Assembly: GCA_026710545.1 (NCBI GenBank)
Contig: JAPOQU010000061.1
Coordinates: 1-64,000 of the forward strand
From: Gammaproteobacteria bacterium
GTDB lineage: Bacteria > Pseudomonadota > Gammaproteobacteria > Eutrophobiales > Eutrophobiaceae
Direction of reading: 5' to 3'
Length of the DNA stretch: 64,000 bases
Shown: positions 1-64,000 of the stretch, one piece after another
Position numbering within the stretch: position 1 is the first letter of the stretch
Layout of the letters: every line of letters begins with the position of its first letter
Program-made: the position numbers and the translations under genes
The notes under the pieces: generated by a model
The model's database searches: none
Told to the model about the DNA's origin: nothing
The model's input: the letters and a program-made list of their open reading frames with translations, nothing else

Positions 1-139
1 GAACGGTGATTCCGGGAACGTGAACACCGATTCCGGAAATAACCGGAAAAGTGTTCACGTTCAACCGGAACAGGTGTTCACGATGAACCGGAATCGGTGT
101 TCACGTTCAACCAGAATGAGTGTTCACGTTCAGCCGGAT
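1..139. repeat. Tandem 23-bp repeats resembling IS21-family ends
   Basis: Four direct copies of a 20-bp core, GTGTTCACGTTCAACCGGAA with small changes, start at 51, 74, 97 and 120, an exact 23-bp period. An inverted copy (TTCCGGGAACGTGAACAC) lies near 11-28. Repeats of this kind at element ends are, from memory, typical of IS21-family transposons; no istA or istB gene lies in the window. The array runs directly into the IS256 fragment, so one element probably inserted into or recombined with the other. Confidence 0.6.
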
Positions 140-646
140 TATGCAGGATTGGTGGACGCCCTGGCCGACGTGTTTCCTGATGCCGACTGGCAACGCTGCG
201 TGGTGCATTTTTATCGCAATGTCTTCTCCCATGTGCCTAACGGCAAAGTCCGCCAGGTGGCCGCCATGCTGAAAGCTATTCACGCACAGGAGAGCCGGGC
301 CTCGGCACAGAGAAAGGCCCAGGAGGTTATCGAGACACTGAAGACAATGAAGCTGCGTACCGCTGCGACCCTGGTTGACAATGCTGTGAACGAGACGTTT
401 ACGTTTTATGCGTACCCGCCGCAACATTGGCTTAAAATCAAGACCAACAATCCGATGGAACGGCTTCTGAAGGAAGTCCGGCGCAGGACCAAAGTCGTTG
501 GGGCCTTTCCGGACAGCCATGCGGCCCTGATGCTGGTGTCTGCCCGACTGCGGCATGTCTCTGCGACCAAGTGGGGCACCCATAAATACATGAACATGCA
601 GCTGCTGAATGAGTTGGATAACGAAGTGGCTTACTCAGCAGCATGA
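140..646 (+). pseudogene. IS256-family transposase, C-terminal fragment
   Basis: About 168 codons of a mutator-type DDE transposase remain; a full protein is about 400 residues. The fragment keeps the block DADWQRCVVHFYRNV and the motif NNPMERLLKEVRRRTKVVG, whose glutamate is the last catalytic residue of the DDE triad. Both catalytic aspartates lie in the missing part. The reading frame stays open upstream to position 20, but those 37 or so residues come from the 23-bp repeats and are not transposase. The gene should be inactive. Confidence 0.8.
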
Positions 647-700
647 ATGAGGATCGGGATCACTCCTGAGAAAAATGTGCGCAAGATTCTTGACACTACC
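140..700 (+). mobile_element. IS256-family remnant, 3' part only
   Basis: The element keeps the C-terminal part of a mutator-type transposase gene and what looks like its right end, GCAAGATTCTTGACACTACC at 681-700, which fits IS256-type terminal repeats as I recall them. The left end and the N-terminal two thirds of the gene are gone, replaced by the IS21-like repeats. It cannot move by itself. Confidence 0.6.
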
Positions 701-810
701 GATTCAATAGATGACGGCGTACATCTATAGTCCGGGAAATGCCTGTTTAAATCAATATGAGTCCGACCCTGAACGAGCGCCCGACAGGTATTAATTCTGA
801 GACATGACGA

Positions 811-1989
811 CTAATCAGACGCCATATTCTTTTCCAGGAGATACTTGTCTCCGTTCTTTTCCAAGAAGGCAACCATAGCATCTGAGACCGGTTGTTCTAA
901 ATGAAAGTCACCGTAGCGTTGCCTGAACGTTTTCCAATGTTTGGTCAAGACACCTGATCTACGATACTTACGTGTGATCCATATCCATTGTAAACTCCAA
1001 ATGGCTTTATCTTTATACTCATACGGCCAAATTGCACAGGCGCCAACCACAATATTATCCGGATTCATGAACAGGTATCCGCGAGCACTGGGGTCGGGAT
1101 TACCTTCAGGACTTTCCCACGGGATGAAGTCGTATCCAAACTCCCTTTTGAATGCCAAGGCGCGTAGATAAATTACACCATGTCTCCATTTGGAGGAATT
1201 GGAGGTGACTAGAACCAGCCCATCTTGATCTTGGTTTACCTTGCTGAGGCGCCGATATGGTTTCGGGTCCAGATATTTCATGTGCCTATTATGTTCCTTT
1301 CGATGTGCTGCGCTCTCTTCCTTGATCCCTTGGAGCCATGTGTATCCGCAGACATCACATGTGGTTGACTTGGGAGCAGGTTTTGACCGGTACTTCGGGG
1401 CTTTGATAATTAGCTGAACCGGTTCATCATTCTCATTCCGGACAACTTCGGCTTTGTATCCAGTTGTTGTCATGAACTTTTCCTTATTCCGCCTCTGGCC
1501 AATTTCATCAGCCTTGACATAGAAGTGGATGCTGTCCATCTTATGTCTGCTTTTCTTGTACCAGATAATGTCGAGTTCCGAATCGTTGACAAATGGCCTG
1601 TCGGCCAGCATGGGTAATAACTGGTTTACAAGCGAAAGCGGATTAACTGTATAACCGACCCGTTCAATATTTATTAACAAGTGGGCCAAGTCTTCTACGG
1701 AAATACCTTGAAATTGCGAGACGATGGATTGTCTTTCTGTCGGCCGTCTGCAGTAGTTCCGTATGGAGATTGAAAATATTTCGCACCAACGTTCAGGACG
1801 TATAATTCGACTGATTCGCTCGAGATGGCCGTCCGAATAGCAGAAAATATCTCCGATGTCTGTAAATTTAGCAGAACCATCTTTAACTACCTTTGTGAAG
1901 CATTCCTCCACAATTTCAGTTCGCCTTGGCCTGATGTGGGGTTTCAAGCTTTTTACAATTGCCTTCAATTCTTCAATGGTGCAATGCAT
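811..1989 (-). CDS. Zinc-finger plus acetyltransferase-like protein (ESCO-like architecture)
   Basis: A 392-residue protein if it starts at the ATG at 1989; the frame stays open to 2049, but the ATG fits the 17-bp overlap with the gene before it. Residues 1-200 are not recognised. A C2H2 finger follows (C211, C214, H229, H233). The last 100 residues resemble a GNAT fold, with an IWITRKYRRSGV segment where the acetyl-CoA loop should be and a PVSDAMVAFLEKNG block near the end. A C2H2 finger directly before an acetyltransferase domain is the layout of eukaryotic cohesin acetyltransferases (Eco1/ESCO). That link is my inference from motif order; the substrate is unknown. It is the last gene of an overlapping set with 1973-2269 and 2251-4707. 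Confidence 0.65.
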   Translation of the reverse strand: MHCTIEELKAIVKSLKPHIRPRRTEIVEECFTKVVKDGSAKFTDIGDIFCYSDGHLERISRIIRPERWCEIFSISIRNYCRRPTERQSIVSQFQGISVEDLAHLLINIERVGYTVNPLSLVNQLLPMLADRPFVNDSELDIIWYKKSRHKMDSIHFYVKADEIGQRRNKEKFMTTTGYKAEVVRNENDEPVQLIIKAPKYRSKPAPKSTTCDVCGYTWLQGIKEESAAHRKEHNRHMKYLDPKPYRRLSKVNQDQDGLVLVTSNSSKWRHGVIYLRALAFKREFGYDFIPWESPEGNPDPSARGYLFMNPDNIVVGACAIWPYEYKDKAIWSLQWIWITRKYRRSGVLTKHWKTFRQRYGDFHLEQPVSDAMVAFLEKNGDKYLLEKNMASD

Positions 1990-2269
1990 ATTCTGGCTCA
2001 GGTCCCGTCGAATTAGCCTTCTTGAAATTGTCTGTATCTTTGACCTCAATCAATCTAACAATCAGGTTAGACTCCGCATCAATAAAATCCAATGTATAAA
2101 TATCTATACCATAACCCAAATCCCGATTTTGAGAATCGAAACAGGCGTTCATGCCTCTGTCTGATGCAATATCCTGACCTGACCAACCATGGCGGGTCGT
2201 TGTAACAGAAAGTACTATCCAGTGATCTTTAGTACTGGCCTCCTGCTCTTTTATAGTCCAATGCAACAT
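1973..2269 (-). CDS. Small protein with IEVK motif
   Basis: A 98-residue protein overlapping both neighbours: its start lies inside the last codons of the SEC-C gene (19 bp) and its end inside the first codons of the zinc-finger gene (17 bp), so translation is probably coupled. The core holds GWSGQDI, then GYGIDIYTLD and RLIEVKDT. That order (a polar GYD-like turn, then a strand ending in IEVK) recalls DUF3883-type or PD-(D/E)XK-like folds in restriction and defence proteins, but too little is present for a firm call. The overlaps and strand-like pattern argue that it is a real gene. Confidence 0.5.
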   Translation of the reverse strand: MLHWTIKEQEASTKDHWIVLSVTTTRHGWSGQDIASDRGMNACFDSQNRDLGYGIDIYTLDFIDAESNLIVRLIEVKDTDNFKKANSTGPEPEYALHH

Positions 2270-4707
2270 TTCTTATACTTCCGATCACTGCCGCAAGGGC
2301 AAGGTTCATTTCTTCCGATTTTGCGTTTTTGCAGCCTGACCTTATTCACTCTATCCCGACGAAACTGCTCTGCTCTGGTTTGTAATCTCGGCAACTCATG
2401 CCGCGGAATGCCGGATAAATCCACCCAATGCCAACTGACATCTTCGAGTATGGAATTAGCTGCAAATGTGAGTTCAAGTAATAGTCTTTCAGGATCATTA
2501 TTGATCAGAAGTATTGATCTCGCATGTTCAAGAGCCTTCGTTGCATCCCGACTGACACATCCCGCCTTGAAGCAAAACACAGTCAAGTTAACGTTATTGC
2601 CATGTGTCGAAAATGGTTTCGCTCGTTTCGTGGCCTGCTGATTCGCTAGTTCCGTATTAATAAAATCGGCAATATTCCTACGCGAATCATCGTTGAGATC
2701 AAGTAAATAGCTGGCAACCCTGGCGCGCCCTGCCCCCGTACTCTGAGATAAAAGCTGAACGATTTCAAATAGGTGTTCCGGCATCTGTTGTCTAAGTGGA
2801 CAGGGCGTATCAGGATCAAGCAACCGGTCCTGAAAAAATTTGTCTACATTTTCACTGAATCCGGTAAATTGGATGTGCGCCCCTGATTGACTATGTATCT
2901 CCTCAACATGACTAGTGTAATGGTTGTGTTTAAGGTATAAACCAAGATGGTCTATTTCATCACTGCACTGGACCACATCAGACCGGAATGCACACATCCG
3001 TTGTTCAACATAATGGAGGAAAAGCAATGGATTCTCGAACACATCCGCATATATCTGTAAATCATCGACTGATAGAGACCAGATCGGTTCAGTCCCTATA
3101 TTCATACCGATTTTGTGGAGGTGCTGTACCTGCGCCGCTATTTCAGTGAACGGGTCAAGAGTGACAGCGCATATTGTGACATGGCGAATATTGGACTTAC
3201 ATAGCTCACCAATTTGCTTATGCTTTTCATCGAATAGAGGAACCTTATCAGCACTCATTAAGTATTTAATGAAACGCTTGCCCTGAGTGATGGGTTTAAG
3301 AACAAGATTATCCAGCGATTTCAACCAGGCATGGATGTCCGTTGCCGGTGGCGTATAGGTAAAAGCCCCAGCTTTTACCTCGATTACAAACAGGTGGTCA
3401 TCGTAAATCATAAGACCATCCGTCTCGCACCACTCAGTAGTGCCTGCTTCTGTCTTACCTCGATAGTAAACCGGTTTAAGTACTTTAGCGCCGGGAAGAA
3501 TACGGATGAAGTATTCAAACGGAAGATTTTCCGACAGGTCTTTCTGTGTCGAATTCCAGGTTTCACGGTAAGCTGGCTTAAGGCGCAGAATGGTTCTCTG
3601 CATGACGCGGTAAATATTGTCAAGCAAGCTATACAGGTCAAAACAGTAGTAACGTTCATTTAATCGAATAAAGGGACGCTTGAAGACAGGCCATATGCGT
3701 AGTGGCCAGCCACGAAACTCACCTTCGGCATAAAACTCTATATCTTCTCCCGGGGACCAAGTCAGTTCGTCGAGGAGTTTTTGGGGAAGGGCTGTCATCT
3801 TTTGTATGTCAAAAAGGTCCGTACCTAATAGGCGACCAAAAACATCGTCCCGACGCTCTTCCCAGTTGTTCTCTCTCACGACTTCATTCATTAATTCCCG
3901 TAAATTTTGTTCAGAAGAGCCTGGTTGACTGGTAATCTTCTTTTCTATTGCCTCAAGCGTTTCTCTCCGAAAATCGTCCATGGAATCGAATGCGTCCATA
4001 TAGCCATACGATAGTGTGTTACATATTTCAATGAGACCAAGAACAAACTGCTCACCAGAAATCCCAAACAGTTCCTGGATTACGCTGGAATGTGAGTGGA
4101 ACCTCTGACGCAGGTAATCAGGTGCGTGAACCTGATATCTCTTGCCCCTTATATTGCACCAGTAGATTTGGGAGCTGTAATTAAATTTATCTATAGCCTC
4201 GTTAAAATTCGAGTCTTCTGCTTTGTTTTTTGCATTTCTACTGAGTTGATAGTCCACGGTGACCTTTTGAAAAAGCGCACCGATCTTTTCTCGTAATGTA
4301 GCCCATTCTTCTTCCGTTACTTCTTGACGCTGACTATGTGCTGGCGGCACACCTGCGATAACGCTTTGGACATAATCCAACATTCTCAACGCAATCGGAT
4401 CTTCCATAACTGTGTCAGATTCGGTTCTGAGCGTAACTTGTGATGCCGCTATCTCCCCCCATGCCCTGTGTAATAGTTTTTCAGAAGGTAATTCGGATAT
4501 CAGGACTGCAATTTCTGAAACCAACGTATCAATCTCATGGACGATTTCCGGATAATATTCAGCCAGATTTTGCTGGAATTTTTCAGCTTCACCGGGTTCC
4601 AAGTTTGACTGAAAAACAACATCAGTACCGAAACGTGCCACAGTAAATGGCCCCGATGAAAACACATCGTCCGGCTGTTGAAATCGTGGTTTTTTCTTTT
4701 TGCCCAT
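2251..4707 (-). CDS. Large SEC-C protein with PD-(D/E)XK-like motif
   Basis: An 818-residue soluble protein. Residues 426-446 read CETDGLMIYDDHLFVIEVKA, a D-x12-ExK arrangement (D430, E443, K445) as in PD-(D/E)XK and NERD-type nucleases. The C-terminus ends in a SEC-C zinc-binding motif (NEPCPCGSDRKYKKCC), a short module found on SecA and on many unrelated proteins. The rest is not recognised. It starts the overlapping three-gene set that runs down to 811. Its nuclease activity is inferred from the motif. Set in an IS-rich island, the operon could be a defence or DNA-processing module. Confidence 0.6.
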   Translation of the reverse strand: MGKKKKPRFQQPDDVFSSGPFTVARFGTDVVFQSNLEPGEAEKFQQNLAEYYPEIVHEIDTLVSEIAVLISELPSEKLLHRAWGEIAASQVTLRTESDTVMEDPIALRMLDYVQSVIAGVPPAHSQRQEVTEEEWATLREKIGALFQKVTVDYQLSRNAKNKAEDSNFNEAIDKFNYSSQIYWCNIRGKRYQVHAPDYLRQRFHSHSSVIQELFGISGEQFVLGLIEICNTLSYGYMDAFDSMDDFRRETLEAIEKKITSQPGSSEQNLRELMNEVVRENNWEERRDDVFGRLLGTDLFDIQKMTALPQKLLDELTWSPGEDIEFYAEGEFRGWPLRIWPVFKRPFIRLNERYYCFDLYSLLDNIYRVMQRTILRLKPAYRETWNSTQKDLSENLPFEYFIRILPGAKVLKPVYYRGKTEAGTTEWCETDGLMIYDDHLFVIEVKAGAFTYTPPATDIHAWLKSLDNLVLKPITQGKRFIKYLMSADKVPLFDEKHKQIGELCKSNIRHVTICAVTLDPFTEIAAQVQHLHKIGMNIGTEPIWSLSVDDLQIYADVFENPLLFLHYVEQRMCAFRSDVVQCSDEIDHLGLYLKHNHYTSHVEEIHSQSGAHIQFTGFSENVDKFFQDRLLDPDTPCPLRQQMPEHLFEIVQLLSQSTGAGRARVASYLLDLNDDSRRNIADFINTELANQQATKRAKPFSTHGNNVNLTVFCFKAGCVSRDATKALEHARSILLINNDPERLLLELTFAANSILEDVSWHWVDLSGIPRHELPRLQTRAEQFRRDRVNKVRLQKRKIGRNEPCPCGSDRKYKKCCIGL

Positions 4708-4854
4708 TAGAACGACAATAATGGTGATAATTTGAACGTTATACTGATTTATTCTGCCGGTGATAAAATGATTACATCAAGCAGCTTCAAACACAGTTGA
4801 TATGATGCCGCAATAGACGGCCAAAAAATCTAAATGGCTATGAAATAATACATT

Positions 4855-5299
4855 ATGTGTACAACAATTGATCCCTTTATAGAGGGGATAGCAACAGGTG
4901 TAATTATAGCGATCATTCTTGGAGCATCCCATTTTATAGCCAAAAAGCATCGTGAAAAAGAGCAAATACAATACATCAAGGATGTTATATCCCAGTGTTA
5001 TGAAGTTATAAAAAACGCCCAGGGCCATAAAGGAAAACCTAGAGATCTTCCTAAAGAGGCCATTCGATTCGTATTCTATAAAGAAATGGTTAAGGATTTA
5101 AAACTCGCACCTTGCCGATCGAACAAATGACCTGAATTACGAGAAAAAATACGAGATCAAGAAGGTATTGAGGTTTCATGATGAAATATTGGGGGAAGAG
5201 GGGTTGGGCCAGGGAAAGCCCCCTCCAGATATGAGAGCTTATGAAATGTTATTTGGTAAATTCAAAGAACTGACACGGCTTGGCTGGGGTCTGGCCTAG
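4855..5299 (+). pseudogene. Membrane-anchored hypothetical, frameshifted
   Basis: The ATG at 4855 opens a frame with one N-terminal membrane segment (about residues 8-28) and a charged tail, and stops at 5130. From about 5110 the next frame stays open to TAG at 5297-5299 and continues a similar charged, helical sequence (NDLNYEKKYEIKKVLRFHDE). A single-base lesion near 5105-5115 would join the two into one protein of about 147 residues. I do not recognise a family. It may be a true frameshift or a sequencing error. Confidence 0.5.
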
Positions 5300-5328
5300 A
5301 CACGGCTGGAATAAAAAACGGGTTTGAT

Positions 5329-5598
5329 TCAGGCAACTCGTTGTGGTTGAAATTGCTCCGCATATTCTCTCGGCGTTAACTGACCCAGAGAACTGTGCGG
5401 ACGGTAGTCATTATAGTCGATCCGCCAGGCTTCGATCTTCCTGCGTGCATCCTCCAGTGATTCAAACTCATGGCTGTTCAAACATTCATCCCGAAAGCGC
5501 CCGTTAAAACTCTCAATATACGCATTTTCAACGGGTTTTCCCGGCCGGATAAAGTCCAGGCGCACGTCGTTCTCATACGCCCAGAAATTAATTCGCAC
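5329..5598 (-). pseudogene. IS3-family transposase OrfB, C-terminal fragment
   Basis: The last 85 or so residues of an IS3-type integrase-core transposase: [20 protein letters not shown] holds the final catalytic glutamate, followed by [11 protein letters not shown] and the usual [18 protein letters not shown] ending. The rest of orfB and all of orfA are missing on the upstream side (above 5598). It cannot be active. It has the opposite orientation to the IS3 orfA fragment at 6730, so the two are not simply the ends of one intact element. Confidence 0.85.
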
Positions 5599-5685
5599 TC
5601 TTTACATTGACAGGCTGACAAAGATGCAAGAAGTAACATTCTGCTTGCATGTTAATATGAGTATTTTGCAATTAAGTGTAATGAG

Positions 5686-6660
5686 ATGAAAACGAGCGAC
5701 ATCTCCACCCCACTCCGGTGGGATCAGCGATATAAAAGTATATCTCGCATGCCTGACCCGAACACCGAATTTCTGGATATGCTGAAGAAAACTTGTATTA
5801 AGGTTGATAACAGCGAGCAGTTATCTCCCGAAGAATTAGCTGACTGGATGAAGGAAGGGGCGCAACGCAACAGCCAATTTACCTCTGATTGTGTGAAATT
5901 TCTTCTAAGAGCAAGACTTATCGAACAAGAAAACAACGGTATCCTACGACTTCCCGAATTAATGTCTCGTTGGATAGAGACCAAAGACAACAATATACCT
6001 ATAGCACTCATACACCGCCACATCAGGTTTATCGGCGAGATGCTAGCAGAATTGAAGGAACCAAAGACCGTTATTGATTTGCTTAACGTTGCAGTGAAGA
6101 AGTACAAATTCGACTGGGGGCAAAACCAGCAGGTAAAAAGACGATGCAGTTGGCTAATGTCTGCTGGACTGATTATGCCCGAGGATGGCAGTAATCGTAT
6201 GCGCAATAGTACCCCTTTGAGACTCACCCCTTCGGGCAGCGACCTGCTTCACCAACTGGACATATACATTCCTAGATTTGGCGGTGATGCCTCAAGCAAC
6301 CTGCTGCCTGAAGAAGTCGAGGCACCAGAGCAGTATAAAGAAGGGGCAACCAGAACTGTAACAATTAATGCGTATGAGCGGAACGTGGACGCCAGGAAAC
6401 AATGTATAAGACATCACGGTTATAAATGTTCAGTATGCTCTTTCGATTTTGAGTCAACGTACGGACCAATCGGTAAAAATTACATCCATGTGCATCATCG
6501 GGTCCCTCTCGCAGAAATTGGAACTGAATATGAGATCAATCCGCTCGAGGATCTTGTCCCAATCTGTCCAAACTGTCATGCGATGATACACAAAACCCGG
6601 GACACACTTACCATTGAGCAACTAAAGCAATGCTTCACTGGAATAAATAGAAACTCATAA
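5686..6660 (+). CDS. HNH endonuclease-domain protein
   Basis: A 324-residue protein. The C-terminal 90 residues form an HNH nuclease: zinc cysteine pairs C248/C251 and C294/C297, the catalytic histidines in IHVHHRVPL (H270, H271), then NPLEDLVPICPNCHAMIHK. The N-terminal 200 residues look like winged-helix DNA-binding units (LTPSGSDLLHQL and the helix before it) and have no family I recognise. HNH proteins of this kind often act as McrA-like or solitary restriction nucleases; that role is inferred. No methyltransferase gene is adjacent. The gene is A+T-rich and lies between two IS3 fragments, which suggests recent transfer. An alternative start is the ATG at 5749. Confidence 0.75.
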   Translation: MKTSDISTPLRWDQRYKSISRMPDPNTEFLDMLKKTCIKVDNSEQLSPEELADWMKEGAQRNSQFTSDCVKFLLRARLIEQENNGILRLPELMSRWIETKDNNIPIALIHRHIRFIGEMLAELKEPKTVIDLLNVAVKKYKFDWGQNQQVKRRCSWLMSAGLIMPEDGSNRMRNSTPLRLTPSGSDLLHQLDIYIPRFGGDASSNLLPEEVEAPEQYKEGATRTVTINAYERNVDARKQCIRHHGYKCSVCSFDFESTYGPIGKNYIHVHHRVPLAEIGTEYEINPLEDLVPICPNCHAMIHKTRDTLTIEQLKQCFTGINRNS

Positions 6661-6679
6661 TCTACTAGGTTTCGCAAAC

Positions 6680-6867
6680 TGAACCGCCCCGGATCTGCCG
6701 GCGACTCCATTTCTTGAGAGAATAGAATAATGAACAGACACAAACTCTATCCCCTGGACATCCGGGAACGGGGCGTGCACCTTGTCCTTGAGCATCAGGA
6801 GAACTATCGCTCAGAATGGGCCGCACTGACTTCCATCGCCGAGCTATATATTCCCGTCTATACCTAA
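6680..6867 (+). pseudogene. IS3-family left end with orfA fragment
   Basis: TGAACCGCCCCGGATCTGCC at 6680 fits an IS3-group left inverted repeat. It is followed 50 bp later by an ATG at 6730 and about 39 codons of OrfA (LDIRERGVHLVLEHQENY then SEWAALTSIAEL). Similarity ends at about 6850, where the frame runs into unrelated sequence and stops at 6867. The helix-turn-helix and all of orfB are missing. The 146 bp from 6868 to 7013 hold nothing I recognise. Confidence 0.7.
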
Positions 6868-7013
6868 ATACATTGTGGGAAATAGCATGGGATACATTAA
6901 GTATCATTCTTTAATAAGTTAGTAAAAACAGTGGGTTACAGGTGTGGTAAGAATCCCTGACGGCCCATCAAAACCCCTCTCCAGTCTGCTTGCGACAAGG
7001 CGAGTTCGGTAGC

Positions 7014-8024
7014 TTATTGTACTTTTACGTGTTGTATCATTGCGTTTACAACACCATTCGTATGCGTTACGTTTATGGAGATTTCCGGGTACTGGTGTTT
7101 AAACACCCGGAAAACCTCATCCGCGAAACCCTGGCCTATTGAATTGACACCTTTAAAATCGAGCATGATTTCTCGAAATTTGTGGAGGTTATGAGTTAAA
7201 CGGCGTCCTTCCGACCGGGATATATATTCGGACTGAAGCAGTTTTACCAATATCCTGGTTTTCTGAAACTGGTAGTCGTAATCCTGCGGTGCGAACTCAT
7301 TAAAAACCTCCTCCAGCATCTGCCGTGCAGTCCGCCTGATAGAAAATCTGACCAGTGTCCCTTTCAGGCTTCTTATTTGCGACACAAAAGTATCATCTTT
7401 GTTTCTGTCCCATTCCATGCCTATGCGATGTGAGCGCAATTCAAATGTGTCGGCAATTTTTGATGTAAAGAATATTCCCTCTCCCGTATGTGCTGAAGGC
7501 ATGGTCGTTATCCTGCCTTTAATCAACTCCAGCATTGCGGCATTTTCATCCTCGAGCTGGAACTTCGAAGCAATTGAATGGAATATACCTATACCATAAT
7601 CACGTATCTCAAAATTTATTGTTCCCGGCTCGAGTGTTACTGATATTCTACCCAGGTCTGTTTTTGCATGATCGATGGCGTTGTTCAACATCTCGGTAAA
7701 CGCATAATGAATGATTGCATCAACATTGGGCTTCAGTTCCGATTTCAGGTTTAATGTCGTTGACATGATGTCGTACATGATGCTTTCATCGGTTGAACCC
7801 AGTTGCACTGGCCTTGAAAATGTGGAGGAAGGTAAGGTAGCGTCCCCCGGATAATATTGCGCATTTTTTGTGGAACCGGTTTTAATGACTTTGCCTGCAG
7901 CAATCAGCTCTTTTAAATGGACACTTAATGCCTGCCGGCTGATGCCCAGGTACTGTGTCAATTGTGTCCCGGTGGAGGGCGCCGATGATTTCAGGTGGGC
8001 AAGGATTTTCTCTTTTCTGTTCAT
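7014..8024 (-). CDS. Winged-helix / GHKL ATPase / STAS-like regulator
   Basis: A 336-residue soluble protein with three parts. Residues 1-65 form an ArsR- or MarR-like winged helix (GTQLTQYLGISRQALSVHLK). The middle is a histidine-kinase-type ATPase fold with an N-box (TEMLNNAIDHA), a D-x-G-x-G motif (DYGIGI) and a GEGIFF lid. The end matches a DUF4325-type STAS-like domain (LDFKGVNSIGQGFADEVFRVF). There is no phospho-accepting histidine, so it is probably a switch-like regulator. I start it at the ATG at 8024; the frame stays open to a TTG at 8048, but that TTG lies inside an operator repeat. It is divergent from the hydrolase at 8189 across a repeat array and probably controls itself and that gene. 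Confidence 0.75.
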   Translation of the reverse strand: MNRKEKILAHLKSSAPSTGTQLTQYLGISRQALSVHLKELIAAGKVIKTGSTKNAQYYPGDATLPSSTFSRPVQLGSTDESIMYDIMSTTLNLKSELKPNVDAIIHYAFTEMLNNAIDHAKTDLGRISVTLEPGTINFEIRDYGIGIFHSIASKFQLEDENAAMLELIKGRITTMPSAHTGEGIFFTSKIADTFELRSHRIGMEWDRNKDDTFVSQIRSLKGTLVRFSIRRTARQMLEEVFNEFAPQDYDYQFQKTRILVKLLQSEYISRSEGRRLTHNLHKFREIMLDFKGVNSIGQGFADEVFRVFKHQYPEISINVTHTNGVVNAMIQHVKVQ

Positions 8025-8041
8025 GTTGCAAGAATCATTAT

Positions 8042-8144
8042 TTGTCAACTAATTGTCAATTTATAAAAAAATAATTGTCAATATGATATGTGCAGCCTGG
8101 TGATTTGTCAATTAATTGTCAATAATGAAATAAATATTTGTCAA
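8042..8144. promoter_or_regulatory. Duplicated TTGTCAA operator array
   Basis: Six exact TTGTCAA heptamers lie at 8042, 8053, 8075, 8105, 8116 and 8138. They form two sets of three with identical inner spacing (11 and 22 bp), offset by exactly 63 bp, so each set faces one side of the helix. The blocks 8042-8081 and 8105-8144 are about 80 percent identical, so the array arose by duplication. On the minus strand each heptamer reads TTGACAA, close to a -35 box. The array fills the space between the wHTH-ATPase regulator and the hydrolase and is the likely binding site of that regulator. Confidence 0.7.
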
Positions 8145-8188
8145 CCCAGTAACAGCAGGCAACTCCATATAAATCAATAACTGAAACC

Positions 8189-9079
8189 ATGTTTGCCGAT
8201 TTCGAACGCACGTCTCAACCTGTTAACGGTATTAACATTCACTACCGCATCGGGGGTTCAGGGCCGCCCCTGTTGCTGCTTCACGGGCACCCGCAAACCC
8301 ATGTCATGTGGCACAAGGTCGCCGGACAACTCACAGACCATTTCACGGTGGTTGCCGCGGACCTGAGAGGTTATGGCGACAGCGACAAGCCCCCTGTATC
8401 GGAAAAGAATCACCCGTATTCAAAACGCGAAATGGCGCTGGATCAGGTCGGGTTGATGAGTTCCCTGGGTTTTGGCCGCTTCGACATCCTGGCGCATGAC
8501 CGGGGCGCGCGGGTCTCTCACAGGCTGGCGCTCGATCACCCTGGAGCCGTCAACCGCATGATCCTGCTGGACATCGCGCCAACCCTGTCCATGTATGAAC
8601 AGACCACGGAGGAATTCGCCAGGGCATACTGGCACTGGTTTTTCCTCATACGTCCGGCGCCGTTGCCTGAAACACTGATAACGGCGGACCCGGAGAACTA
8701 CCTGCGCACCATGTTGTTCAGGCTCAGTGCGGGAGGGAATCCGTTTACCGGTGAGGCGATTGCCGAATACCTGCGTTGCCTGAGACTGCCCGGTACTGCT
8801 GCCGGGAATTGCGAAGACTACCGGGCCAGTGCGGGTATCGACCTGGAGCATGACCGGCAGGACAGGGCCGCGGGAAACAGGATAACCTGCCCCCTGCTCG
8901 TGTTATGGGGCACGGAAGGCGTTATAGGAAAGTTGTTTAACCCGTTGCAGGAATGGGAAAAAGTGGCCGATGACGTGCAAGGCGCCGGACTGCCGTCGGG
9001 TCATTTCATCCCGGAGGAGATCCCGGGAATTTTGCTTGAACATGTATTGAACTTTCTACATTATGCGAACAGGCAATAA
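8189..9079 (+). CDS. Haloacetate dehalogenase-type alpha/beta hydrolase
   Basis: A 296-residue alpha/beta hydrolase. The nucleophile is aspartate D104 in HDRGAR, not serine, with the two arginines (R105, R108) that bind the carboxylate in fluoroacetate dehalogenases. The acid is D128 (LLDIAPT) and the base H272 (SGHFIPEE). H149 and W150 in YWHWFF, with Y211, match the halide pocket. The length fits. The family converts haloacetates to glycolate plus halide in the cytoplasm; some members are epoxide hydrolases, so the true substrate is open. It follows the operator array and is 14 bp from the flavoprotein gene, with which it is probably co-transcribed. Confidence 0.8.
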   Translation: MFADFERTSQPVNGINIHYRIGGSGPPLLLLHGHPQTHVMWHKVAGQLTDHFTVVAADLRGYGDSDKPPVSEKNHPYSKREMALDQVGLMSSLGFGRFDILAHDRGARVSHRLALDHPGAVNRMILLDIAPTLSMYEQTTEEFARAYWHWFFLIRPAPLPETLITADPENYLRTMLFRLSAGGNPFTGEAIAEYLRCLRLPGTAAGNCEDYRASAGIDLEHDRQDRAAGNRITCPLLVLWGTEGVIGKLFNPLQEWEKVADDVQGAGLPSGHFIPEEIPGILLEHVLNFLHYANRQ

Positions 9080-9093
9080 AACGCGGGGACCGG

Positions 9094-10614
9094 GTGGTGA
9101 CTGGAAATAACACGGAATTTCATGCCGATGCGGACGTCATCGTCATCGGCAGCGGCTTCGGCGGATCCGTGGCCGCAGCGCGGCTGGTCGATGCCGGGAT
9201 GTCGGTACTGCTGCTCGAGCGCGGTCCCTGGCGCGAGACGGTGCCTGTGCGGGAAGCCGGTATCACGGACACCAGGCCGTTGCCCCGCAGCGGCGGCATG
9301 ACGAGCGTACTGCGCTCGCTGCACCTGCCGGTCGGGCCGAAGTCCGGGATCAGGTTGAACAAAACCGGTTTTCTGGATATGTGGGTCGGCCAGGGCGTCA
9401 AAGCTGTATGTACGTCCGGTGTGGGTGGGGGCAGCCACATCTGGGCCGCCACGCTGGAGAGCCCTCCCAAAGAATTCTGGAATAATCGTGCTGACGGACT
9501 GGACGATGGGGTCCTTGCTTCCCATTACAACCGGGTAGGGAAAGAGTTGAAGGGCACCCAGCCGACGGATGCCAGGCGCGTGCCGAACCATGCCGATCAC
9601 GCCTGGGAAGGCGTGGACCACTTCACGCCGCTGGGTGTCGGCGAGCAGCCGCCCATGGCCGTCCTCTACCCTGAGACGGCGCGTGTCACGGGACCGCTAA
9701 CCGATGAGCAGGGCATTGTGCGTATGCCGATGGATTTCCAGAAGGATCACGGCATGTTCGGCAGCCCGGATGGGTCCAAATCGACCGTGGATGCGCTTTA
9801 CCTGTTGCCCGCACTCCAGAAAGGCCTGGTGATAAAGCCGATGCACGAAGTCCGGGAAATCCGCCGTGACCGGGACAAGGGCTACCGCCTGCTGGTGCAT
9901 GATCTGCAGAAACAGGAGGGCCTCACACTCAGTGCGCCCAGGGTTGTCCTGGCGGCCGGCACCATGAATACCAACTACCTGTTGCTGCATTCACGCCAGG
10001 CGGGCAACCTTGGCGAACTGCCGGGGCTGGGGAAAGGCTTTGGCGTGAACGGCGACCTGATCGGTTCCTGGCCGGTCCCGGGGGATGGTTCCCGCAATTC
10101 CGTAGCGGGGCCGCCCGCACACGGCCGCATCAAGATCGCCGGGCATGAAAACAGTTGCTATGTCCTTCTCGCCGGCGGGGATACGCCTCCCGTACCCGGA
10201 TTCCTCCACGCCAGGGCACGGGCAAAAGCCGGCCGGGCATTTGACGTGGTGGCCATGTCGCAGGATGCGGCCGACGGCGAGATCCGGATGCACAAGGGCC
10301 GCATGAAATTTTCGTTTTCCATGAGCGGTTCACCCAGCTATGCCGCCACCATCAATGCGTTTGAATCGCTCGCTGCCCAATCGGGCCGCCCGGTCAGGTT
10401 TGACGGCAAAAACGTGTTCACGGCCCACGCGCTGGGCGGTTGCCGCATCAGCGATGACCCCGCAGCAGGCGTGGTCGATGGTGAAGGCCAGGTGCACGGG
10501 CACCCCGGCCTTTATATCGCGGATGCGTCCGTGTTCCCGCAACCGGTCGGCGTGCCGCCCTCGCTGAGTATTGCGGCCTGGGCGTCTCACGTCGCCGGAC
10601 GTATGCAGCCCTGA
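9094..10614 (+). CDS. GMC-family FAD oxidoreductase (cholesterol oxidase-like)
   Basis: A 506-residue flavoprotein. The N-terminus has the dinucleotide motif GSGFGGSVAAARLVDAG then LLLERG; GVGGGSHIW follows near residue 112; the C-terminus has the GMC block with HALGGCR and the final FAD motif YIADASVFPQPVGVPPSLSI. This pattern fits the cholesterol-oxidase-like branch of the glucose-methanol-choline family, which oxidises alcohols. The substrate is unknown. Two GTG codons in tandem (9094 and 9097) follow the GGGG at 9085-9088; either may start translation. No signal peptide is visible. The gene lies in the middle of a likely three-gene plus-strand operon. Confidence 0.8.
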   Translation: MVTGNNTEFHADADVIVIGSGFGGSVAAARLVDAGMSVLLLERGPWRETVPVREAGITDTRPLPRSGGMTSVLRSLHLPVGPKSGIRLNKTGFLDMWVGQGVKAVCTSGVGGGSHIWAATLESPPKEFWNNRADGLDDGVLASHYNRVGKELKGTQPTDARRVPNHADHAWEGVDHFTPLGVGEQPPMAVLYPETARVTGPLTDEQGIVRMPMDFQKDHGMFGSPDGSKSTVDALYLLPALQKGLVIKPMHEVREIRRDRDKGYRLLVHDLQKQEGLTLSAPRVVLAAGTMNTNYLLLHSRQAGNLGELPGLGKGFGVNGDLIGSWPVPGDGSRNSVAGPPAHGRIKIAGHENSCYVLLAGGDTPPVPGFLHARARAKAGRAFDVVAMSQDAADGEIRMHKGRMKFSFSMSGSPSYAATINAFESLAAQSGRPVRFDGKNVFTAHALGGCRISDDPAAGVVDGEGQVHGHPGLYIADASVFPQPVGVPPSLSIAAWASHVAGRMQP

Positions 10615-10687
10615 CCGGGTACGGAATCCAGTTGGGGAAATGCGGGCATTAGCAGATCGGTAACCACATGTGAAACGGAGAGAGGAC

Positions 10688-12046
10688 ATGCCAAGAAAAG
10701 TTGCAATTATCGGCGCCGGGGTGTCGGGACTGGGAGTGGCCTGGGCGCTGCACCGGCAACCCGATCGCTTCGATTTCCGCCTGTTCGAGGCGCAGTCCCG
10801 GATAGGCGGCAATGCCGTTACGGCCGACATGCCGCAGGACGATGGCAGCTCGATCCCGTTCGATATTTCCGTCACCGCGTGTATTCCGTCGGTCTACCAT
10901 CATATTCTCCTGTTCATGCAGCAACACGGTATCGAACTGGTCGATACCCGGTTCAGTTACAGCGTGAAGTATCGCGGCGGCGTCTACGCGCACGATTTCG
11001 ACTCGGACATCAGGAGGCAGTTGCAACCGGAAATCGAGAAGTTCCAGAAGCTCCTCAAGCGGTTGAAATGGTTTGGCCGGCTGAACAACACCAGGTCCAG
11101 GCTGCTCAATGCGCTCAACCCGTTCAACTACGTCAGCATGGGCATGGTGCTCAACCTGGGCGGTTTTTCCGGAGACTTCCGCTACAAGATTCTCAAGCCC
11201 ATGTTCGTCAACTTCCTCATGGCGACGAACGTGTTCGATATGCCTGCATCCCTGTTTTCCCGCTACCTGCAGTTCTTCGATATCGAAACCGCAACGCCGA
11301 TGCAGACCTGGGGCCAGGGCACGCGGCGCATCTACGAGGAACTGTCTGCCGGCTTCAAGGACAGGATTTACCTTAACCGGCCGGTCCGAAAGGTGTACCG
11401 GCGCCCGGCCGAAGTCGTCGTAGAGGATGAAAACGGGAACACGGAGACGTTCGATGATGTCGTGTTCGCAAGCAACGCGAACCAGACCCTGATGATGCTG
11501 GATAAACCGACCTTCCTGGAGCGGTGGCTGCTCTCTTCAATACGCTACGAGAGCGAACTGCACAACCATACTGTCGTGCATTCGGACGCCTCTGTTCTTC
11601 CGGACACCGAGGTCAAGGAACTCGCCACCCGGAGCAACCATATCGAGCAATACGGCGTCCGCCCCGACAACTACGAGATCACCTATATCATGCACAACCA
11701 GCAACCCTGGGCGAAACGCTCGGACAAGCCATGCCTGGTGACCTACAACCCGATCAGCCCCATCGACGAAGGCAGGATCGTGAAAAAGTGGTGGTTCCAG
11801 CACATCGTGCACGACGTGCGTCACGTGGCCCTGCTTGTCCATATGTTTCGCTTCATCCAGGGCGGGAGGAGGATCTGGCACTGTGGCGCCCATACCCTGA
11901 TCAACAGCCAGGAGACCTGTTTCGTGACCGGCCTCGTTACCGCCAGGCAGATGGGTGCGGACTATCCGTTCGAGGATACCGAAGCGAGGAAGTGGTTCAA
12001 TTTTTACGGGCGTCTGATGTATGGGTGGAGGCTCAGGAAGGCCTGA
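10688..12046 (+). CDS. FAD-dependent amine-oxidase-family protein
   Basis: A 452-residue flavoprotein that opens with a Rossmann motif (VAIIGAGVSGLGVAWAL) and a following FEAQSRIGGNA, as in the amine oxidase and phytoene desaturase superfamily. I start it at the ATG at 10688, preceded by GGAGAGAGG; a GTG in frame at 10670 lacks a good ribosome site. Proteins of this type are often found near cyclopropane-fatty-acid synthase-like genes and are annotated only as NAD/FAD-binding proteins; no such partner is here. The reaction is unknown. It faces the slipin gene across repeated hairpin-forming DNA. Confidence 0.75.
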   Translation: MPRKVAIIGAGVSGLGVAWALHRQPDRFDFRLFEAQSRIGGNAVTADMPQDDGSSIPFDISVTACIPSVYHHILLFMQQHGIELVDTRFSYSVKYRGGVYAHDFDSDIRRQLQPEIEKFQKLLKRLKWFGRLNNTRSRLLNALNPFNYVSMGMVLNLGGFSGDFRYKILKPMFVNFLMATNVFDMPASLFSRYLQFFDIETATPMQTWGQGTRRIYEELSAGFKDRIYLNRPVRKVYRRPAEVVVEDENGNTETFDDVVFASNANQTLMMLDKPTFLERWLLSSIRYESELHNHTVVHSDASVLPDTEVKELATRSNHIEQYGVRPDNYEITYIMHNQQPWAKRSDKPCLVTYNPISPIDEGRIVKKWWFQHIVHDVRHVALLVHMFRFIQGGRRIWHCGAHTLINSQETCFVTGLVTARQMGADYPFEDTEARKWFNFYGRLMYGWRLRKA

Positions 12047-12052
12047 CCTGGA

Positions 12053-12147
12053 GCAAATTTAGGACACCCATAAATTGTCACTTTTCCGCAATTCATGGGT
12101 GTCCCAAATTGCTACTTTTCCGAAATTCATGGGTGTCCCAAATTGTT
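12053..12147. repeat. 34-bp direct repeats with inverted copy, possible terminator
   Basis: Two adjacent 34-bp copies (12080-12113 and 12114-12147) share ATTCATGGGTGTCCCAAATT, differing at about two bases. An inverted copy, AATTTAGGACACCCATAAATT, lies at 12054-12074 (21 bases with two changes). The inverted copy can pair with either direct copy to give a 20-bp stem, so two alternative hairpins are possible. It fills the gap between two convergent genes and may end transcription from both sides. Confidence 0.7.
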
Positions 12148-12149
12148 AT

Positions 12150-12905
12150 TTATTCGCTGTCTGTCTGGCTTGTCAACTGGAATGATTTGAGGAAATCAAT
12201 TGGGATGGGGAAGGCGATGGTGGAACTTTTCTCCCCGGCAATCTCGGTGAGGGTCTGCAGGTAGCGTAACTGCATGCTGTTGTTGTTCTTGCCAAGCACC
12301 GTGGCGGCTTCCAGCAGTTTCTCGGAGGCCTGCAACTCGCCCTCGGCGTGGATGATCTTGGCGCGCCGCTCGCGTTCTGCCTCCGCCTGCCTGGCAATGG
12401 CCCGGATCATGCTCTCGTCCAGGTCGACGTGCTTGATCTCTACGTTGGCCACCTTGATGCCCCAGGCGTCGGTCTGCTTGTCCAGGTCCGACTGGATATC
12501 GTTATTGAGCCGTTCCCGCTGCGACAGCATGTCGTCCAGTTCGTGTTTGCCCAGCACCGCGCGCAAGGTGGTTTGCGCCAGTTGGCTGGTGGCTTCATGG
12601 AAATTCTCCACCTGGATGATGGCGCGTTCCGGATCGATCACCCGGTAGTAGAGCACCGCGTTGACTTTGACCGACACGTTGTCCCTGGAGATGACGTCCT
12701 GGCTGGGCACGTCCATGGCGATGGTGCGCAGTTCCACCCGCTCAAGCTGTTGCACGATCGGGATGATGATGATCAGCCCCGGTCCTTTCACCGACGTGAA
12801 GCGGCCGAAAGTGAAGACCACTGCGCGTTCGTATTCGCGCAGGATCTTGATGAACATGGGCAACAGGATGGCAAGGCCGATAATCAGGTACAGGTAAGTC
12901 ATCAT
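12150..12905 (-). CDS. SPFH/band 7 protein, slipin
   Basis: A 251-residue membrane-anchored SPFH protein. An N-terminal hydrophobic segment (residues 3-20) is followed by the band 7 domain ([20 protein letters not shown], then [20 protein letters not shown]) and a charged helical oligomerisation region ([19 protein letters not shown]). Slipins form ring assemblies on the inner membrane and work with an NfeD protease. The nfeD gene lies directly upstream, overlapping by 4 bp (ATGA), the standard operon for this pair. The exact cellular role is not settled; membrane-domain organisation is usually inferred. Confidence 0.9.
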
Positions 12906-14299
12906 GAGGATTCCTCCGGTGCTGGTTCGACATGCAGGATCAGGCCGTCCCTGCCGGTGACGCGAGCATTGTCACCGCCACGCATGGGCGTGTCGGATTG
13001 TGCGTTCCATTGCTCGCCATGGATATAAATGACCCCCGTACCGCTGAAGTCGGCCGCGATGCGGCCTGTAGCGCCGATGAGCTCTTCTGAGCCCGCCACC
13101 ACGGGACGTTGCCTGGACGCGTACAGTGAACGGATCACGACGAGGAAAAAGCCTGCGGACAACACGGAGACCGCAATGATCAAGGGCATTGAAACGGCAA
13201 TATTGCCGCTTTCCCGGTCGAACAGCAGGATGGAGCCCAGGACAAAGGAGACAATGCCGCCGATTCCCAGGATGCCGAAGCTGGGCATGAACAGTTCCCC
13301 GACTATGAGCGCAACTCCCAGGAACATCAGTCCCAGGCCGGCGTAGTTCACCGGCAGCACCTGCAGTGCGTACAGGGCCAGCAATAACGATACCCCGCCT
13401 ATGACCCCGGGCAGGACGTAACCGGGATTGGCCAGTTCGAAGAACAGCCCGTAAATGCCCAGCAGCATCAGGATATAGGCGATATTCGGGTTGGTAATGA
13501 TGGCCAGCAGTTCGTTGCGCCAGTCAGGCTCGATGGCTTCCACGATCAGGCCGCCGGTGTTCAGCGTCCGTTCCCCGTTCTGCAAGGACACCGTTCTGCC
13601 GTTCACCTGTTGCAGCAGATCGGCGATATCCCCGGCAATAATGTCGATCACGCCGGCTTCCAGGGCTTGCTCGGAGGACAGGCTGACTCCTTCCCGCACT
13701 GCCTGTTCCGCCCATTCCGCATTGCGCCCGCGCATCTCGGCCAGGCTGCGGATATAGGCCGCGGCATCGTTTACTATCTTCTTGGTCATCGCGTCCGCGT
13801 TGCTCAACGGGTCTTTCGGCGCTTCCTTGTCCTCACCCTTGTCCGCTGTTTCGGGACCGGCCTCATCGTCCGCCGCGCCCGGGGCAGGTTTTTCCGGCGG
13901 CTCCATACCGGGCATGCCGCCCATCTGCACGGGGGTGGCAGCGCCCAGGTTGGTGCCCGGCGCCATGGCCGCAACATGTGCGGCATACATCATGTAGGTG
14001 CCGGCGCTGGCAGCGCGCGCGCCGGAAGGCGCCACATGGATGGCGACCGGTACCGGGGAGGCGATGGTGGCGCGGATAATGCTGCGCATTGACAGGTCCA
14101 GGCCGCCCGGCGTATCCAGTTGAATAATAACGATTTCCGCGCCCGCGTCGTTGGCCTTGTCGAGACCGCGTTCGATGTAATCAGCGATTGCCGGACCGAT
14201 GGCGTCATTGACGCTGAGCAGGATTGCCTTGTCGCGCGTCTCTGCGTGAAGCAGTGCCGCTGCCAACATTACGACAAGAACTGCAAGCAACTGGCGCAT
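12902..14299 (-). CDS. nfeD: NfeD-family membrane serine protease
   Basis: A 465-residue protein from the ATG at 14299, which has a signal peptide ([19 protein letters not shown]) and GGAAAA-like purines before it; the frame is open to 14329. A ClpP-class serine protease domain carries the catalytic serine in [10 protein letters not shown] and the lysine in [15 protein letters not shown]. An unusual acidic, proline-rich stretch of about 50 residues ([18 protein letters not shown]) separates them. Four or five membrane helices follow, then a C-terminal NfeD OB-fold. Family members cleave the C-terminus of their partner slipin, here the next gene. Confidence 0.88.
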
Positions 14300-14329
14300 G
14301 TTTTTCCGGTTAAATCGGGTCTCCGGCAT

Positions 14330-14947
14330 TCAGTTGATGGGTTTGATCGCCTTTATGGTTTTGACGATATCGAGGAACAGGTTGTTCACTTCCGTCACTT
14401 CAAATCCGGCCGCCCTGACGTTTCCCACGGTGTTCCTGTTCATGTCAGGACCAATTTTGCTGGTAATGATCGTCATGAAATCCAGCATGTATTTAAAGGG
14501 AAAATACCGGCTCCCCGTATGCTCGAACATGCACAGCGAGCCGCCCGGTTTCAACACGCGGTTCAATGCCTGTAACGCGGCAACCGGATTCGGCACGGAG
14601 CAGAAGGTACAGGATGTGAACACCTGGTCAAAGTGGTTGTCCGGGTACGGCAGTTCATGGACATCCACCAGTTCGGCTTGGATTTCTCCGTCGTAGTCGT
14701 TGATGCGCGGTTGCGCCCGTTTCAGCATTTCCGGACTGATATCGATGGCCGTAATCGTCATGCCGGGCGGGAATGCCGGTATATCCAGTCCGGTGCCCAG
14801 GGAGGCAAACAGTATATTGCCGGGCTGCATGTGGCTGAACAACGCGCTCTTGAACGGGAGCCAGCGTTTCAGTTCGCCGGTGCCGGTCATCAGGTCAAGG
14901 CTGGCTGCGGCCTTGTTCCACTTGTCTTGTGTGGCCAGGTCGACCAT
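14330..14947 (-). CDS. Class I SAM-dependent methyltransferase
   Basis: A 205-residue Rossmann methyltransferase. Motif I is ASLGTGLDIPAFPPG, the acidic residue ending strand 2 is in AIDISPEML, the motif II region is PDNHFDQVFTSCTFCSV, and motif III is LNRVLKPGG. It resembles UbiE- and phospholipid-N-methyltransferase-type enzymes (MLDFMTI and the methyltransf_11 fold), but the substrate is unknown. It overlaps the membrane-protein gene upstream by one base and ends directly before the nfeD frame, so it is likely part of the same transcript. Confidence 0.8.
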   Translation of the reverse strand: MVDLATQDKWNKAAASLDLMTGTGELKRWLPFKSALFSHMQPGNILFASLGTGLDIPAFPPGMTITAIDISPEMLKRAQPRINDYDGEIQAELVDVHELPYPDNHFDQVFTSCTFCSVPNPVAALQALNRVLKPGGSLCMFEHTGSRYFPFKYMLDFMTIITSKIGPDMNRNTVGNVRAAGFEVTEVNNLFLDIVKTIKAIKPIN

Positions 14948-15330
14948 CAGTTAATCTCGGTTAAGCTGATGCCGCGCAGGCATGCATTGACGAGCCAGAT
15001 GATACAGGTCACGGCAAGCCCGGTGATCGCGCCAAGCCAGACCAGGTGCATGAGGGGAACCGCCGTCATGGCCAGCCACATGGCGCTGATCATCCCGCTG
15101 AACATGCCGGTCAGCATGACCGGCACCATGACTTCCATGGCGCCGAAAAATATGCTCAAAACCAGCGACAGGAACAGGCCTGCCACCATTCCCAGCGCCA
15201 TCATCACGATCATGGCGATAAACATGTTCCAACCGGTGCTGATTAACGGCACGGCCGAGATGGCGATGAGGATGCCGGCGCCAAGATTCGATACCAGATC
15301 GCCGACTATGAAATAGAGCCTGTTGTCCAT
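14947..15330 (-). CDS. Small polytopic membrane protein
   Basis: A 127-residue protein with four likely membrane helices (about residues 8-28, 33-62, 64-92 and 95-117) and very few charges, rich in methionine. I recognise no family. It is the first gene of the minus-strand group methyltransferase-nfeD-slipin and overlaps the methyltransferase start by one base, so the two are probably co-translated. It could be a membrane partner of the methyltransferase; that is only context. Confidence 0.65.
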   Translation of the reverse strand: MDNRLYFIVGDLVSNLGAGILIAISAVPLISTGWNMFIAMIVMMALGMVAGLFLSLVLSIFFGAMEVMVPVMLTGMFSGMISAMWLAMTAVPLMHLVWLGAITGLAVTCIIWLVNACLRGISLTEIN

Positions 15331-15496
15331 GATGTAAGCAAAGTTGTCCGCACAGCTTATATATTAAGACAATTTGGCTGGTTTGGGTATGATCATGGAC
15401 TCCGGTCGATCAACAGGGCTGTTAGTGAACTTTTTTCCTGTTGCCAGTCTAAAATTAATATTGTCTAATAACAAAATGAAAACATGGCTGAAGTGA

Positions 15497-15826
15497 ATGT
15501 ATCTTCTGACTGCCCTTGTAATAGCCGCCTCTGTATTTGACGTTTCGTCATCAATACAATATCCCTCCGCTGCGCCCAGTGCGCGGTCGCTAAACCCTGC
15601 CCCGTTTATCCTCGCCCAGGAATACGAAAACGACGATAACAAGCCGAAACCTGAAACCACCAGCATTCAATTACCCGCCCAGAGTCAGGAATTCCGGGAC
15701 AACAGAAGGTGTATGACAGTCTGTTCCGGTTGGGGAGAAGAGTGTGTAGTGGTCGACACCGAAGCGGACTTTGTAACCCGTAAGTGCATGCGAACCTGTA
15801 CGTCGTTCGCCGAGGAATGTCTCTGA
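15497..15826 (+). CDS. Small exported protein with duplicated three-cysteine motif
   Basis: A 109-residue protein with a hydrophobic N-terminus that could be a signal peptide (residues 1-19), a low-complexity polar middle, and six cysteines at the end. The cysteines fall in two matching units, C72-x3-C76-x6-C83 and C97-x3-C101-x6-C108, both reading CMxxC and ending EEC. This internal repeat argues for a real, selected protein, perhaps disulfide-bonded in the periplasm or metal-binding. No ribosome site is obvious before the ATG. I do not recognise the family. Confidence 0.55.
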   Translation: MYLLTALVIAASVFDVSSSIQYPSAAPSARSLNPAPFILAQEYENDDNKPKPETTSIQLPAQSQEFRDNRRCMTVCSGWGEECVVVDTEADFVTRKCMRTCTSFAEECL

Positions 15827-15912
15827 ATAGACTGTCCCGTGTATAATAACGGGAGAGGAAACCGGAGCAACAGTCCCGCAGGCCTGCTCTGCGTTTCCTT
15901 CGTAGTTATGCA

Positions 15913-15997
<85 letters not shown>

Positions 15998-16079
15998 TAT
16001 CTGGGGTCAGAGTAAAAATACGTTCGTGTTGACAGGCGACGGATTGTTGTCGAGTATTTTTACTCTGACCCCAAATATC
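15998..16079. repeat. 82-bp hairpin element, GGGGTCAGAGTAAAAAT arms
   Basis: The arms 15998-16020 and 16055-16079 are near-perfect inverted copies (GGGGTCAGAGTAAAAATA against TATTTTTACTCTGACCCC) around a 34-base spacer. A second element of the same plan lies at 50871-50954. It starts directly at the CCA end of tRNA-Leu and ends 23 bp before tig. It is a palindromic repeat of the REP or miniature-element kind; its mobiliser is not in the window. Confidence 0.8.
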
Positions 16080-16102
16080 AATCCGTATACAGGATAAAAA
16101 AT

Positions 16103-17428
16103 ATGTCAGTAGCAGCAGAAACAACAAGCTCTCTTGAGAGGAGCGTCACGGTGGATGTGCCGGAGGAACGTATCTCCAGCGCAGTGGAAGAACGGCTTAA
16201 ATCCATGAGCAGGACCAGCCGGGTACAGGGGTTTCGCCCGGGCAAAGCGCCCCTGCGCGTGATGAAGCAGCGCTTCGGCGCCCAGGTCCGCAAGGAGGTG
16301 GTGGAAAAGCTGGTCACCTCGTCCTTTTACGAGGCAGTGAACCGGGAGGAACTGAAACCCGTCGGCATGCCGTTGATTGACCCCTTGCAGGAGAAGGTCG
16401 GTGAGGGCCTGTCCTATACCGCGACCTTTGAGGTGTTGCCGGAAATCAAGCTCAACCCCGTCGAAAAGCTGGAAATAGAAAAACCAGTTTGTCCCATCGC
16501 CGACGTCGACATCGACGGGATGATAGAAAGGCTGCGCCGGCAGCGGCGTGATTTCCGCGTGGAGGAACGCGCCGCGCAGGACGGCGACAGGGTCAACGTG
16601 AATTGCCGGGGGCAGGTCGACGGCGAAGCGCTCGATAACCTCACGATGGAGAACGTGGATATCGAGTTGGGTCAAAATCAGTTTATCCCGGGCCTGGAGG
16701 AGGGGCTGATAGGCGCCTCTGCCGGCCAGTCGCTTACCCTGGACCTGACGTTTCCGGACGATTACAGTAATGAAGAACTGGCCGGCAAGCCGGCGCTGTT
16801 TGAACTGGAGGTCAATCACGTCGCGCAGGCCGTCCTGCCCGAGCTGGACGCGGCGTTCTTCGAAGCGTTCGGCGTGAAAGACGGAGATGAGCAGGCGTTC
16901 AGGCAGGAGATCCGCCAGCACATGGAACGGGAAATCGAGGCCGCGACCCGGACCCGCTTCCGGGACGAGATAATGAAGTCCCTGTACGAGGCCAACGAGA
17001 TAGAATTGCCCAACACCCTGGTAAACGCGGAATTCCAGCGCATGCGGAACATGTTTATCAAGGATATGAGTGAGCGCGGCCTCTCCAGCGAGGCATCTTC
17101 CGAGCTGCTGGACTCCGATTACGTGCAGAACACGGCCAGGCGCCAGGTCACCCTGCAATTGCTCACCGCGCAGATCATCAGTTCACAACAACTGAGCGCC
17201 AACCCTGAAAAAGTCAGGGAAATCATAGAGAAAAGAGCACAAAGTTATGAAGATTCTGCAGCCCTGGTCAATTGGTATTATAATGACAAGGAACGCCTGG
17301 CGGAGGTAGAAGCCCTGGCGCTTGAAGACGAGGTAATTAACTGGGTTGCCTCCAAGGGCGCGGTAAAAGAAGTGCCGCTGTCGTTTGACGAACTGATGAA
17401 TAAAGGGCAGACTCACCAACATGCATAA
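16103..17428 (+). CDS. tig: Trigger factor
   Basis: A 441-residue ribosome-bound chaperone and peptidyl-prolyl isomerase; the E. coli protein has 432. The N-terminal ribosome-binding domain has the signature [20 protein letters not shown], the FKBP domain has [14 protein letters not shown] and [16 protein letters not shown], and the C-terminal helical cradle fills the rest. It meets nascent chains at the ribosome exit. It is followed by clpP with an 8-bp overlap, so folding and proteolysis genes are translationally linked, then clpX and lon. Confidence 0.97.
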
Positions 17429-18059
17429 ATCGGAAATACAGGCGCTCAACCTGGTTCCCATGGTTGTGGAACAGACTTCGCGCGGCGAGCGCGCCTATGA
17501 TATTTATTCCCGCCTGTTGAAGGAACGGGTGGTGTTCCTGGTGGGGCCGGTCGAGGACCACGTGGCCAACCTGATTGTCGCCCAGTTGCTGTTTCTCGAA
17601 TCGGAGAACCCGGACAAGGATATCCATTTTTATATCAATTCACCGGGCGGGTCGGTTTCTGCGGGTCTTGCGGTTTACGATACCATGCAGTTTATCAAGC
17701 CGGACGTCAGTACCATGTGTGTCGGCCAGGCGGCCAGTATGGGCGCGCTGCTGCTCGCCGGCGGTACCGAAGGTAAACGCTTTTGTTTACCGCATTCGCG
17801 GGTTATGATCCATCAACCCCTGGGGGGTTTCCAGGGGCAGGCGACGGATATCGATATACACGCAAGAGAGATTTTGAAGGCGCGCGAGAGGCTTAACGAG
17901 ATTCTCGTCAAGCACACCGGGCAATCTATTGATAAAATACAGCAGGACACGGAGCGTGATAAGTTTATGAGTTCGGAAGAGGCAAGCGACTATGGGCTGG
18001 TCGACGCGGTGCTGTCGACGCGCCAGTCTGCGCCGGTTCCGGAAGATGCGTCCAGCTAG
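17421..18059 (+). CDS. clpP: ATP-dependent Clp protease, proteolytic subunit
   Basis: A 212-residue serine protease. The catalytic serine is in [14 protein letters not shown], the histidine in [10 protein letters not shown], and the aspartate follows in the [12 protein letters not shown] region. It forms a 14-subunit barrel that degrades substrates fed by ClpX, encoded 49 bp downstream. The ATG at 17421 lies inside the last codons of tig. The length and order match other gammaproteobacteria. Confidence 0.97.
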
Positions 18060-18107
18060 CGTCGGAGGGCGGATAACAGGCAACTTCAATGATTCGCAAG
18101 GTAAGTT

Positions 18108-19394
18108 ATGAGCGGCAACAAACAAGGTAAGGCAGGCGAAGGCGACAGGCTTCTTTACTGTTCGTTCTGCGGCAAAAGCCAGCATGAGGTGCGTAAACTG
18201 ATCGCCGGTCCGTCCGTATTTATCTGTGATGAATGCGTCGAGCTGTGCAATGACATCATCTGGGAGGAAATCCAGGAGCGCTCGATTTCCGGGGCTGCCA
18301 GCACCTTGCCGACCCCCCATGAAATCAACGATATTCTGAACGAGTACGTCATCGGCCAGGATATCGCCAAGAAAATCCTGTCGGTTGCGGTTTACAACCA
18401 CTACAAGCGTCTTGACCAGGGCGTGAAGAAGTCCGACGTGGAACTGGCGAAGAGCAACGTCCTGCTCATCGGCCCCACCGGCAGCGGCAAGACCCTGCTG
18501 GCGGAGACCTTGGCGCGCCTGCTCAACGTGCCGTTTACCATTGCCGACGCCACGACACTGACCGAGGCGGGTTACGTGGGCGAGGACGTCGAGAATATTA
18601 TCCAGAAGCTGCTGCAGAAATGCGACTACGACGTGGAAAAAGCCCAGACGGGCATCGTCTATATCGACGAAATAGACAAGATTTCCCGTAAATCCGATAA
18701 CCCGTCCATCACCCGCGATGTCTCCGGTGAGGGTGTGCAACAGGCCCTGCTGAAGCTGATCGAGGGTACCGTGGCGTCTGTCCCGCCGCAGGGAGGACGG
18801 AAACATCCGCAGCAGGAGTTCCTGCAGGTGAACACGGCCGATATCCTGTTTATTTGCGGCGGCGCGTTTGCCGGGCTGGACAAGATTATCCGGGAACGCT
18901 CGGAAAAGGCCGGTATCGGCTTCTCCGCGGAAGTGAAGAGTCTGTCGGACCGCAAGAGCTTGAGCGCCCTGATCCAGACCGTCGAGCCTGAAGACCTGAT
19001 CAAGTACGGCCTTATCCCGGAGTTTGTCGGCCGTCTGCCGGTCGTTGCCACCCTGGATGAACTGGATGAAGAGCAACTCGTCAAGATCCTGCTCGAGCCG
19101 AAGAACGCGCTGACCAAGCAGTACGAACGCATGTTCGACATGGAAAACTGTGAAATAGAATTTCGTGATGATGCGCTGCGCAAAGTCGCCAGGAAATCCA
19201 TGGAACGGAAAACCGGCGCCCGCGGCCTGCGCTCGATCATGGAAAATGTATTACTTGATACCATGTACGACCTGCCGTCAACGGAAGGAGTCACGAAGGT
19301 GGTGATTGACGCAGGTGTGATTTCCGGCGAGTCCAACCCGTTGATGATCTACGAAGGCGGCGAACTGCCAAAGGCGGCGTCGGACGCGGATTAG
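18108..19394 (+). CDS. clpX: Clp protease ATP-binding subunit ClpX
   Basis: A 428-residue AAA+ unfoldase. An N-terminal C4 zinc domain (YCSFCGK, then CDECVELC) binds adaptors and some substrates. The Walker A is [10 protein letters not shown], the Walker [10 protein letters not shown], and a [13 protein letters not shown] block and C-terminal sensor region follow. ClpX unfolds tagged proteins into the ClpP barrel. A possible heat-shock promoter for lon lies directly after it, so lon can be expressed on its own. Confidence 0.97.
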
Positions 19395-19414
19395 CGACCG
19401 AGGGCGGTCCGGAC

Positions 19415-19441
19415 CTTGAAATCCGTTTTGGTCGCCCCCAT
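19415..19441 (+). promoter_or_regulatory. Sigma-32-like heat-shock promoter of lon
   Basis: CTTGAAA at 19415-19421 and CCCCAT at 19436-19441 are separated by 14 bases, matching the RpoH -35 and -10 elements in sequence and spacing. The bases after CCCCAT (AAG) depart from the best consensus. It lies 33 bp upstream of the lon start and fits the known heat-shock control of lon. Confidence 0.7.
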
Positions 19442-19473
19442 AAGTAGTAGAAATCACATAATCATGAGCTGAG

Positions 19474-21891
19474 ATGTCTACAGAGTCCGACCTGCAAATG
19501 CAAGTGTTACCCGTTTTGCCATTACGCGACGTAGTGGTGTATCCCTATATGGTGATTCCGCTGTTCGTCGGGCGGGAGAAGTCCATCAAGGCGCTGGACA
19601 CGGCGATGGCCGGCAACAAGCAGATCCTGCTGGTTGCCCAGAAAAGCGCCGGTGAGGATGACCCCGGGACCGATGAGATCTACGACATCGGGTCGATGTC
19701 CAATATCCTGCAGTTGTTGAAGTTGCCCGACGGCACCATCAAGGTGTTGGTGGAGGGAGCGCAGCGCGCCCGCGTAGTCGATTTTATCGAGACGGATTCG
19801 ATGTTTTTCGCGAACACGGAATTGCTGGATGAGGAACTGCCGGATGACCGGGCTGTGGAAATACTGTTACGGCCGGCTTTGAACCAGTTTGAGCAATACG
19901 TCAAGCTGAACAAGAAAGTCCCCCCCGAAATCCTGTCTTCACTGTCCAGTATCGACGATCCCTCACGCCTCGCCGATACCATCGCCGCGCACATGTCGAT
20001 CAAGATCGAGGAGAAGCAGGTGGTGCTGGAAAAGCTGGACGTGCGTGAACGCCTGGAATACCTGATCAATCTCATGGAAACGGAGATTGACCTGCTGAAT
20101 GTTGAAAAGCGCATTCGCGGACGGGTCAAGTCGCAAATGGAAAAAAGCCAGCGCGAGTACTACCTGAACGAGCAGATGAAGGCGATCCAGAAGGAGTTGG
20201 GCGAGATGGATGAAGCGCCCAACGAGATGGAAGAGTTGAATGAAAAAATCGCCAAGTCCGGCATGCCCAAGGACACCAGGAAAAAAGCGGACGCCGAACT
20301 GAACAAACTGAAGATGATGCCGCCCATGTCTGCCGAGGCAACGGTGGTGAGGAATTACATCGACTGGCTGGTAAACGTTCCCTGGAAGAAGCGCAGCAAG
20401 ATCTCACGGGATATCACCAAGGCGGAGCAGATCCTGGAAGAAGATCATTACGGCCTGGATAAGGTCAAGCAACGCATCCTGGAATACCTGGCCGTACAGC
20501 AACGGGTGAGAAAACCCAAGGGCCCCATTTTGTGCCTGGTCGGTCCCCCCGGAGTCGGAAAAACGTCACTTGGCCGCTCCATCGCCAGGGCCACGAACCG
20601 GAAATTCATCCGCATGTCCCTGGGTGGCGTGCGGGACGAGGCCGAGATCAGGGGGCACCGGCGCACCTATATCGGCTCACTGCCGGGCAAGATCCTGCAG
20701 AGCATGGCCAAAATCGGCACGAAAAACCCGTTGGTGCTGCTGGACGAAGTGGACAAGATGGCGATGGATTTTCGCGGCGACCCGGCTTCCGCGTTGCTGG
20801 AAGTCCTGGACCCCGAACAAAACCATACGTTTGTCGACCATTACCTGGAGGTGGATTACGACCTGTCCGAGGTGATGTTCGTGACGACGGCCAACAGCCT
20901 CAATATCCCGCCGGCGCTGCTGGATCGCATGGAGGTCATCCGTATTTCCGGTTACACGGAAGACGAGAAGATCAATATTGCCCGCAACTACCTGATCCCC
21001 AAGCAAATGGAACGCAACGGCCTGAAGAAGGAAGAAGTCAGCCTCGGTGATGCCTCGGTCAGGGATATCGTACGCTACTACACCCGTGAAGCGGGGGTCA
21101 GAAACCTGGAGCGGGAAATAGCCAATATCTGCCGCAAGGTCGTTACCCGGTTATTGCAAAAAAAGGATCTGAAACGGATGTCCGTGACGGCGGCCAGGCT
21201 GGAGAAGTTAATCGGCGTCAAGAAATTCCGTTACGGGCGCGTGGAGGAGCAGGACCGGATAGGGCAGGTAACCGGGCTTGCCTGGACCGAGATAGGCGGC
21301 GACCTGCTGACCATCGAAGCGACCGTGGTGCCGGGCAAGGGCGAAGCCATCCGTACCGGCCACCTCGGAGACGTGATGAAGGAGTCCATCGAGGCGGCGC
21401 GCACCGTGGTGCGCAGCCGTTGCGAGATACTGGGCATCGATGCGGATTTTTACAAGGAGAGCGATTTCCATATCCATGTTCCCGAAGGCGCTACGCCCAA
21501 GGACGGACCCAGCGCCGGCGTGGCAATGTGTACCGCACTGGTATCGGCCCTGACCAATATCCCGGTGAAGGCAAACGTCGCCATGACCGGTGAGATAACC
21601 CTGCGCGGGGAGGTATTGCCCATCGGCGGACTGAAGGAAAAACTGCTGGCGGCACTGCGCGGCGGCATAGAAACAGTCCTGATACCCTCCGAGAACGAGC
21701 GGGAACTGATAGAGATCCCCCGGAACATCAAGCAGAACCTGGAGATCAAGCCGGTACGCTGGATCGACGAGGTGCTGGAAATAGCCCTGCACCACATGCC
21801 CCGCCCGCAGGCGGAGGAAGGCGAAACCGCAATCGTGCAAAAGGAAGCAGTGGTGCCGGACGAGGGCCAGGAAGCGATACTTCCGCATTAA
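19474..21891 (+). CDS. lon: ATP-dependent protease La
   Basis: An 805-residue Lon protease (784 in E. coli). It has the N-terminal substrate-binding domain ([20 protein letters not shown]), a coiled-coil arm, an AAA+ module (Walker [11 protein letters not shown], Walker [11 protein letters not shown]) and the protease domain with the serine in [11 protein letters not shown] and the lysine in [11 protein letters not shown]. It degrades misfolded and short-lived regulatory proteins. The extra C-terminal 20 residues are poorly conserved in type. In most relatives hupB follows; here it does not. Confidence 0.97.
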
Positions 21892-21918
21892 AAAAGCCGC
21901 TGTTCCTGCTCAAGTTTA

Positions 21919-21991
21919 GCCCTGCGAAAGCAGGGGCAGGCATCCGGAAATTCAGGAATCCAATATACCCATGAGTCACCGGAAGTGACTC
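21919..21991. terminator. Two hairpins between convergent lon and brnA-like gene
   Basis: CCCTGC-GAAA-GCAGGG at 21920-21935 and GAGTCAC-CGGAA-GTGACTC at 21973-21991 are perfect stems, the first with a GNRA loop. Neither has a long T run, so intrinsic termination is uncertain. Their place between two convergent genes suggests a bidirectional stop. Confidence 0.45.
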
Positions 21992-21992
21992 G

Positions 21993-22232
21993 TTACTTCC
22001 ACTGCATATCAAGTTTTCTTTTGTTTATCGCACAATCCCTCAGATAAAGATTTATAAGGGTTTGATAAGGAATGCCGGATTCCTCGGACATCGATTTAAA
22101 ATACTCCACGGAATCCGTATCCAGTCGCATTGTGACAGGCTGTTTCAGGTACTTGATGTAAGGGTTTTTTTTGCCCTTCATTTTCGAAAAATCGTAGTGG
22201 TCTCTCATCTTCTGATTTAACAGTATTTTCAC
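21993..22232 (-). CDS. BrnA-like antitoxin, no toxin partner seen
   Basis: A 79-residue protein matching the BrnA/CopG-like antitoxin pattern: a basic N-terminus (HYDFSKMKGKKNPY) and the DNA-binding core LKQPVTMRLDTDSVEYFKSM then GIPYQTLINLYLRDCA. BrnA represses its own operon and neutralises the BrnT RNase, which is normally encoded directly upstream. Here the upstream bases (22233-22304) hold only a tRNA gene and no BrnT frame, so it is an orphan. AAGGTG lies just before the ATG at 22232; an internal ATG at 22208 is an alternative start. Confidence 0.7.
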   Translation of the reverse strand: MKILLNQKMRDHYDFSKMKGKKNPYIKYLKQPVTMRLDTDSVEYFKSMSEESGIPYQTLINLYLRDCAINKRKLDMQWK

Positions 22233-22304
22233 CTTGTAGGTTATATCGTACCCATAGATTGCAAGTGTTCAAGGATTTTGTTTTTTTGTTATAATACGTC
22301 CGCT

Positions 22305-22380
22305 GGGTGCTTAGCTCAGTTGGGAGAGCGCCGCCCTTACAAGGCGGAGGTCGTGGGTTCAAGCCCCTCAGCACCCACCA
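22305..22380 (+). tRNA. tRNA-Val (UAC)
   Basis: A 76-base tRNA with encoded CCA. The acceptor GGGTGCT pairs with AGCACCC, the anticodon is TAC in CCTTACAA, and the T loop is GTTCAAGCC. It is separated by 6 bases from tRNA-Asp, and the two are surely transcribed together. Confidence 0.97.
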
Positions 22381-22386
22381 GTTTAT

Positions 22387-22463
22387 GGAGTGGTAGTTCA
22401 GTTGGTTAGAATACCGGCCTGTCACGCCGGGGGTCGCGGGTTCGAGTCCCGTCCACTCCGCCA
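22387..22463 (+). tRNA. tRNA-Asp (GUC)
   Basis: A 77-base tRNA with encoded CCA. The acceptor GGAGTGG pairs with CCACTCC, the anticodon is GTC in CTGTCAC, and the T loop is GTTCGAGTC. It is followed by a strong terminator 42 bases later. Confidence 0.97.
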
Positions 22464-22505
22464 GACATCAGATATAACGTATTGTCTTTTAAAGAAAAAT
22501 TATAG

Positions 22506-22540
22506 CAGGCGGAGTGGGCAATCACTCTGCCTGTTTTTTT
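22506..22540 (+). terminator. Rho-independent terminator of the tRNA operon
   Basis: An 11-bp stem with one G-T pair (CAGGCGGAGTG at 22506-22516, CACTCTGCCTG at 22523-22533) is followed directly by seven T. From 22541 to 22708 I see no gene, only the upstream region of the selenoprotein gene with a TATAAT at 22673-22678. Confidence 0.9.
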
Positions 22541-22708
22541 ATGGAGAGTCATCCGCCTCGCGCATGTGCCCGCTTGTTATTGGCGCCTGTGAGAAGGCCG
22601 GTGTGCAGTACCGGGTATTTCGATAGTATGGCCGTGTCATAATTCTGTGTGTTCTTCTTGTATAACAACAAGTATAATGGACCCGGCTTCTGAAACTGAC
22701 AGCAGGAT

Positions 22709-23179
22709 ATGAGCGATAAAATTGACAAGGGCGGGCAGTTTCCCGATATCGAACTGGCCATCGCCGGGGGCGGCAGGCTGCGTATTCCCGCGGATATCGA
22801 TACCCCTTATGCGTTTATCCTGTTTTATCGAGGTCATTGGTGACCTTTCTGTCGCCGCCAGTTGGGCGGCTTCGAAAAACAGCGCGAGGTCCTGGCGGAA
22901 CTTGGCGTCAGTATTGTTGCCGGCTGCGTGGATTCGGAGGAAAAGACAGCCGAAGTGGCGGCTGACTTGGGATTTCCCGTCGCCTGGGGCATGACCCGGG
23001 AGATGGGCGGGCAAGTCGGCGCCTGGTGGGATGAAGGAAGGGATTTTATCCAGCCCAGCGAATTTTTTCTCACCGGCTCGGGTGAGGTGCTCGCCTCCAC
23101 TTACAGCAGTTCCCCGGTGGGACGGATGGACCCGGAAGACGCCGTGATCCTGGCGAAATTTCTGATAAGCAAAAGGTGA
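22709..23179 (+). CDS. Thioredoxin-fold (peroxiredoxin-like) selenoprotein
   Basis: Read with TGA at 22841-22843 as selenocysteine, the ATG at 22709 gives a 156-residue AhpC/TSA-type protein. The redox site is FYRGHW-U45-PFC48-RRQL; homologues have cysteine or selenocysteine at that place. The frame continues without a break after the TGA to TGA at 23177-23179, with typical family sequence (GVSIVAGCVDSEEKTAEVAA, then SEFFLTGSGEVLAS). A GC-rich hairpin starts 10 bases after the TGA. The protein should be a thiol/selenol oxidoreductase or peroxidase. The selAB, selC and selD genes must exist elsewhere in the genome. The alternative is a nonsense mutation, but the site and hairpin argue against it. 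The gene stands alone between the tRNAs and ppiD. Confidence 0.85.
22841..22870 (+). promoter_or_regulatory. UGA codon with bacterial SECIS-like hairpin
   Basis: The in-frame TGA (22841-22843) is followed after 10 bases by GCCGCC (22854-22859), loop AGTTG (22860-22864) and GGCGGC (22865-22870). The apical loop starts 16 bases after the TGA and has a G at its second place, as bacterial SelB-binding hairpins do. Confidence 0.7.
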
Positions 23180-23289
23180 GGGGAATAGTTCCTCGTTCGT
23201 GGTGTTTGCCCTCACGCCCGCGCGCCAGCGCGCTGCGCAGTCACCTCCTCGGCTTTCGCCTGGTCCAGGACTTGTAGTATAGTAGGGGA

Positions 23290-25194
23290 ATGTTACAGAC
23301 GATAAGAGACCAGGTGAAAGGCTGGCTGGCCGTAGTGATTTTCACCATCATGATCATTCCCTTCGCGTTCTGGGGTATCAACTATTATTTCGACCAGTCC
23401 GGCGGGGTGACCGTGATTGATGTCAACGGCGAAGAAATTTCCCTTGCGGACTACCAGAGCGCCTACCAGGACATACGCCAGCAGTGGCAATCCATAACCG
23501 GTGCGCCGGTCGGCGAAGAGACTGAAGCGCTGATTAAACAGCGGGCGACCGAAGACCTGATACAGACGGCGTTGCTGAACCAGGCCGGGAATGAGGCCGG
23601 TTTGTTCGTGGGCGAAGAGGAGGTTTGGGAGATTATCCGCCAGATCCCCCAGTTCAACGATGACCAGGGATTTAACATCGCCCAGTTTGAACTCGCCGCC
23701 AACCGCAACGGGCTGTCCCCTGCGGGCTTCCTGACCCGGATAAGACAGGATATGGCAATCGAGCAACTGCGCAGTGCGCTGTTCGCGACGGACTTTGTAA
23801 CGGGATCCGAGCTTACCGCGTTATCCGGCATCATGCACCAGACCCGTGATTTCGTCTGGTCGACCATCTCTTCTGACGAACTGAAGGAAACCATCGAGGT
23901 GACGGACGAACAGGTCCAGTCATATTTTGATGAAGAAGGCCGCTTCATGGACCCGGAACAGGTCCGGATTGCCTACCTGGTGCTGTCCCTCGCCAAAATC
24001 GCCGAGGAAGTCTACCTTGAAGAGGGTGAGCTTGAGAGCTACTTCAGCGACAACAGGCACAATTACGAGGTGGAGGGAACCCGCAACATCAGGCAGGTCT
24101 TCGTCAAGCTGCCGGAGGAGCCTTCCGAGGCGGAAGTCGGGGAGATGAGGGCGAAGGCAGACGAGTTGTACGCGCTGGTCAGCGGCGGTGAAGATATGGA
24201 AGAAGTTGTGGTAAATGAATCCGGCGAACACGGGGATTCCATTGAGTTCAGCGAATTCGGCTTTCTCACGAAAGGCGCGCTGGAGCCGGAAGCCGACGAG
24301 GTTGCCTTCTCCATGGCAGCGGGAGAGATCAGTGAGCCGGTACAATCCGCGGTTGGTTTCCATATCATGGCTGTCGATGAGATCCAGGGGGGCACCGAAG
24401 CTGCGCTGGTTGACATCCGTGAAGAAGTGGAACAGGACCTGCGGGAAGAGAAGGCGGCGCAGCAACTGTATGAACTCAGCGACCGGCTGTCGGTCCTGAC
24501 CTATGAAAGTCCTGATACCCTGGATATCGCGGCGGAAGAACTGGAACTCCAGGTGCAGAAGAGCGACTTTATCAGCAGGGAAGACCCGGGTGTCGGTATC
24601 GTTTCAGAACCGGGTGTCGTTGAAACGGCGTTCACCGATGAAGTGTTGCTGGAGGAAAATAACAGCGAACTCATCGAACTGGATAACGACCGTTACATGG
24701 TCTTGCGCGTCCTGGAACACCGGCTTCCCATGAAACAACTGCTTGAGGACGTGCGGGACGAAATCGTTACCCGGTTAAAATTCGAGCAGGCGCGGGACCG
24801 GACCCGGGAGCAGGGCGAGGCAGTCCTCGAGCAACTGGAGCTGGGCAAGTCAAAGGAGGAGGTGGCCCTGGAATTCGGCCTCAACTGGAACAACGCCACG
24901 GATGTTACCCAGGATGATGAGACTATCAACCGGGCCGTGTTGCGCACCGCATTCAGGGCCGGCGTACCGGAGGCTGATCAGCCCCTCCATGACGGCGCTT
25001 CCCTGGGGACCGGGGACTACACCGTCGTCATTGTCTATTCCGTTAACGAGGCGGACCCGGATGCCATAAACGAAGATGAACAGAACATCGTGCGCAGCCA
25101 GTTACTGCAGGCAACCACCGCCTCTGCCTGGGCGGAATTCAACAGGAACCTGCGGGCAAAAGCCGATGTCACGGTTTACGAGGACATGCTCTAG
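23290..25194 (+). CDS. ppiD: Periplasmic folding chaperone PpiD
   Basis: A 634-residue protein anchored by one N-terminal membrane segment (about residues 13-34), with the bulk in the periplasm. A SurA_N-like chaperone region is followed by one parvulin domain (RNIRQVFVKLP through EFGFLTKGALEPEADEVAFS to VGFHIMAVDEI, about residues 262-385) and a second chaperone lobe. PpiD sits at the SecYEG exit and helps fold exported proteins. In relatives the order is lon-hupB-ppiD; here tRNAs and the selenoprotein gene lie between. The length matches E. coli (623). Confidence 0.9.
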   Translation: MLQTIRDQVKGWLAVVIFTIMIIPFAFWGINYYFDQSGGVTVIDVNGEEISLADYQSAYQDIRQQWQSITGAPVGEETEALIKQRATEDLIQTALLNQAGNEAGLFVGEEEVWEIIRQIPQFNDDQGFNIAQFELAANRNGLSPAGFLTRIRQDMAIEQLRSALFATDFVTGSELTALSGIMHQTRDFVWSTISSDELKETIEVTDEQVQSYFDEEGRFMDPEQVRIAYLVLSLAKIAEEVYLEEGELESYFSDNRHNYEVEGTRNIRQVFVKLPEEPSEAEVGEMRAKADELYALVSGGEDMEEVVVNESGEHGDSIEFSEFGFLTKGALEPEADEVAFSMAAGEISEPVQSAVGFHIMAVDEIQGGTEAALVDIREEVEQDLREEKAAQQLYELSDRLSVLTYESPDTLDIAAEELELQVQKSDFISREDPGVGIVSEPGVVETAFTDEVLLEENNSELIELDNDRYMVLRVLEHRLPMKQLLEDVRDEIVTRLKFEQARDRTREQGEAVLEQLELGKSKEEVALEFGLNWNNATDVTQDDETINRAVLRTAFRAGVPEADQPLHDGASLGTGDYTVVIVYSVNEADPDAINEDEQNIVRSQLLQATTASAWAEFNRNLRAKADVTVYEDML

Positions 25195-25220
25195 TCCAAA
25201 CGATCCGCCGGTACGGGCTG

Positions 25221-26426
25221 TTATTTAAAACAGAACTTTTCAACCACCGTCGAGCCGACGCTGTCACCCCATACGTTTACCGTCGTCCGCAGCCGGTCCA
25301 GGAACCAGTCCACGGCCAGTAACAGGCCGATGCCTTCCATCGGCAGACCCACGGCGGTCAGTACGATCACCATGGTGACCAGGCCGGCCTCGGGAATGCC
25401 GGCCGCGCCGATCGCGGCCAGGGTGGCGGTAATGAAGATCAGCACCTGGTCCATGGGCATCATGTGGATGCCGTAGGCCTGGGCGATAAACATCACGGCC
25501 ACTGCCTCGTACAGGGCGGTGCCGTCCATGTTCACCGTGGACCCCAGGGGCAGGACGAACTTGGCCGCCCGTTTATCCACGTTGGCTTCCAGTGCGCATT
25601 CCATTGTCAGGGGCAGGGTTGCCGTTGAACTGGCGGTGCCGAACGCGGTTACCAGGGCCTTGGACATCGTGGTGATGAACTGGCGCCCGCGCCGGCTGAC
25701 GACAATCAGGATCGTCATCAACACGAAAAAGTGCAGGGTCAGACCGATGATGACCGTCAGCATGTACTTGCCCACGCCCAGGATTTCCCGCCAGAAATGC
25801 TCGCCGCCGCCGCTGTCGCCAAGCTTTGATGAAATCAGGGCAAAAATACCGATGGGGGCAAAATACATGATCCAGACGACGATTTTTATCATCACGTCAT
25901 TCATGCCATCGAAGAAAGCGACCAGAGGTTTGCCCCTTTCCCCGACCGTTGTCAGCGCAGCGCCGAACAGGATGGAAAACACGATCACTTCCAGCAGCTT
26001 GGTTTCGGCCGCCGAGGCAACGATGTTATCGCCTATCAGCGAACGGATGATCTCCACGATCCCGGTCTCTTCCTTGCCGCTGACACGGTCCGGAACCACC
26101 TGGCTCACTTCGGTGATACCGGCGCCGGGCTGGATGATATTCACGATAATCAGTCCCAGCAGGACCGCGATTGCAGTGGTGCAGAAATAGTACAGCACGG
26201 TCAGCCCGCCCAGCCGTTTCAGCCCGCCTGAAGCCCCGCCCAAAGAAGCGATGCCGCTGATGACCGCGGCGACGATGAGCGGGATGATGACCATTTTCAG
26301 GGCATCCAGGAACAACTCGCCCACCCATTCAATGGCAAGCATCGATTGACCGAAGAACCAGCCGCAGAATATGCCGGAAATGGCCGCGGTGAGCAGCGCC
26401 CATAACAACCAGTTATTATTTTTCAT
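25221..26426 (-). CDS. Dicarboxylate/amino acid:cation symporter (DAACS)
   Basis: A 401-residue inner-membrane carrier of the glutamate/aspartate-dicarboxylate family. Signature blocks are [20 protein letters not shown] near the N-terminus, the serine-rich hairpin [19 protein letters not shown], and [20 protein letters not shown], which binds substrate and cation. It takes up C4-dicarboxylates or acidic amino acids with protons or sodium; the exact substrate is not readable. It converges on ppiD and has its own upstream space of 66 bp after fabI. Confidence 0.88.
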
Positions 26427-26492
26427 GTATAAAAAGCCCTTGATATTCAGTAAGATAAAATTTTCTGTTCAGAAACGGAGACCAGTCTGTAA

Positions 26493-27278
26493 CTACTCCT
26501 TCCCCTCGCTGCCGGCCACGCTGTAACCGCAATCGACGTAGGTGATCTCCCCGGTAACGGCGGAGGCGTAATCGGAACACAGGAACGCGGCCACGTTGCC
26601 CACCTCTTCAATGGTGACGTTCCTGCGTAGCGGCGTAACCCGCTCGACGTGATTGAGGAACCCCCTCAAGCCCTTGATGCCGGAGGCTGCCAGGGTGCGG
26701 ATAGGTCCGGCCGAGACGGCATTGACGCGAATACCCTCCGGCCCGAGGTCGGCGGCCATGTAACGCACGTTGGCTTCGAGGCTGGCCTTGGCGATCCCCA
26801 TCACGTTGTAGTTCGGCATGGCCCTGACCGAACCGATATAGGTGAGGGTCAGCATGGCGCCGTCCCGGCCCTGCATCAGCGGGCGCGCCGCCTTGCCCAG
26901 CGCGGCAAAACTGTAGGCGCTGATGTCCTGGGCCCCGAGAAATCCCTCCCGGGTGATACTGCCCAGGTAATCCCCTTCCAGCAGTTCCCGGTCTGCAAAC
27001 GCGACGGAATGAACCAGGATATCGAGGTGCTCCCAGTGTTCCTTGAGGCGGGGAAATACGTTGCTGATCTCGGCATCATCTGCCACGTCGCAGGGCAGGG
27101 TAATGTCCGATCCCGCTTCCGCGGCAAACTTCTCGACCCGCCCCTGCAGTTTTTCATTCTGGTAGGTGAACGCAAGCTCCGCCCCTTCCCGGTGCATCGC
27201 CTTGGCAATCCCCCAGGCAATCGAACGGTTACTTGCCACCCCCACGATCAACGCGCGTTTTCCTGTCAACAGACCCAT
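26493..27278 (-). CDS. fabI: Enoyl-[acyl-carrier-protein] reductase FabI
   Basis: A 261-residue short-chain-dehydrogenase-fold enzyme that reduces trans-2-enoyl-ACP with NADH in the last step of fatty-acid elongation. The N-terminus [20 protein letters not shown] binds NAD; the catalytic tyrosine and lysine are in [40 protein letters not shown] is the FabI substrate loop. I start it at the ATG at 27278, preceded by AAGGGG; the frame is open to 27305. Confidence 0.95.
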
Positions 27279-27349
27279 ACTTACCCCTTGTTTATCCTGA
27301 TACACATAAAATTATTCTGCCACGCATCAGTGTAATTGTACATCTGCAG

Positions 27350-27417
27350 ATGATTTATCCGCAGATGATACGTCCGCAAATGATTTATCCGCAGATTACG
27401 CAGATTAACGCAGATTA
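27350..27417. repeat. 15-bp tandem units and inverted-repeat arm (left of GxxExxY)
   Basis: Three copies of ATGATTTATCCGCAG (the middle one degenerate) lie at 27350-27394, running into an arm of the CCGCAGATTACGCAGATT family (27386-27417). The arm is inverted relative to the one at 27634-27667, and the two enclose the GxxExxY remnant. The same 15-bp unit is amplified at 29711-29770. Confidence 0.85.
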
Positions 27418-27656
27418 AAAACACAAATGAAATCCGGCAGATAAAAAGTCTTCAATTTATGCTTCTTGTAGTAAACAGGAAGTTTTTTCTCCTTCGAAAA
27501 TGGAATGTCTTGCAAATGAAATTCCTGTTCCAATGCTTCATGATAAATTGCCTCAAGAAAACCATGTCCCAGTTCACAATGTACAGCCATTGCCGCCCCA
27601 AGAATCTTATAAGTCTCCTGATCTTTTATATTTTTATCTGCGGTAATCTGCGTCAT
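27405..27656 (-). pseudogene. Truncated GxxExxY-family protein
   Basis: An 83-codon frame. The core, ILGAAMAVHCELGHGFLEAI, followed by YHEALEQEF, is the defining motif of the GxxExxY family (usually about 120-130 residues, function unknown, with a nuclease-like strand pattern). The frame ends after YLPDFICVFNL, so the last 40 or so residues, normally holding a VEIKA-like strand, are missing. Both ends are made by the repeat family: the ATG and the MTQITADK start are coded by the right arm and the stop lies in the left arm. It is probably a decayed cargo gene of the repeat. Confidence 0.75.
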
Positions 27657-27667
27657 CTGCGGATTTA
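27634..27667. repeat. Inverted-repeat arm (right of GxxExxY)
   Basis: ATCTGCGGTAATCTGCGTCA and the following TCTGCGGAT form the partner of the arm at 27386-27417. It ends 16 bp before the oppC stop codon at 27684. Confidence 0.85.
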
Positions 27668-27683
27668 TTTTTTCTGTTGATTA

Positions 27684-28571
27684 TTACCTCTCACTCAGGG
27701 CGTCGCGCAGGCCGTCGCCGAGGAAGTTCAGTGAGAACAAGGTCACGGACAGGACCGTCGCCGGAAAGATCAGCAGCCAGGGGTATTCCTCCATGGTTTC
27801 CACCCCGTAGGAGATGAGCAGGCCCCAGGAACTCTGTGGCGGCTGGATTCCCAGGCCCAGGAAGCTCAGGAACGATTCCAGCAGGATGACATTGGGTACG
27901 GTGAGGGTGGCGTACACTATCACCGTTCCCATGATATTCGGGATCACGTGCTTTCTGATGATCTGGAAACGTGACAGACCCAGGCTGACGGCTGCCTCAA
28001 CGAAATCCTTCTGCTTGACGTGCAACACCTGGCCGCGCACGATGCGCGCCATGGTCAGCCACTCAACGGCGCCGATGGCCAGGAACAGCAGGATGATGTT
28101 GCTGCCGAATACCACCATCAGCAGGATGATGAAGATGGTGAAGGGCAGGGCATAGAGAACGTCGACTATGCGCATCATAATGGTATCGACGCGTCCCCCC
28201 AGGTAACCTGCCGTCGCGCCCCAGGACACGCCGATAAACAACGCCACCGCCGTGGCAATGAAGCCTACCGCGAGCGAGATGCGGCTGCCGTACAGCATCC
28301 TGGTCAACAGGTCGCGCCCGAACAGGTCGCTGCCCAGCCAGTGCTCCGGGGAAGGCGGGCTGGGACCCAGTTCAAGGTCCTGCGCCGAATAGGAATAAGG
28401 TGTGATCCAGGGGGCCAGGAGGGACAGGACTGCCAGGACCGCCAGCACGGCCAGTCCAAACATGGCCGCTTTGTTCTTTTTCAGCCTTCTCCAGGCATCC
28501 TGGCGTGGTGACGTGCTGATGCGCATAGCTCCAGCGTTCACCGGGGTCCGGTTTGCTCCAGGCTCAGCCAT
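27684..28571 (-). CDS. oppC: Oligopeptide ABC transporter permease (OppC type)
   Basis: A 295-residue inner-membrane permease with an N-terminal helix, a periplasmic loop with the OppC mark PSPEHWLGSDLFGRDLLTRM, and five further helices. The EAA-type loop that contacts the ATPase is DFVEAAVSLGLSRFQIIRKH. It overlaps oppB by 8 bp. No oppD or oppF gene is next to it, so the ATPase must come from elsewhere, possibly one of the two dual ATPases at 31870 and 38138. The substrate is probably a peptide. Confidence 0.9.
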   Translation of the reverse strand: MAEPGANRTPVNAGAMRISTSPRQDAWRRLKKNKAAMFGLAVLAVLAVLSLLAPWITPYSYSAQDLELGPSPPSPEHWLGSDLFGRDLLTRMLYGSRISLAVGFIATAVALFIGVSWGATAGYLGGRVDTIMMRIVDVLYALPFTIFIILLMVVFGSNIILLFLAIGAVEWLTMARIVRGQVLHVKQKDFVEAAVSLGLSRFQIIRKHVIPNIMGTVIVYATLTVPNVILLESFLSFLGLGIQPPQSSWGLLISYGVETMEEYPWLLIFPATVLSVTLFSLNFLGDGLRDALSER

Positions 28572-29496
28572 GGACGGTTTCCTGCCTTACCTTGGGGTCG
28601 AGCCAGGCCAGCATTACGTCGGCGATCAGGTTGAAGACGATGATCAGGGAGGCGAATAACAGGGTGGTACCCAGGATCAAGGTGTAATCCCGGTTGAATG
28701 CACCCTGCACGAAGTAGCGGCCCAGGCCGGGGACCTGGAAGATGGTCTCAACCACGAAGGAACCGCTGAGCAGACCTGCCAGCGCCGGCCCAAGGAAAGA
28801 CACTACCGGCAACAGGCCCACCCGCATGGCGTGGCGGACTATGATCACCGCCTCGGGCATGCCCTTGGCGCGTGCGGTGCGGATAAAATCCCTGGACAGG
28901 GTTTCCAGCATGCCGCCGCGGCTCAGCCGGGCGACGTAAGCGGCGTACACGGACCCCAGGGTAATGGACGGCAGGATTTTATCCCCGGGTATCAGTTCCC
29001 ACCCGGCAACAGGCAGCCATTCCAGCCAGATGCCGAACACCAGCACCAGTAACGGGCCCAGTACGTACGCGGGCAGGCAGATGCCGATGGTGGCAAACGT
29101 CATGGGCAGGTAGTCCTGCCAGGTATTCGGGTTCAATGACGCGCACACCCCGCTGCCGATACCGATGAGCAGGGCGAACAGCAGGGCGTAACACCCCAGT
29201 TCCAGCGTGACCGGGAAACCGGCTGCGATGATCTCGTTCACCGACCTGCCGGGATATTTGAAGGACGGCCCCAGGTCGCCCCGTACGGCATGGCTGATGT
29301 AGTCGTAAAACTGGACGTGGACAGGCTGGTCCAGCTTGTAACGTTCATTCAGGTGCTTGAGCACTTCCGGCGGCACCGCCTTCTCCTCGGCAAACGGCCC
29401 GCCGGGCGCAGCGTGGATCAGCAGGAAGGTGATGATGCTGACTAGCAGCAGTACGGGGATGGCTTGCAATAAGCGTTTGAGTATGAATTTGAACAT
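28564..29496 (-). CDS. oppB: Oligopeptide ABC transporter permease (OppB type)
   Basis: A 310-residue permease with the OppB N-terminus (ILKRLLQAIPVLLLVSIITF) and LIHAAPGGPF, six membrane segments and the coupling loop RDFIRTARAKGMPEAVIIVRH. It pairs with OppC to form the channel. It is separated from the binding-protein gene by 202 bp of repeat-flanked, A+T-rich DNA, much longer than other gaps in this operon, so an insertion has opened the operon here. Confidence 0.9.
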   Translation of the reverse strand: MFKFILKRLLQAIPVLLLVSIITFLLIHAAPGGPFAEEKAVPPEVLKHLNERYKLDQPVHVQFYDYISHAVRGDLGPSFKYPGRSVNEIIAAGFPVTLELGCYALLFALLIGIGSGVCASLNPNTWQDYLPMTFATIGICLPAYVLGPLLVLVFGIWLEWLPVAGWELIPGDKILPSITLGSVYAAYVARLSRGGMLETLSRDFIRTARAKGMPEAVIIVRHAMRVGLLPVVSFLGPALAGLLSGSFVVETIFQVPGLGRYFVQGAFNRDYTLILGTTLLFASLIIVFNLIADVMLAWLDPKVRQETVHG

Positions 29497-29499
29497 ATT

Positions 29500-29780
29500 A
29501 TTATCCGCAGATGACGCAGATTAACGCAGATAAACAAATAGATCTTTTATGTTGGAGTTACTCATATAGAAACCAATAATATGAAATAAATATTATTATA
29601 TTATATATAGTTAAATAAAATATATAATAAATTACGTTAACGTAATTACACTCCGCTATCATGTTCTCTGCCATAGCAGATCAATAATTTTATCTGCGTT
29701 AATCTGCGTCATCTGCGGATAAATCATCTGCGGATAAATCATCTGCGGATAAATCATCTGCGGATAATTCATCTGCAGAT
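29500..29780. repeat. Inverted-repeat pair with A+T-rich core and 15-bp tandem tail
   Basis: The arms 29500-29532 and 29690-29722 are inverted copies of the CCGCAGATTACGCAGATT family. The 157-bp core is strongly A+T-rich with a palindrome ATTACGTTAACGTAAT at 29632-29647, and codes for nothing visible. Beyond the right arm the unit ATCTGCGGATAAATC repeats at 29711, 29726, 29741 and 29756, then breaks down. The tandem part lies inside the end of oppA. The left arm begins 4 bp from the oppB start. Confidence 0.85.
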
Positions 29781-31396
29781 GGTACCAGGGAAATATATTT
29801 AAACGGGTGGATGTCCAGGATATTCGGACGCCAGCCGCGCACGTCCGGTGAGACCAGTGATTTGCTGACGTAGGTGTAGATGGGCATGATAGGCAACTCG
29901 GTCATCAGGATGGATTCGGCATCCTGGAACAGGGCGAAGCGGCGATCCTGGTCCGTGGTAGCGCCGGCACGTGCTATCAGTGCATCGTAGCGCCGGTGCG
30001 ACCAGCCCGTGTCATTATTGCCGCTGCTGGTAGTGTACATGTCGAGAAAGGTGTTTGGGTCCAGGTAATCACCGATCCAGCCGGCCCGCGCCACCTGGTA
30101 GTCTTTCCCATCGCGTTTATCCAGGTATACCTTCCAGTCCTGGTTCGTCAGCGTAACGTCGATGTTGAGGTTGGTCTTCCACATCTGCTGGATGGCTATG
30201 GCTATCCGGCGATGCCCCTCGGAGGTGTTGTACATTAACTCCAGGCCGGGAAACCCTGTTCCGTCAGGATAGCCTGCTTCTGCCAGAAGGGCCCTGGCGC
30301 GTTCCAGGTCATAGCGTACCTGCGCGGTCGCCGTGTAGCCGTTGGTATCGGGCGGTGTATAACTGAAGGCCGGGATCTCTCCCGCCTTGGTGATTTTATC
30401 CACTATCTGTTGCCGGTCGATGGACATGGTCAGGGCCTGCCTGACCTTTACCTGGTCGAGCGGCGTAGCGGTGGTATTGAAGAGATAGTAGTAGGTGGAA
30501 AAAAACGGGAAGATTTTCAGGGCGCCGGGTCTTTCCTGCCGATAGTGCGCTATCTTGTCAACCGGCATATTATTGGTGATGTGCAACTGGCCGGCGCGGA
30601 ACATGCGCTCTTCCGTGGTTGCATTCTGGATTGGGTAGAAGACGATCTGGTTCAATTTTACGGTACCGGCATCCCAGTAATGTTCGTTCTTCTCCACGAC
30701 GATGCTGCGGTTCAGCACCCACTCCTTCAGCTTGAACGGGCCGTTCCCCACGTGGTTCCCCGGGCGGGTCCAGCGCGTGCCGCGCTCATCCGCGGCGCCG
30801 AACGCTTCGACAGTCGCCTGGTGGACGGGGTAATAGCTCATGTGTGTCAGCAACTGCAGGAAAAACGGCGTCGGGTTCTCAAGCTCGACCACCAGGGTCA
30901 GGTCATCGGGCGCCGTGATGCCCACCTGGGAGAAATCCGTTATTTCCCCCTGGTGGAACCTTTCCGCGTTCCTGATGTAATACAGCATATAAGCATAGTT
31001 GTTGCCCAGGGCAGGCAGCAGCGCCCGGCGCCATGAATAGACAAAGTCCGCGGCAGTTACCGGGTCGCCGTTGGACCATTTTGCGTCTTCACGCAGGTGG
31101 AACCGGTATGTTCTGGCGTCTTCGCTTTGCTCCCAGGATTTGGCGGCGGCAGGGATCAAACGCTTTCCTTCGGGATGCCAGCCGACCAGGCCTTCCAGCA
31201 GCGCCAGGCACAGGTCGGACTCGATGCGGCCGGTTACGACATGGGGATCAAGCTCCCGTGGTTCGTCGCCATTGCCGATGTGCAGTATCCCCTGGCGCGT
31301 GCCGCTCTCGACGTTGGTTTCGTAATTGAAGCCGCATGAGGCAATGAACAAAAATGCGGCTGACAGAACGGCTTTAAGCGCGTTGCCGGTTATCAA
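29699..31396 (-). CDS. oppA: Oligopeptide-binding lipoprotein (OppA type)
   Basis: A 565-residue family 5 solute-binding protein. The start is a TTG at 31396 with TAGGG before it; the signal peptide ends in a lipobox, FLFIASC, so the mature protein is a lipoprotein. Family blocks include EPRELDPHVVTGRIESDLCL and YRFHLREDAKWSNGDPVTAA. The natural end is near YISLVP. Beyond it the frame reads five SADDL-like units and stops inside a repeat arm: about 28 residues of the C-terminus are coded by the 15-bp repeats. It is linked to two small membrane-protein genes upstream and to oppBC downstream. Confidence 0.9.
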   Translation of the reverse strand: MITGNALKAVLSAAFLFIASCGFNYETNVESGTRQGILHIGNGDEPRELDPHVVTGRIESDLCLALLEGLVGWHPEGKRLIPAAAKSWEQSEDARTYRFHLREDAKWSNGDPVTAADFVYSWRRALLPALGNNYAYMLYYIRNAERFHQGEITDFSQVGITAPDDLTLVVELENPTPFFLQLLTHMSYYPVHQATVEAFGAADERGTRWTRPGNHVGNGPFKLKEWVLNRSIVVEKNEHYWDAGTVKLNQIVFYPIQNATTEERMFRAGQLHITNNMPVDKIAHYRQERPGALKIFPFFSTYYYLFNTTATPLDQVKVRQALTMSIDRQQIVDKITKAGEIPAFSYTPPDTNGYTATAQVRYDLERARALLAEAGYPDGTGFPGLELMYNTSEGHRRIAIAIQQMWKTNLNIDVTLTNQDWKVYLDKRDGKDYQVARAGWIGDYLDPNTFLDMYTTSSGNNDTGWSHRRYDALIARAGATTDQDRRFALFQDAESILMTELPIMPIYTYVSKSLVSPDVRGWRPNILDIHPFKYISLVPSADELSADDLSADDLSADDLSADDAD

Positions 31397-31403
31397 TACA
31401 GCC

Positions 31404-31556
31404 CTATTTCAGCCACTTTTCAAGTTGAGCCTTTTTTTTCCGTCTGTGGTCATGCCAGAGAATGCCAACCAGGGCAATTGCGGAAACTACAGTAATACCC
31501 GAAAAAAGCATTGCAGGCGTGACTTGCATCGACATTATCGCAGTTACTGAATCCAT
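31404..31556 (-). CDS. Small single-pass membrane protein
   Basis: A 50-residue protein (MDSVTAIMSM start, one membrane segment about residues 15-32, then a basic tail HDHRRKKKAQLEKWLK). Its ATG overlaps the stop codon of the gene before it by one base (TAATG), and its stop lies 7 bp from the TTG of oppA, within the oppA ribosome site, so all three are probably translationally coupled. I do not recognise it. The N-out, basic-tail-in layout suggests an inner-membrane accessory to the transporter; that is inferred from context. Confidence 0.6.
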   Translation of the reverse strand: MDSVTAIMSMQVTPAMLFSGITVVSAIALVGILWHDHRRKKKAQLEKWLK

Positions 31557-31738
31557 TATTTTTTCCTCCTGCCGATAATTATAATGGCTAATGATAAAGT
31601 GAAAACTGCAGCGCTTATTCCCGTAAACAAAGTCGTCATTGTAGACAGCGATTCTGTTTTCAAGACACTTCCCAATACCATACCTGCAAATATCAGCTTG
31701 GATATATCCAGCAGGTAATCGGCAATCTTATCTTCCAT
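31556..31738 (-). CDS. Small two-pass membrane protein
   Basis: A 60-residue protein with two hydrophobic segments (about residues 13-28 and 35-56), an acidic N-terminus (MEDKIADYLLD) and a basic end (GRRKK). The stop overlaps the ATG of the next small gene. No family is recognised. Upstream (31739-31869) the only visible feature is a weak hairpin near 31791-31815 after the yejF stop. Confidence 0.6.
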   Translation of the reverse strand: MEDKIADYLLDISKLIFAGMVLGSVLKTESLSTMTTLFTGISAAVFTLSLAIIIIGRRKK

Positions 31739-31869
31739 AATTACCCCCTGTAATTATAAAGTCTCCTTATTTCTTCGCCTGGAGCAAGGAGTCGGGAGTA
31801 AATCTGCTCCGACCCCAAACCTCCAGCGCTATAACATTAACGCACCGATGTCAGCCTGTCAATCAAGTA

Positions 31870-33543
31870 TCATTTCCCGCTGCGCATGCGCCGGCGCCGT
31901 TCAATATCACCTGGCACGGGTACGGCATCCAGCAGTGTGCGGGTGTATTCGTGCTGTGGGTTGAAGATGACGTCATCCGTCCTGCCGCGTTCCACGATCC
32001 TGCCCTGGTGCATCACCAGGATCTGTTCGGACAGTTGCCGGACGACGCTCAGGTCGTGGGAGATGAACAGGTAGGCGATGCCGTGGCGCGCCTGCAGCCG
32101 GCGCAGCAGGTCGATGATCTGCGCCTGTATGGTCACGTCCAGGGCGCTGACGGCCTCGTCGCAGACGATAAACTTCGGTTCCAGCGACAGGGCTCTTGCG
32201 ATGCTGATGCGCTGGCGTTCGCCGCCGGAGAACTCGAACGGGTAGCGGTTGGCCATGTCCGCCCTGAGTTCGACCTCTTCCAGCAATTGCACGGCCTTGT
32301 CCTGTTTCGGCATGTCCAGCAGGCCGTGTTCCCTGAGACCCTCCGTCAGGATGTCCATGACCGTCATGCGCGGGTTCAGCGATGAATAGGGGTCCTGGAA
32401 GATCATCTGCAGGTTACGGCGCCAGGGTTTCATGCGGCCCTTGTTCAGGCCGCCTATCTCCGTGTCCTCAAAGACGATACTGCCGTCGTTGATGGGTTGC
32501 AGGCCGATGATAGCCCGCCCCAGGGTGGTTTTCCCCGAACCCGATTCCCCGACCAGGCCCACCGTCGATCCCCTGCCGATGGCCAGGTCGATATCATCGA
32601 CGGCCTTGACGTGCCCGGCCGTGCGGGCGAACAGCCCTTTTTTCACCGGGAACCAGACGCGCAGGTTTTTCGTCCTGATTAATCCATCACCGGTGTCCGC
32701 TACCTGCTTTCTTCCTGTTGCCGTTCTCCTTTCCGCTTCCCCGGCCTGGTACAGTCGCGGCACGGCTTGAAGCAGCGAACGGGTATAGGCATGGGCAGGC
32801 TCCTTGAATATGGGTTCGAGCGCGCCGCGTTCGACCACCCTGGAGTTTTTCATGACGTAGATGCGGTCGCACACCTCCCAGACGACCGCCAGGTCATGGG
32901 TGATCAGCAGCATGGACGTGTCCTCATCCTTCATGCTCATCAGCAACCTGAAAATCTGTGCCTGTACCGTTACGTCCAGGGCGGTTGAGGGTTCGTCGGC
33001 AATGATCAGTTGCGGTTTCAGCATCAGGGCCATGGCGATCATGACCCGTTGCCGCATACCCCCGGACAAGTGATGGGGATAAAACGACATGCGCTCCTCC
33101 GGGTCCGGCAGTCCCACCTTGTCCAGCCATTCCGTACCGTGTCTCCAGGCCGCTTCCTGGTCAAGGTCGGTATGGAAGCGCAGCATTTCGCTGAGTTGCC
33201 GGCCGACCCTGTGCAGCGGCGAGAGTGCAGTCATCGGTTCCTGGAAGATCATGCTGATCTCAGCGCCGCGTAGTTTCCTGAGGCGCTCGATGGGCAGCGC
33301 CAGCAGGTTTTCGCCGTTGAAAACTGCTTCACCCCTGACGAAGCGCGCCGGCGGGCGCGGGACCAGGCGCAGGATGCTCTGCGCGGTTACGGTCTTGCCG
33401 GATCCGGACTCACCTACCAGGCCGACGATCTCGCCGCGGCGGATATCCAGGCTGACGTCGTTCACCGCCTCGACAACCCCCTCATCGGTGTCGAAATGCA
33501 CCGTAAGGTCGTTGACGGACAACAGTTTTTCGGACGTTTTCAC
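31870..33543 (-). CDS. yejF: Dual-ATPase ABC transporter subunit (YejF type), copy 1
   Basis: A 557-residue protein with two complete ABC ATPase domains: Walker A GESGSGKTVT and GESGSGKTTL, signatures LSGGMRQRV and FSGGERQRI, and Walker B LIIADEPS and FIVCDEAVS. Such fused OppD-OppF units energise YejB/YejE-type peptide importers, including the microcin C importer. It is 7 bp after yejE on the same strand and closes the yejABEF-like operon. A second dual ATPase lies at 38138. Confidence 0.92.
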   Translation of the reverse strand: MKTSEKLLSVNDLTVHFDTDEGVVEAVNDVSLDIRRGEIVGLVGESGSGKTVTAQSILRLVPRPPARFVRGEAVFNGENLLALPIERLRKLRGAEISMIFQEPMTALSPLHRVGRQLSEMLRFHTDLDQEAAWRHGTEWLDKVGLPDPEERMSFYPHHLSGGMRQRVMIAMALMLKPQLIIADEPSTALDVTVQAQIFRLLMSMKDEDTSMLLITHDLAVVWEVCDRIYVMKNSRVVERGALEPIFKEPAHAYTRSLLQAVPRLYQAGEAERRTATGRKQVADTGDGLIRTKNLRVWFPVKKGLFARTAGHVKAVDDIDLAIGRGSTVGLVGESGSGKTTLGRAIIGLQPINDGSIVFEDTEIGGLNKGRMKPWRRNLQMIFQDPYSSLNPRMTVMDILTEGLREHGLLDMPKQDKAVQLLEEVELRADMANRYPFEFSGGERQRISIARALSLEPKFIVCDEAVSALDVTIQAQIIDLLRRLQARHGIAYLFISHDLSVVRQLSEQILVMHQGRIVERGRTDDVIFNPQHEYTRTLLDAVPVPGDIERRRRMRSGK

Positions 33544-33550
33544 GGGTTAA

Positions 33551-35137
33551 TCACTCCAGCCGGGTAAACTTCCTGGGGTCGAAGGCGTTGCGCACGCCTT
33601 CGCCGACGAATACGCACAGGAGGATCACCAGGAACAGGGCCAGGCTCGGGTACAGGATCAGCCACCAGTAGGCCTGTCCCTGGGCCTGCGCCAGCAGTTG
33701 GCCCCAACTGGCGGTGGGAGGGGGCAGGCCGAACCCCAGGTAATCCAGCGCCGCCAGGGTGCCGATGGCGCCGACCAGGGAGAACGGGAAGAACGTCGTC
33801 AATGGCACCAGGGCATTGGGCAGGATATGGCGGAACAGGATCTTCCGGTCCGGCAATCCCAGGCACTGGGCAGCCTCGACGAACTGCTGGTTGCGCAGGC
33901 GCAGGAACTCGGCGCGCATGTAATAGGAGATGCCTATCCAGTTGAACAGGCCGTAGACGACAAGCAGCAAGATGAAGCTGCTGCCGTACACCGACCCCAG
34001 CAGTATCAGCACGTACAGGAACGGCAGCGCCTCCCAGATCTCGGTCAGGCGTTGGCCGGTGAGGTCAATCCTGCCGCCGTAATAGCCCTGGATGGCGCCG
34101 ATGATCGTGCCGATAACCATCGAGGTGATGACCAGCAGCAGGCCGAAGTTCAGGGACGTGCGCAAACCATAGAAGATGCGCGCCAGCACGTCCCTGCCGC
34201 TGTCATCCAGGCCGAACAGGTGCGGACCGATCGGGCGGAACGGGAAGCGCACGTCTTCCTTGATGAATTTTATCCGGTAGTTCACGCCGGCGTGCTCCAG
34301 GCGCAGGGTGGCGACGGGGGCGAGCAGGCGCGCTTTTGCCTGTGCCAGTATCTCATCCCTGTGGCTGCCGGAGAATGCATCCCACAAGCCGCCACCGGTA
34401 GCGAGTTGTCTGTCTTCAGGTGTGTAGATCCATTTCTGTCCCAGGTCCTGCTGCAAGGCTTCGCGCAACAATATCCTGACGGTTCCCGGGTTTCTGTTGC
34501 GCGGTTTATAGGGGGAAAGGCTCAGAATGACCTGTTTTTCGGCCTCGCCAGGCGGGTATGAATAAGACCAGGCCGGGGCTGGTTGATTGGCGAAACGCAG
34601 CGCGACGGCTTCCATGAAAGCTTCGGGGATGTCGTAGCTGCCGAGAAAATCCATTCCCTCCACGGGCCCCTCAGCTGGTGTGAAAAACCACTCCGCGCGC
34701 TGCTGGCGGCGGACAACGAAGCCGGCGTCGATATTGACGGAAGCGACCCGCGGTTCCCGCTGCACAAGGACTTCCACCTGGTCATCAACCGGGATGGACG
34801 AGGCCTGGATAATCTCCTGCGGTCCGAAGGGTACCAGCGGGAAGACCATGAAATTATCATCGTTTCCGGCGAACGCGGGAGAGGCGTTGATGGTCTTGTA
34901 ATCCGGACGGGTCAACAGGCCGTTGCCGGTAAAGGTATCCTCGGGGTAAAAGAACAGGACGGGGAAATAGGATTTGCCCTCGTAGTGCAAGTAAAGGGGT
35001 CGGTCATTGCAGAACAACTCCGCAACCAGGCTCGTCAGGTACAGGAGCACGATGATGAGCAGGGAATAATACGCACGCCTGTAGTCGCGAAACCGCTGCA
35101 GGCGCTTGCGCGTGATGGGATCAATCCAGTCAGGCAT
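33551..35137 (-). CDS. yejE: Peptide ABC transporter permease (YejE type) with large insert
   Basis: A 528-residue permease from the ATG at 35137, preceded by AAGGA; the frame is open to 35158. YejE proteins are about 340 residues. The N-terminus is normal (a membrane helix, then NDRPLYLHYEGKSYFPVLFF), and the C-terminal permease core is normal (GLDDSGRDVLARIFYGLRTS and the coupling loop FVEAAQCLGLPDRKILFRH). Between them, roughly residues 90-290, lies about 190 extra periplasmic residues without a family I know. The insert could bind substrate or the binding protein. The gene overlaps yejB by 8 bp. Confidence 0.88.
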   Translation of the reverse strand: MPDWIDPITRKRLQRFRDYRRAYYSLLIIVLLYLTSLVAELFCNDRPLYLHYEGKSYFPVLFFYPEDTFTGNGLLTRPDYKTINASPAFAGNDDNFMVFPLVPFGPQEIIQASSIPVDDQVEVLVQREPRVASVNIDAGFVVRRQQRAEWFFTPAEGPVEGMDFLGSYDIPEAFMEAVALRFANQPAPAWSYSYPPGEAEKQVILSLSPYKPRNRNPGTVRILLREALQQDLGQKWIYTPEDRQLATGGGLWDAFSGSHRDEILAQAKARLLAPVATLRLEHAGVNYRIKFIKEDVRFPFRPIGPHLFGLDDSGRDVLARIFYGLRTSLNFGLLLVITSMVIGTIIGAIQGYYGGRIDLTGQRLTEIWEALPFLYVLILLGSVYGSSFILLLVVYGLFNWIGISYYMRAEFLRLRNQQFVEAAQCLGLPDRKILFRHILPNALVPLTTFFPFSLVGAIGTLAALDYLGFGLPPPTASWGQLLAQAQGQAYWWLILYPSLALFLVILLCVFVGEGVRNAFDPRKFTRLE

Positions 35138-36173
35138 CGAAGTGTATCCTTGGATCAATGAACATGTAACAGACGTCGGAGAATATCCTGCCTATCAGCC
35201 CGAGGATGGAGGTCAGCGCCAGGATGCCCATGAACACCATGTAATCCCGGCTGACGATGGCGTCCAGGCTCAGCAGGCCCATGCCGGGTATTTCAAAGAC
35301 TTTTTCTATCAGCACCGACCCGGCGAAAATCAGGGTAAAAATACTGCCGAATCCCGTCGCAATGGGTATCAGGGAATTACGGAAGGCATGGCCCCAGATG
35401 GCCCGGTTGAAGGTGGCGCCCTTGGCCAGCACCGTGCGCACGTAATCCTGGCTGATCTGTTCCAGCAGGCTGTTCTTCATGAGCAGGGTAAGGACCGCGA
35501 AATTGCCTATCATGTAGCAGGTGACCGGCAGGAACATGTGCATGAACAGGTCCCTGGCCTTGTCCGCCGTTGACAGTTCGGCGAAATTCTCCGAGGTAAA
35601 ACCGCTGACGGGGAAGATATCCCATAGCCCCTCCGTGGTGCCGGACAGGAACATCTTCAGCAGCATGCCGAACGCGAACGCGGGGATGGCGTAGCCGATG
35701 AACACCAGGATACTGCTGCTTACGTCGAACCAGGAACCGTTTTTGACAGCCTTGGCTATCCCCAGGGGGATGCAGATCAGGTAGGTCAGGAAGAAGCCGG
35801 TCAGCCCGAAGATCAGTGAGACCGGAAATCGCTCGATGATCAGTTGCAGGACGGTCTTGTTCGGGTATTTGTAGGAGTCGACGGCCATGCCGATGCGGTC
35901 GGCGACCAGCCATTTCCAGTAACGCTCCACGAGCGGCCTGTCGAAACCGAAATGCTGTTCCAGGGCCTTGCGCTGTTCCGGAGAGATCCCGCTTGGCCCG
36001 GCGGCCGCGGCCGCATCGACGGACTCCGCACCGAGCCCGCGCATGGCCATGATAGCCTGCTCCACCGGTCCCCCGGGGATGAACTGGCACAGGGCGAAAC
36101 AGACGAAGGTAATGCCGATGAACGTGGGGATGACCAGCAGCAGGCGCCGGATGATATAGTGGGTGCGTTCCAT
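35130..36173 (-). CDS. yejB: Peptide ABC transporter permease (YejB type)
   Basis: A 347-residue permease: N-terminal IRRLLLVIPTFIGITFVCF and QFIPGGPVEQ are typical of YejB, followed by a periplasmic region, FGLTGFFLTYLICIPLGIAK and the coupling loop QDYVRTVLAKGATFNRAIW. It forms the channel with YejE. It overlaps the yejA stop by one base and the yejE start by eight. Confidence 0.92.
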   Translation of the reverse strand: MERTHYIIRRLLLVIPTFIGITFVCFALCQFIPGGPVEQAIMAMRGLGAESVDAAAAAGPSGISPEQRKALEQHFGFDRPLVERYWKWLVADRIGMAVDSYKYPNKTVLQLIIERFPVSLIFGLTGFFLTYLICIPLGIAKAVKNGSWFDVSSSILVFIGYAIPAFAFGMLLKMFLSGTTEGLWDIFPVSGFTSENFAELSTADKARDLFMHMFLPVTCYMIGNFAVLTLLMKNSLLEQISQDYVRTVLAKGATFNRAIWGHAFRNSLIPIATGFGSIFTLIFAGSVLIEKVFEIPGMGLLSLDAIVSRDYMVFMGILALTSILGLIGRIFSDVCYMFIDPRIHFDA

Positions 36174-37945
36174 TATTGCTGAAACACCTCGTCGAACACG
36201 ACAGTTTCATCCCGTCCGGGCAGGGGTTCGTCCGTCTCTCGGGCGTATTCCAGGTCGGCGGCTGAATCCTCGTCGTACCACCAGAACAGGTAAGCGCCTT
36301 CTTCCCCCAGGAACTTCGCTAACACGGTCTCCGGGGCGCCGAACTTGTTCCAGTACAACAGGCGGCGGTAATTCAGGTTCCAGAGCAGGACATAGGGGAT
36401 ATCATTGGCCAGGATGGTGTCAATGCGCCGTATGATGTCATGGCGTTTATGGATGTCGAATTCCGTCCGCAACGTATCGATCATGGCGTCGATTTCGGCG
36501 TTTTTATAACCGGTGATGTTCTGCCCGCCGGCACGGTCGGCTTCCTTCGAATGCCACAGGGATTCCGGGTCCTTGAACAGGGACGCACTCCAGGCCGCCC
36601 AGGTCATGTCAAAGTTGAACTCGTCCATGTCCTTTATCCAGGCGCCCCAGTCCTTCCTGACGATCTCAAGCTGTATTCCGACGTCGTTCAGGTCTTCCTG
36701 GTAGATGGCCAGAAATTTATCCGAAGTCGGGCTGCGGGTGAGGAAGTGGATGATGAACGGCTGTCCGTCTTTCTCCAGCAACCCGGTGTCCCTGTTGACT
36801 ATCCAGCCGGCTTGTTCCAGCAGGCGTCTCGCTTCATCCTTGTCGAAACGTATTTCCGGCCCCCGGCAGGGTGTCTGTCCGTCGTACAGGTCTTCGAAAT
36901 AACACCGGTGCAGGAAGTAGGCTTCGTGCATGATCGCCTGGTTCATCCGCTCCCGGTCCAGCAGGTGGGCGAGGGCAAGCCGCACCCGCAGGTCGGCGAA
37001 CTTCTCCCGCCGCAGGTTCATGGCAAACCCCTGGAAGCCGATGGGATTATAGTTATATACCTCCTGCTTGATGATCCAGTTGTTGTCGTATGCTGCACCG
37101 GTGGTTTCCGTCGCCCAGCGGGAGGCGGTATAAACCGGGTAATAGTCCAGGTTGCCGGTCTTGAACTCGGCAAACGCGTTTTCCCGCTCAGCGAAGAAGC
37201 GGAACTTCAGCCTGTCGAAATTGGCAATCCAGCGGGTGCTTGCCCGGACCCACTGCCACCATTGCGCGCGGCGCTTCAGCGTCAGCGTAATGCCTTCCCG
37301 TACCGATTCAACTGAATACGGACCCGACACGACAGGGAACTCGAAGTTGATCTTGTTGAAATCCAGGTCCTTGAATACGTGGGAGGGAAGCACATGGAAC
37401 GTTCCCAGCGACAACAGGTTTTTCCAGTGAACTTCCCTGGCCTTGAAGCGGATCGTCTTCTCGTCAATGACCTCCGGCCGGTAAAACCGCTCGAAGGCAA
37501 TCTTGTGGGGTCCGGTCAGGTTTTTCGGGTCCATGATTGCATCATAGGTCCAGGCGACGTCACGGGCGCTGACGGGAACGCCGTCGCTCCACCTGGCCCG
37601 GTCATCCAGCCTGAACTCAAAGGTGGTGCGGTCCCCGGAGACGGACCACGAAGCGGCGAGGCCGGGTTCGAATTCCAGGGTTAAACCGTTGACGGTAAGC
37701 AGTTTTTCAAACAGGAGATTGAACAGCCGGCTGGATGTCACCGTGGTATCCAGGTAGTAATTGAAACTCTTCGGGAAAGGCCCGGACCAGAAGGAGAATT
37801 CCCCGCCCGGGTAGGCATCAGGGCTGGCGAGCGGCGACATCTGCTCCTGCCATCCGGGCCGGGGGTATTCCTGGGCGCCTGCCGCGTGGATGAGGCTCAC
37901 CGATATACTCAGTAGCAGGCACAGCTTGTACGTGATCAATTTCAT
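36173..37945 (-). CDS. yejA: Periplasmic peptide-binding protein (YejA type)
   Basis: A 590-residue family 5 solute-binding protein with a cleavable signal peptide (residues 1-24, ending HAAGAQ). Blocks include FNYYLDTTVTSSRLFNLLFE, LDDRARWSDGVPVSARDVAW and the ligand-pocket region FNFDMTWAAWSASLFKDPES, as in YejA. Its start codon is 3 bp from a repeat arm, so the ribosome-binding region is made by the repeat (GCGGATAAATA before the ATG). It is the first gene of the yejABEF-like operon. Confidence 0.92.
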   Translation of the reverse strand: MKLITYKLCLLLSISVSLIHAAGAQEYPRPGWQEQMSPLASPDAYPGGEFSFWSGPFPKSFNYYLDTTVTSSRLFNLLFEKLLTVNGLTLEFEPGLAASWSVSGDRTTFEFRLDDRARWSDGVPVSARDVAWTYDAIMDPKNLTGPHKIAFERFYRPEVIDEKTIRFKAREVHWKNLLSLGTFHVLPSHVFKDLDFNKINFEFPVVSGPYSVESVREGITLTLKRRAQWWQWVRASTRWIANFDRLKFRFFAERENAFAEFKTGNLDYYPVYTASRWATETTGAAYDNNWIIKQEVYNYNPIGFQGFAMNLRREKFADLRVRLALAHLLDRERMNQAIMHEAYFLHRCYFEDLYDGQTPCRGPEIRFDKDEARRLLEQAGWIVNRDTGLLEKDGQPFIIHFLTRSPTSDKFLAIYQEDLNDVGIQLEIVRKDWGAWIKDMDEFNFDMTWAAWSASLFKDPESLWHSKEADRAGGQNITGYKNAEIDAMIDTLRTEFDIHKRHDIIRRIDTILANDIPYVLLWNLNYRRLLYWNKFGAPETVLAKFLGEEGAYLFWWYDEDSAADLEYARETDEPLPGRDETVVFDEVFQQ

Positions 37946-37947
37946 TA

Positions 37948-38122
37948 TTTATCCGCAGATTACGCAGATTATCGCAGATTAAATTATAAAAAAATTTACT
38001 GATTAACGGTTTTTCAGCTTCCGGATAAAATCAGGTTTAATTTATCCAATTCTGAACCAGACAACTTCAATAATAAATTTGCATTTTTATCTGCGATAAT
38101 CTGCGTAATCTGCGGATAAATA
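37948..38122. repeat. Inverted-repeat pair between yejA and second yejF
   Basis: The arms 37948-37983 and 38087-38122 are inverted copies (ATCCGCAGATTACGCAGATT and partner), close to identical over 34 bases. The 103-bp core holds no gene I recognise. The left arm is 3 bp from the yejA start and the right arm 15 bp from the second yejF start, so the pair occupies the promoter region of both divergent genes. Confidence 0.9.
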
Positions 38123-38137
38123 ATCATAATTCTCAAT

Positions 38138-39745
38138 ATGACAGCACTGCTGGACGTAAAATCCCTGAAAGTCAGGTTTGCCGGTGAAGGCCTCCCGGTC
38201 CAGGCTGTTGACGGAGTGGATTTCCGCATTGATGCGGGTGAGACCCTTGCCTTACTGGGTGAGTCCGGCAGCGGTAAATCCGTCACTGCGCTGAGTATTA
38301 CCCGCTTGTTGCCGAAGCCGGCTGAGATCAGCGGTTCCGTGTTGTTCAACGGCGCCGATCTTCTCACGCTGCCTGAAACAAGCATACGCGCCTTCCGCGG
38401 CGGTCATATCGCCATGATATTCCAGGAGCCGCAGACCTCCCTCAACCCGGCGCTGAGGGTGGGAGTACAGGTAGGGGAGAGCTTGCGGCAGCACCGGGGA
38501 CTGCGCGGGAAAGCGCGCCGGGGGAAGGTCATCGAATTACTGGAGGCGGTGGGTATTCCGGAACCCGCACGGCGCGTTGATGACTACCCGCACCAGTTTT
38601 CCGGCGGCATGAAGCAACGGGTCATGCTGGCGATCGCCCTGGCCGGGGAACCGGAGTTGCTCATTGCCGACGAACCGACTACCGCACTGGACGTTACAAC
38701 GCAGGCGCGCATGCTGGAACTGCTGAAAAAGCTGCAGCGCGATACGGGAATGGCCATACTGTTTATCACCCATGACCTGGCCGTGGCGTCCCGGGTATCG
38801 GACCGGGTTGCCGTCATGAACAAAGGCAGGATCGTGGAAACCGGTCCAACCCGTCAATTTTTCGACCAACCGCAGCACCCCTACTCAAAAAACCTGCTTG
38901 CTTCCCTGCCTGACGCCCGGGCAAGGCGCATGGAACAAATGCCGGTACCGGGCGCGCCCATGCTCAGGGTGTCCGGGCTGGAAGTGCAATTTCCCACGCA
39001 AACGGGTTTCTTCGGCGGTAGTGCCGGTTACCTGCGCGCTGTAGACGGGGTATCACTGGAACTTAAACAGGGACGGACCCTGGCCGTCGTGGGCGAATCC
39101 GGCTCCGGCAAGACGACCCTGGGTAAAGGTATCCTGCAACTACTGAAACCTGCAGCGGGGACGGTCTACCTGGACGGTGATAACCTGCTCGACCTGTCAC
39201 CGTCGCAACTGCGCCGGCAGCGCGCACACATGCAGGTGGTGTTCCAGGACCCGTTCTCGTCCATGAACCCGCAGATGATGGTCAAGGACATTATCGAGGA
39301 GGGCATGCTCTCCCTCGGGACCGGTGAAAGTGCCGCGCACAGGCAGGCTGTCGTCGATGATCTGCTTACCCAGGTCGGACTGGAACCGGGATTTAAATAC
39401 CGTTACCCCCACGAGTTTTCCGGCGGGCAGAGGCAGCGCATCTGCATCGCCCGGGCGCTGGCCGTCAGGCCGAAACTACTGGTATGCGATGAACCGACCA
39501 GCGCCCTTGACGTAACGGTCCAGGCCCGTATCCTGGCCTTGCTGGCAAGCCTGCAGCAGGAACTGGGACTGGCATACCTGTTTATCACCCACAATATCAG
39601 CGTCGTTGCCAGCTTTGCCGATGACGTGGCAGTAATGTACCGTGGCAGGATAGTAGAGCAGGGCGCTACAGGCACGGTGTTGGCATCCCCGCAGCATGAG
39701 TACACGAAAACCCTGCTGGCCGCGGTGCCGACTGTTCGCAAGTAA
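38138..39745 (+). CDS. Dual-ATPase ABC transporter subunit (YejF type), copy 2
   Basis: A 535-residue protein with two ABC ATPase domains: Walker A GESGSGKSVT and GESGSGKTTL, signatures FSGGMKQRV and FSGGQRQRI, Walker B LLIADEPTT and LLVCDEPTS. It is divergent from yejA and differs in sequence from the copy at 31870, so it is not a recent duplicate. With two permease pairs here and only two dual ATPases, one may serve YejBE and the other OppBC; which is which cannot be told from sequence. Confidence 0.9.
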   Translation: MTALLDVKSLKVRFAGEGLPVQAVDGVDFRIDAGETLALLGESGSGKSVTALSITRLLPKPAEISGSVLFNGADLLTLPETSIRAFRGGHIAMIFQEPQTSLNPALRVGVQVGESLRQHRGLRGKARRGKVIELLEAVGIPEPARRVDDYPHQFSGGMKQRVMLAIALAGEPELLIADEPTTALDVTTQARMLELLKKLQRDTGMAILFITHDLAVASRVSDRVAVMNKGRIVETGPTRQFFDQPQHPYSKNLLASLPDARARRMEQMPVPGAPMLRVSGLEVQFPTQTGFFGGSAGYLRAVDGVSLELKQGRTLAVVGESGSGKTTLGKGILQLLKPAAGTVYLDGDNLLDLSPSQLRRQRAHMQVVFQDPFSSMNPQMMVKDIIEEGMLSLGTGESAAHRQAVVDDLLTQVGLEPGFKYRYPHEFSGGQRQRICIARALAVRPKLLVCDEPTSALDVTVQARILALLASLQQELGLAYLFITHNISVVASFADDVAVMYRGRIVEQGATGTVLASPQHEYTKTLLAAVPTVRK

Positions 39746-39751
39746 AAAGGA

Positions 39752-39879
39752 TTATCCGCAGATTACGCAGATTAACGCAGATGTAATACAGTTATTGCTG
39801 TTTACTCCAACCACTCCTTGAATTTCGTGATGTTCTCTTTAACTGCAAGGGTTAAAGTTTTTGATTTGTTTTATCTGCG

Positions 39880-39902
<23 letters not shown>
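39752..39902. repeat. Inverted-repeat pair between second yejF and modC
   Basis: The arms 39752-39782 and 39871-39902 are inverted copies of the family around an 88-bp core. The right arm covers the last codons and stop of modC; the left arm begins 6 bp after the yejF stop. Confidence 0.9.
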
Positions 39903-40987
<1,085 letters not shown>

Positions 40988-41001
<14 letters not shown>

Positions 41002-41659
41002 TGACGGCGGCCCGGTCAGTGAGGAAGTAGATGAGGGTGATGGAGAGCAGCGAAATCATGAGCAGAGCTGCGGACATGGTTGCGGCGCCGGCGTTATCGA
41101 ACGCCTGCACGCGATCGTATATGGCAATGGCGACGGTGCGCGTCTCACCGGCCAGGTTGCCGCCCACCATCAGGACCACACCGAATTCACCCAGGGTGTG
41201 GGCAATGGTCAGGATCGCCGCGGAGACGATCCCCGGCCAGGCCAGGGGCACTTCAATCTTCCAGAAAGTCTGCCAGCCGGAAAGGCCGCTGCACCATGCC
41301 GCCTCGCGGATATTGTGAGGGATGGCCTCGAAACTGCGTTGTACGGGTTGCACGGCGAAGGGAATATTGAATATCACCGAAGCCAGCAGGATCCCTTCAA
41401 ACGAGAAAACCAGGGACTCGCCTGCCATGCCCTCGTACAACCTGCCGATAAATGACAGTTCTCCCAGGCTGATCATCAGGTAAAAACCCAGAACGGTCGG
41501 CGGCAGTATCAACGGCAGGGTAATCAGGGCCTGGGCTAAATTGCGTCCGGGGAATTGCGACCAGGCCAGCTTGCGCGCGACCAGGATTCCGATGGGCGTC
41601 AGGATGAGCGCAGTCAGCGCGGCAAGGAGCAGGGAAACATTAAGAGCTTGCCAGTCCAT
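40988..41659 (-). CDS. modB: Molybdate ABC transporter permease
   Basis: A 223-residue permease from the ATG at 41659 (MDWQALNVSLLLAALTALI), one base after the modA stop; the frame is open to 41758 but that part overlaps modA. Five or so membrane helices include TLPLILPPTVLGFYLMISLG, and the coupling loop is NIREAAWCSGLSGWQTFWKI with TLGEFGVVLMVGG after it, all typical of ModB. Confidence 0.93.
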
Positions 41660-41660
41660 G

Positions 41661-42416
41661 TTACTCAGCCAGGGAATAGCCGTATTTTTCGAACACGGCC
41701 CCGCTGGACACGGATGACAGGTAGTTGAAATAGCGGATTCCCTGTTCGTCACCATCATCGAGCAGCACCGCGTACTGGGTGATGGGCGGGTGCCAGTTTT
41801 GCGGGATCAGAAAACTGTTCCCCTTGCCGGCGAACTGTTCCAGCGTCAGGAAGGAGCTGGGGATGATACACATGTCCACGCTTCCCGACAGGCAGAACTG
41901 CATCGCCTGGGCTGCATTTTCCCCCACCAGCAGTTTTTTGTGGCTGAAGACCCATACGCCGGCATTGACCAGTGCTTCCCTGGCAGCCTGGCCGTAGGGC
42001 GCATGTTCCGGGTTGGCGATGGCCATCCTGCGGAAGTCGCCGTATTGCATGGTCTTCAGCGCATCGGCAAGCGTCGCCTGCTGTTCGAGTTTCGACGTTT
42101 CAGGGATGTACAGGCTGAGGCGGCCATGGACCAGCGGTTTGAAGTCGTTTATCTCCCAGCCGTTGTCGCGGATAAAGTCAACGTATTTTTCACCGGCGGA
42201 TATGAAGACCTGGTAGGGCGCCCCTTGGACGATCTGCCGGGCAAAATTCCCCGATGAACCGAAAGTCAGGTTGACCTTTTCCCCCTCATCCTGGAAAAAA
42301 GCCGTGCTGATCTCGGTAATTGTATGGGTCAGGTTGGAAGCGACCGCTACGTTCATGGACTGCGCATGGGCTTCCGGAAGCCAGAGCAACGCAGCCAGGT
42401 AAAATAATTTCCTCAT
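41661..42416 (-). CDS. modA: Molybdate-binding periplasmic protein
   Basis: A 251-residue protein with a signal peptide (cut near HAQS). Family blocks are VAVASNLTHTITEISTAF, LTFGSSGNFARQIVQGAP and RMAIANPEHAPYGQAAREAL, which line the molybdate pocket, as in ModA of the type with a serine and alanine pair near residue 25. It captures molybdate or tungstate for ModBC and begins the operon. Confidence 0.95.
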   Translation of the reverse strand: MRKLFYLAALLWLPEAHAQSMNVAVASNLTHTITEISTAFFQDEGEKVNLTFGSSGNFARQIVQGAPYQVFISAGEKYVDFIRDNGWEINDFKPLVHGRLSLYIPETSKLEQQATLADALKTMQYGDFRRMAIANPEHAPYGQAAREALVNAGVWVFSHKKLLVGENAAQAMQFCLSGSVDMCIIPSSFLTLEQFAGKGNSFLIPQNWHPPITQYAVLLDDGDEQGIRYFNYLSSVSSGAVFEKYGYSLAE

Positions 42417-42424
42417 GCGGTAAA

Positions 42425-42455
42425 ACTATATCAGGGTACAATCTGCGATATAAGT
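42425..42455. promoter_or_regulatory. Possible ModE-like operator before modA
   Basis: ACTATATC at 42425-42432 and GATATAAGT at 42447-42455 form an inverted pair around 14 bases, directly before modA. TATA-rich half sites are a feature of molybdate-responsive ModE boxes, but the match is loose and no modE gene is in the window. Confidence 0.25.
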
Positions 42456-42456
42456 G

Positions 42457-42490
42457 ATAATCCGCAGATTAAGCAGATTAGCGCGGATTT
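42457..42490. repeat. Single arm of the CCGCAGATT repeat family
   Basis: ATAATCCGCAGATTAAGCAG and the following bases form one degenerate arm. A short opposing piece (AATCTGCG at 42440-42447) lies before it, so a small hairpin is possible. It is 36 bp from the next gene. A fragment TAATCCGCAGATA lies at 43388-43400 beyond that gene. Confidence 0.7.
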
Positions 42491-42526
42491 TTATATTGTC
42501 ACAGAGGACACAGAGAGCACAGAGTT

Positions 42527-43387
42527 ATGATTTTATTCACGGGACTCACCGGCGCAGTCGGTACGGAAATACTGAAACTTCTTCCTGAATATGACATTCA
42601 GGCCAGGGGATTGATCAGGGATCCCGCCAAGGCGGGCGCACTGGAAAACGCCGGCGTTGAAGTGGTCTGTGGTGATCTGGGAAACCCCGCTACCGTCGAG
42701 GACGCACTGCAGGGCTGTGACAAGGCATTCTTGCTGATGGCGAACGCCAGGGAGCAACTGGACCTGGAAAAAGGCTTTGTGGACGCGGCGCGGGCAGCCG
42801 GAGTCAACCACCTGGTGAAAATGTCGGCTAACGGGGCGAATTCGAATTCAACATCACTGCTGAAGCGTTACCACGGCGATGCCGAGCAATATATACGGGA
42901 ATCCGGCCTGGGCTATACCCTGGTACGTCCGAATTTCTTCATGCAGAACATGCTGCACATTACCGGCACTATCGTGGCGGAGGACAAGTTCTACATGCCG
43001 ATGCGTGACGGGCAGGTGGGCATTATCGACGTGCGGGACGCGGCGCGCTTTATCCTGGATGTATTGACCGGTTCAGGTCACGATGGTGAAACCTACGAGA
43101 TCACGGGGCCCGAACTGGTCTCGTTCCACGACATTGCGCTGCAGCTATCCGAAGTGATGGGCAGGGAGATCAGTTATGTTGACGTTCCGGCAGAGGAATT
43201 CAAGCAATCGCTGGCGCACTGGGTCCCCGACGACTGGTACGTGGAGACCGTCTCGGAGATGTTCGAACTGACCGCACAAGGCCGCGGCGCATTGCTCACC
43301 GATAACTATACCCGGGTCACGGGCAGGGCGCCGGCCACGTTGCGGCAGTTCTTCCGGGACTACTCCCCGTTTTTTGAGAAAGAATAA
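42527..43387 (+). CDS. NmrA-like NAD(P)-binding protein
   Basis: A 286-residue atypical short-chain dehydrogenase of the NmrA group: ILFTGLTGAVGTEILKLLPE binds the dinucleotide, and VRPNFFMQNMLHITGTI, DVRDAARFILDVL and ISYVDVPAEEFKQSL are typical of the family. The usual active-site YxxxK is not seen, so it may be a redox sensor or an NADPH-quinone-type reductase. Its function is not readable. It stands with ridA on the plus strand. Confidence 0.8.
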   Translation: MILFTGLTGAVGTEILKLLPEYDIQARGLIRDPAKAGALENAGVEVVCGDLGNPATVEDALQGCDKAFLLMANAREQLDLEKGFVDAARAAGVNHLVKMSANGANSNSTSLLKRYHGDAEQYIRESGLGYTLVRPNFFMQNMLHITGTIVAEDKFYMPMRDGQVGIIDVRDAARFILDVLTGSGHDGETYEITGPELVSFHDIALQLSEVMGREISYVDVPAEEFKQSLAHWVPDDWYVETVSEMFELTAQGRGALLTDNYTRVTGRAPATLRQFFRDYSPFFEKE

Positions 43388-43435
43388 TTAATCCGCAGAT
43401 ACGGTATCAATCCAATCGCGCAGGAGATAGATATT

Positions 43436-43846
43436 ATGTCATCCGATATCAGAATCTATAACCCGGATACTCTCGGCGCACCTCTCGGGCAATACACACA
43501 TGTCACGCGGGTGAAAGCGAATGAATTTTTATTTATTGCGGGCATGTTGTCGGCAAAGAAGGAAGGAGAGATAACCGGGAAGCTGGACTTCGATGCGCAG
43601 TGTGCCCAGGTGTTTGCAAATATTGAAGCAGCGTTGAACTCTGCGGGAGCTGATTTTTCAAATGTTGTGCAGTTTACTACCTACCTGGTGCATCCCCGGT
43701 GGATTCCCGAATTCATGGAGTTCAGACTCAGAGAGTTTCCAAAATTATTCCCGAACCGTGTTTACCCTCCCAATACCTTGTTGATAGTTGACCGGTTGGT
43801 TCATGAAGACTTTCTGGTAGAAGTACAAACCATCGCGGCAATCTGA
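43436..43846 (+). CDS. RidA/YjgF-family protein
   Basis: A 136-residue RidA-like protein. The core has YTHVTRVKANEFLFIAGMLS, then FANIEAALNSAGADFSNVVQ and the end FLVEVQTIAAI. Family members are trimers that hydrolyse reactive enamine/imine intermediates; the key arginine in the true RidA group lies near IVDRLVHEDF, where an arginine is present but shifted, so it may belong to a RidA subfamily with another substrate. Downstream, 43847-44054 holds only a small hairpin (GCCGTA-A-TACGGC) near the stop and nothing else recognised. Confidence 0.85.
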   Translation: MSSDIRIYNPDTLGAPLGQYTHVTRVKANEFLFIAGMLSAKKEGEITGKLDFDAQCAQVFANIEAALNSAGADFSNVVQFTTYLVHPRWIPEFMEFRLREFPKLFPNRVYPPNTLLIVDRLVHEDFLVEVQTIAAI

Positions 43847-44054
43847 TTATTCAGCCGAGTATGCCGTAATACGGCGGAAGCAGGGGCGGAAATCCAGTGA
43901 GACGCACCCTCGCATAAAGCATACATGGAATCTGACTTGCATCCGGACATGCTTACTACCCTGCTTGATCTGTTTATTGATCGTGGACGCAATCCTCACA
44001 ATGCACAGATTATCTTTACCTGAAAAATCAATCCGTGAGCTGACCGCGAGTATC

Positions 44055-44318
44055 CTAATCGCGATCCGCAGTCTGGGATGAAACAATTATTTCATACAGC
44101 GTTTCAGGAGCTACGTCTGCCCCGTTAGGCCAGGTTATCGTTCCACCTTCTATAAAAGCCTTATTGAAAAATTCCTTTGTCTTCAATGGTAGAAAAATCG
44201 GCCCTTTATGGAGGTAATCGTGGAAATCGACGTCGCCGACCACGCCATCATCAAATTCAATATTAAATACGTAATCTCTCTTATAGGTAATATTTACAAC
44301 ATCGTTCATGTTCCACAT
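44055..44318 (-). CDS. DUF2442-domain protein
   Basis: An 87-residue protein that fits the DUF2442 pattern: VFNIEFDDGVVGDVDFHDYL, then GPIFLPLKTKEFFNKAF and GGTITWPNGADVAPETLYEI. DUF2442 genes are often paired with a DUF4160 gene, and one (broken) lies directly upstream here; pairs of this kind are suspected to be toxin-antitoxin-like but the function is unknown. The ATG at 44318 follows AAGGG; an ATG at 44309 is possible. Confidence 0.8.
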   Translation of the reverse strand: MWNMNDVVNITYKRDYVFNIEFDDGVVGDVDFHDYLHKGPIFLPLKTKEFFNKAFIEGGTITWPNGADVAPETLYEIIVSSQTADRD

Positions 44319-44328
44319 GGCATTACCC

Positions 44329-44588
44329 TTACTTTAGTGGTTCAATTTTCTTGATTTTCTTACTTTCCCTGGCCAGTTTCCAGTCTTCTTCCAATTCAGA
44401 TAGATGTAAATCAGTCCACTCGCGCACAAGCTTGGTCCCGTTCTTGATGAAAGGCTGCCTTTGAGCACATTATCCTGGAAATCAAATACGGCATTATTAC
44501 CTGAATATTCAGCATAAAAATGAGGAGGATTATGGTCGTCATAGAACATTCTGATTATGGTTCCAAAAAACCTTGATATTTCGGCACT
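44329..44588 (-). pseudogene. DUF4160 gene broken by frameshifts
   Basis: Read across frames, this is a DUF4160 protein: ISRFFGTIIRMFYDDHNPPH, FYAEYSGNNAVFDFQDNVLK, then after a shift near 44455 LVREWTDLHLSELEEDWKLA to the stop at 44329-44331. The start is also out of frame: the GTG at 44588 (GTGCCGAAA) does not lead into the ISRFFG frame. Two lesions mean it is most likely dead. Its partner DUF2442 gene follows. Confidence 0.7.
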
Positions 44589-44591
44589 AAA

Positions 44592-44604
44592 GTGTTGTCA
44601 ACAC
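44592..44604. promoter_or_regulatory. Palindromic operator candidate of the ParE-type pair
   Basis: GTGTTGTCAACAC is a perfect palindrome with a single central base, containing TTGTCA that could be a -35 box. It lies 43 bp before the CopG-like antitoxin gene, whose product would be expected to bind such a site. Confidence 0.45.
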
Positions 44605-44646
44605 ATAATTTGTGATAAAGTATCTTTCAATATCATAGGTGGCAAA

Positions 44647-44919
44647 ATGGCGATATCCGTAGAACTTGACGAAGATTTGAAATGCCGTGTTCGACGCTTG
44701 GCTGGCGTAAGACATCGTTCAGCGCACTGGATTATGCGCGAAGCGATTCGTGATTACGTTGAACGTGAGGAAAAGCGGGAAGCTTTTACGCAGGATGCGT
44801 TACACGCTTGGGAAGCGTACCAAGAGAATAAACTGCATCTGACCCAAGCGGAAGCTGATGCTTGGTTGGCAAAACTGGAAGAGGGTGATGACACGGAATT
44901 TCCCAGGTGCCACGTCTGA
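44647..44919 (+). CDS. CopG-family antitoxin
   Basis: A 90-residue ribbon-helix-helix protein: MAISVELDEDLKCRVRRLAG gives the beta strand and first helix, and RSAHWIMREAIRDYVEREEK the second helix. The acidic tail (ALHAWEAYQENKLHLTQAEA) binds and masks the toxin. The ATG at 44647 follows AGGTGG; the frame is open to 44557, but that part overlaps the broken DUF4160 gene. It overlaps the ParE-like gene by 13 bp, the usual antitoxin-first order. Confidence 0.88.
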   Translation: MAISVELDEDLKCRVRRLAGVRHRSAHWIMREAIRDYVEREEKREAFTQDALHAWEAYQENKLHLTQAEADAWLAKLEEGDDTEFPRCHV

Positions 44920-45197
44920 TATGGTCACCGTCTGCTCTGGCCGATGTGCAGAGGCTTTATCGTTTCTTGGCCCAGAAGGATAAAACTGCTGCTCGCCGTG
45001 CTATCAAGACCATACGGAGTAGTGTAAAAATCCTGGCTCATCAACCGCAAGTTGGCCGTCCGCTCGAAGATATGGCCCCGACATTTCGGGAATGGTTGAT
45101 CGATTTTGGAAACAGCGGCTATATCGCCTTGTATCACTTCGACGGTGAAACAGCCACTATCCTTGCAGTCCGACATCAGAAAGAAGCCGGGTACTAA
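44907..45197 (+). CDS. ParE/RelE-family toxin
   Basis: A 96-residue protein of the ParE type: LIWSPSALADVQRLYRFLAQ, the helical AARRAIKTIRSSVKIL, HQPQVGRPLEDMAPTFREW and the final strand YIALYHFDGETATILAVRHQ. ParE-type toxins poison gyrase; RelE-type ones cut mRNA; the sequence favours ParE. The downstream 45198-45349 holds no gene I can see. Confidence 0.88.
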   Translation: MPRLIWSPSALADVQRLYRFLAQKDKTAARRAIKTIRSSVKILAHQPQVGRPLEDMAPTFREWLIDFGNSGYIALYHFDGETATILAVRHQKEAGY

Positions 45198-45349
45198 TGA
45201 ACCGGCAGGCTTTCAGAGTTTGTGAGAGCATGATTATGGCTGGCAGTATAAGCCTCTCTGCTTTTCCAAACTTTTTCAATAATTTCATCTCGGTACATAT
45301 CATTAAGTCTCTGATAACAGTTCAAGAGATGTACAGAATATACACTTTT

Positions 45350-45382
45350 CATCTGCGCTAACCTGCGTCATCTGCGGATATA
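45350..45382. repeat. Single repeat arm at the gor stop codon
   Basis: CATCTGCGCTAACCTGCGTC and the following ATCTGCGGATA form one arm with no partner nearby. It abuts the gor stop codon (45383-45385). Confidence 0.8.
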
Positions 45383-46735
45383 TTATTCAGTCGGCTCCCG
45401 CATCGTAACAAATTCCTCTGCAGCGGTCGGATGAATGCCGATGGTGGCGTCGAAGACGGCCTTGGTCGCTCCGGCCTTGAGGGCGATGCCGATGCCCTGG
45501 ATAATCTCGCCGGCGTCGGCGCCTGCCATGTGGACGCCCAGCACCCGGTCGGTGTCCCTGTCAACGATCATTTTCATGAGGGTTTTCTCGCTGTTGCCGG
45601 TCAGGGTGTGCTTCAGGTTGGTGAACCTGGACTTGTAGATTTCCACGTTTGTATATTCCTGCCGGGCCTGTTCCTCGGTGAGGCCCACGGTGCCCAGGTT
45701 GGGCTGGCTGAATATGCAGGTGGGGATGTCGCGGTAATCGACGCGTCTTGACTGGTTGTTATAGAGGTTGTTGGCCAGTGCCGTTCCCTCCGCGGTGGCG
45801 ACGGGGGTCAGGTTCATCCGGTCGGTGACGTCGCCGATGGCGTAGATGGAAGGGTTTGAACTGCGGTATTTGGCATCGACCACGATGGCGCCTTTGCCGT
45901 TGAGTTCCACCCCGGCCGTTTCCAGCCCCAGGCCGTTCGTGTTGGGCCGCCGGCCGGTGGCATACATGACCAGGTCGGTTGTTATAGTCCCGGTATCGGG
46001 GGAGTTCACCAGGTAGCGGCCGTTTTGCCTGTCTATGCTGTCTATCCGGGTGTTGAACAGCAGGTTGATCCCTTTCTGACGCATCTGTTCTGCAAGAAAC
46101 CCGCGCATTTCCCCATCGAAGCCCCGCAGGAACAGGTCGCCGCGATATACCAGGGTAGTGTCCACGCCGAGACCGAGAAATATACCGGCAAATTCGACTG
46201 CAATGTAACCGCCGCCGACGATTACCGCGCTTTTCGGCAGGGCTTCGAGGAAAAAGGCCTCGTTGGATGAAATGATGTGTTGGTTGCCGGGGATGTCCGG
46301 AATATGCGGCCAGCCACCTGTTGCCACCAGTATCCGCTGCGCGCTGATGCTCTCACCGTTGATAAGAACCGAATTCGGCCCGCCAAGTTCGGCCCTGCCG
46401 TCAAACACGCGTACTCCGTTACGTTCCAGTAAATTCTTATATATACCATTTAATCTGTTGATTTCTTTATTTTTATTCTTCAGGAGTTCATCCCATTTAA
46501 AAACAGGTTCGGGGACGTGCCAGCCGTACCCCGCCGCATCATGAAAATCTTCGGCGAAATGCGATGCGTAAACAAACAACTTTTTCGGGATACAACCGAC
46601 ATTGACGCAGGTGCCGCCCATATAGCGGTCCTCGGCAATGGCGACTTTCGCGCCGAACCCGCCCGCCATGCGCGCCGCGCGCACACCGCCGGAGCCGGCG
46701 CCGATGACAAAAAGGTCATAATCAAATTCAGCCAT
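45383..46735 (-). CDS. gor: Glutathione-disulfide reductase
   Basis: A 450-residue flavoenzyme, the same length as in E. coli. The redox disulfide is in [19 protein letters not shown], the FAD motif is [16 protein letters not shown], the NADPH motif is [17 protein letters not shown], and the C-terminal [11 protein letters not shown] carries the catalytic histidine and glutamate. It keeps glutathione reduced with NADPH in the cytoplasm. It stands alone, flanked by repeats on both sides. Confidence 0.95.
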
Positions 46736-46760
46736 ATTTTTCAGGTCACACAGGTAAGGA

Positions 46761-46833
46761 TTTATCCGCAGATGACGCAGATTACCGCAGATGATTTATT
46801 TTATCTGCGATCATCTGCGTAAATCTGCGGATA
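46761..46833. repeat. Tight inverted-repeat pair before gor
   Basis: Arms 46761-46792 and 46801-46833 of the CCGCAGATT family are only 8 bases apart, so together they can form one long imperfect hairpin of about 30 bp. It lies 25 bp before the gor start and 18 bp after the next gene's stop, and could act as a terminator for that gene. Confidence 0.85.
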
Positions 46834-46851
46834 CATATGAATTTATCTGTA

Positions 46852-47538
46852 CTATTTGCGGAGTCTGCGCTTTTTCAGGTAATCCACCGTCTTCTTCGCG
46901 AGCAGCGGGAATATCCCGAGTAACGCAAAGGACAGGATCAGTTCGAGCGACAGGATATCCTTGAGTTGCTCAATTTTTGCGATCTGGGTACCGGCGTTCA
47001 CGTAGACGATGGTCCCGGCGAGCATCCCGACCTGGCTGACAAGGAAGAAGGTCAACACCCTGATAGTCGTCAGGCCCATCACCAGGTTGATGATGAAGAA
47101 CGGGAATATCGGCACCAGGCGCAGGGTGAACAGGTAGAACGCGCCTTCCTCTTCCATCCCCCTGTTAATGGCAGTCAGCTTGTCGGCAAAACGTCCCTGT
47201 ATGGCTTCCCGGAACAGGTAGCGGGAGAACAGGAATGCGAGTGTTGCCCCTATGGTTGAAGCAAACGACACGACTATGGTGCCCCAGAGTACACCGAATA
47301 TAGCGCCGGCAGCCAGGGTAAGGATCGCCGCCCCGGGCAGGGACAGGCCGGTAATAATGACGTACAGGAGAAAGTAGGAGACTGTTGTCGTTACCGGTTC
47401 CCGTTCATAATAGGCGTCCATGGCGGCCTGCTTCTCCTTCAGGTATTCCAAATTGAAATACTGGCCCAGGTCAAAGACAAAAAACAGGGCCACCAACAGG
47501 ATGATAACGGTAAATAAGGTGATCTTGGTTTTATTCAT
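46852..47538 (-). CDS. TVP38/TMEM64-family membrane protein
   Basis: A 228-residue inner-membrane protein with five or six helices. The VTT/DedA-like core is LTLAAGAIFGVLWGTIVVSF, then FLFSRYLFREAIQGRF and RLVPIFPFFIINLVMGLTTI. DedA and TVP38 proteins move or flip phospholipids or support proton-driven processes; the exact role is unsettled. It often lies next to a pyridine-nucleotide disulfide oxidoreductase such as gor in other bacteria, as here. Confidence 0.88.
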   Translation of the reverse strand: MNKTKITLFTVIILLVALFFVFDLGQYFNLEYLKEKQAAMDAYYEREPVTTTVSYFLLYVIITGLSLPGAAILTLAAGAIFGVLWGTIVVSFASTIGATLAFLFSRYLFREAIQGRFADKLTAINRGMEEEGAFYLFTLRLVPIFPFFIINLVMGLTTIRVLTFFLVSQVGMLAGTIVYVNAGTQIAKIEQLKDILSLELILSFALLGIFPLLAKKTVDYLKKRRLRK

Positions 47539-47649
47539 AGGCTGTTCCGGCTGTTGTAATCCAGCGCCAGGTGTTAAACTTTCACAGTCTTTGCAGTAGC
47601 GGCAACACTGTCATACTCCCGGCAAAATTACAAATACGGAATCTGCATA

Positions 47650-49392
47650 ATGCAAACTGAAACAGCCCCGGTCAACCAGAATATCCGCTATGAGCCTGAT
47701 GAACGCCTCTCGCATACCCTGACTTTCGGCCTCGGATTCCAGTACGCTGCGCTCATTATCGGCGGCATCGTACTGACCCCGGCCATCATCGTCCGGGCTG
47801 CCGGCGAGAGTGAGGCTTACCTGACGTGGGCCGTTTTCACCGCACTCGCGGTGAGCGGGTTCACCACGGTGATACAGGCGGTCCGGGTTGGCCGCATCGG
47901 CGCGGGATACCCCTTGCTCATGGGTACGTCCGGCGCGTTTATCGCAGTGTCCGTGACAGCGTTGGCGGAAGGCGGTCCCGCGCTGCTCGCGACCCTGGTG
48001 GTGCTCTCGTCACTGTTTCAGTTCGCCCTCTCGGAGCGCCTTGCCCTGTTCCGGCGGCTTATCACGCCGGCCGTTGCCGGTACCGTGATTATGCTGATCT
48101 CGGTCACCATCATGCCGATTGCCTTTGATATGCTGACCCAGGTGCCGGCAGGGATACCGGCCGTGGCCGCGCCTGCCAGCGCGATCACAACGTTTGTTAT
48201 TACCCTGGGAATGATATTTTGCGCCACGGGGGTGTGGCGTCTGTGGGCGCCGATGATCGGGGTTTTAATCGGCTGTTTTGTCGCCGCCGGCTTCGGTCTC
48301 TACGACATTAACCGGGTGCTGGAGGCATCCTGGATCGGTCTGCCCGATGCGGCCAGTTGGCCGGGTTTCCACCTGGAGTTTGATGCCGTCTTCTGGACGC
48401 TGTTGCCCGCTTTCGTCTTCGTCACGCTGGTGGGCGCCATCGAGACTATCGGTGATGCGGTCGCCATCCAGAAAGTGGCGTGGCGCAAGCCGCGCGCCAC
48501 CGACTTCCGCACGGTGCAGGGGGCAGTCGCCGCCGACGGCCTGGGCAACCTGTTGTCGGGGCTGGCAGGCACCGTGCCCAATACCACCTATTCTTCCAGT
48601 ATCGCGCTGACGGAAATAACCGGGGTTGCGGCGCGGCGTGTCGGGGCCTGCGTCGGCCTGCTGTTTTTGGTAATGGCGTTTCTGCCCAAGCTGATCAGCC
48701 TGTTTCTGGCAATACCCGACCCTGTTATCGCTGCTTACCTGCTGGTGATCCTGGGGGTTCTGTTCGTACTGGGTATGCAGGTGGTCATACAGGATGGGGT
48801 CGGTTACCGCAAGGCTGTCCTGGTGGGCGTATCTTTCTGGGTGGGTGCGGGGTTCCAGAACGGCGTGTTGTTCGCGGACTACCTGAACGACTGGTTAAGA
48901 GACATGCTTGGCAACGGCATGACGGCCGGCGGCCTGACGGCGATCCTGCTGACGGTATTTATCAACCTGACGGGACCGAAGCGGCGGCGGATAGAGACGG
49001 AACTGGATATGAGTGCACTGGACAGGGTCCGGGAATTTCTCAGTGGATTCGTCAAAGGCAAGGGCTGGAGCGCGGACGCGCTCGACCGCCTGTCCCTGGT
49101 TGCAGAGGAGACACTGCTGATACTGTCACAACTGGATGATAAAACCGGGCCGGAGAAAAAGCGCCGCCTGCTGCTGGTGGCCTGGGAAGACAGCGGCATG
49201 GCGGAACTGGAATTTATCGCTGCGTCGGATACGGGTAATATCGAGGACCGTATCGCCCTGCTCGGCAGGCAGGCTTCCGAGGATGCGGTCGAGCACGAGA
49301 TTTCACTGCGCCTGCTGCGCCACTTTGCCTCGTCGGTGCGCCACCAGCAATACAGCGATGCGGATATCGTCACTGTGCGCGTCAAGGCATAA
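47650..49392 (+). CDS. NCS2 nucleobase permease fused to a GHKL-like domain
   Basis: A 580-residue protein. Residues 1-440 form a uracil/xanthine-type permease with 12-14 helices; family features are GLGFQYAALIIGGIVLTPAI, TSGAFIAVSVTALA and NLLSGLAGTVPNTTYSSSIA. A linker (NLTGPKRRRIETELDMSALD) leads to about 130 soluble residues resembling an RsbW-type ATPase fold: LDRLSLVAEETLLILSQL in the N-box place, then two strand blocks and LRLLRHFASSVRHQQYSDAD. The D-x-G-x-G and N-box asparagine are absent, so ATP binding is doubtful. It may sense or gate the transporter. Confidence 0.82.
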   Translation: MQTETAPVNQNIRYEPDERLSHTLTFGLGFQYAALIIGGIVLTPAIIVRAAGESEAYLTWAVFTALAVSGFTTVIQAVRVGRIGAGYPLLMGTSGAFIAVSVTALAEGGPALLATLVVLSSLFQFALSERLALFRRLITPAVAGTVIMLISVTIMPIAFDMLTQVPAGIPAVAAPASAITTFVITLGMIFCATGVWRLWAPMIGVLIGCFVAAGFGLYDINRVLEASWIGLPDAASWPGFHLEFDAVFWTLLPAFVFVTLVGAIETIGDAVAIQKVAWRKPRATDFRTVQGAVAADGLGNLLSGLAGTVPNTTYSSSIALTEITGVAARRVGACVGLLFLVMAFLPKLISLFLAIPDPVIAAYLLVILGVLFVLGMQVVIQDGVGYRKAVLVGVSFWVGAGFQNGVLFADYLNDWLRDMLGNGMTAGGLTAILLTVFINLTGPKRRRIETELDMSALDRVREFLSGFVKGKGWSADALDRLSLVAEETLLILSQLDDKTGPEKKRRLLLVAWEDSGMAELEFIAASDTGNIEDRIALLGRQASEDAVEHEISLRLLRHFASSVRHQQYSDADIVTVRVKA

Positions 49393-49401
49393 GCGCCGGC
49401 G

Positions 49402-49426
49402 GGGGACGGAATTAAATTCCGTCCCC
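49402..49426. terminator. Perfect palindrome between convergent genes
   Basis: Twelve-base arms GGGGACGGAATT and AATTCCGTCCCC flank a single A. It lies between the permease stop (49392) and the corB stop (49431), so it can end both transcripts. It belongs with the similar palindrome at 50788. Confidence 0.65.
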
Positions 49427-49430
49427 GGCG

Positions 49431-50693
49431 TCACCGGCCGATCAGCTTTACCCTGACTGATTTCACCGCATTATCGGTTACCTGGGTGATCTCCAGGGTG
49501 AAATTGCCGAGCTTCAGGGTCGTCCCCGGCTCGGGCATGGTCTCAAGTTGTTCCAGGATCAGACCGTTCAGGGTTTTTGGCCCGCTGGCCGGCAAATCCC
49601 ATTTCAGTTCACGGTTAATCTCACGCAGGGTGGCGCTGCCGTCGATGATGAACGAACCGTCGTCCTGCCTGGTGATGTCGGCACTGTAGGTCTGCAGGTC
49701 CGTTGTGAACTCGCCGACTATCTCTTCGAGGATGTCGGCCAGGGTGACCAGTCCCTGGATCGTCCCGTATTCGTCAACCACGAACCCCAGGCGCTTTTTG
49801 GTCCGCTGAAAATTCAGCAACTGTACGTTCAGCGACGTGCTGAGCGGCACGAAGTGCGGTTCTTCAGCGATCTCCTCCAGGTCTTCCAGGGTGATTTCGC
49901 TGCTGTCCTTCAGCAGGCGTATGACGCTGCGTACGTGAATGATGCCGATAATGTCATCCAGGTTGTCGCGGAACAGCGGCAGGCGGGTATGGGAGCCCTG
50001 GCTGACGTAATTCAGGTTTTCCGTCAGGTCATCGTTGATATCCAGTCCCGTGATTTCCGCACGGGGCACCATGATGTCTTCCACCGTCACCTGTTCCAGG
50101 TCGAGAATGCCGATCAGCATATCCAGGTGCCTGGCGGGGAGTAACTTGCCCGCTTCCGTGAGTGCGGTCCTCAGTTCATCACGGGACAGGCTGGTATTCT
50201 CCACGCCGTCGATTTTGAAGTTGAACAATGCCAGCAGATTATTCGACAGCCGGTTGATCGTCCAGACGAAAGGGTGGCAGATGAATGACAGCGGTTTCAG
50301 GACGTATGACGCGGGGAACGCGTACCGCTCCGGGTGGAAGGCAGCCACGGTCTTGGGGGCCGCTTCGGCAAAAACCAGGAACAGAAAAGTGAGTATCACC
50401 GGACCGAGCGCGTAACCGATATCTCCCATCAGCCTGACCGCGATGACGACACCCAGGGACGCCGCGTAAAAGTTGACGATATTATTGCAGAACAGGATCA
50501 GACCCAGCAGGCGATCCGGATGTTCCAGCAGGGTGGAAGTGAGGACAGCGCCCTTGTGCCCGTCATTGGCCAGGTGGCGCAGGCGGTAGCGGTTTACCGC
50601 CATCATGCTGGTTTCCGAACCGGAAAAAAACGCAGCTATGCAGATCAGCAGGACAAGAAAGCCGGACAACAGGTATAGTGAAACATCGTCCAC
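49431..50693 (-). CDS. corB: CorB/HlyC-CorC family membrane protein
   Basis: A 420-residue protein with the DUF21 (CNNM) membrane domain (AFFSGSETSMMAVNRYRLRH, four helices), a CBS pair (VEDIMVPRAEITGLDINDDL, then VDEYGTIQGLVTLADILEEI) and the CorC/HlyC C-terminal domain. It belongs to the magnesium and cobalt transport/efflux family. The corB-ypjD-ffh gene arrangement, seen here with corB and ypjD on the minus strand and ffh divergent, is standard in gammaproteobacteria. Confidence 0.92.
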   Translation of the reverse strand: MDDVSLYLLSGFLVLLICIAAFFSGSETSMMAVNRYRLRHLANDGHKGAVLTSTLLEHPDRLLGLILFCNNIVNFYAASLGVVIAVRLMGDIGYALGPVILTFLFLVFAEAAPKTVAAFHPERYAFPASYVLKPLSFICHPFVWTINRLSNNLLALFNFKIDGVENTSLSRDELRTALTEAGKLLPARHLDMLIGILDLEQVTVEDIMVPRAEITGLDINDDLTENLNYVSQGSHTRLPLFRDNLDDIIGIIHVRSVIRLLKDSSEITLEDLEEIAEEPHFVPLSTSLNVQLLNFQRTKKRLGFVVDEYGTIQGLVTLADILEEIVGEFTTDLQTYSADITRQDDGSFIIDGSATLREINRELKWDLPASGPKTLNGLILEQLETMPEPGTTLKLGNFTLEITQVTDNAVKSVRVKLIGR

Positions 50694-50787
50694 GGGTAGA
50701 GCCTCAGTTTGAAGTGGACGGATATTGTCTACTTATTATGTGGCTACGTGCAAGTTCATTCCTGCGGGATATTTGCTGTGTAAATTC

Positions 50788-50811
50788 GGGGACAGAATTA
50801 ATTCTGTCCCC
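50788..50811. repeat. Perfect 24-bp palindrome
   Basis: The arms GGGGACAGAATT and AATTCTGTCCCC meet with no spacer. It lies in the 263-bp space between corB and ypjD, with no T run after it. It is a REP-like sequence related to the one at 49402. Confidence 0.75.
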
Positions 50812-50870
50812 AGCAAGCTGAGTTACATGCTGTCGGGGTGTGCAGAGATCTGATCATGAGAGTTGGGGTG

Positions 50871-50954
50871 GATATTTGGGGTCAGAGTAAAAATATTCAG
50901 GTGTCTACCAGTTTCATTGCCTGAGTATTTATTTTTACTCTGACCCCAAATATC
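50871..50954. repeat. 84-bp hairpin element, second copy
   Basis: The arms 50871-50895 and 50930-50954 (GGGGTCAGAGTAAAAATA and its complement) are the same as in the element at 15998-16079, again around a 34-base spacer whose sequence differs. It ends 2 bp before the ypjD stop codon. Confidence 0.85.
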
Positions 50955-50956
50955 CG

Positions 50957-51772
50957 TCAAACCCGCTGCAGAATAAGTTCCAGTACCAGTTTCGACCCGA
51001 AATACGCCAGCAGCAGGGAGGCAAAGCCGCCGAGGGTCCAGTGGATCAGTTTGCGCCCGCGCCAGCCGCGGGCCCATCTGCCCCAGAGGACAACCGCAAA
51101 AATGAACCAGGCCAGGACGGATAGAACTACTTTATGGGACAAATGCTGGCCCAGCATGTCGTGCATGAACATCAGGCCCGTGGCCAGACTCAGGCTGAGG
51201 AGAAAAAAACCGATAGTCAATACCTGCACCAGCAACTCTTCCAGGGTTTGCATGGGAGGCAGGATATTCATGATTTTTACGGGTTGCTTCGTGCGCAGCC
51301 GGGTTTCCTCAAAAGCCAGGATCAGCGCCTGCAGTGCGCCCAGCGTAAGCAGGCTGTAGGCGGCTACCGACAGCAGGATATGTATCTTCAGGCCGGCGGC
51401 GATGCCGCCGGGGATGATATTTTCGACTGGCAGGGCAATTTCCAGTAACAGCGCAAGCGCGGCAACCGGGAAGAAAATGACAACCAGGTTGCTCATGGCG
51501 CTGAACAGACCCGTCAGCACGGCAAGCAGGGCAATTACCCAGCATACAAGGGAGAGGGCATGGTAAAAACCCAGGTTAAAACCTGCCTGGACCAGGATCT
51601 CCCGGTAGAGGACCAGGCCGTGGCCCGACAGCGCCAGGCCCGCGAGCGCGGCAATAGAATGGTTAAATGCATCCGTAGTCAGGCGCAGCCGGAATATCCT
51701 GTTGCCCAGCCAGCCGGCGCTCAGCAAATAGAGCAGGATTGTGCCGATACTGATGATAAGACCTGTTTCCAT
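50957..51772 (-). CDS. ypjD: CcsA-family inner-membrane protein YpjD
   Basis: A 271-residue protein with about eight membrane helices. The CcsA-type core has LKIHILLSVAAYSLLTLGAL, FLLSLSLATGLMFMHDML and HKVVLSVLAWFIFAVVLWGR, with conserved histidines (H near 130, 200, 211). YpjD is a cytochrome c assembly-like protein of unclear role. The frame is open to 51802, but the first ten residues (MHLRHLRIKY) are coded by a repeat arm; the ATG at 51772 is the sensible start. Confidence 0.9.
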   Translation of the reverse strand: METGLIISIGTILLYLLSAGWLGNRIFRLRLTTDAFNHSIAALAGLALSGHGLVLYREILVQAGFNLGFYHALSLVCWVIALLAVLTGLFSAMSNLVVIFFPVAALALLLEIALPVENIIPGGIAAGLKIHILLSVAAYSLLTLGALQALILAFEETRLRTKQPVKIMNILPPMQTLEELLVQVLTIGFFLLSLSLATGLMFMHDMLGQHLSHKVVLSVLAWFIFAVVLWGRWARGWRGRKLIHWTLGGFASLLLAYFGSKLVLELILQRV

Positions 51773-51777
51773 ATATT

Positions 51778-51958
51778 TTATCCGCAGATGTCGCAGATGC
51801 ACGCAGGTGATGATTTAAAATTAATAATAGTAATACGCATCATCGCTTTACGGTTTTAATAAAACGAGTTTACTCGAATTGTAAACTGATGTCAGGTTGC
51901 CTGCTGTATTTCCACCGATACCATTTAATCACATATAATCTGCGTCATCTGCGGATAT
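51778..51958. repeat. Inverted-repeat pair between ypjD and ffh
   Basis: The arms 51778-51807 and 51935-51958 (shorter) face each other around a 127-bp core that codes for nothing visible. The left arm is 6 bp from the ypjD start and the right arm 18 bp before ffh, so the pair fills the divergent promoter space. TATAAT at 51935-51940 overlaps the right arm. Confidence 0.8.
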
Positions 51959-51975
51959 AAACAATAGGGGACAAC

Positions 51976-53331
51976 ATGTTTGAAAATCTAACAGGACGGT
52001 TCAGCCGTATCATCCGGCAACTGAGAGGGCATGCGCGCCTCACGGAAGACAACGTCGCGGACGCCATGCGTGACGTGCGCAGGGCCTTGCTGGAGGCAGA
52101 CGTGGCCTTGCCGGTCGTCAAGGCGTTTATCGAGCGGGTGGAAAGCAAGGCGCTGGGCCGCGAAGTGGCAACCAGTCTCAGCCCCGGACAGGCCGTAGTC
52201 AAAATCGTGCAGGACGAATTGATCCACCTGATGGGGGATGAGCAGGCGTCGCTGAACTTGAGCGTGGCGCCGCCGGCGGTAATCCTGATGGCGGGCTTGC
52301 AGGGCGCGGGCAAGACCACCACGGTTGCGAAGCTGGGCAACTGGTGCCGGGACCAGCACGGCAAGTCCGTGGTGGTGGCCAGTTGCGATATCTACCGGCC
52401 TGCGGCGCTGGAACAGTTGCGGGTGCTGGCCGAAGATAACGGGCTGGAATATTTCCCGGCCGACAGCCGGCAGAAACCCGTGGATATTGCGAAAGCGGCG
52501 CTGAAACACGCCAGGGCCCGGTTTGCCGACGTCCTGATCGTCGATAGCGCCGGCAGGTTACATATCGACGAGGAAATGATGGCGGAGATTCAACACATCC
52601 ACGGCGCACTGGAGCCGTCCGACACCTTGTTCCTGGTAGACAGCATGATGGGACAGGACGCGGTAAACGCGGCGCGGGCGTTCAACGATGCCCTGGACCT
52701 GACCGGGATCATACTGACGAAAGTGGACGGCGATGCGCGGGGCGGGGCGGCGCTGTCGGTCCGGCACGTGACCGGGAAACCCATCGTGTTCCTGGGCACC
52801 GGTGAGAAAACCTCGGAACTGTCACTGTTCCATCCCGACCGGATTGCCTCCCGGATACTGGGGATGGGAGACGTCTTGAGCCTGATTGAGGAAGTAGAGT
52901 CGAAAACGGACCAGGAGAAGGCCAAAAAGATCGCCAGGAAGCTGAAAAAGGGGAGAGGATTCGACCTGGATGATTATCGCGACCAGGTCCGGCAGATGCA
53001 GCGCATGGGCGGACTGGGCGGTCTCCTCGACAAGATGCCGGGGATGCAGCAGATGCCCGCGAACCTCGCCGGACAGGAGCGGGAAATGGGCAAAATGGTG
53101 GCGGTCATCAACTCCATGACACCCGGGGAGCGGCGCTTCCCGGCCGTCATCAACGGTTCGAGGAAAAAACGCATCGCCTCCGGTTCAGGCACGCAGATAC
53201 AGGACGTCAACCGCCTGCTCAAACAGTTCAGCCGGATGCAGAAAATGATGAAAAAACTGAGCAAGAAAGGCGGCATGGAGAATATGATGCGCACGCTGGA
53301 GAGCAATATGCCCCGCGGCTTCGGCCGCTAA
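51976..53331 (+). CDS. ffh: Signal recognition particle protein Ffh
   Basis: A 451-residue SRP54 GTPase. The N domain (RLTEDNVADAMRDVRRALLE) is followed by the G domain with P-loop AGLQGAGKTTTVAKL, DSAGRLHIDEEMM and TKVDGDARGGAALS, and the methionine-rich M domain (RMGGLGGLLDKMPGMQQMPA, then KMMKKLSKKGGMENMM) that binds signal sequences and 4.5S RNA. With FtsY it targets inner-membrane proteins to SecYEG. Confidence 0.97.
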   Translation: MFENLTGRFSRIIRQLRGHARLTEDNVADAMRDVRRALLEADVALPVVKAFIERVESKALGREVATSLSPGQAVVKIVQDELIHLMGDEQASLNLSVAPPAVILMAGLQGAGKTTTVAKLGNWCRDQHGKSVVVASCDIYRPAALEQLRVLAEDNGLEYFPADSRQKPVDIAKAALKHARARFADVLIVDSAGRLHIDEEMMAEIQHIHGALEPSDTLFLVDSMMGQDAVNAARAFNDALDLTGIILTKVDGDARGGAALSVRHVTGKPIVFLGTGEKTSELSLFHPDRIASRILGMGDVLSLIEEVESKTDQEKAKKIARKLKKGRGFDLDDYRDQVRQMQRMGGLGGLLDKMPGMQQMPANLAGQEREMGKMVAVINSMTPGERRFPAVINGSRKKRIASGSGTQIQDVNRLLKQFSRMQKMMKKLSKKGGMENMMRTLESNMPRGFGR

Positions 53332-53333
53332 CC

Positions 53334-53357
53334 CGTCATTCTTGCGCAGGAATGACG
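53334..53357. terminator. Palindrome between convergent ffh and dsbB
   Basis: CGTCATTC and GAATGACG form an 8-bp stem around TTGCGCAG, starting 3 bp after the ffh stop. It overlaps the last codons of dsbB, and the residues NVIPAQE come from it. A related unit lies at 53851-53874. It probably ends transcription on both sides. Confidence 0.6.
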
Positions 53358-53836
53358 TTCAAAGAGTGATACAGCAACAAAACTGAAAAGGCGGCAAACC
53401 AGAACAGGCTCCACTCGGCAATACTCAGGGACAGGAAGGTCCATACTGTTTCGGCACACTCCCCGGAACCCGTAAAAATCAGCTTGAGCGCATCGAGCAA
53501 GGGAAAGGCCTGCATGATGAAATCAAGCCCCGGCCCGCATTCGGGCACCAGGTCCGGCGGCAGGTGTTGCAGCCATACCTGCCGGGCCGCAACAGCAGCG
53601 CCGGCCAGCGCACAGAGCAGCGCCAGGGCACTGTAGATACGGCTTGCAGAACCGTGAATAAAGCCCGCCAGGCAGACGGCCCCGACACCCAGGTAAGCGA
53701 CCCGTTGCAGGATGCACAGCGGGCAGGGGTCCAGACCCCGGACGAATTGCAGGAAATAGCCGAAGCCCAGCAGTAACAGGCAAACCACGGCCATAAACAG
53801 AAAAAATTGTCGCTCAGTAAAACCTTTATTCATCAT
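53336..53836 (-). CDS. dsbB: Disulfide bond formation protein B
   Basis: A 166-residue inner-membrane protein with four helices. Two periplasmic loops carry the redox cysteines: CPLC in RGLDPCPLCILQR and the pair C-x26 or so-C (VPECGPGL and GSGECAETV). DsbB reoxidises DsbA and passes electrons to quinone. The start is the ATG pair at 53836 and 53833; the frame is open to 53887 but that part is coded by a palindromic repeat. Confidence 0.92.
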   Translation of the reverse strand: MMNKGFTERQFFLFMAVVCLLLLGFGYFLQFVRGLDPCPLCILQRVAYLGVGAVCLAGFIHGSASRIYSALALLCALAGAAVAARQVWLQHLPPDLVPECGPGLDFIMQAFPLLDALKLIFTGSGECAETVWTFLSLSIAEWSLFWFAAFSVLLLYHSLNVIPAQE

Positions 53837-53850
53837 TCCGAAAGAATACC

Positions 53851-53880
53851 CGTCATTCCTGCGGATGCAGGAATCCAGTA
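53851..53880. repeat. Short palindromic repeat
   Basis: ATTCCTGC (53855-53862) and GCAGGAAT (53867-53874) form a stem around GGAT, within GTCATTCCTGCGGATGCAGG. It is a common REP-type sequence in the gap between dsbB and the YheT-like gene, and shares GTCATTC with the palindrome at 53334. Confidence 0.65.
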
Positions 53881-53890
53881 AAACCATTCC

Positions 53891-54862
53891 TTATAAATAC
53901 CCATCAAAAAACTCAATAATCCTTCGTTCGAGCCAGTACGAAGCATACCCCGGCACCCTGCCGCTGACAAATCCGATGTGTCCGCCGGTCTCAGCAAGCT
54001 CCAGTCGTACGTATTCCGACAGTTCATCATCCTCAGGGATGACGTGTTCGGTCATGAATGGGTCATCCCTGGCGTGTAGCAGCAGGGATGGTACGGTAAT
54101 GGACTTTAAAAACGGCAGCGAACTGCTGCGGTTGTAATAGTCCATAACCCCGGCGAAACCGTGCAGGGGAGCGGTAATCCTGTCGTCAAAGCGGAAAAAA
54201 TCATTCAGTTGCGAGACCTCGTCGAGGTCAAAAGGGCAGTTCCGCGCACTGAACTTGCCGGTGATTTTCCGCTTCAACAGGCCGAGCAGGCGGCGTTGGT
54301 ATACCCTGGAGAACCCGGTTTTGAGCTGTTTCGCTCCTTCGGCCAGGGAATAGGGGACGGAAACGGCGGCCGCGGCATGAACCTGTCCCCCGCGGTCCGC
54401 TTCTCCCAGGTATTTCAACAGGGCATTGCCGCCCAGCGAATAACCCACGGCCGCGATGGGGGTGCCGGGATACAGGTTGCGTAAATGCTCTACCAGGAAG
54501 CCGATGTCGCCGGTATCTCCCGAGTGATAACTGCGCTCCAGACGGTTATATTCGCCGCTGCAGCCGCGAAAATGCATGAACACCCCATGCCAGCCACGTT
54601 TTTCAATGGCCGCCAGCAACGGCCTGACGTAATGGGAGTCAACGCAGCCTTCAAGGCCGTGAAAAACCGCTACGACAGGCGCGCCGGCATTTGCGGTCAA
54701 ACACAGGTCGACAAAATCACCGTCCGGCAATTCCAGACGCTCGCGAGCCAGGTCCACCTGCGTCTTGCGGCGAAAGAAATACGGCCACAGGGTCTGTAAA
54801 TTGGCGCCCGGCAGCCACCATGCAGGTTTGAACCGGCTTTGGACAATCTTTCCGTGCTTCAT
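53891..54862 (-). CDS. YheT-family alpha/beta hydrolase
   Basis: A 323-residue hydrolase of the YheT/ABHD type: FKPAWWLPGANLQTLWPYFF is the family N-terminus, VVAVFHGLEGCVDSHYVRPL carries the oxyanion strand, and the nucleophile elbow is AVGYSLGGNALLKYLGE. The acid is in LLHARDDPFM and the base in ETGGHIGFVSG. Members are cytoplasmic or membrane-linked esterases with unknown substrates. The gene is alone on its strand. Confidence 0.9.
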   Translation of the reverse strand: MKHGKIVQSRFKPAWWLPGANLQTLWPYFFRRKTQVDLARERLELPDGDFVDLCLTANAGAPVVAVFHGLEGCVDSHYVRPLLAAIEKRGWHGVFMHFRGCSGEYNRLERSYHSGDTGDIGFLVEHLRNLYPGTPIAAVGYSLGGNALLKYLGEADRGGQVHAAAAVSVPYSLAEGAKQLKTGFSRVYQRRLLGLLKRKITGKFSARNCPFDLDEVSQLNDFFRFDDRITAPLHGFAGVMDYYNRSSSLPFLKSITVPSLLLHARDDPFMTEHVIPEDDELSEYVRLELAETGGHIGFVSGRVPGYASYWLERRIIEFFDGYL

Positions 54863-54919
54863 GGGCGGCTATTATATGACGGAGCTTCGAAAGTTGTGCC
54901 TGTTTTTATTTCTGATATA

Positions 54920-54939
54920 GTGTCCTTTATACGGGACAC
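54920..54939. promoter_or_regulatory. Inverted-repeat operator before the HigA-like gene
   Basis: GTGTCC at 54920-54925 and GGACAC at 54934-54939 form an inverted repeat around 8 bases, next to a TATAGTG that could be part of a -10 box. It is a likely binding site for the HigA-like protein encoded at 55004. Confidence 0.5.
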
Positions 54940-54944
54940 ATCCT

Positions 54945-55007
54945 GTGGAATACGAAGTCAAGTATCGCACACATCGAATGCTGAATGAGATTCAGGAGTA
55001 TTTATGA
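54945..55007 (+). CDS. Short leader frame before the HigA-like gene
   Basis: A 20-codon frame starting at GTG (54945) reads VEYEVKYRTHRMLNEIQEYL and stops at a TGA that overlaps the ATG of the HigA-like gene (ATGA). It may be a coupling leader or the last trace of a HigB toxin, which would be expected in this place. It is too short to assign. Confidence 0.3.
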   Translation: MEYEVKYRTHRMLNEIQEYL

Positions 55008-55279
55008 AAATCAAGAAATTTGACGTAGTGGACTTCCTGGATAATGATGAGGCAATAATTGAATACCTCAATACAGCGCTTGAAGAAGGTAATTCCGAAT
55101 TCTTCGTTAAGGCTGTCGGGGATGTCGCCCGCTCCAAGGGTATGATGAAAGTTGCCAGATCCTCAGGTCTGGGCAGGCAAAACCTGTACCGTTCGCTGTC
55201 GAGGGGAGGTAACCCGCGGATTGAGACGCTGTTTCGGGTGCTGGATGCTCTTGACATCAAGCTTTCCGTAGCCCGTTAA
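55004..55279 (+). CDS. HigA-like addiction-module antidote
   Basis: A 91-residue protein of the addiction-module antidote type: DVVDFLDNDEAIIEYLNTAL, then ALEEGNSEFFVKAVGDVARS and the helix-turn-helix SSGLGRQNLYRSLSRGGNPR. Such genes normally follow a RelE/HigB-like toxin gene. Here no toxin is present upstream, only the 20-codon frame, so this may be a solitary antitoxin or regulator. It lies 30 bp before the methyltransferase and may control it. Confidence 0.85.
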   Translation: MKIKKFDVVDFLDNDEAIIEYLNTALEEGNSEFFVKAVGDVARSKGMMKVARSSGLGRQNLYRSLSRGGNPRIETLFRVLDALDIKLSVAR

Positions 55280-55309
55280 AATTACAGGGATAATCCAGGA
55301 GATTTATTA

Positions 55310-58300
55310 ATGGAAAAATTCGACCGATTGAAAGAACTCCTGCGGACGATGTTTCAACTCGACCGTGGCGATTTGGACTTCGGCCTGTATCGGATTATGA
55401 ATCTGAAGGCCAGGGAAATAGAGGAGTTTCTTGAGAATGATTTGTTACCGCAGGTGCAGACTGCATTAACAGGAAATGTTGCCGGCAGGCAGGCCGAATT
55501 GGAAAAAGAACTGGCTGAAGCTCGTATAAGCGCCAGAAAACTGCGTATCGACCCTGAAACGACGCCAGGGTTCAAGGAACTGCAACAGCAACTTGCCGAA
55601 GTCAAGGCTGACGTGGCGGCAGAGGCTGACGTCTACAACCATCTCGCCAATTTCTTTGCGCGCTACTATGACGAAGGTGACTTCATGTCATTGCGTCGTT
55701 ATTCCGGTGGCGGGCAATCGAGCTACCTGATTCCCTACGACGGCGAAGAAGTAAAATTGCATTGGGCGAATGCCGACCAGTACTACATCAAGTCAACGGA
55801 AAACTATGCTTCCTACGTATTCAGCGTGGGGCCAGGGGATGAAAAACGGCGCGTAAGGTTCGAGATAGCCAAAGCGGACAACGAAAAGGACAACGTCAAG
55901 GAAGTCGGCAACAAGCAACGCCGTTTCCTGCTGGAGGAAGGCTGTGACGAGGAAACGATTGAAATCATCGATAGTGATCTTGTCGTCAGGTTCGCACACC
56001 GGCCCCTGACGGAGAGCGAAAAGAAACTCTGGAAGGGCAACGGCAACAAACAGCAGGAGTTGATCAACCAGGCGGCGGCGCAACGCATCCTGAGCAGGTT
56101 AGAACCTGCCTGGCAGGTGTTACTGGCCGTAGCCGCCCCCACGGAAAACAATCCCGAACGCACGGTGCTGGACAAACACCTGGCCGCGTACACGGCCAAG
56201 AACAGCTTCGATTACTTCATTCATAAGGATCTGGGTGGCTTCCTGCATCGCGAACTGGACTTGTACCTGAAAACAGACGTGCTGAACCTGGACGACCTCG
56301 CGGCTGGGGATACTCTGCGTCTGCAACGCGCGTTAGCGAGAACGCGGGCAGTCCGGCACGTGGCGGAAAAGATCATCACTTTCCTGGCGCAGCTTGAGGA
56401 TTTTCAAAAACAGCTTTGGCTCAAGAAGAAATTCGTGCTGGAAACGCAGTATTGCGTCACGCTGGAGCGGGTGCCGGAAACGCTCTACCCGGAGATTGCG
56501 GCCAACAAGGCGCAGCATGATGAGTGGCTGAAGCTGTCTGCCATTGACGAGATTGAAGGCGATCTTGCCAATGGCAACACGGGCTATACGAATCCCCTGA
56601 CTGTAGAGTTTCTCAAGGCTAATCCGTACCTCGTGCTGGATACGCGCCATTTTGACTGTGACTTTACTGACAAGCTGTTGGCGGCTTTATCGGATGCCGT
56701 GCCGCTGGATGAGCAGTTGGATGGTTTGCTGGTGCATGGGGAGAATTTTCAAGGGTTGAACTTGTTGCAGACCAGGTATAGCGGGCAGGTGAACTGTGTA
56801 TACATGGACCCACCTTATAATACTGATTCTTCGGCGATTTTGTACAAGAACGATTATAAGGATTCTTCCTGGTTAGCGCTGATGGAAAATCGTTTGTCGC
56901 TTGCCAAGACACTTTTAAGCAAGAATGGAATTTTATGTTGCGCGATTGATGACGAAGAAGCATGGCGCTCACGTTCATTGATGCAGAATATGTTTGAAAA
57001 AGAAATAGGGGTTGCTCCGGTTCGTTCGACCCCTATTGGCCGGACCTCTCGTGGCAAATTGTCACCAACGCACGAATACGCTTTGTTTTATGGTGGAGAA
57101 GACACCGCCCCAGGGCCTTTAATTAAAACGGAGAAAGAAAAACAGAGGTACCCTTTTTCTGATGAGAACGGACGGTATGCGTGGCGTAATCTTATACGTA
57201 CAGGAACCAACGACAAGCGTGCTGATCGTCCAAAATTATATTATCCGATTTATGTTGGTGACGATGATGCTTTACGTGTCCCCAAAATGGAATGGGATGA
57301 GGAAAGAACAGAATATCAAATTCTGGAAGAGCCCCAAAAAAATGAGGTTGCCGTGTGGCCGGTTAAATTGCAGGAGGGAAAGAGAGTTGAAAAGAACTGG
57401 GAACGGGGTTGGGGACGGGTATCCTGCGAGGCTGCTGAATACCGCGTACAGAGAAACGGCAACGTTTCTGATGAACAGGAAATAAGCATCCATTTTATCC
57501 AGCGTATGGATGTTTCCTCCGCCCCAAAGACATGGTGGGGCGATAGCAAATATGCATCATCCAACCATGGGGCTAAGATTCTCAAAAACCTTTTTGTGGA
57601 TAATCCTTTTGATTTTCCCAAATCCGTCGCGTTAGTGGAGGATTGCATTCGCGCTTCAGGCGGAGGTGAGCGAAATGCTCAAATTATTGATTACTTCGCC
57701 GGTTCTGGCACTACCAGCCACGCAGTCATTAATCTCAACCGCGAAGATGAAGGTGAACGCAAGTATATTCTCGTAGAAATTGGTGAATATTTTGATACAG
57801 TGCTGTTGCCACGTATCAAAAAAGTTGTCTATTCGCCGGATTGGAAAGAGGGCAAGCCGGTTTCGCGCAACGGCTCAACTCAGTTCTTCAAATACATCCG
57901 TCTCGAATCCTACGAAGACACGCTGGATAGCTTGGAACTGGTACCGCCAGACTCAGCACAACAGGATTTGCTTGCACAGAATCCCGCTTTGGAAGAAGAT
58001 TACCGACTGCGTTATGCACTAGGTGAGGAAACAGCCGGCAGCGCCTGCCTGCTGGGAAAATATTTCACTGATCCTTTTGCTTACAAGTTGTCATCTGTGC
58101 GCGACGGTGTCCGAGGTGATGTACCCGTTGACCTGCCTGAAACCTTCAATTTTCTCATCGGCCTGCGAAGTGCGTCCCGACGGAAGGTAGAAGACGTGCT
58201 TGCCATAACCGGAACTGACGCTGAAGGACGACACTGTTTGATCCTGTGGCGCAACTTGGATGGAACGGACAATCCCGTACTGGACGCTTGGTTTACCCGA

Positions 58301-58444
58301 AACCGGGGGAGCTTCGGAGAACCGGACGTCATTTATGCCAATGGTGACCATACCCTGAACGCCTTGAGGCAGCCAACTGAAAGTTGGAGCGCCAGAACTA
58401 TCGAACCGGTTTTTCGCGAGTTAATGTTCAAGGCGGGCGCGTAG
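55310..58444 (+). CDS. mod: DNA methyltransferase (type III-like Mod)
   Basis: A 1044-residue enzyme. Motif IV DPPYNT is at 500-505 and motif I FAGSGTTSHAV near 796-800; the order IV-target domain-I marks a beta-class N6-adenine or N4-cytosine methyltransferase, as in type III Mod. The first 450 residues, helical and partly coiled, are unusually long for Mod and not recognised. The region between the motifs (about 560-780) should hold the target-recognition domain and looks more A+T-rich than the rest, fitting domain exchange. The helicase-nuclease partner is at 59262, with a toxin-antitoxin pair between. Confidence 0.88.
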   Translation: MEKFDRLKELLRTMFQLDRGDLDFGLYRIMNLKAREIEEFLENDLLPQVQTALTGNVAGRQAELEKELAEARISARKLRIDPETTPGFKELQQQLAEVKADVAAEADVYNHLANFFARYYDEGDFMSLRRYSGGGQSSYLIPYDGEEVKLHWANADQYYIKSTENYASYVFSVGPGDEKRRVRFEIAKADNEKDNVKEVGNKQRRFLLEEGCDEETIEIIDSDLVVRFAHRPLTESEKKLWKGNGNKQQELINQAAAQRILSRLEPAWQVLLAVAAPTENNPERTVLDKHLAAYTAKNSFDYFIHKDLGGFLHRELDLYLKTDVLNLDDLAAGDTLRLQRALARTRAVRHVAEKIITFLAQLEDFQKQLWLKKKFVLETQYCVTLERVPETLYPEIAANKAQHDEWLKLSAIDEIEGDLANGNTGYTNPLTVEFLKANPYLVLDTRHFDCDFTDKLLAALSDAVPLDEQLDGLLVHGENFQGLNLLQTRYSGQVNCVYMDPPYNTDSSAILYKNDYKDSSWLALMENRLSLAKTLLSKNGILCCAIDDEEAWRSRSLMQNMFEKEIGVAPVRSTPIGRTSRGKLSPTHEYALFYGGEDTAPGPLIKTEKEKQRYPFSDENGRYAWRNLIRTGTNDKRADRPKLYYPIYVGDDDALRVPKMEWDEERTEYQILEEPQKNEVAVWPVKLQEGKRVEKNWERGWGRVSCEAAEYRVQRNGNVSDEQEISIHFIQRMDVSSAPKTWWGDSKYASSNHGAKILKNLFVDNPFDFPKSVALVEDCIRASGGGERNAQIIDYFAGSGTTSHAVINLNREDEGERKYILVEIGEYFDTVLLPRIKKVVYSPDWKEGKPVSRNGSTQFFKYIRLESYEDTLDSLELVPPDSAQQDLLAQNPALEEDYRLRYALGEETAGSACLLGKYFTDPFAYKLSSVRDGVRGDVPVDLPETFNFLIGLRSASRRKVEDVLAITGTDAEGRHCLILWRNLDGTDNPVLDAWFTRNRGSFGEPDVIYANGDHTLNALRQPTESWSARTIEPVFRELMFKAGA

Positions 58445-58525
58445 TGAGATGGTTATCTTTTCTTCATGCCGGTATCTTTGAAAAAGTAAACAGAGGTCAT
58501 CCTCATTTTATAATATTGCACTCAG

Positions 58526-58547
58526 TGCTATAATCTATGACATAGCA
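58526..58547. promoter_or_regulatory. Promoter-operator of the HigB/HigA pair
   Basis: TGCTAT at 58526-58531 and ATAGCA at 58542-58547 form an inverted repeat that overlaps a TATAAT (58529-58534). It lies 10 bp before the HigB-like start. Binding there would block the promoter, as antitoxins do. Confidence 0.55.
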
Positions 58548-58557
58548 GGGAAAGCTT

Positions 58558-58932
58558 ATGAGGATATTTAAAACAAAATGGTTCCATCGATGGGCAAGAC
58601 GTGAACAGCTTACTGACAAAGCTTTAAAAAATGCCGTTGAAGATATGATGCGGGGTCTTGTTGATGTCAACCTGGGTGGCTACGTGTACAAACAAAGAAT
58701 ACCCTTGCAAGGCCGGGGAAAGAGTGGCGGCCTGCGGACGTTGATTGCTTTCAAAGGATTTGGTAAGGCTTTTTTCATATACGGCTTTGCGAAAAACAAG
58801 CAAGCCAATGTTGCTGATGATGAATTGAAAATATTGCGAGTTCTTGCAGTAAAGCTGTTGGAATATAAAGCAGATGATTTGCAGCGTATGGTGGTTGCCG
58901 GTGAACTGATCGAGGTAGTGAGTTATGAGTGA
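58558..58932 (+). CDS. HigB/RelE-type toxin
   Basis: A 124-residue protein of the RelE toxin superfamily (the phage-derived group once called DUF1044): FKTKWFHRWARREQLTDKAL, VDVNLGGYVYKQRIPLQGRG, KSGGLRTLIAFKGFGKAFFI and YGFAKNKQANVADDELKILR. HigB2-type proteins cleave mRNA on the ribosome. AGGG lies 7 bases before the ATG. It overlaps the antitoxin gene by 8 bp, toxin first, as in HigBA. Confidence 0.88.
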   Translation: MRIFKTKWFHRWARREQLTDKALKNAVEDMMRGLVDVNLGGYVYKQRIPLQGRGKSGGLRTLIAFKGFGKAFFIYGFAKNKQANVADDELKILRVLAVKLLEYKADDLQRMVVAGELIEVVSYE

Positions 58933-59227
58933 TCTGAAAAGTGTTATGTATGAAACCGCGCAAGGCCTGCACCGGGCCGGAGGGCTTGATAAGGCAACAC
59001 TGCGTGAAATCGAGTCGTTGTGTTTGCCTGGAATAAGGGAATACTCCGCTCAAGACATAAAGCGCATTCGAACCAAAGCCCGGGCCAGCCAGGGGGTATT
59101 CGCTCGTTATTTGAATATCAGTGCATCCACCGTACAAAAATGGGAAACCGGACAGAAAAAACCCACCGGCGCCTCGCTTAAGCTATTGAACATCATCGAT
59201 GACCGGGGACTGGAAGTATTATCTTGA
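58925..59227 (+). CDS. HigA-type antitoxin (helix-turn-helix)
   Basis: A 100-residue Xre-type DNA-binding protein. The helix-turn-helix is SQGVFARYLNISASTVQKWE, ended by GQKKPTGASLKLLNII, characteristic of HigA2/NadS-like antitoxins. It neutralises the HigB-like toxin and represses the pair. It ends 34 bp before the restriction gene, so read-through from this promoter may reach it. Confidence 0.88.
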   Translation: MSDLKSVMYETAQGLHRAGGLDKATLREIESLCLPGIREYSAQDIKRIRTKARASQGVFARYLNISASTVQKWETGQKKPTGASLKLLNIIDDRGLEVLS

Positions 59228-59261
59228 TGCTATCCTGTTGATCTAAAGTACTCCGCACTCA

Positions 59262-62200
59262 ATGACACCCCTGCAAAGCCGGATCATCCTGCATCGTTTC
59301 ATCTGTCAGGAATTTGGCTACAAAGACCTGCGCGACATGTTGGACAGTCTCGATGGGGTGCCGGCAGGATTTACCCCTAATGGCGAAAGCGAATATGCTC
59401 AAGCGTTGTATTTAAATCCCAACCTGACCAATGTCTCCTCTGAACAGCTATCCCATTACGACTCAAACATAGTGAATCATAGCCGCAAGCTGCTCATGAC
59501 CGAAGAAGACGGGCGAGGTTGGAAATCGTACCAGTATCTTGCTTTGTTATTTACCGAGCACTATCTCAGTCGATACTTCAGTGATTCAGAAAAACTATGT
59601 GCCGATTTAAACATAGCAAAAGCAGGTGACCATCATGCAGCGATGATGCCGGATTACGTACCTGAAGACCTGCGAACCATTGCTTTTCAAAGTGCAACCG
59701 GCTCCGGTAAAACGCTTCTTATGCATGCACACATTCTTCAATATCAGCATTACCGGGGCAGATCCGGTGGGCAGCTTAATAATACCGTCCTGTTAACACC
59801 TAACGAGCAGTTGTCGGTACAGCATGAACGTGAGTTGCATGCGAGCGGACTGCGGGCGCGACTGTTCTCAGCAGAATCAGGCGCTGACATATTCTCACCT
59901 ATTGAGATCATCGACCTGAACAAACTTGCGGAAAAACAGGGAATTAAACGGGTAGCGGTGCAGGACTTTGGTGACAACAACCTGGTATTGGTTGATGAAG
60001 GGCACCTTGGGGCGTCCGGCAAGGTTTGGCGTGAGCGCCGCAAAGAACTGTCCCGCGGCGGTTTCACGTTTGAATATTCCGCTACCTTCAATCAGGTAGT
60101 GAGTAAAAAGGACGCGGAATTGCTGGATGCCTACGGTAAATGTTTGTTGTTTGACTACACCTATCGCCAGTTTCACGAAGATGGATACGGCAAGGACTAT
60201 GCGATATCCAACCTGCCTGGAGGAATGGACGACGCAAACAGCAACATGTACCTGCTCGGGTGTCTATTGACTTTCTACCAACAGTACCGAATCTGGATGG
60301 ACAAAGGCGGGCAATGGACGCCATTTAACGTAACAAAACCGCTATGGGTATTTCTCGGCAAGACCGTGACCGGTTCCAGCAAGGCGGACCAGGAGACGAA
60401 GTCGGATGTTATTCGCATTCTGAATTTCCTGGCCTGGGTGCTGGCAAACGATGATCAAGTACGGCGTATGCTGGTCAGCCTGCTCAAGGGTCAATCCGGC
60501 CTGCCTGACGACCAGGGCCGTGATTACTTTGCAGGATGGTTTGGCTATCTCAGCAGGAATGCTAGAGATGACCTGTATTCCGATATTTGTGAACTACTGT
60601 TCAATGGATTGGGAAAGCTACGAGTTGTATACCTGACCGCGGGAGAGGGTGAGTTGCACCTGCGCAGCGCGGACAATCCCGTGTTCGGAGTGGTTAATAT
60701 CGGTGATTCAACGGCGCTCTACAACCTATTGGTGAATGAAGGCAATCCGGATACATCCATTGAGCGGGAAGCGGGTTTCGTGGAGAGACTGTTTGCGGAC
60801 GTGGATAAACCAAATTCGCCGGTAAACATCGTTATCGGCGCCCGCCGTTTCATTGCCGGGTGGAATTCCTGGCGGGTAAGCACCATGGGCCTGATGCATG
60901 TCGGTGTCGGCGAAGGGCCTGAAATTATCCAGATGTTCGGGCGCGGCGTGCGCCTTAAAGGCTGGAACATGAGTCTGAAACGTCACCAACAGAGCGGCGC
61001 GGAACTCCCGGAAAACAGCGTTGATCTCACTCATCTTGAGACCTTGTATGTCTTCGGATTACGTGCGAATTATATGCAGACCTTCCGGAACCTGTTGGAA
61101 AAAGAAGGCATGCGTGTGGATCAGGAAACCATTAACTTGCCTGTTACCTGGAATTTCGGCAAGAAACTTAACCTGAAGTTGATCCGTATCAAGGGCAACC
61201 AGAAGTTCGAGTTTTCCGACAAGAGACCGGTCCTGCCGGACCCTGATGATCCTGACAGGCCTTTTATAACTCTGGATTTGTATTCTCGGCTGCAGTCGAT
61301 GGCATCCGGCAACATGGTTTCAGATCCCAAATATAATACAGATTCAGTCAAGCTGGGAGCATCTCATACATCTTTTTTTGATACCACGCGGATCTACGAC
61401 AGGATTCTCAGACGTAAACAGCAGAACAACTGGAACAATCTGGTGATCAGGCGTGAGACTATCGAGCATCTCCTGCAGAATAACGACTGGTACGCGCTGT
61501 ACATGCCGAGAGAACGGTTGAATTTGAATAATTTTCAAAATCTGAGAGAGCTTGAACAAATTACGGTTGACCTTATCATCGAGTATGCCGATCAATTCTG
61601 GCGCGAACAACGCCGGCGGTGGGAGAGCGAGAATATAGAAGTGGTCACCCTTAATAATGTTGATCGTAACAACGTTGAGACTTATGAGTTATCGGTAGAA
61701 GCGACACGGAAACAGTTAATCAAGGATATTTACGAATTGAAGGAGAACATTCGTGAAGGTTATTTCCATAATTTGAAACTTGGCGTCATTATGGCCGGCA
61801 TCCATGCTTATCAGCCATTGCTATACGCCGGATCAGACCGTGAGATTACAGTTAAACCGGATGTTTTGAATGTGGATGAAAAAAAGGTGGTAGAGAAGTT
61901 AAAGGAATTAGTTGAAAACAGCGAAGTATGTTTACAGAATAAGGAATTGTACCTGATACGAAATCTATCACGCGGCCGGGGCGTGTCATTTTTCGATGAT
62001 TTCGGTTATTACCCGGATTTCATTGTCTGGTTGAAAGATGACGATTGTCAGCACGTTGTGTTTCTTGATCCTAAAGGACTGGGTCGGTACGGGATCAAGG
62101 AACAAAAAAAGATACAGCTACATCAAAAGATTCGTGATATTGAAAAACAGGTTCGGAATACCGACCCTGACCTGCATTTGAACGCATACGTCCTGTCAGT

Positions 62201-62333
62201 TACACCAGCCGACAAAATTGATGGCGGCACTCGCTCTGTAACCGAGTGGAGAGAAGATGGGGTTTATTTCCTGAATGAGCCTGATTGTTTGAAACAAGTC
62301 ATCACGAACGTATTAGAGCGAGAAAGTGACTGA
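59262..62333 (+). CDS. res: Type III-like restriction helicase-nuclease (Res)
   Basis: A 1023-residue superfamily 2 helicase: Walker [10 protein letters not shown] at 145-153, Walker B box DEGH at 245-248, and a later MFGRGVRLKGW of the motif VI kind. The C-terminal part has a PD-(D/E)XK-like site: PDFIVW with D919, then VVFLDPKGLG with D936 and K938. This is the translocase-nuclease partner of the Mod gene at 55310. It differs from classical Res in the DEGH box and the DPK form of the nuclease motif. An RM role is inferred from the pair; activity is untested. Confidence 0.85.
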   Translation: MTPLQSRIILHRFICQEFGYKDLRDMLDSLDGVPAGFTPNGESEYAQALYLNPNLTNVSSEQLSHYDSNIVNHSRKLLMTEEDGRGWKSYQYLALLFTEHYLSRYFSDSEKLCADLNIAKAGDHHAAMMPDYVPEDLRTIAFQSATGSGKTLLMHAHILQYQHYRGRSGGQLNNTVLLTPNEQLSVQHERELHASGLRARLFSAESGADIFSPIEIIDLNKLAEKQGIKRVAVQDFGDNNLVLVDEGHLGASGKVWRERRKELSRGGFTFEYSATFNQVVSKKDAELLDAYGKCLLFDYTYRQFHEDGYGKDYAISNLPGGMDDANSNMYLLGCLLTFYQQYRIWMDKGGQWTPFNVTKPLWVFLGKTVTGSSKADQETKSDVIRILNFLAWVLANDDQVRRMLVSLLKGQSGLPDDQGRDYFAGWFGYLSRNARDDLYSDICELLFNGLGKLRVVYLTAGEGELHLRSADNPVFGVVNIGDSTALYNLLVNEGNPDTSIEREAGFVERLFADVDKPNSPVNIVIGARRFIAGWNSWRVSTMGLMHVGVGEGPEIIQMFGRGVRLKGWNMSLKRHQQSGAELPENSVDLTHLETLYVFGLRANYMQTFRNLLEKEGMRVDQETINLPVTWNFGKKLNLKLIRIKGNQKFEFSDKRPVLPDPDDPDRPFITLDLYSRLQSMASGNMVSDPKYNTDSVKLGASHTSFFDTTRIYDRILRRKQQNNWNNLVIRRETIEHLLQNNDWYALYMPRERLNLNNFQNLRELEQITVDLIIEYADQFWREQRRRWESENIEVVTLNNVDRNNVETYELSVEATRKQLIKDIYELKENIREGYFHNLKLGVIMAGIHAYQPLLYAGSDREITVKPDVLNVDEKKVVEKLKELVENSEVCLQNKELYLIRNLSRGRGVSFFDDFGYYPDFIVWLKDDDCQHVVFLDPKGLGRYGIKEQKKIQLHQKIRDIEKQVRNTDPDLHLNAYVLSVTPADKIDGGTRSVTEWREDGVYFLNEPDCLKQVITNVLERESD

Positions 62334-62388
62334 GCGGCGAACTGGAAAAAATAAAACCGATTGAGGCGTCTTCTGCGGATTTATCGCT

Positions 62389-63126
62389 TTAGAGCGTCGC
62401 CACATGTAGTGGGCAATCGGGGATATCTCTGGCAACCACCTTTCCGGATTCGATAAACGGGCGCTCCAGGACGATCAATAGTTCCTGGCCCTTATCGGTG
62501 ATTGCCGAGTTCACCACGGCGCCGATATTTTTCTCTTCTCCGCGCGGTGCCAGTCCGGCCCCAGGCGCCAAGAGGGTGCTGTTGTCCGTCACGGCATGGC
62601 ATAAACTCCGTTTAACCTGGCCGCGAAAGCGCAGGCGAGCGATGATCTCCTGCCCCGGGTAACAACCTTTCGTGTATGACAGGGCGTCCAGGTGATCCAG
62701 CTTGAGTTCCTGGGGCAGGAAACGTCCGCTGGTTGCCGGGGTGATCCAGGGTATTCCATGCCTGATGAATGTCGTCTCCCAGTCGCAGTCATCCATTGGG
62801 GCTACATAAGTGGGTAATTCAGGAATTATTTCCTCCGCGGCGCCGGCGTCGACAATGTTTACGTCTGCGCGCATCACGTACATTTTCATGCGCGTCATGA
62901 ATGTCTCTTTCAGCGTCTGGGGCAGCAGCAACCAGAAAGTCTCTTCAAGGCGCGCCAGGATGAAGGTGGCGAGCACCCTGCCTTTGGGGTCGCACCAGGC
63001 ACTGAAGCCGGTTTGTCCGGAGGCAAGCCCGGTCACGTCGGTAGTGAATTGTCCGTGGAGGAAGCCGGCAGCGTCGGCCCCGGTGATCCTGAGCGGGGCA
63101 AGGAAGTCGATTGCACCGGGGTTCAC
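62389..63126 (-). CDS. ygfZ: Folate-binding protein YgfZ
   Basis: A 245-residue GcvT-like protein. The family mark is KGCYPGQEIIARLRFRGQVK, with the cysteine that reacts with folate-bound intermediates. YgfZ binds tetrahydrofolate and supports iron-sulfur cluster proteins and tRNA modification. It overlaps sdhE by 4 bp (ATGA) and so follows sdhB-sdhE, a sensible link as succinate dehydrogenase needs iron-sulfur clusters and flavinylation. Shorter than E. coli YgfZ (326). Confidence 0.92.
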   Translation of the reverse strand: MNPGAIDFLAPLRITGADAAGFLHGQFTTDVTGLASGQTGFSAWCDPKGRVLATFILARLEETFWLLLPQTLKETFMTRMKMYVMRADVNIVDAGAAEEIIPELPTYVAPMDDCDWETTFIRHGIPWITPATSGRFLPQELKLDHLDALSYTKGCYPGQEIIARLRFRGQVKRSLCHAVTDNSTLLAPGAGLAPRGEEKNIGAVVNSAITDKGQELLIVLERPFIESGKVVARDIPDCPLHVATL

Positions 63127-63374
63127 TGGTTCATCCCGCTGATTTTTTCTACGAGAGACAGGTAATCGGGATTGGCCGGTTGCGCCTGGCCGGTGATCCA
63201 GGCATACAGATCGGGATCGGCCTCATCCAGCAGGTCTCCGAACAGTGACTGGTCCCCGGCGCTTAGCCGGGGATAACCCTGTTCCAGGAAACGCAGCAGC
63301 AGCAGGTCCATCTCCCGGGTGCCGCGCCGGCAGCGCCAGCGTAATTGGGCAAGGCTGTTGTCCGCGGACTCCAT
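63123..63374 (-). CDS. sdhE: Succinate dehydrogenase assembly factor SdhE
   Basis: An 83-residue protein with the RGxxE motif (RCRRGTREMDLLLLRFL) that binds the flavoprotein subunit SdhA to help attach FAD. The ATG at 63374 shares a base with the sdhB stop (TGATG), so translation is coupled; the frame is open to 63458 inside sdhB. Confidence 0.93.
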   Translation of the reverse strand: MESADNSLAQLRWRCRRGTREMDLLLLRFLEQGYPRLSAGDQSLFGDLLDEADPDLYAWITGQAQPANPDYLSLVEKISGMNQ

Positions 63375-64000
63375 CACAGCATTTTTTTTGCCAGCAGCTT
63401 CTTGGTTTCTGCTATGGCTTTGGCAGGGTTCAGGCCCTTCGGACAGGTATTCGTGCAATTCATGATCGTGTGGCAGCGATACAGGCTGAACGGGTCTTGT
63501 AATTCATCCAGCCGCGTCTCCGTATTTTCGTCCCGGCTGTCGATGATCCAGCGGTAGGCCTGCAATAATATTGCCGGGCCCAGGTAACGATCGCTGTTCC
63601 ACCAGTAACTCGGGCAGGAGGTGGAGCAGCAGGCACAGAGGATGCATTCGTACAGGCCGTCGAGTTTTTCCCGGTCTACCTTGGACTGCACGCGTTCACT
63701 GTCTTCCGGGGGAGTGGAACCGGTTTGCATCCAGGGCTTGATGGCGGCGTACTGCGCATAAAAGTGGCTCAGATCAGGGACCAGGTCCTTGACGACCTGG
63801 GTGTGGGGCAGGGGATAGACCTTGATGTCAGACCTGATATCACTGATGACCCTGGTGCAGGCCAGCGTGTTGACGCCGTCGATATTCATGGCGCAGGAAC
63901 CGCAGATGCCCTCCCGGCAGGAGCGGCGGAAGGTCAGGGTCGAGTCGATTTCATTCTTGATATGGATCAGCGCATCCAGCACCATCTGGCCGCACTTGTC
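63374..64000 (-). CDS. sdhB: Succinate dehydrogenase iron-sulfur subunit, partial
   Basis: The last 208 residues of SdhB; the start lies beyond the window end (E. coli SdhB has 238, so about 30 are missing). The 2Fe-2S cysteines are in [20 protein letters not shown] then LACT; the 4Fe-4S and 3Fe-4S sites are in [17 protein letters not shown] and [20 protein letters not shown]. It passes electrons from SdhA to quinone at the inner membrane. Confidence 0.97.

Follow-up and report, generated by a model that had tools for sequence, protein, structure and literature searches.

A compact set of repeated heptamers lying between two divergent genes raises the question of which protein would read it and which gene it would serve. 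In the window, as the whole 64-kb stretch of DNA under analysis is called here, the word TTGTCAA starts at positions 8042, 8053, 8075, 8105, 8116 and 8138, always on the plus strand, giving by word match six putative operator sites (8042-8048, 8053-8059, 8075-8081, 8105-8111, 8116-8122 and 8138-8144; TTGACAA on the regulator strand) with successive steps of 11, 22, 30, 11 and 22 bp. They are placed between a regulator gene on the minus strand (7014-8024) and a divergent alpha/beta hydrolase gene on the plus strand (8189-9079). The first-pass annotation had described two sets with steps of 11 and 22 bp shifted by 63 bp, and both the positions and the repeated trio spacing were found again: sites 4-6 have the layout of sites 1-3 displaced by 63 bp, with 83% identity between the two 42-nt sets. 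The word occurs 13 times in the window against 8.35 expected, 6 of the 13 being packed into 103 bp. By arithmetic at 10.5 bp per turn the sites stand at 0, 1.05, 3.14, 6.0, 7.05 and 9.14 turns, so the earlier remark that all of them face one side of the helix holds to within about 50 degrees. Since TTGTCAA is palindromic apart from its centre base, the polarity of the array depends on a single base; family-wide this polarity is strong, the regulator strand carrying TTGACAA 174 times and TTGTCAA 13 times. The duplication by 63 bp, or six turns, is a local feature, and the number of sites beside homologs ranges from 2 (L003) to 8 (L004).

The regulator gene is taken to start with an ATG at 8024, an in-frame TTG being also present at 8048. 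According to Pfam, an AlphaFold2 model (mean pLDDT 88) and fold matches, its product joins a winged helix, a SpoIIAB-like GHKL ATPase and a STAS-like DUF4325 region, as had been proposed from the letters. The winged helix (about residues 3-64; 7836-8021, minus strand) matches structures of the MarR/ArsR/Z-alpha type with Z about 10. The ATPase domain (about residues 66-234; 7326-7832, minus strand), assigned by structure match and alignments, has SpoIIAB as its best match to the model in the PDB, with Z 14.2 over 135 residues. Its ATP-site residues are near-invariant: E112, N115, N116, D143, G145, G147, G182 and G184 are kept or nearly so in two alignments that each include the window protein (35 and 70 rows), and the domain would presumably use ATP. 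The STAS-like region (residues 236-337; 7017-7322, minus strand), carrying the motif IGQ[GA]FADE, was recognised by Pfam and by a fold match over about residues 255-337; modelled alone, the C-terminal part matched RsbS (Z 8.7, 80 residues), RsbV (8.6) and SpoIIAA (7.8), and nearly all of its top structure matches were STAS domains. The Pfam matches were PF14213 (E=5e-15), HATPase_c_2 (E=2e-8) and MarR_2 (E=3e-6), the 55.3 bits scored by DUF4325 (PF14213) lying above its curated cut-off of 23. No receiver domain is among these Pfam matches. Against PADLOC defence families the regulator gave partial matches only, mostly to the winged helix and at best E 9e-6; as no family spans the whole protein, an anti-phage defence gene was rejected.

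The IGQ[GA]FADE loop is taken here to correspond to the serine region of SpoIIAA, an equivalence drawn from the known motif and not from structure superposition. With this assumption, position 299 is Q in 104 of 105 rows and position 300 is G or A in 103 of 105. Because Ser and Thr are nearly absent from the presumed acceptor position, classical partner-switching by a kinase is doubtful, and the conservation of the loop would speak against serine phosphorylation of the classical kind.

The gene is far from unique to this genome. Among 58 relatives including the window's own genome, a homolog was found in 5 of the 57 others, each time with the motif upstream (5/5); the class sample contained homologs in 31 of 369 genomes and the phylum sample in 7 of 398 (G000 counted in both). 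Scans for related loci with one protein as query gave no match. When 84,980 species genomes were scanned with a profile, at least 497 relatives stood among the 588 pattern matches listed, and the best 80 of these at least 497 made up the species-genome homolog set. The listed relatives belong to Gammaproteobacteria, Nitrospirota, Acidobacteriota, desulfobacterial groups, Spirochaetota and Omnitrophota, and further include many Patescibacteria and one Nanoarchaeota bin. Thirty regulator loci were found in 2.9 million viral contigs, several of them at or near contig ends; three homologs used as queries against 72,556 plasmid records gave no match, phages gave none either, and a phage or plasmid gene was rejected on these grounds.

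Homologous regulators without any such repeats would have counted against the array being their operator, and upstream DNA was compared for 116 loci (38 + 78), or 112 once near-copies were removed, the latter drawn from about 30 groups of phylum rank. Rows with a missing N-terminus (L041, L044, L117, L128), a match without locus (G237) and duplicates or near-copies (L024, L093, L095, L101) were left out. The proposal survived: direct-repeat spacings upstream of the homologs form a comb at 11, 21-23, 32-35, 43-44 and 54-56 bp, the controls being flat. A repeat was present at 11 bp in 42% of the 112 loci, at 22 bp in 35%, at 23 bp in 27%, at 34 bp in 24% and at 44 bp in 12%; in the 672 control stretches the figure was 1-3%. 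Phased-motif scores of 14 or more were obtained for 73 of 112 loci against 2 of 336 controls, and scores of 16 or more for 53 of 112 against 0 of 336, with lags picked after earlier repeats had been seen. The viral-contig loci, unused in the choice of lags, offer a partial check: 14 of 26 scored at least 8 (11 of 130 controls), and they were weaker at the high cut-off, with 3 of 26 scoring at least 14. The phased repeat is absent in 12 of the 112 loci, and the distant homologs L020, L048-L050, L135, L140 and L149 have no convincing array.

The site words themselves vary among homologs, including TTGACAA(T), CTTTACAAT, CTTACAATT, TTGTCGA, CCTTTAAGAAA and GTTATAAT, and the variation follows the winged helix. 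After correction for the remainder of the protein, motif distance was correlated with winged-helix distance (partial r 0.24, p 0.001; 83 loci, 999 permutations), in a set where the motif of L111 is an unrelated tandem repeat, that of L003 is out of register, and the helix is missing from L134 and L161. The converse comparison, rest of the protein with the winged helix held constant, gave a partial r of 0.065 (p 0.053, 83 loci). The effect in this partial Mantel comparison is modest, and the control for relatedness is incomplete; nevertheless, because the motif follows the winged helix, direct binding of the sites by the regulator is supported. The earlier suggestion that the array is the operator of the adjacent regulator thus gains weight from arrays at the same gene in homologs and from this co-variation. 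Two direct sites of the GTTGACAACTT type, with an inverted copy beyond the -10, were observed upstream of L150, L151, L158, L160, L162 and L164, which are Patescibacteria, Omnitrophota and Spirochaete homologs.

Location points the same way. In the 4.4 Mb of its own genome, exact TTGTCAA-N4-TTGTCAA occurs at this array only, and when gaps of 4-26 nt are allowed the exact pairs number 6, of which 5 lie in the array and 1 elsewhere. In six regulator-bearing genomes all 10 exact TTGACAA-N4-TTGACAA pairs stand directly upstream of the regulator; there were no exact pairs in G314, where the array is imperfect, and none in four congeners lacking the regulator gene. Thirty-one further genomes contained 46 exact pairs (N4 or N5), 26 of them upstream of the regulator gene, 12 directly after its stop and 8 elsewhere, the search being one for exact pairs by which looser sites could be missed. 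Six of the 8 off-regulator pairs lie within predicted ORFs, one is intergenic, ahead of another gene (L260), and one belongs to a decayed copy of the unit in the L125 genome; stretch L266 is a 3' array of the regulator and not an off-regulator pair. The decayed copy (L125:10434-10622) is a truncated second one, located 4.5 kb away from the intact unit and comprising the array with the initial ~110 bp of the gene; it aligns over 196 bp at 79%, the array being much better preserved than the coding part. Pairs with up to 2 mismatches in the window's own genome numbered 13+12 against 14+17 for a reversed-pattern control, and a wider regulon in that genome was rejected since they are not commoner than in the control. 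At L010:1501-1575 in the same genome a one-mismatch pair, TTGGCAA-N4-TTGTCAA, is found with a further TTGACAA upstream of a HipB-like/HipA-like gene pair.

This distribution also bears on the idea of an incidental regulator standing next to OmpR-family sites such as PHO boxes, which are built as direct repeats of 7+4 bp. The PHO box has the same 7+4 layout and shares the core TGTCA, but exact pairs are not found elsewhere in regulator genomes nor in congeners without the regulator, the motif varies together with the winged helix of the adjacent regulator, and arrays occur across phyla next to unrelated neighbours. It is extremely improbable that this explanation is right, and the PHO box was rejected on the confinement of exact pairs to the regulator and their absence from congeners without it.

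If the regulator reads the array, its position suggests what the reading would do. TTGACA is the -35 consensus, and the promoter scan predicted a sigma-70 promoter of the regulator, TTGACA-17-TATCAT, with 11 of 12 matches at 8083-8111 on the minus strand (4 promoter-like sites were found against 1.1 expected). The complement of site 4 is its -35 box; sites 5 and 6 lie upstream, and sites 1-3 fall between the -10 (TATCAT) and the start codon. Loci having two or more phased TT[GT]ACA sites number 69; in 37 of them a -10 matching at 5 or more of 6 positions follows at 15-18 nt, compared with 16% in shuffles, and in 43 a further site falls within the -35/-10 spacer. One repeat is thus often the -35 box, and therefore the array overlies the gene's own promoter. 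In many loci (L109, L110 and L114 among them) the -10 ends 3-4 nt ahead of the assigned start, start positions being approximate, so a leaderless mRNA is predicted. Self-repression would be the simplest reading of this overlap. In L019, L025, L027, L028, L033, L156 and L165, TTTACAAT repeats at 21-22 bp themselves build the promoter, the -35 (TTTACA) as well as the -10 (TACAAT).

The array could on its position equally be thought to serve the other side, as operator of the divergent hydrolase, GMC oxidoreductase and amine-oxidase-like genes: it stands between divergent genes, with the hydrolase start 45 nt away, and a weak promoter-like match on the plus strand (9/12) overlaps it. The first-pass annotation had proposed control of a dehalogenase-type operon, and this was not supported, for the hydrolase fits no haloalkane-dehalogenase model above cut-off and the neighbours are not conserved. 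The hydrolase, identified by Pfam, is a neighbour only and was not found beside homologs. Of 115 loci, at most 6 share any one neighbour family, and 17 have a gene that follows closely in the same direction. In the congeners G001, G002 and G003 the GMC gene adjoins a Band7-like gene, and neither hydrolase nor amine-oxidase-like gene nor regulator is beside it; the G001 homolog (80% identical) keeps an identical six-site layout 14 kb away, after tRNA-Asp and without the hydrolase beside it. Control of the divergent genes as the array's purpose is accordingly quite improbable, even if the hydrolase of the window could still be influenced by it.

The comparison with G001 shows where the conserved unit ends. 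Window positions 7021-8145, array and gene together, align with its locus L051 over 1126 bp at 81% identity, from the outermost site to just inside the stop codon, and the flanks are unrelated. Elsewhere the two genomes are collinear, both window 13881-22542 and window 23290-27347 aligning with L051; the G001 unit follows tRNA-Asp at the equivalent of window 22.5 kb, within about 3.2 kb of DNA missing from the window at that point. In Nitrospira the unit lies near a tmRNA gene (L103, L102, G839), and in G831, G842, G833, G851 and G847 both flanks are joined and the unit is absent. The Nitrospira unit is flanked on either side by a 14-15 bp word (CAAGGGGAAGCCAG or close to it), which the empty sites contain once; this imperfect repeat may be a pre-existing one. 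As no tRNA or tmRNA genes were found in L053, L100, L106, L110, L114 and L115 or beside the window copy, no rule of integration at RNA genes is claimed. The regulator tree, carrying 31 labelled groups, mixes phyla, with 36 label changes where the minimum is 30, a figure to be read with the caveats of bins and paralogues. It appears from these alignments that array and gene relocate between genome positions as one unit.

At L059:8900-9145 an 81-aa piece of the regulator's end, perhaps a remnant of tandem duplication, is found downstream of an intact copy. In the window a short ORF fragment (6731-6867), which resembles the start of an IS3-type transposase OrfA, lies just downstream of the regulator after an HNH endonuclease gene (5686-6660). 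Past the amine-oxidase-like gene, window 12050-12150 holds inverted and direct copies of the word GGACACCCATAAATT, also seen in L010 near 1415 and thus a dispersed repeat of this genome.

Arrays also occur at the other end of the gene. Of 80 loci, 16 have an exact word of their own array again within 150 nt past the stop (control windows: 6 of 800), and 25 of 26 such copies have the same orientation; in 12 of the 31 further genomes a pair directly follows the regulator stop codon. In L106, L110 and L114 the entire three-site array is repeated 3' (42-54 bp, 94-96%), and the repeated part mostly stops at the last site, ahead of the -10. The 3' copies may serve looping between arrays or may be ends of a moving segment. 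A bolder reading, which we hold only tentatively and consider doubtful, is that of bacteria-wide one-gene mobile units, self-repressing, with phased 5' and often 3' arrays that would be bridged into a loop or would serve as segment ends; if it were true, the whole control circuit would travel with the unit wherever it is inserted. The 3' arrays may also be taken in favour of a partition- or iteron-like nucleoprotein unit, with a main role in DNA segregation, replication or nucleoid structure and not in transcriptional control; the phased direct repeats would then be coated by many protein copies, in the manner of TubR, AspA or Rep proteins. Direct repeats at 21-22 bp beside a self-regulated winged-helix gene resemble iterons, and the ArsR-like AspA is among the weak PDB matches of the profile. 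Such a role is nevertheless unlikely: no replication-initiator family of Pfam is above threshold for the regulator, the 72,556 plasmid records gave no match to the three homologs used as queries, the homolog-bearing loci include chromosomes of 2.7-5 Mb, and the ATPase is of GHKL type, not ParA or TubZ.

Most probably, therefore, the array is the dedicated operator of a solitary, self-repressing regulator with a built-in ATPase/STAS switch, array and gene moving as one. In the proposed mechanism the winged helix would bind each TTGACAA-type site, and sites one or two helical turns apart would align the protomers on one face of the DNA. Because the sites overlap the regulator's own promoter, a filled array would block RNA polymerase there and so repress the gene. 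The SpoIIAB-like ATPase and the STAS-like domain are the most likely switch in the same chain: nucleotide binding would alter dimerisation or the ATPase-STAS contact and with it array binding, so that the pair would tune occupancy by nucleotide state or some other ligand. Formation of an oligomer and nucleotide control of array binding, as first suggested, are plausible possibilities. Array and gene would be inherited and relocated together, and would not act as controller of a fixed neighbouring operon.

No description of this protein build was found in the open-access literature searched, most subscription papers lying outside it; two papers there name DUF4325, each a single time and as a gene-table entry. 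Each part belongs to a known kind; the literature searched appears to contain no description of how they are combined, how widely the combination occurs or how its arrays co-vary. A large uncharacterised family of self-regulating genes is hereby opened to tests, and DUF4325 gains a concrete setting that can be tested, that of a "partner switch" built into one chain, whose output is DNA binding and not a sigma factor. The recognition sites can be read beside each gene, which offers dozens of natural winged-helix/motif pairs for work on specificity. The presence of so compact a unit in many phyla, including Patescibacteria bins, raises the question of whether a solitary self-regulated gene is of benefit or has a selfish property.

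Among known systems, the tandem operators of PhoB/OmpR share the 7-bp site with 4-bp spacer, head to tail at an 11-bp step, but here the protein has no receiver domain and the sites serve mainly their own gene. TubR/tubC, AspA and Rep/iteron systems have winged helices on phased direct repeats beside their own gene; the regulator differs in its GHKL ATPase, in lacking an initiator domain and in its absence from the plasmids searched. MarR/ArsR repressors, which mostly bind a single inverted repeat as dimers, have a winged helix of the same type and a comparable, here predicted, self-repression. They are stand-alone small dimers without enzyme domains, whereas in the present regulator ATPase and STAS domains follow the winged helix and long direct-repeat arrays run at 11-bp steps. 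The C-terminal domain is a DUF4325 (PF14213), for which the Pfam entry gives no function. The closest likeness in fold is to SpoIIAB/SpoIIAA and RsbW/RsbV/RsbS of Bacillus, as the SpoIIAB fold, the STAS fold and the ATP-site residues are kept; in contrast to Bacillus partner-switching, ATPase and STAS are here in one chain, the presumed STAS serine region reads IGQ[GA]FADE, the gene is solitary, and a DNA-binding domain replaces the sigma-factor partner.

Follow-up and report, generated by a model that had tools for sequence, protein, structure and literature searches.

A gene in the window (the whole 64,000-nucleotide stretch of gammaproteobacterial DNA analysed here) very probably encodes a selenoprotein in which the UGA at codon 45 is read as selenocysteine (Sec), a reading to which we give a probability of about 0.95 on the strength of comparative sequence analysis. 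The selenoprotein interpretation had first been put forward from the letters of the window alone, and it is supported by the presence of sel genes in the same genome, by aligned Cys homologues, by conservation of the UGA and by a SECIS-like hairpin. The predicted product is a member of the AhpC/TSA family with a UxxC motif, occurring in a group of uncultured gammaproteobacteria. The features discussed below are collected in Table 1.

Table 1. Positions in the window of the candidate selenoprotein gene and neighbouring features
Feature	Position	Strand	Basis
Putative Prx-like (AhpC/TSA) selenoprotein CDS, 156 aa	22709..23179	+	PF00578, conserved TGA, dN << dS, predicted Prx fold
Probable Sec-encoding UGA, codon 45, first position of UxxC (U45-P-F-C48)	22841..22843	+	TGA in relatives, Cys in distant homologues
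Shorter 105-aa ORF, TTG start, expected output of a standard caller	22862..23179	+	ORF listing
SECIS-like hairpin GCCGCC-AGTTG-GGCGGC	22854..22870	+	conserved pairs, synonymous-codon conservation peak
tRNA-Val(UAC) and tRNA-Asp(GUC) genes, upstream neighbours	22305..22460	+	same pair precedes the gene in L100
Terminator-like hairpin after the tRNA pair	22504..22535	+	14 pairs, T tail; consensus match alone

Reading frame and neighbourhood of the gene

The frame that opens with the ATG at 22709 and runs to 23179 is interrupted by the TGA at 22841-22843 alone, and this TGA is codon 45, at the first position of the UxxC site in FYRGHW-U-PFC; on both points the sequence confirms what the sequence-only reading had described. 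Direct reading of the sequence shows that the frame ends with a second TGA, at 23177-23179, and 22709 is the sole start codon after the nearest in-frame upstream stop at 22697. An open reading frame of about 105 residues from 22862, also reported in that earlier reading, is present, but its start is not an ATG in the wrong frame as had been claimed; it is a TTG that lies in frame with the longer gene (22862-22709 = 153).

The terminator-like hairpin that follows the upstream tRNA genes would, judging by its consensus match, separate the gene from that tRNA unit. A consensus search for a sigma-70-like promoter found none. The downstream neighbour we take, by eye, to be ppiD-like. The related loci L101 and L104 have other neighbours than the gene in the window, and there was no sign of a conserved operon.

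Conservation of the UGA and selection on both sides of it

Precisely codon 45 is also TGA in nine related genes from elsewhere than the window. Five are same-family loci (L100-L104), each with one internal TGA, and four come from marine Gammaproteobacteria/Pseudomonadales (L020, L021, L022 and L024); protein identity across these five family and four marine loci is 56-88%. A further locus from a contig scan (L019) has the same sequence as L100 and was counted once. The motif peptide used in that scan was back-translated with Cys, and Sec forms elsewhere may thus be missed. Within the family, 5 of 53 genomes hold the gene, in six copies including that of the window; an order-level search gave the same 53 genomes. 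In one family member, G050, the UGA gene is present twice, in copies that have diverged, at G050:C1:4695-5162 and G050:C6:497731-498195 (L102 and L104). When 369 genomes were drawn evenly from the class, no UGA relative besides the window itself appeared at E 1e-20, which indicates that the gene is rare. The viral contigs searched contained no relative, the plasmids searched gave nothing beyond distant redoxins of <60% identity, and PADLOC returned no match.

An alignment of the UGA site with cysteine homologues had been proposed in the sequence-only reading, and in that alignment Cys does fall at codon 45. It is encoded by TGC in a gammaproteobacterial locus (L023) and by TGC or TGT in loci from Chloroflexota, Actinomycetota and Thermomicrobiota (L025-L032). 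A 16-row tree sets the Sec forms apart on one side of a branch whose support is modest (78/64).

Nei-Gojobori estimates were obtained separately for the parts of the gene before and after the UGA. For the window and L100, dN is 0.051 upstream of the UGA and 0.068 downstream of it, against dS of 0.87 and 0.55; for the window and L101, the corresponding values are 0.066 and 0.075 for dN and 0.43 and 0.57 for dS. Within the family as a whole, dN of ~0.05-0.2 is set against dS from ~0.4 to saturation on both sides, and more distant pairs give dN of 0.13-0.5 with high or saturated dS. These values indicate that both halves evolve as a single protein-coding gene under purifying selection.

The same data bear on the proposal that the gene is a pseudogene, in which a codon that once specified Cys would have become TGA by nonsense mutation or through faulty assembly, and from which the 105-residue piece or nothing would be made. 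The in-frame TTG start of the downstream ORF and the fragmented state of the source assembly (129 contigs) are compatible with such an origin, and many of the compared genomes are themselves metagenome assemblies. Because the UGA is conserved across several independently assembled genomes, however, the TGA is not a sequencing error, and its recurrence in five other family loci and four marine genomes at the identities given above, together with purifying selection on both sides, already contradicts a pseudogene, which we consider very improbable.

Selenocysteine machinery in the same genome

The sequence-only reading had suggested looking for selA, selB, selC and selD in the genome, and all four were found. 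selA lies on contig C13 (592.7 bits), selB on C45 (over its cut-off) and selD on C87 (309.6 bits), while selC, a tRNA-Sec with UCA anticodon, adjoins selB at C45:10914-11002. The SelD protein (G000:C87:2496-3413, L017) carries Cys rather than Sec in the motif CGGCGSK, and is fused behind a part that we take to be an NADH-dehydrogenase-like FAD domain.

Among the family genomes, selA is above cut-off in 9 of 53, and all five gene-bearing genomes are among these nine; the gene occurs in none of the 44 genomes that are without a selA match above cut-off. The hypergeometric probability of this co-occurrence is 126/2869685, or ~4e-5 calculated by hand with kinship ignored. The four further genomes with the UGA form (G418, G419, G420 and G422) have selA, and none was detected in G421, the gammaproteobacterium that holds the Cys form L023. 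Four Chloroflexota/Actinomycetota genomes (G423, G425, G426 and G427) have selA yet hold the Cys form (L025, L027, L028 and L031), so that selA accompanies the Sec form and does not dictate it.

These observations also weigh on the notion that the UGA is decoded as Trp or as some other selenium-free residue, through a reassigned code or leaky readthrough. The DNA would equally fit a frame held open under TGA=W, but the homologues carry Cys, not Trp, at the site, TGA serves as the terminal stop of the gene itself and of oppB, and a tRNA-Sec (UCA) is present along with selA, selB and selD, the presence of the gene tracking that of selA. We consider decoding of this kind more improbable still than a pseudogene, and both readings were rejected on the combined grounds of the conserved TGA, two-sided selection, the Cys homologues and the sel machinery.

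A SECIS-like hairpin downstream of the UGA

The hairpin begins 10 bases after the TGA and has the loop AGTTG, in agreement with its first description. Its arms are GCCGCC (22854-22859) and GGCGGC (22865-22870), with the loop at 22860-22864. It thereby has the features of a bacterial SECIS element, namely a stem-loop that follows the UGA directly and ends in a small apical loop with a G in it, and its statistical support is modest. Across the aligned genes there is no variation in the outer four pairs, in the closing C-G pair or in the loop G. At the fifth pair, Arg50 contributes its wobble base and residue 53 (Gly, Ala, Val or Asp) its second base; of the nine distinct sequences, five form a pair there (C-G, G-C, U-A, A-U or U-G) and four do not. 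Covariation is thus limited to one pair of a six-pair structure, and 13-28 of 500 shuffles reach its measures, a modest result; RNAalifold gave no covariation term for the hairpin alignment.

Codon identity among synonymous pairs is highest in the gene over codons 49-57, at 0.72, and such a peak over the hairpin is expected if the RNA is under selection. The energy of the hairpin is unexceptional relative to synonymous recodings, the fraction being 0.057 in the window and 0.04-0.86 among the Sec relatives. A comparable hairpin follows 26 of the 2290 TGA trinucleotides in the window (1.1%), so such a hairpin is in itself no great rarity. It is absent from the gammaproteobacterial Cys homologue L023. 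An Rfam search at relaxed threshold found no SECIS match in the region, returning the two upstream tRNAs and weak unrelated matches.

In the mechanism that we propose, the ribosome would meet the UGA at codon 45, and the hairpin 10 nt downstream would recruit SelB together with Sec-tRNA(Sec) bearing the UCA anticodon, so that Sec would be inserted in place of termination.

Predicted fold and possible catalytic role

When C is put in place of U, the protein scores 50.7 bits (E 2.2e-13) on PF00578 (AhpC-TSA), whose gathering cut-off is 26, and 28.6 bits on PF08534. An AlphaFold2 model built from alignment A1 (pLDDT 91.5, pTM 0.88) confidently predicts a peroxiredoxin (Prx) fold. The nearest solved structure is the peroxiredoxin 3hjp Bcp4 (Z 22.0, rmsd 2.1, 152 residues aligned), and human Prx4 is also near (Z 21.1). 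Sequence-profile matches include peroxiredoxins and ResA.

Residues invariant in both the Sec and the Cys forms include Y40, R41, G42, H43, W44, [U/C]45, P46 and C48, as well as G138 and R139. Profile alignment places C48 on the catalytic Cys of peroxiredoxins and U45 at the position of the Prx Thr, giving UxxC, not TxxU. The same type of alignment sets G138-R139 on the GR of a peroxiredoxin; the equivalent of R139 is presumably the conserved active-site Arg of that family.

The product would be a small peroxiredoxin-fold thiol/selenol oxidoreductase. Sec45 may act as the nucleophile, a role that is less certain than the encoding of Sec itself, and C48, aligned with the peroxidatic Cys of classical peroxiredoxins, would then resolve Sec45 via a Sec-Cys selenenylsulfide. 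Probable substrates of the enzyme are peroxides or disulfides, which it would reduce with the help of thioredoxin-type reductants. A rival on function alone holds that the selenoprotein works as a thiol:disulfide oxidoreductase of thioredoxin/ResA-like type, not as a peroxidase. The UxxC in place of the Prx TxxC points in this direction, as does the presence of ResA structures among the fold and profile matches, and reviews class the UxxC members of PF00578 in this way (PMC13188914, PMC9312934). The top fold matches are nevertheless peroxiredoxins, and the invariant G138-R139 coincides with a peroxiredoxin GR; we regard the thiol:disulfide role as a substantial possibility that falls somewhat below an even chance.

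Relation to known selenoproteins

AhpC/TSA-like selenoproteins with UxxC sites were said in the sequence-only reading to be known already, and the literature bears this out (PMC1088965, PMC2398784, PMC13188914). Prx-like selenoproteins from the Sargasso Sea show distant homology to peroxiredoxins and have UXXC in place of TXXU (PMC1088965), the GOS set enlarged the UxxC group ('Prx-like 1', 225 sequences; PMC2398784), and UxxC members of PF00578/COG0450 have been named 'Prx-like thiol:disulfide oxidoreductase' (PMC13188914). The window gene shares with this group the AhpC-TSA domain, the distance from peroxiredoxins, the UxxC motif with Sec first and the hairpin after the UGA, and it was matched to the group (representative WP_010940744.1) by description. 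Sec-peroxiredoxins of the Bcp type have the fold in common with the window protein, and the top structural matches include the Bcp type. They have TxxU, however, and by the classical (Sec-)peroxiredoxin pattern of TxxC/U, with the catalytic residue last, the window protein differs in having Sec at the Thr position and C48 at the peroxidatic position.

The protein stays below the cut-off of every NCBIfam model. The best is the Prx-related SelL-related model NF040769, which at 19 bits is far under its 120-bit cut-off, and the gene may therefore be an unnamed subgroup of the Prx-like UxxC proteins. The GHW-UPFC context and the small number of gammaproteobacterial lineages in which it was seen likewise suggest a subgroup. 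We tentatively propose, at just short of even odds, a distinct unnamed FYRGHW-U-P[FY]C subfamily of a small set of gammaproteobacterial lineages; in its SECIS stem, the Arg50 wobble base and the second base of the variable residue 53 would change together, the stem thereby constraining the coding.

Other selenoproteins were sought in the genome family by family. A second AhpC/TSA gene (L124; G000:C127:10112-10504, minus strand) contains an in-frame TGA in a UxxC context, SADW-U-PYC, and a 6-pair hairpin (GCAACT/AGTTGC) downstream of it, and is probably another Prx-like selenoprotein. The two genes have UxxC, PF00578 and a hairpin after the UGA in common, but identity is 37% over 43 residues, which makes L124 a separate subfamily. 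None of the 11 PF00384 molybdopterin oxidoreductase matches in the genome contains an in-frame stop, and SelW/Rdx was sought and not found, so these common families do not explain the Sec machinery.

Implications

The gene leaves the general picture of selenocysteine use unchanged. Standard gene calling would cut the selenoprotein to 105 residues without the active site, and the finding points to selenium use in a family where selA exceeds its cut-off in just 9 of the 53 examined genomes. Sec/Cys exchange and the SECIS constraint become testable through the pairing of Sec with Cys forms and through the stem position that varies. If true, the co-variation of stem and residue would document, on a small scale and in nature, the joint evolution of an RNA structure and a protein sequence.
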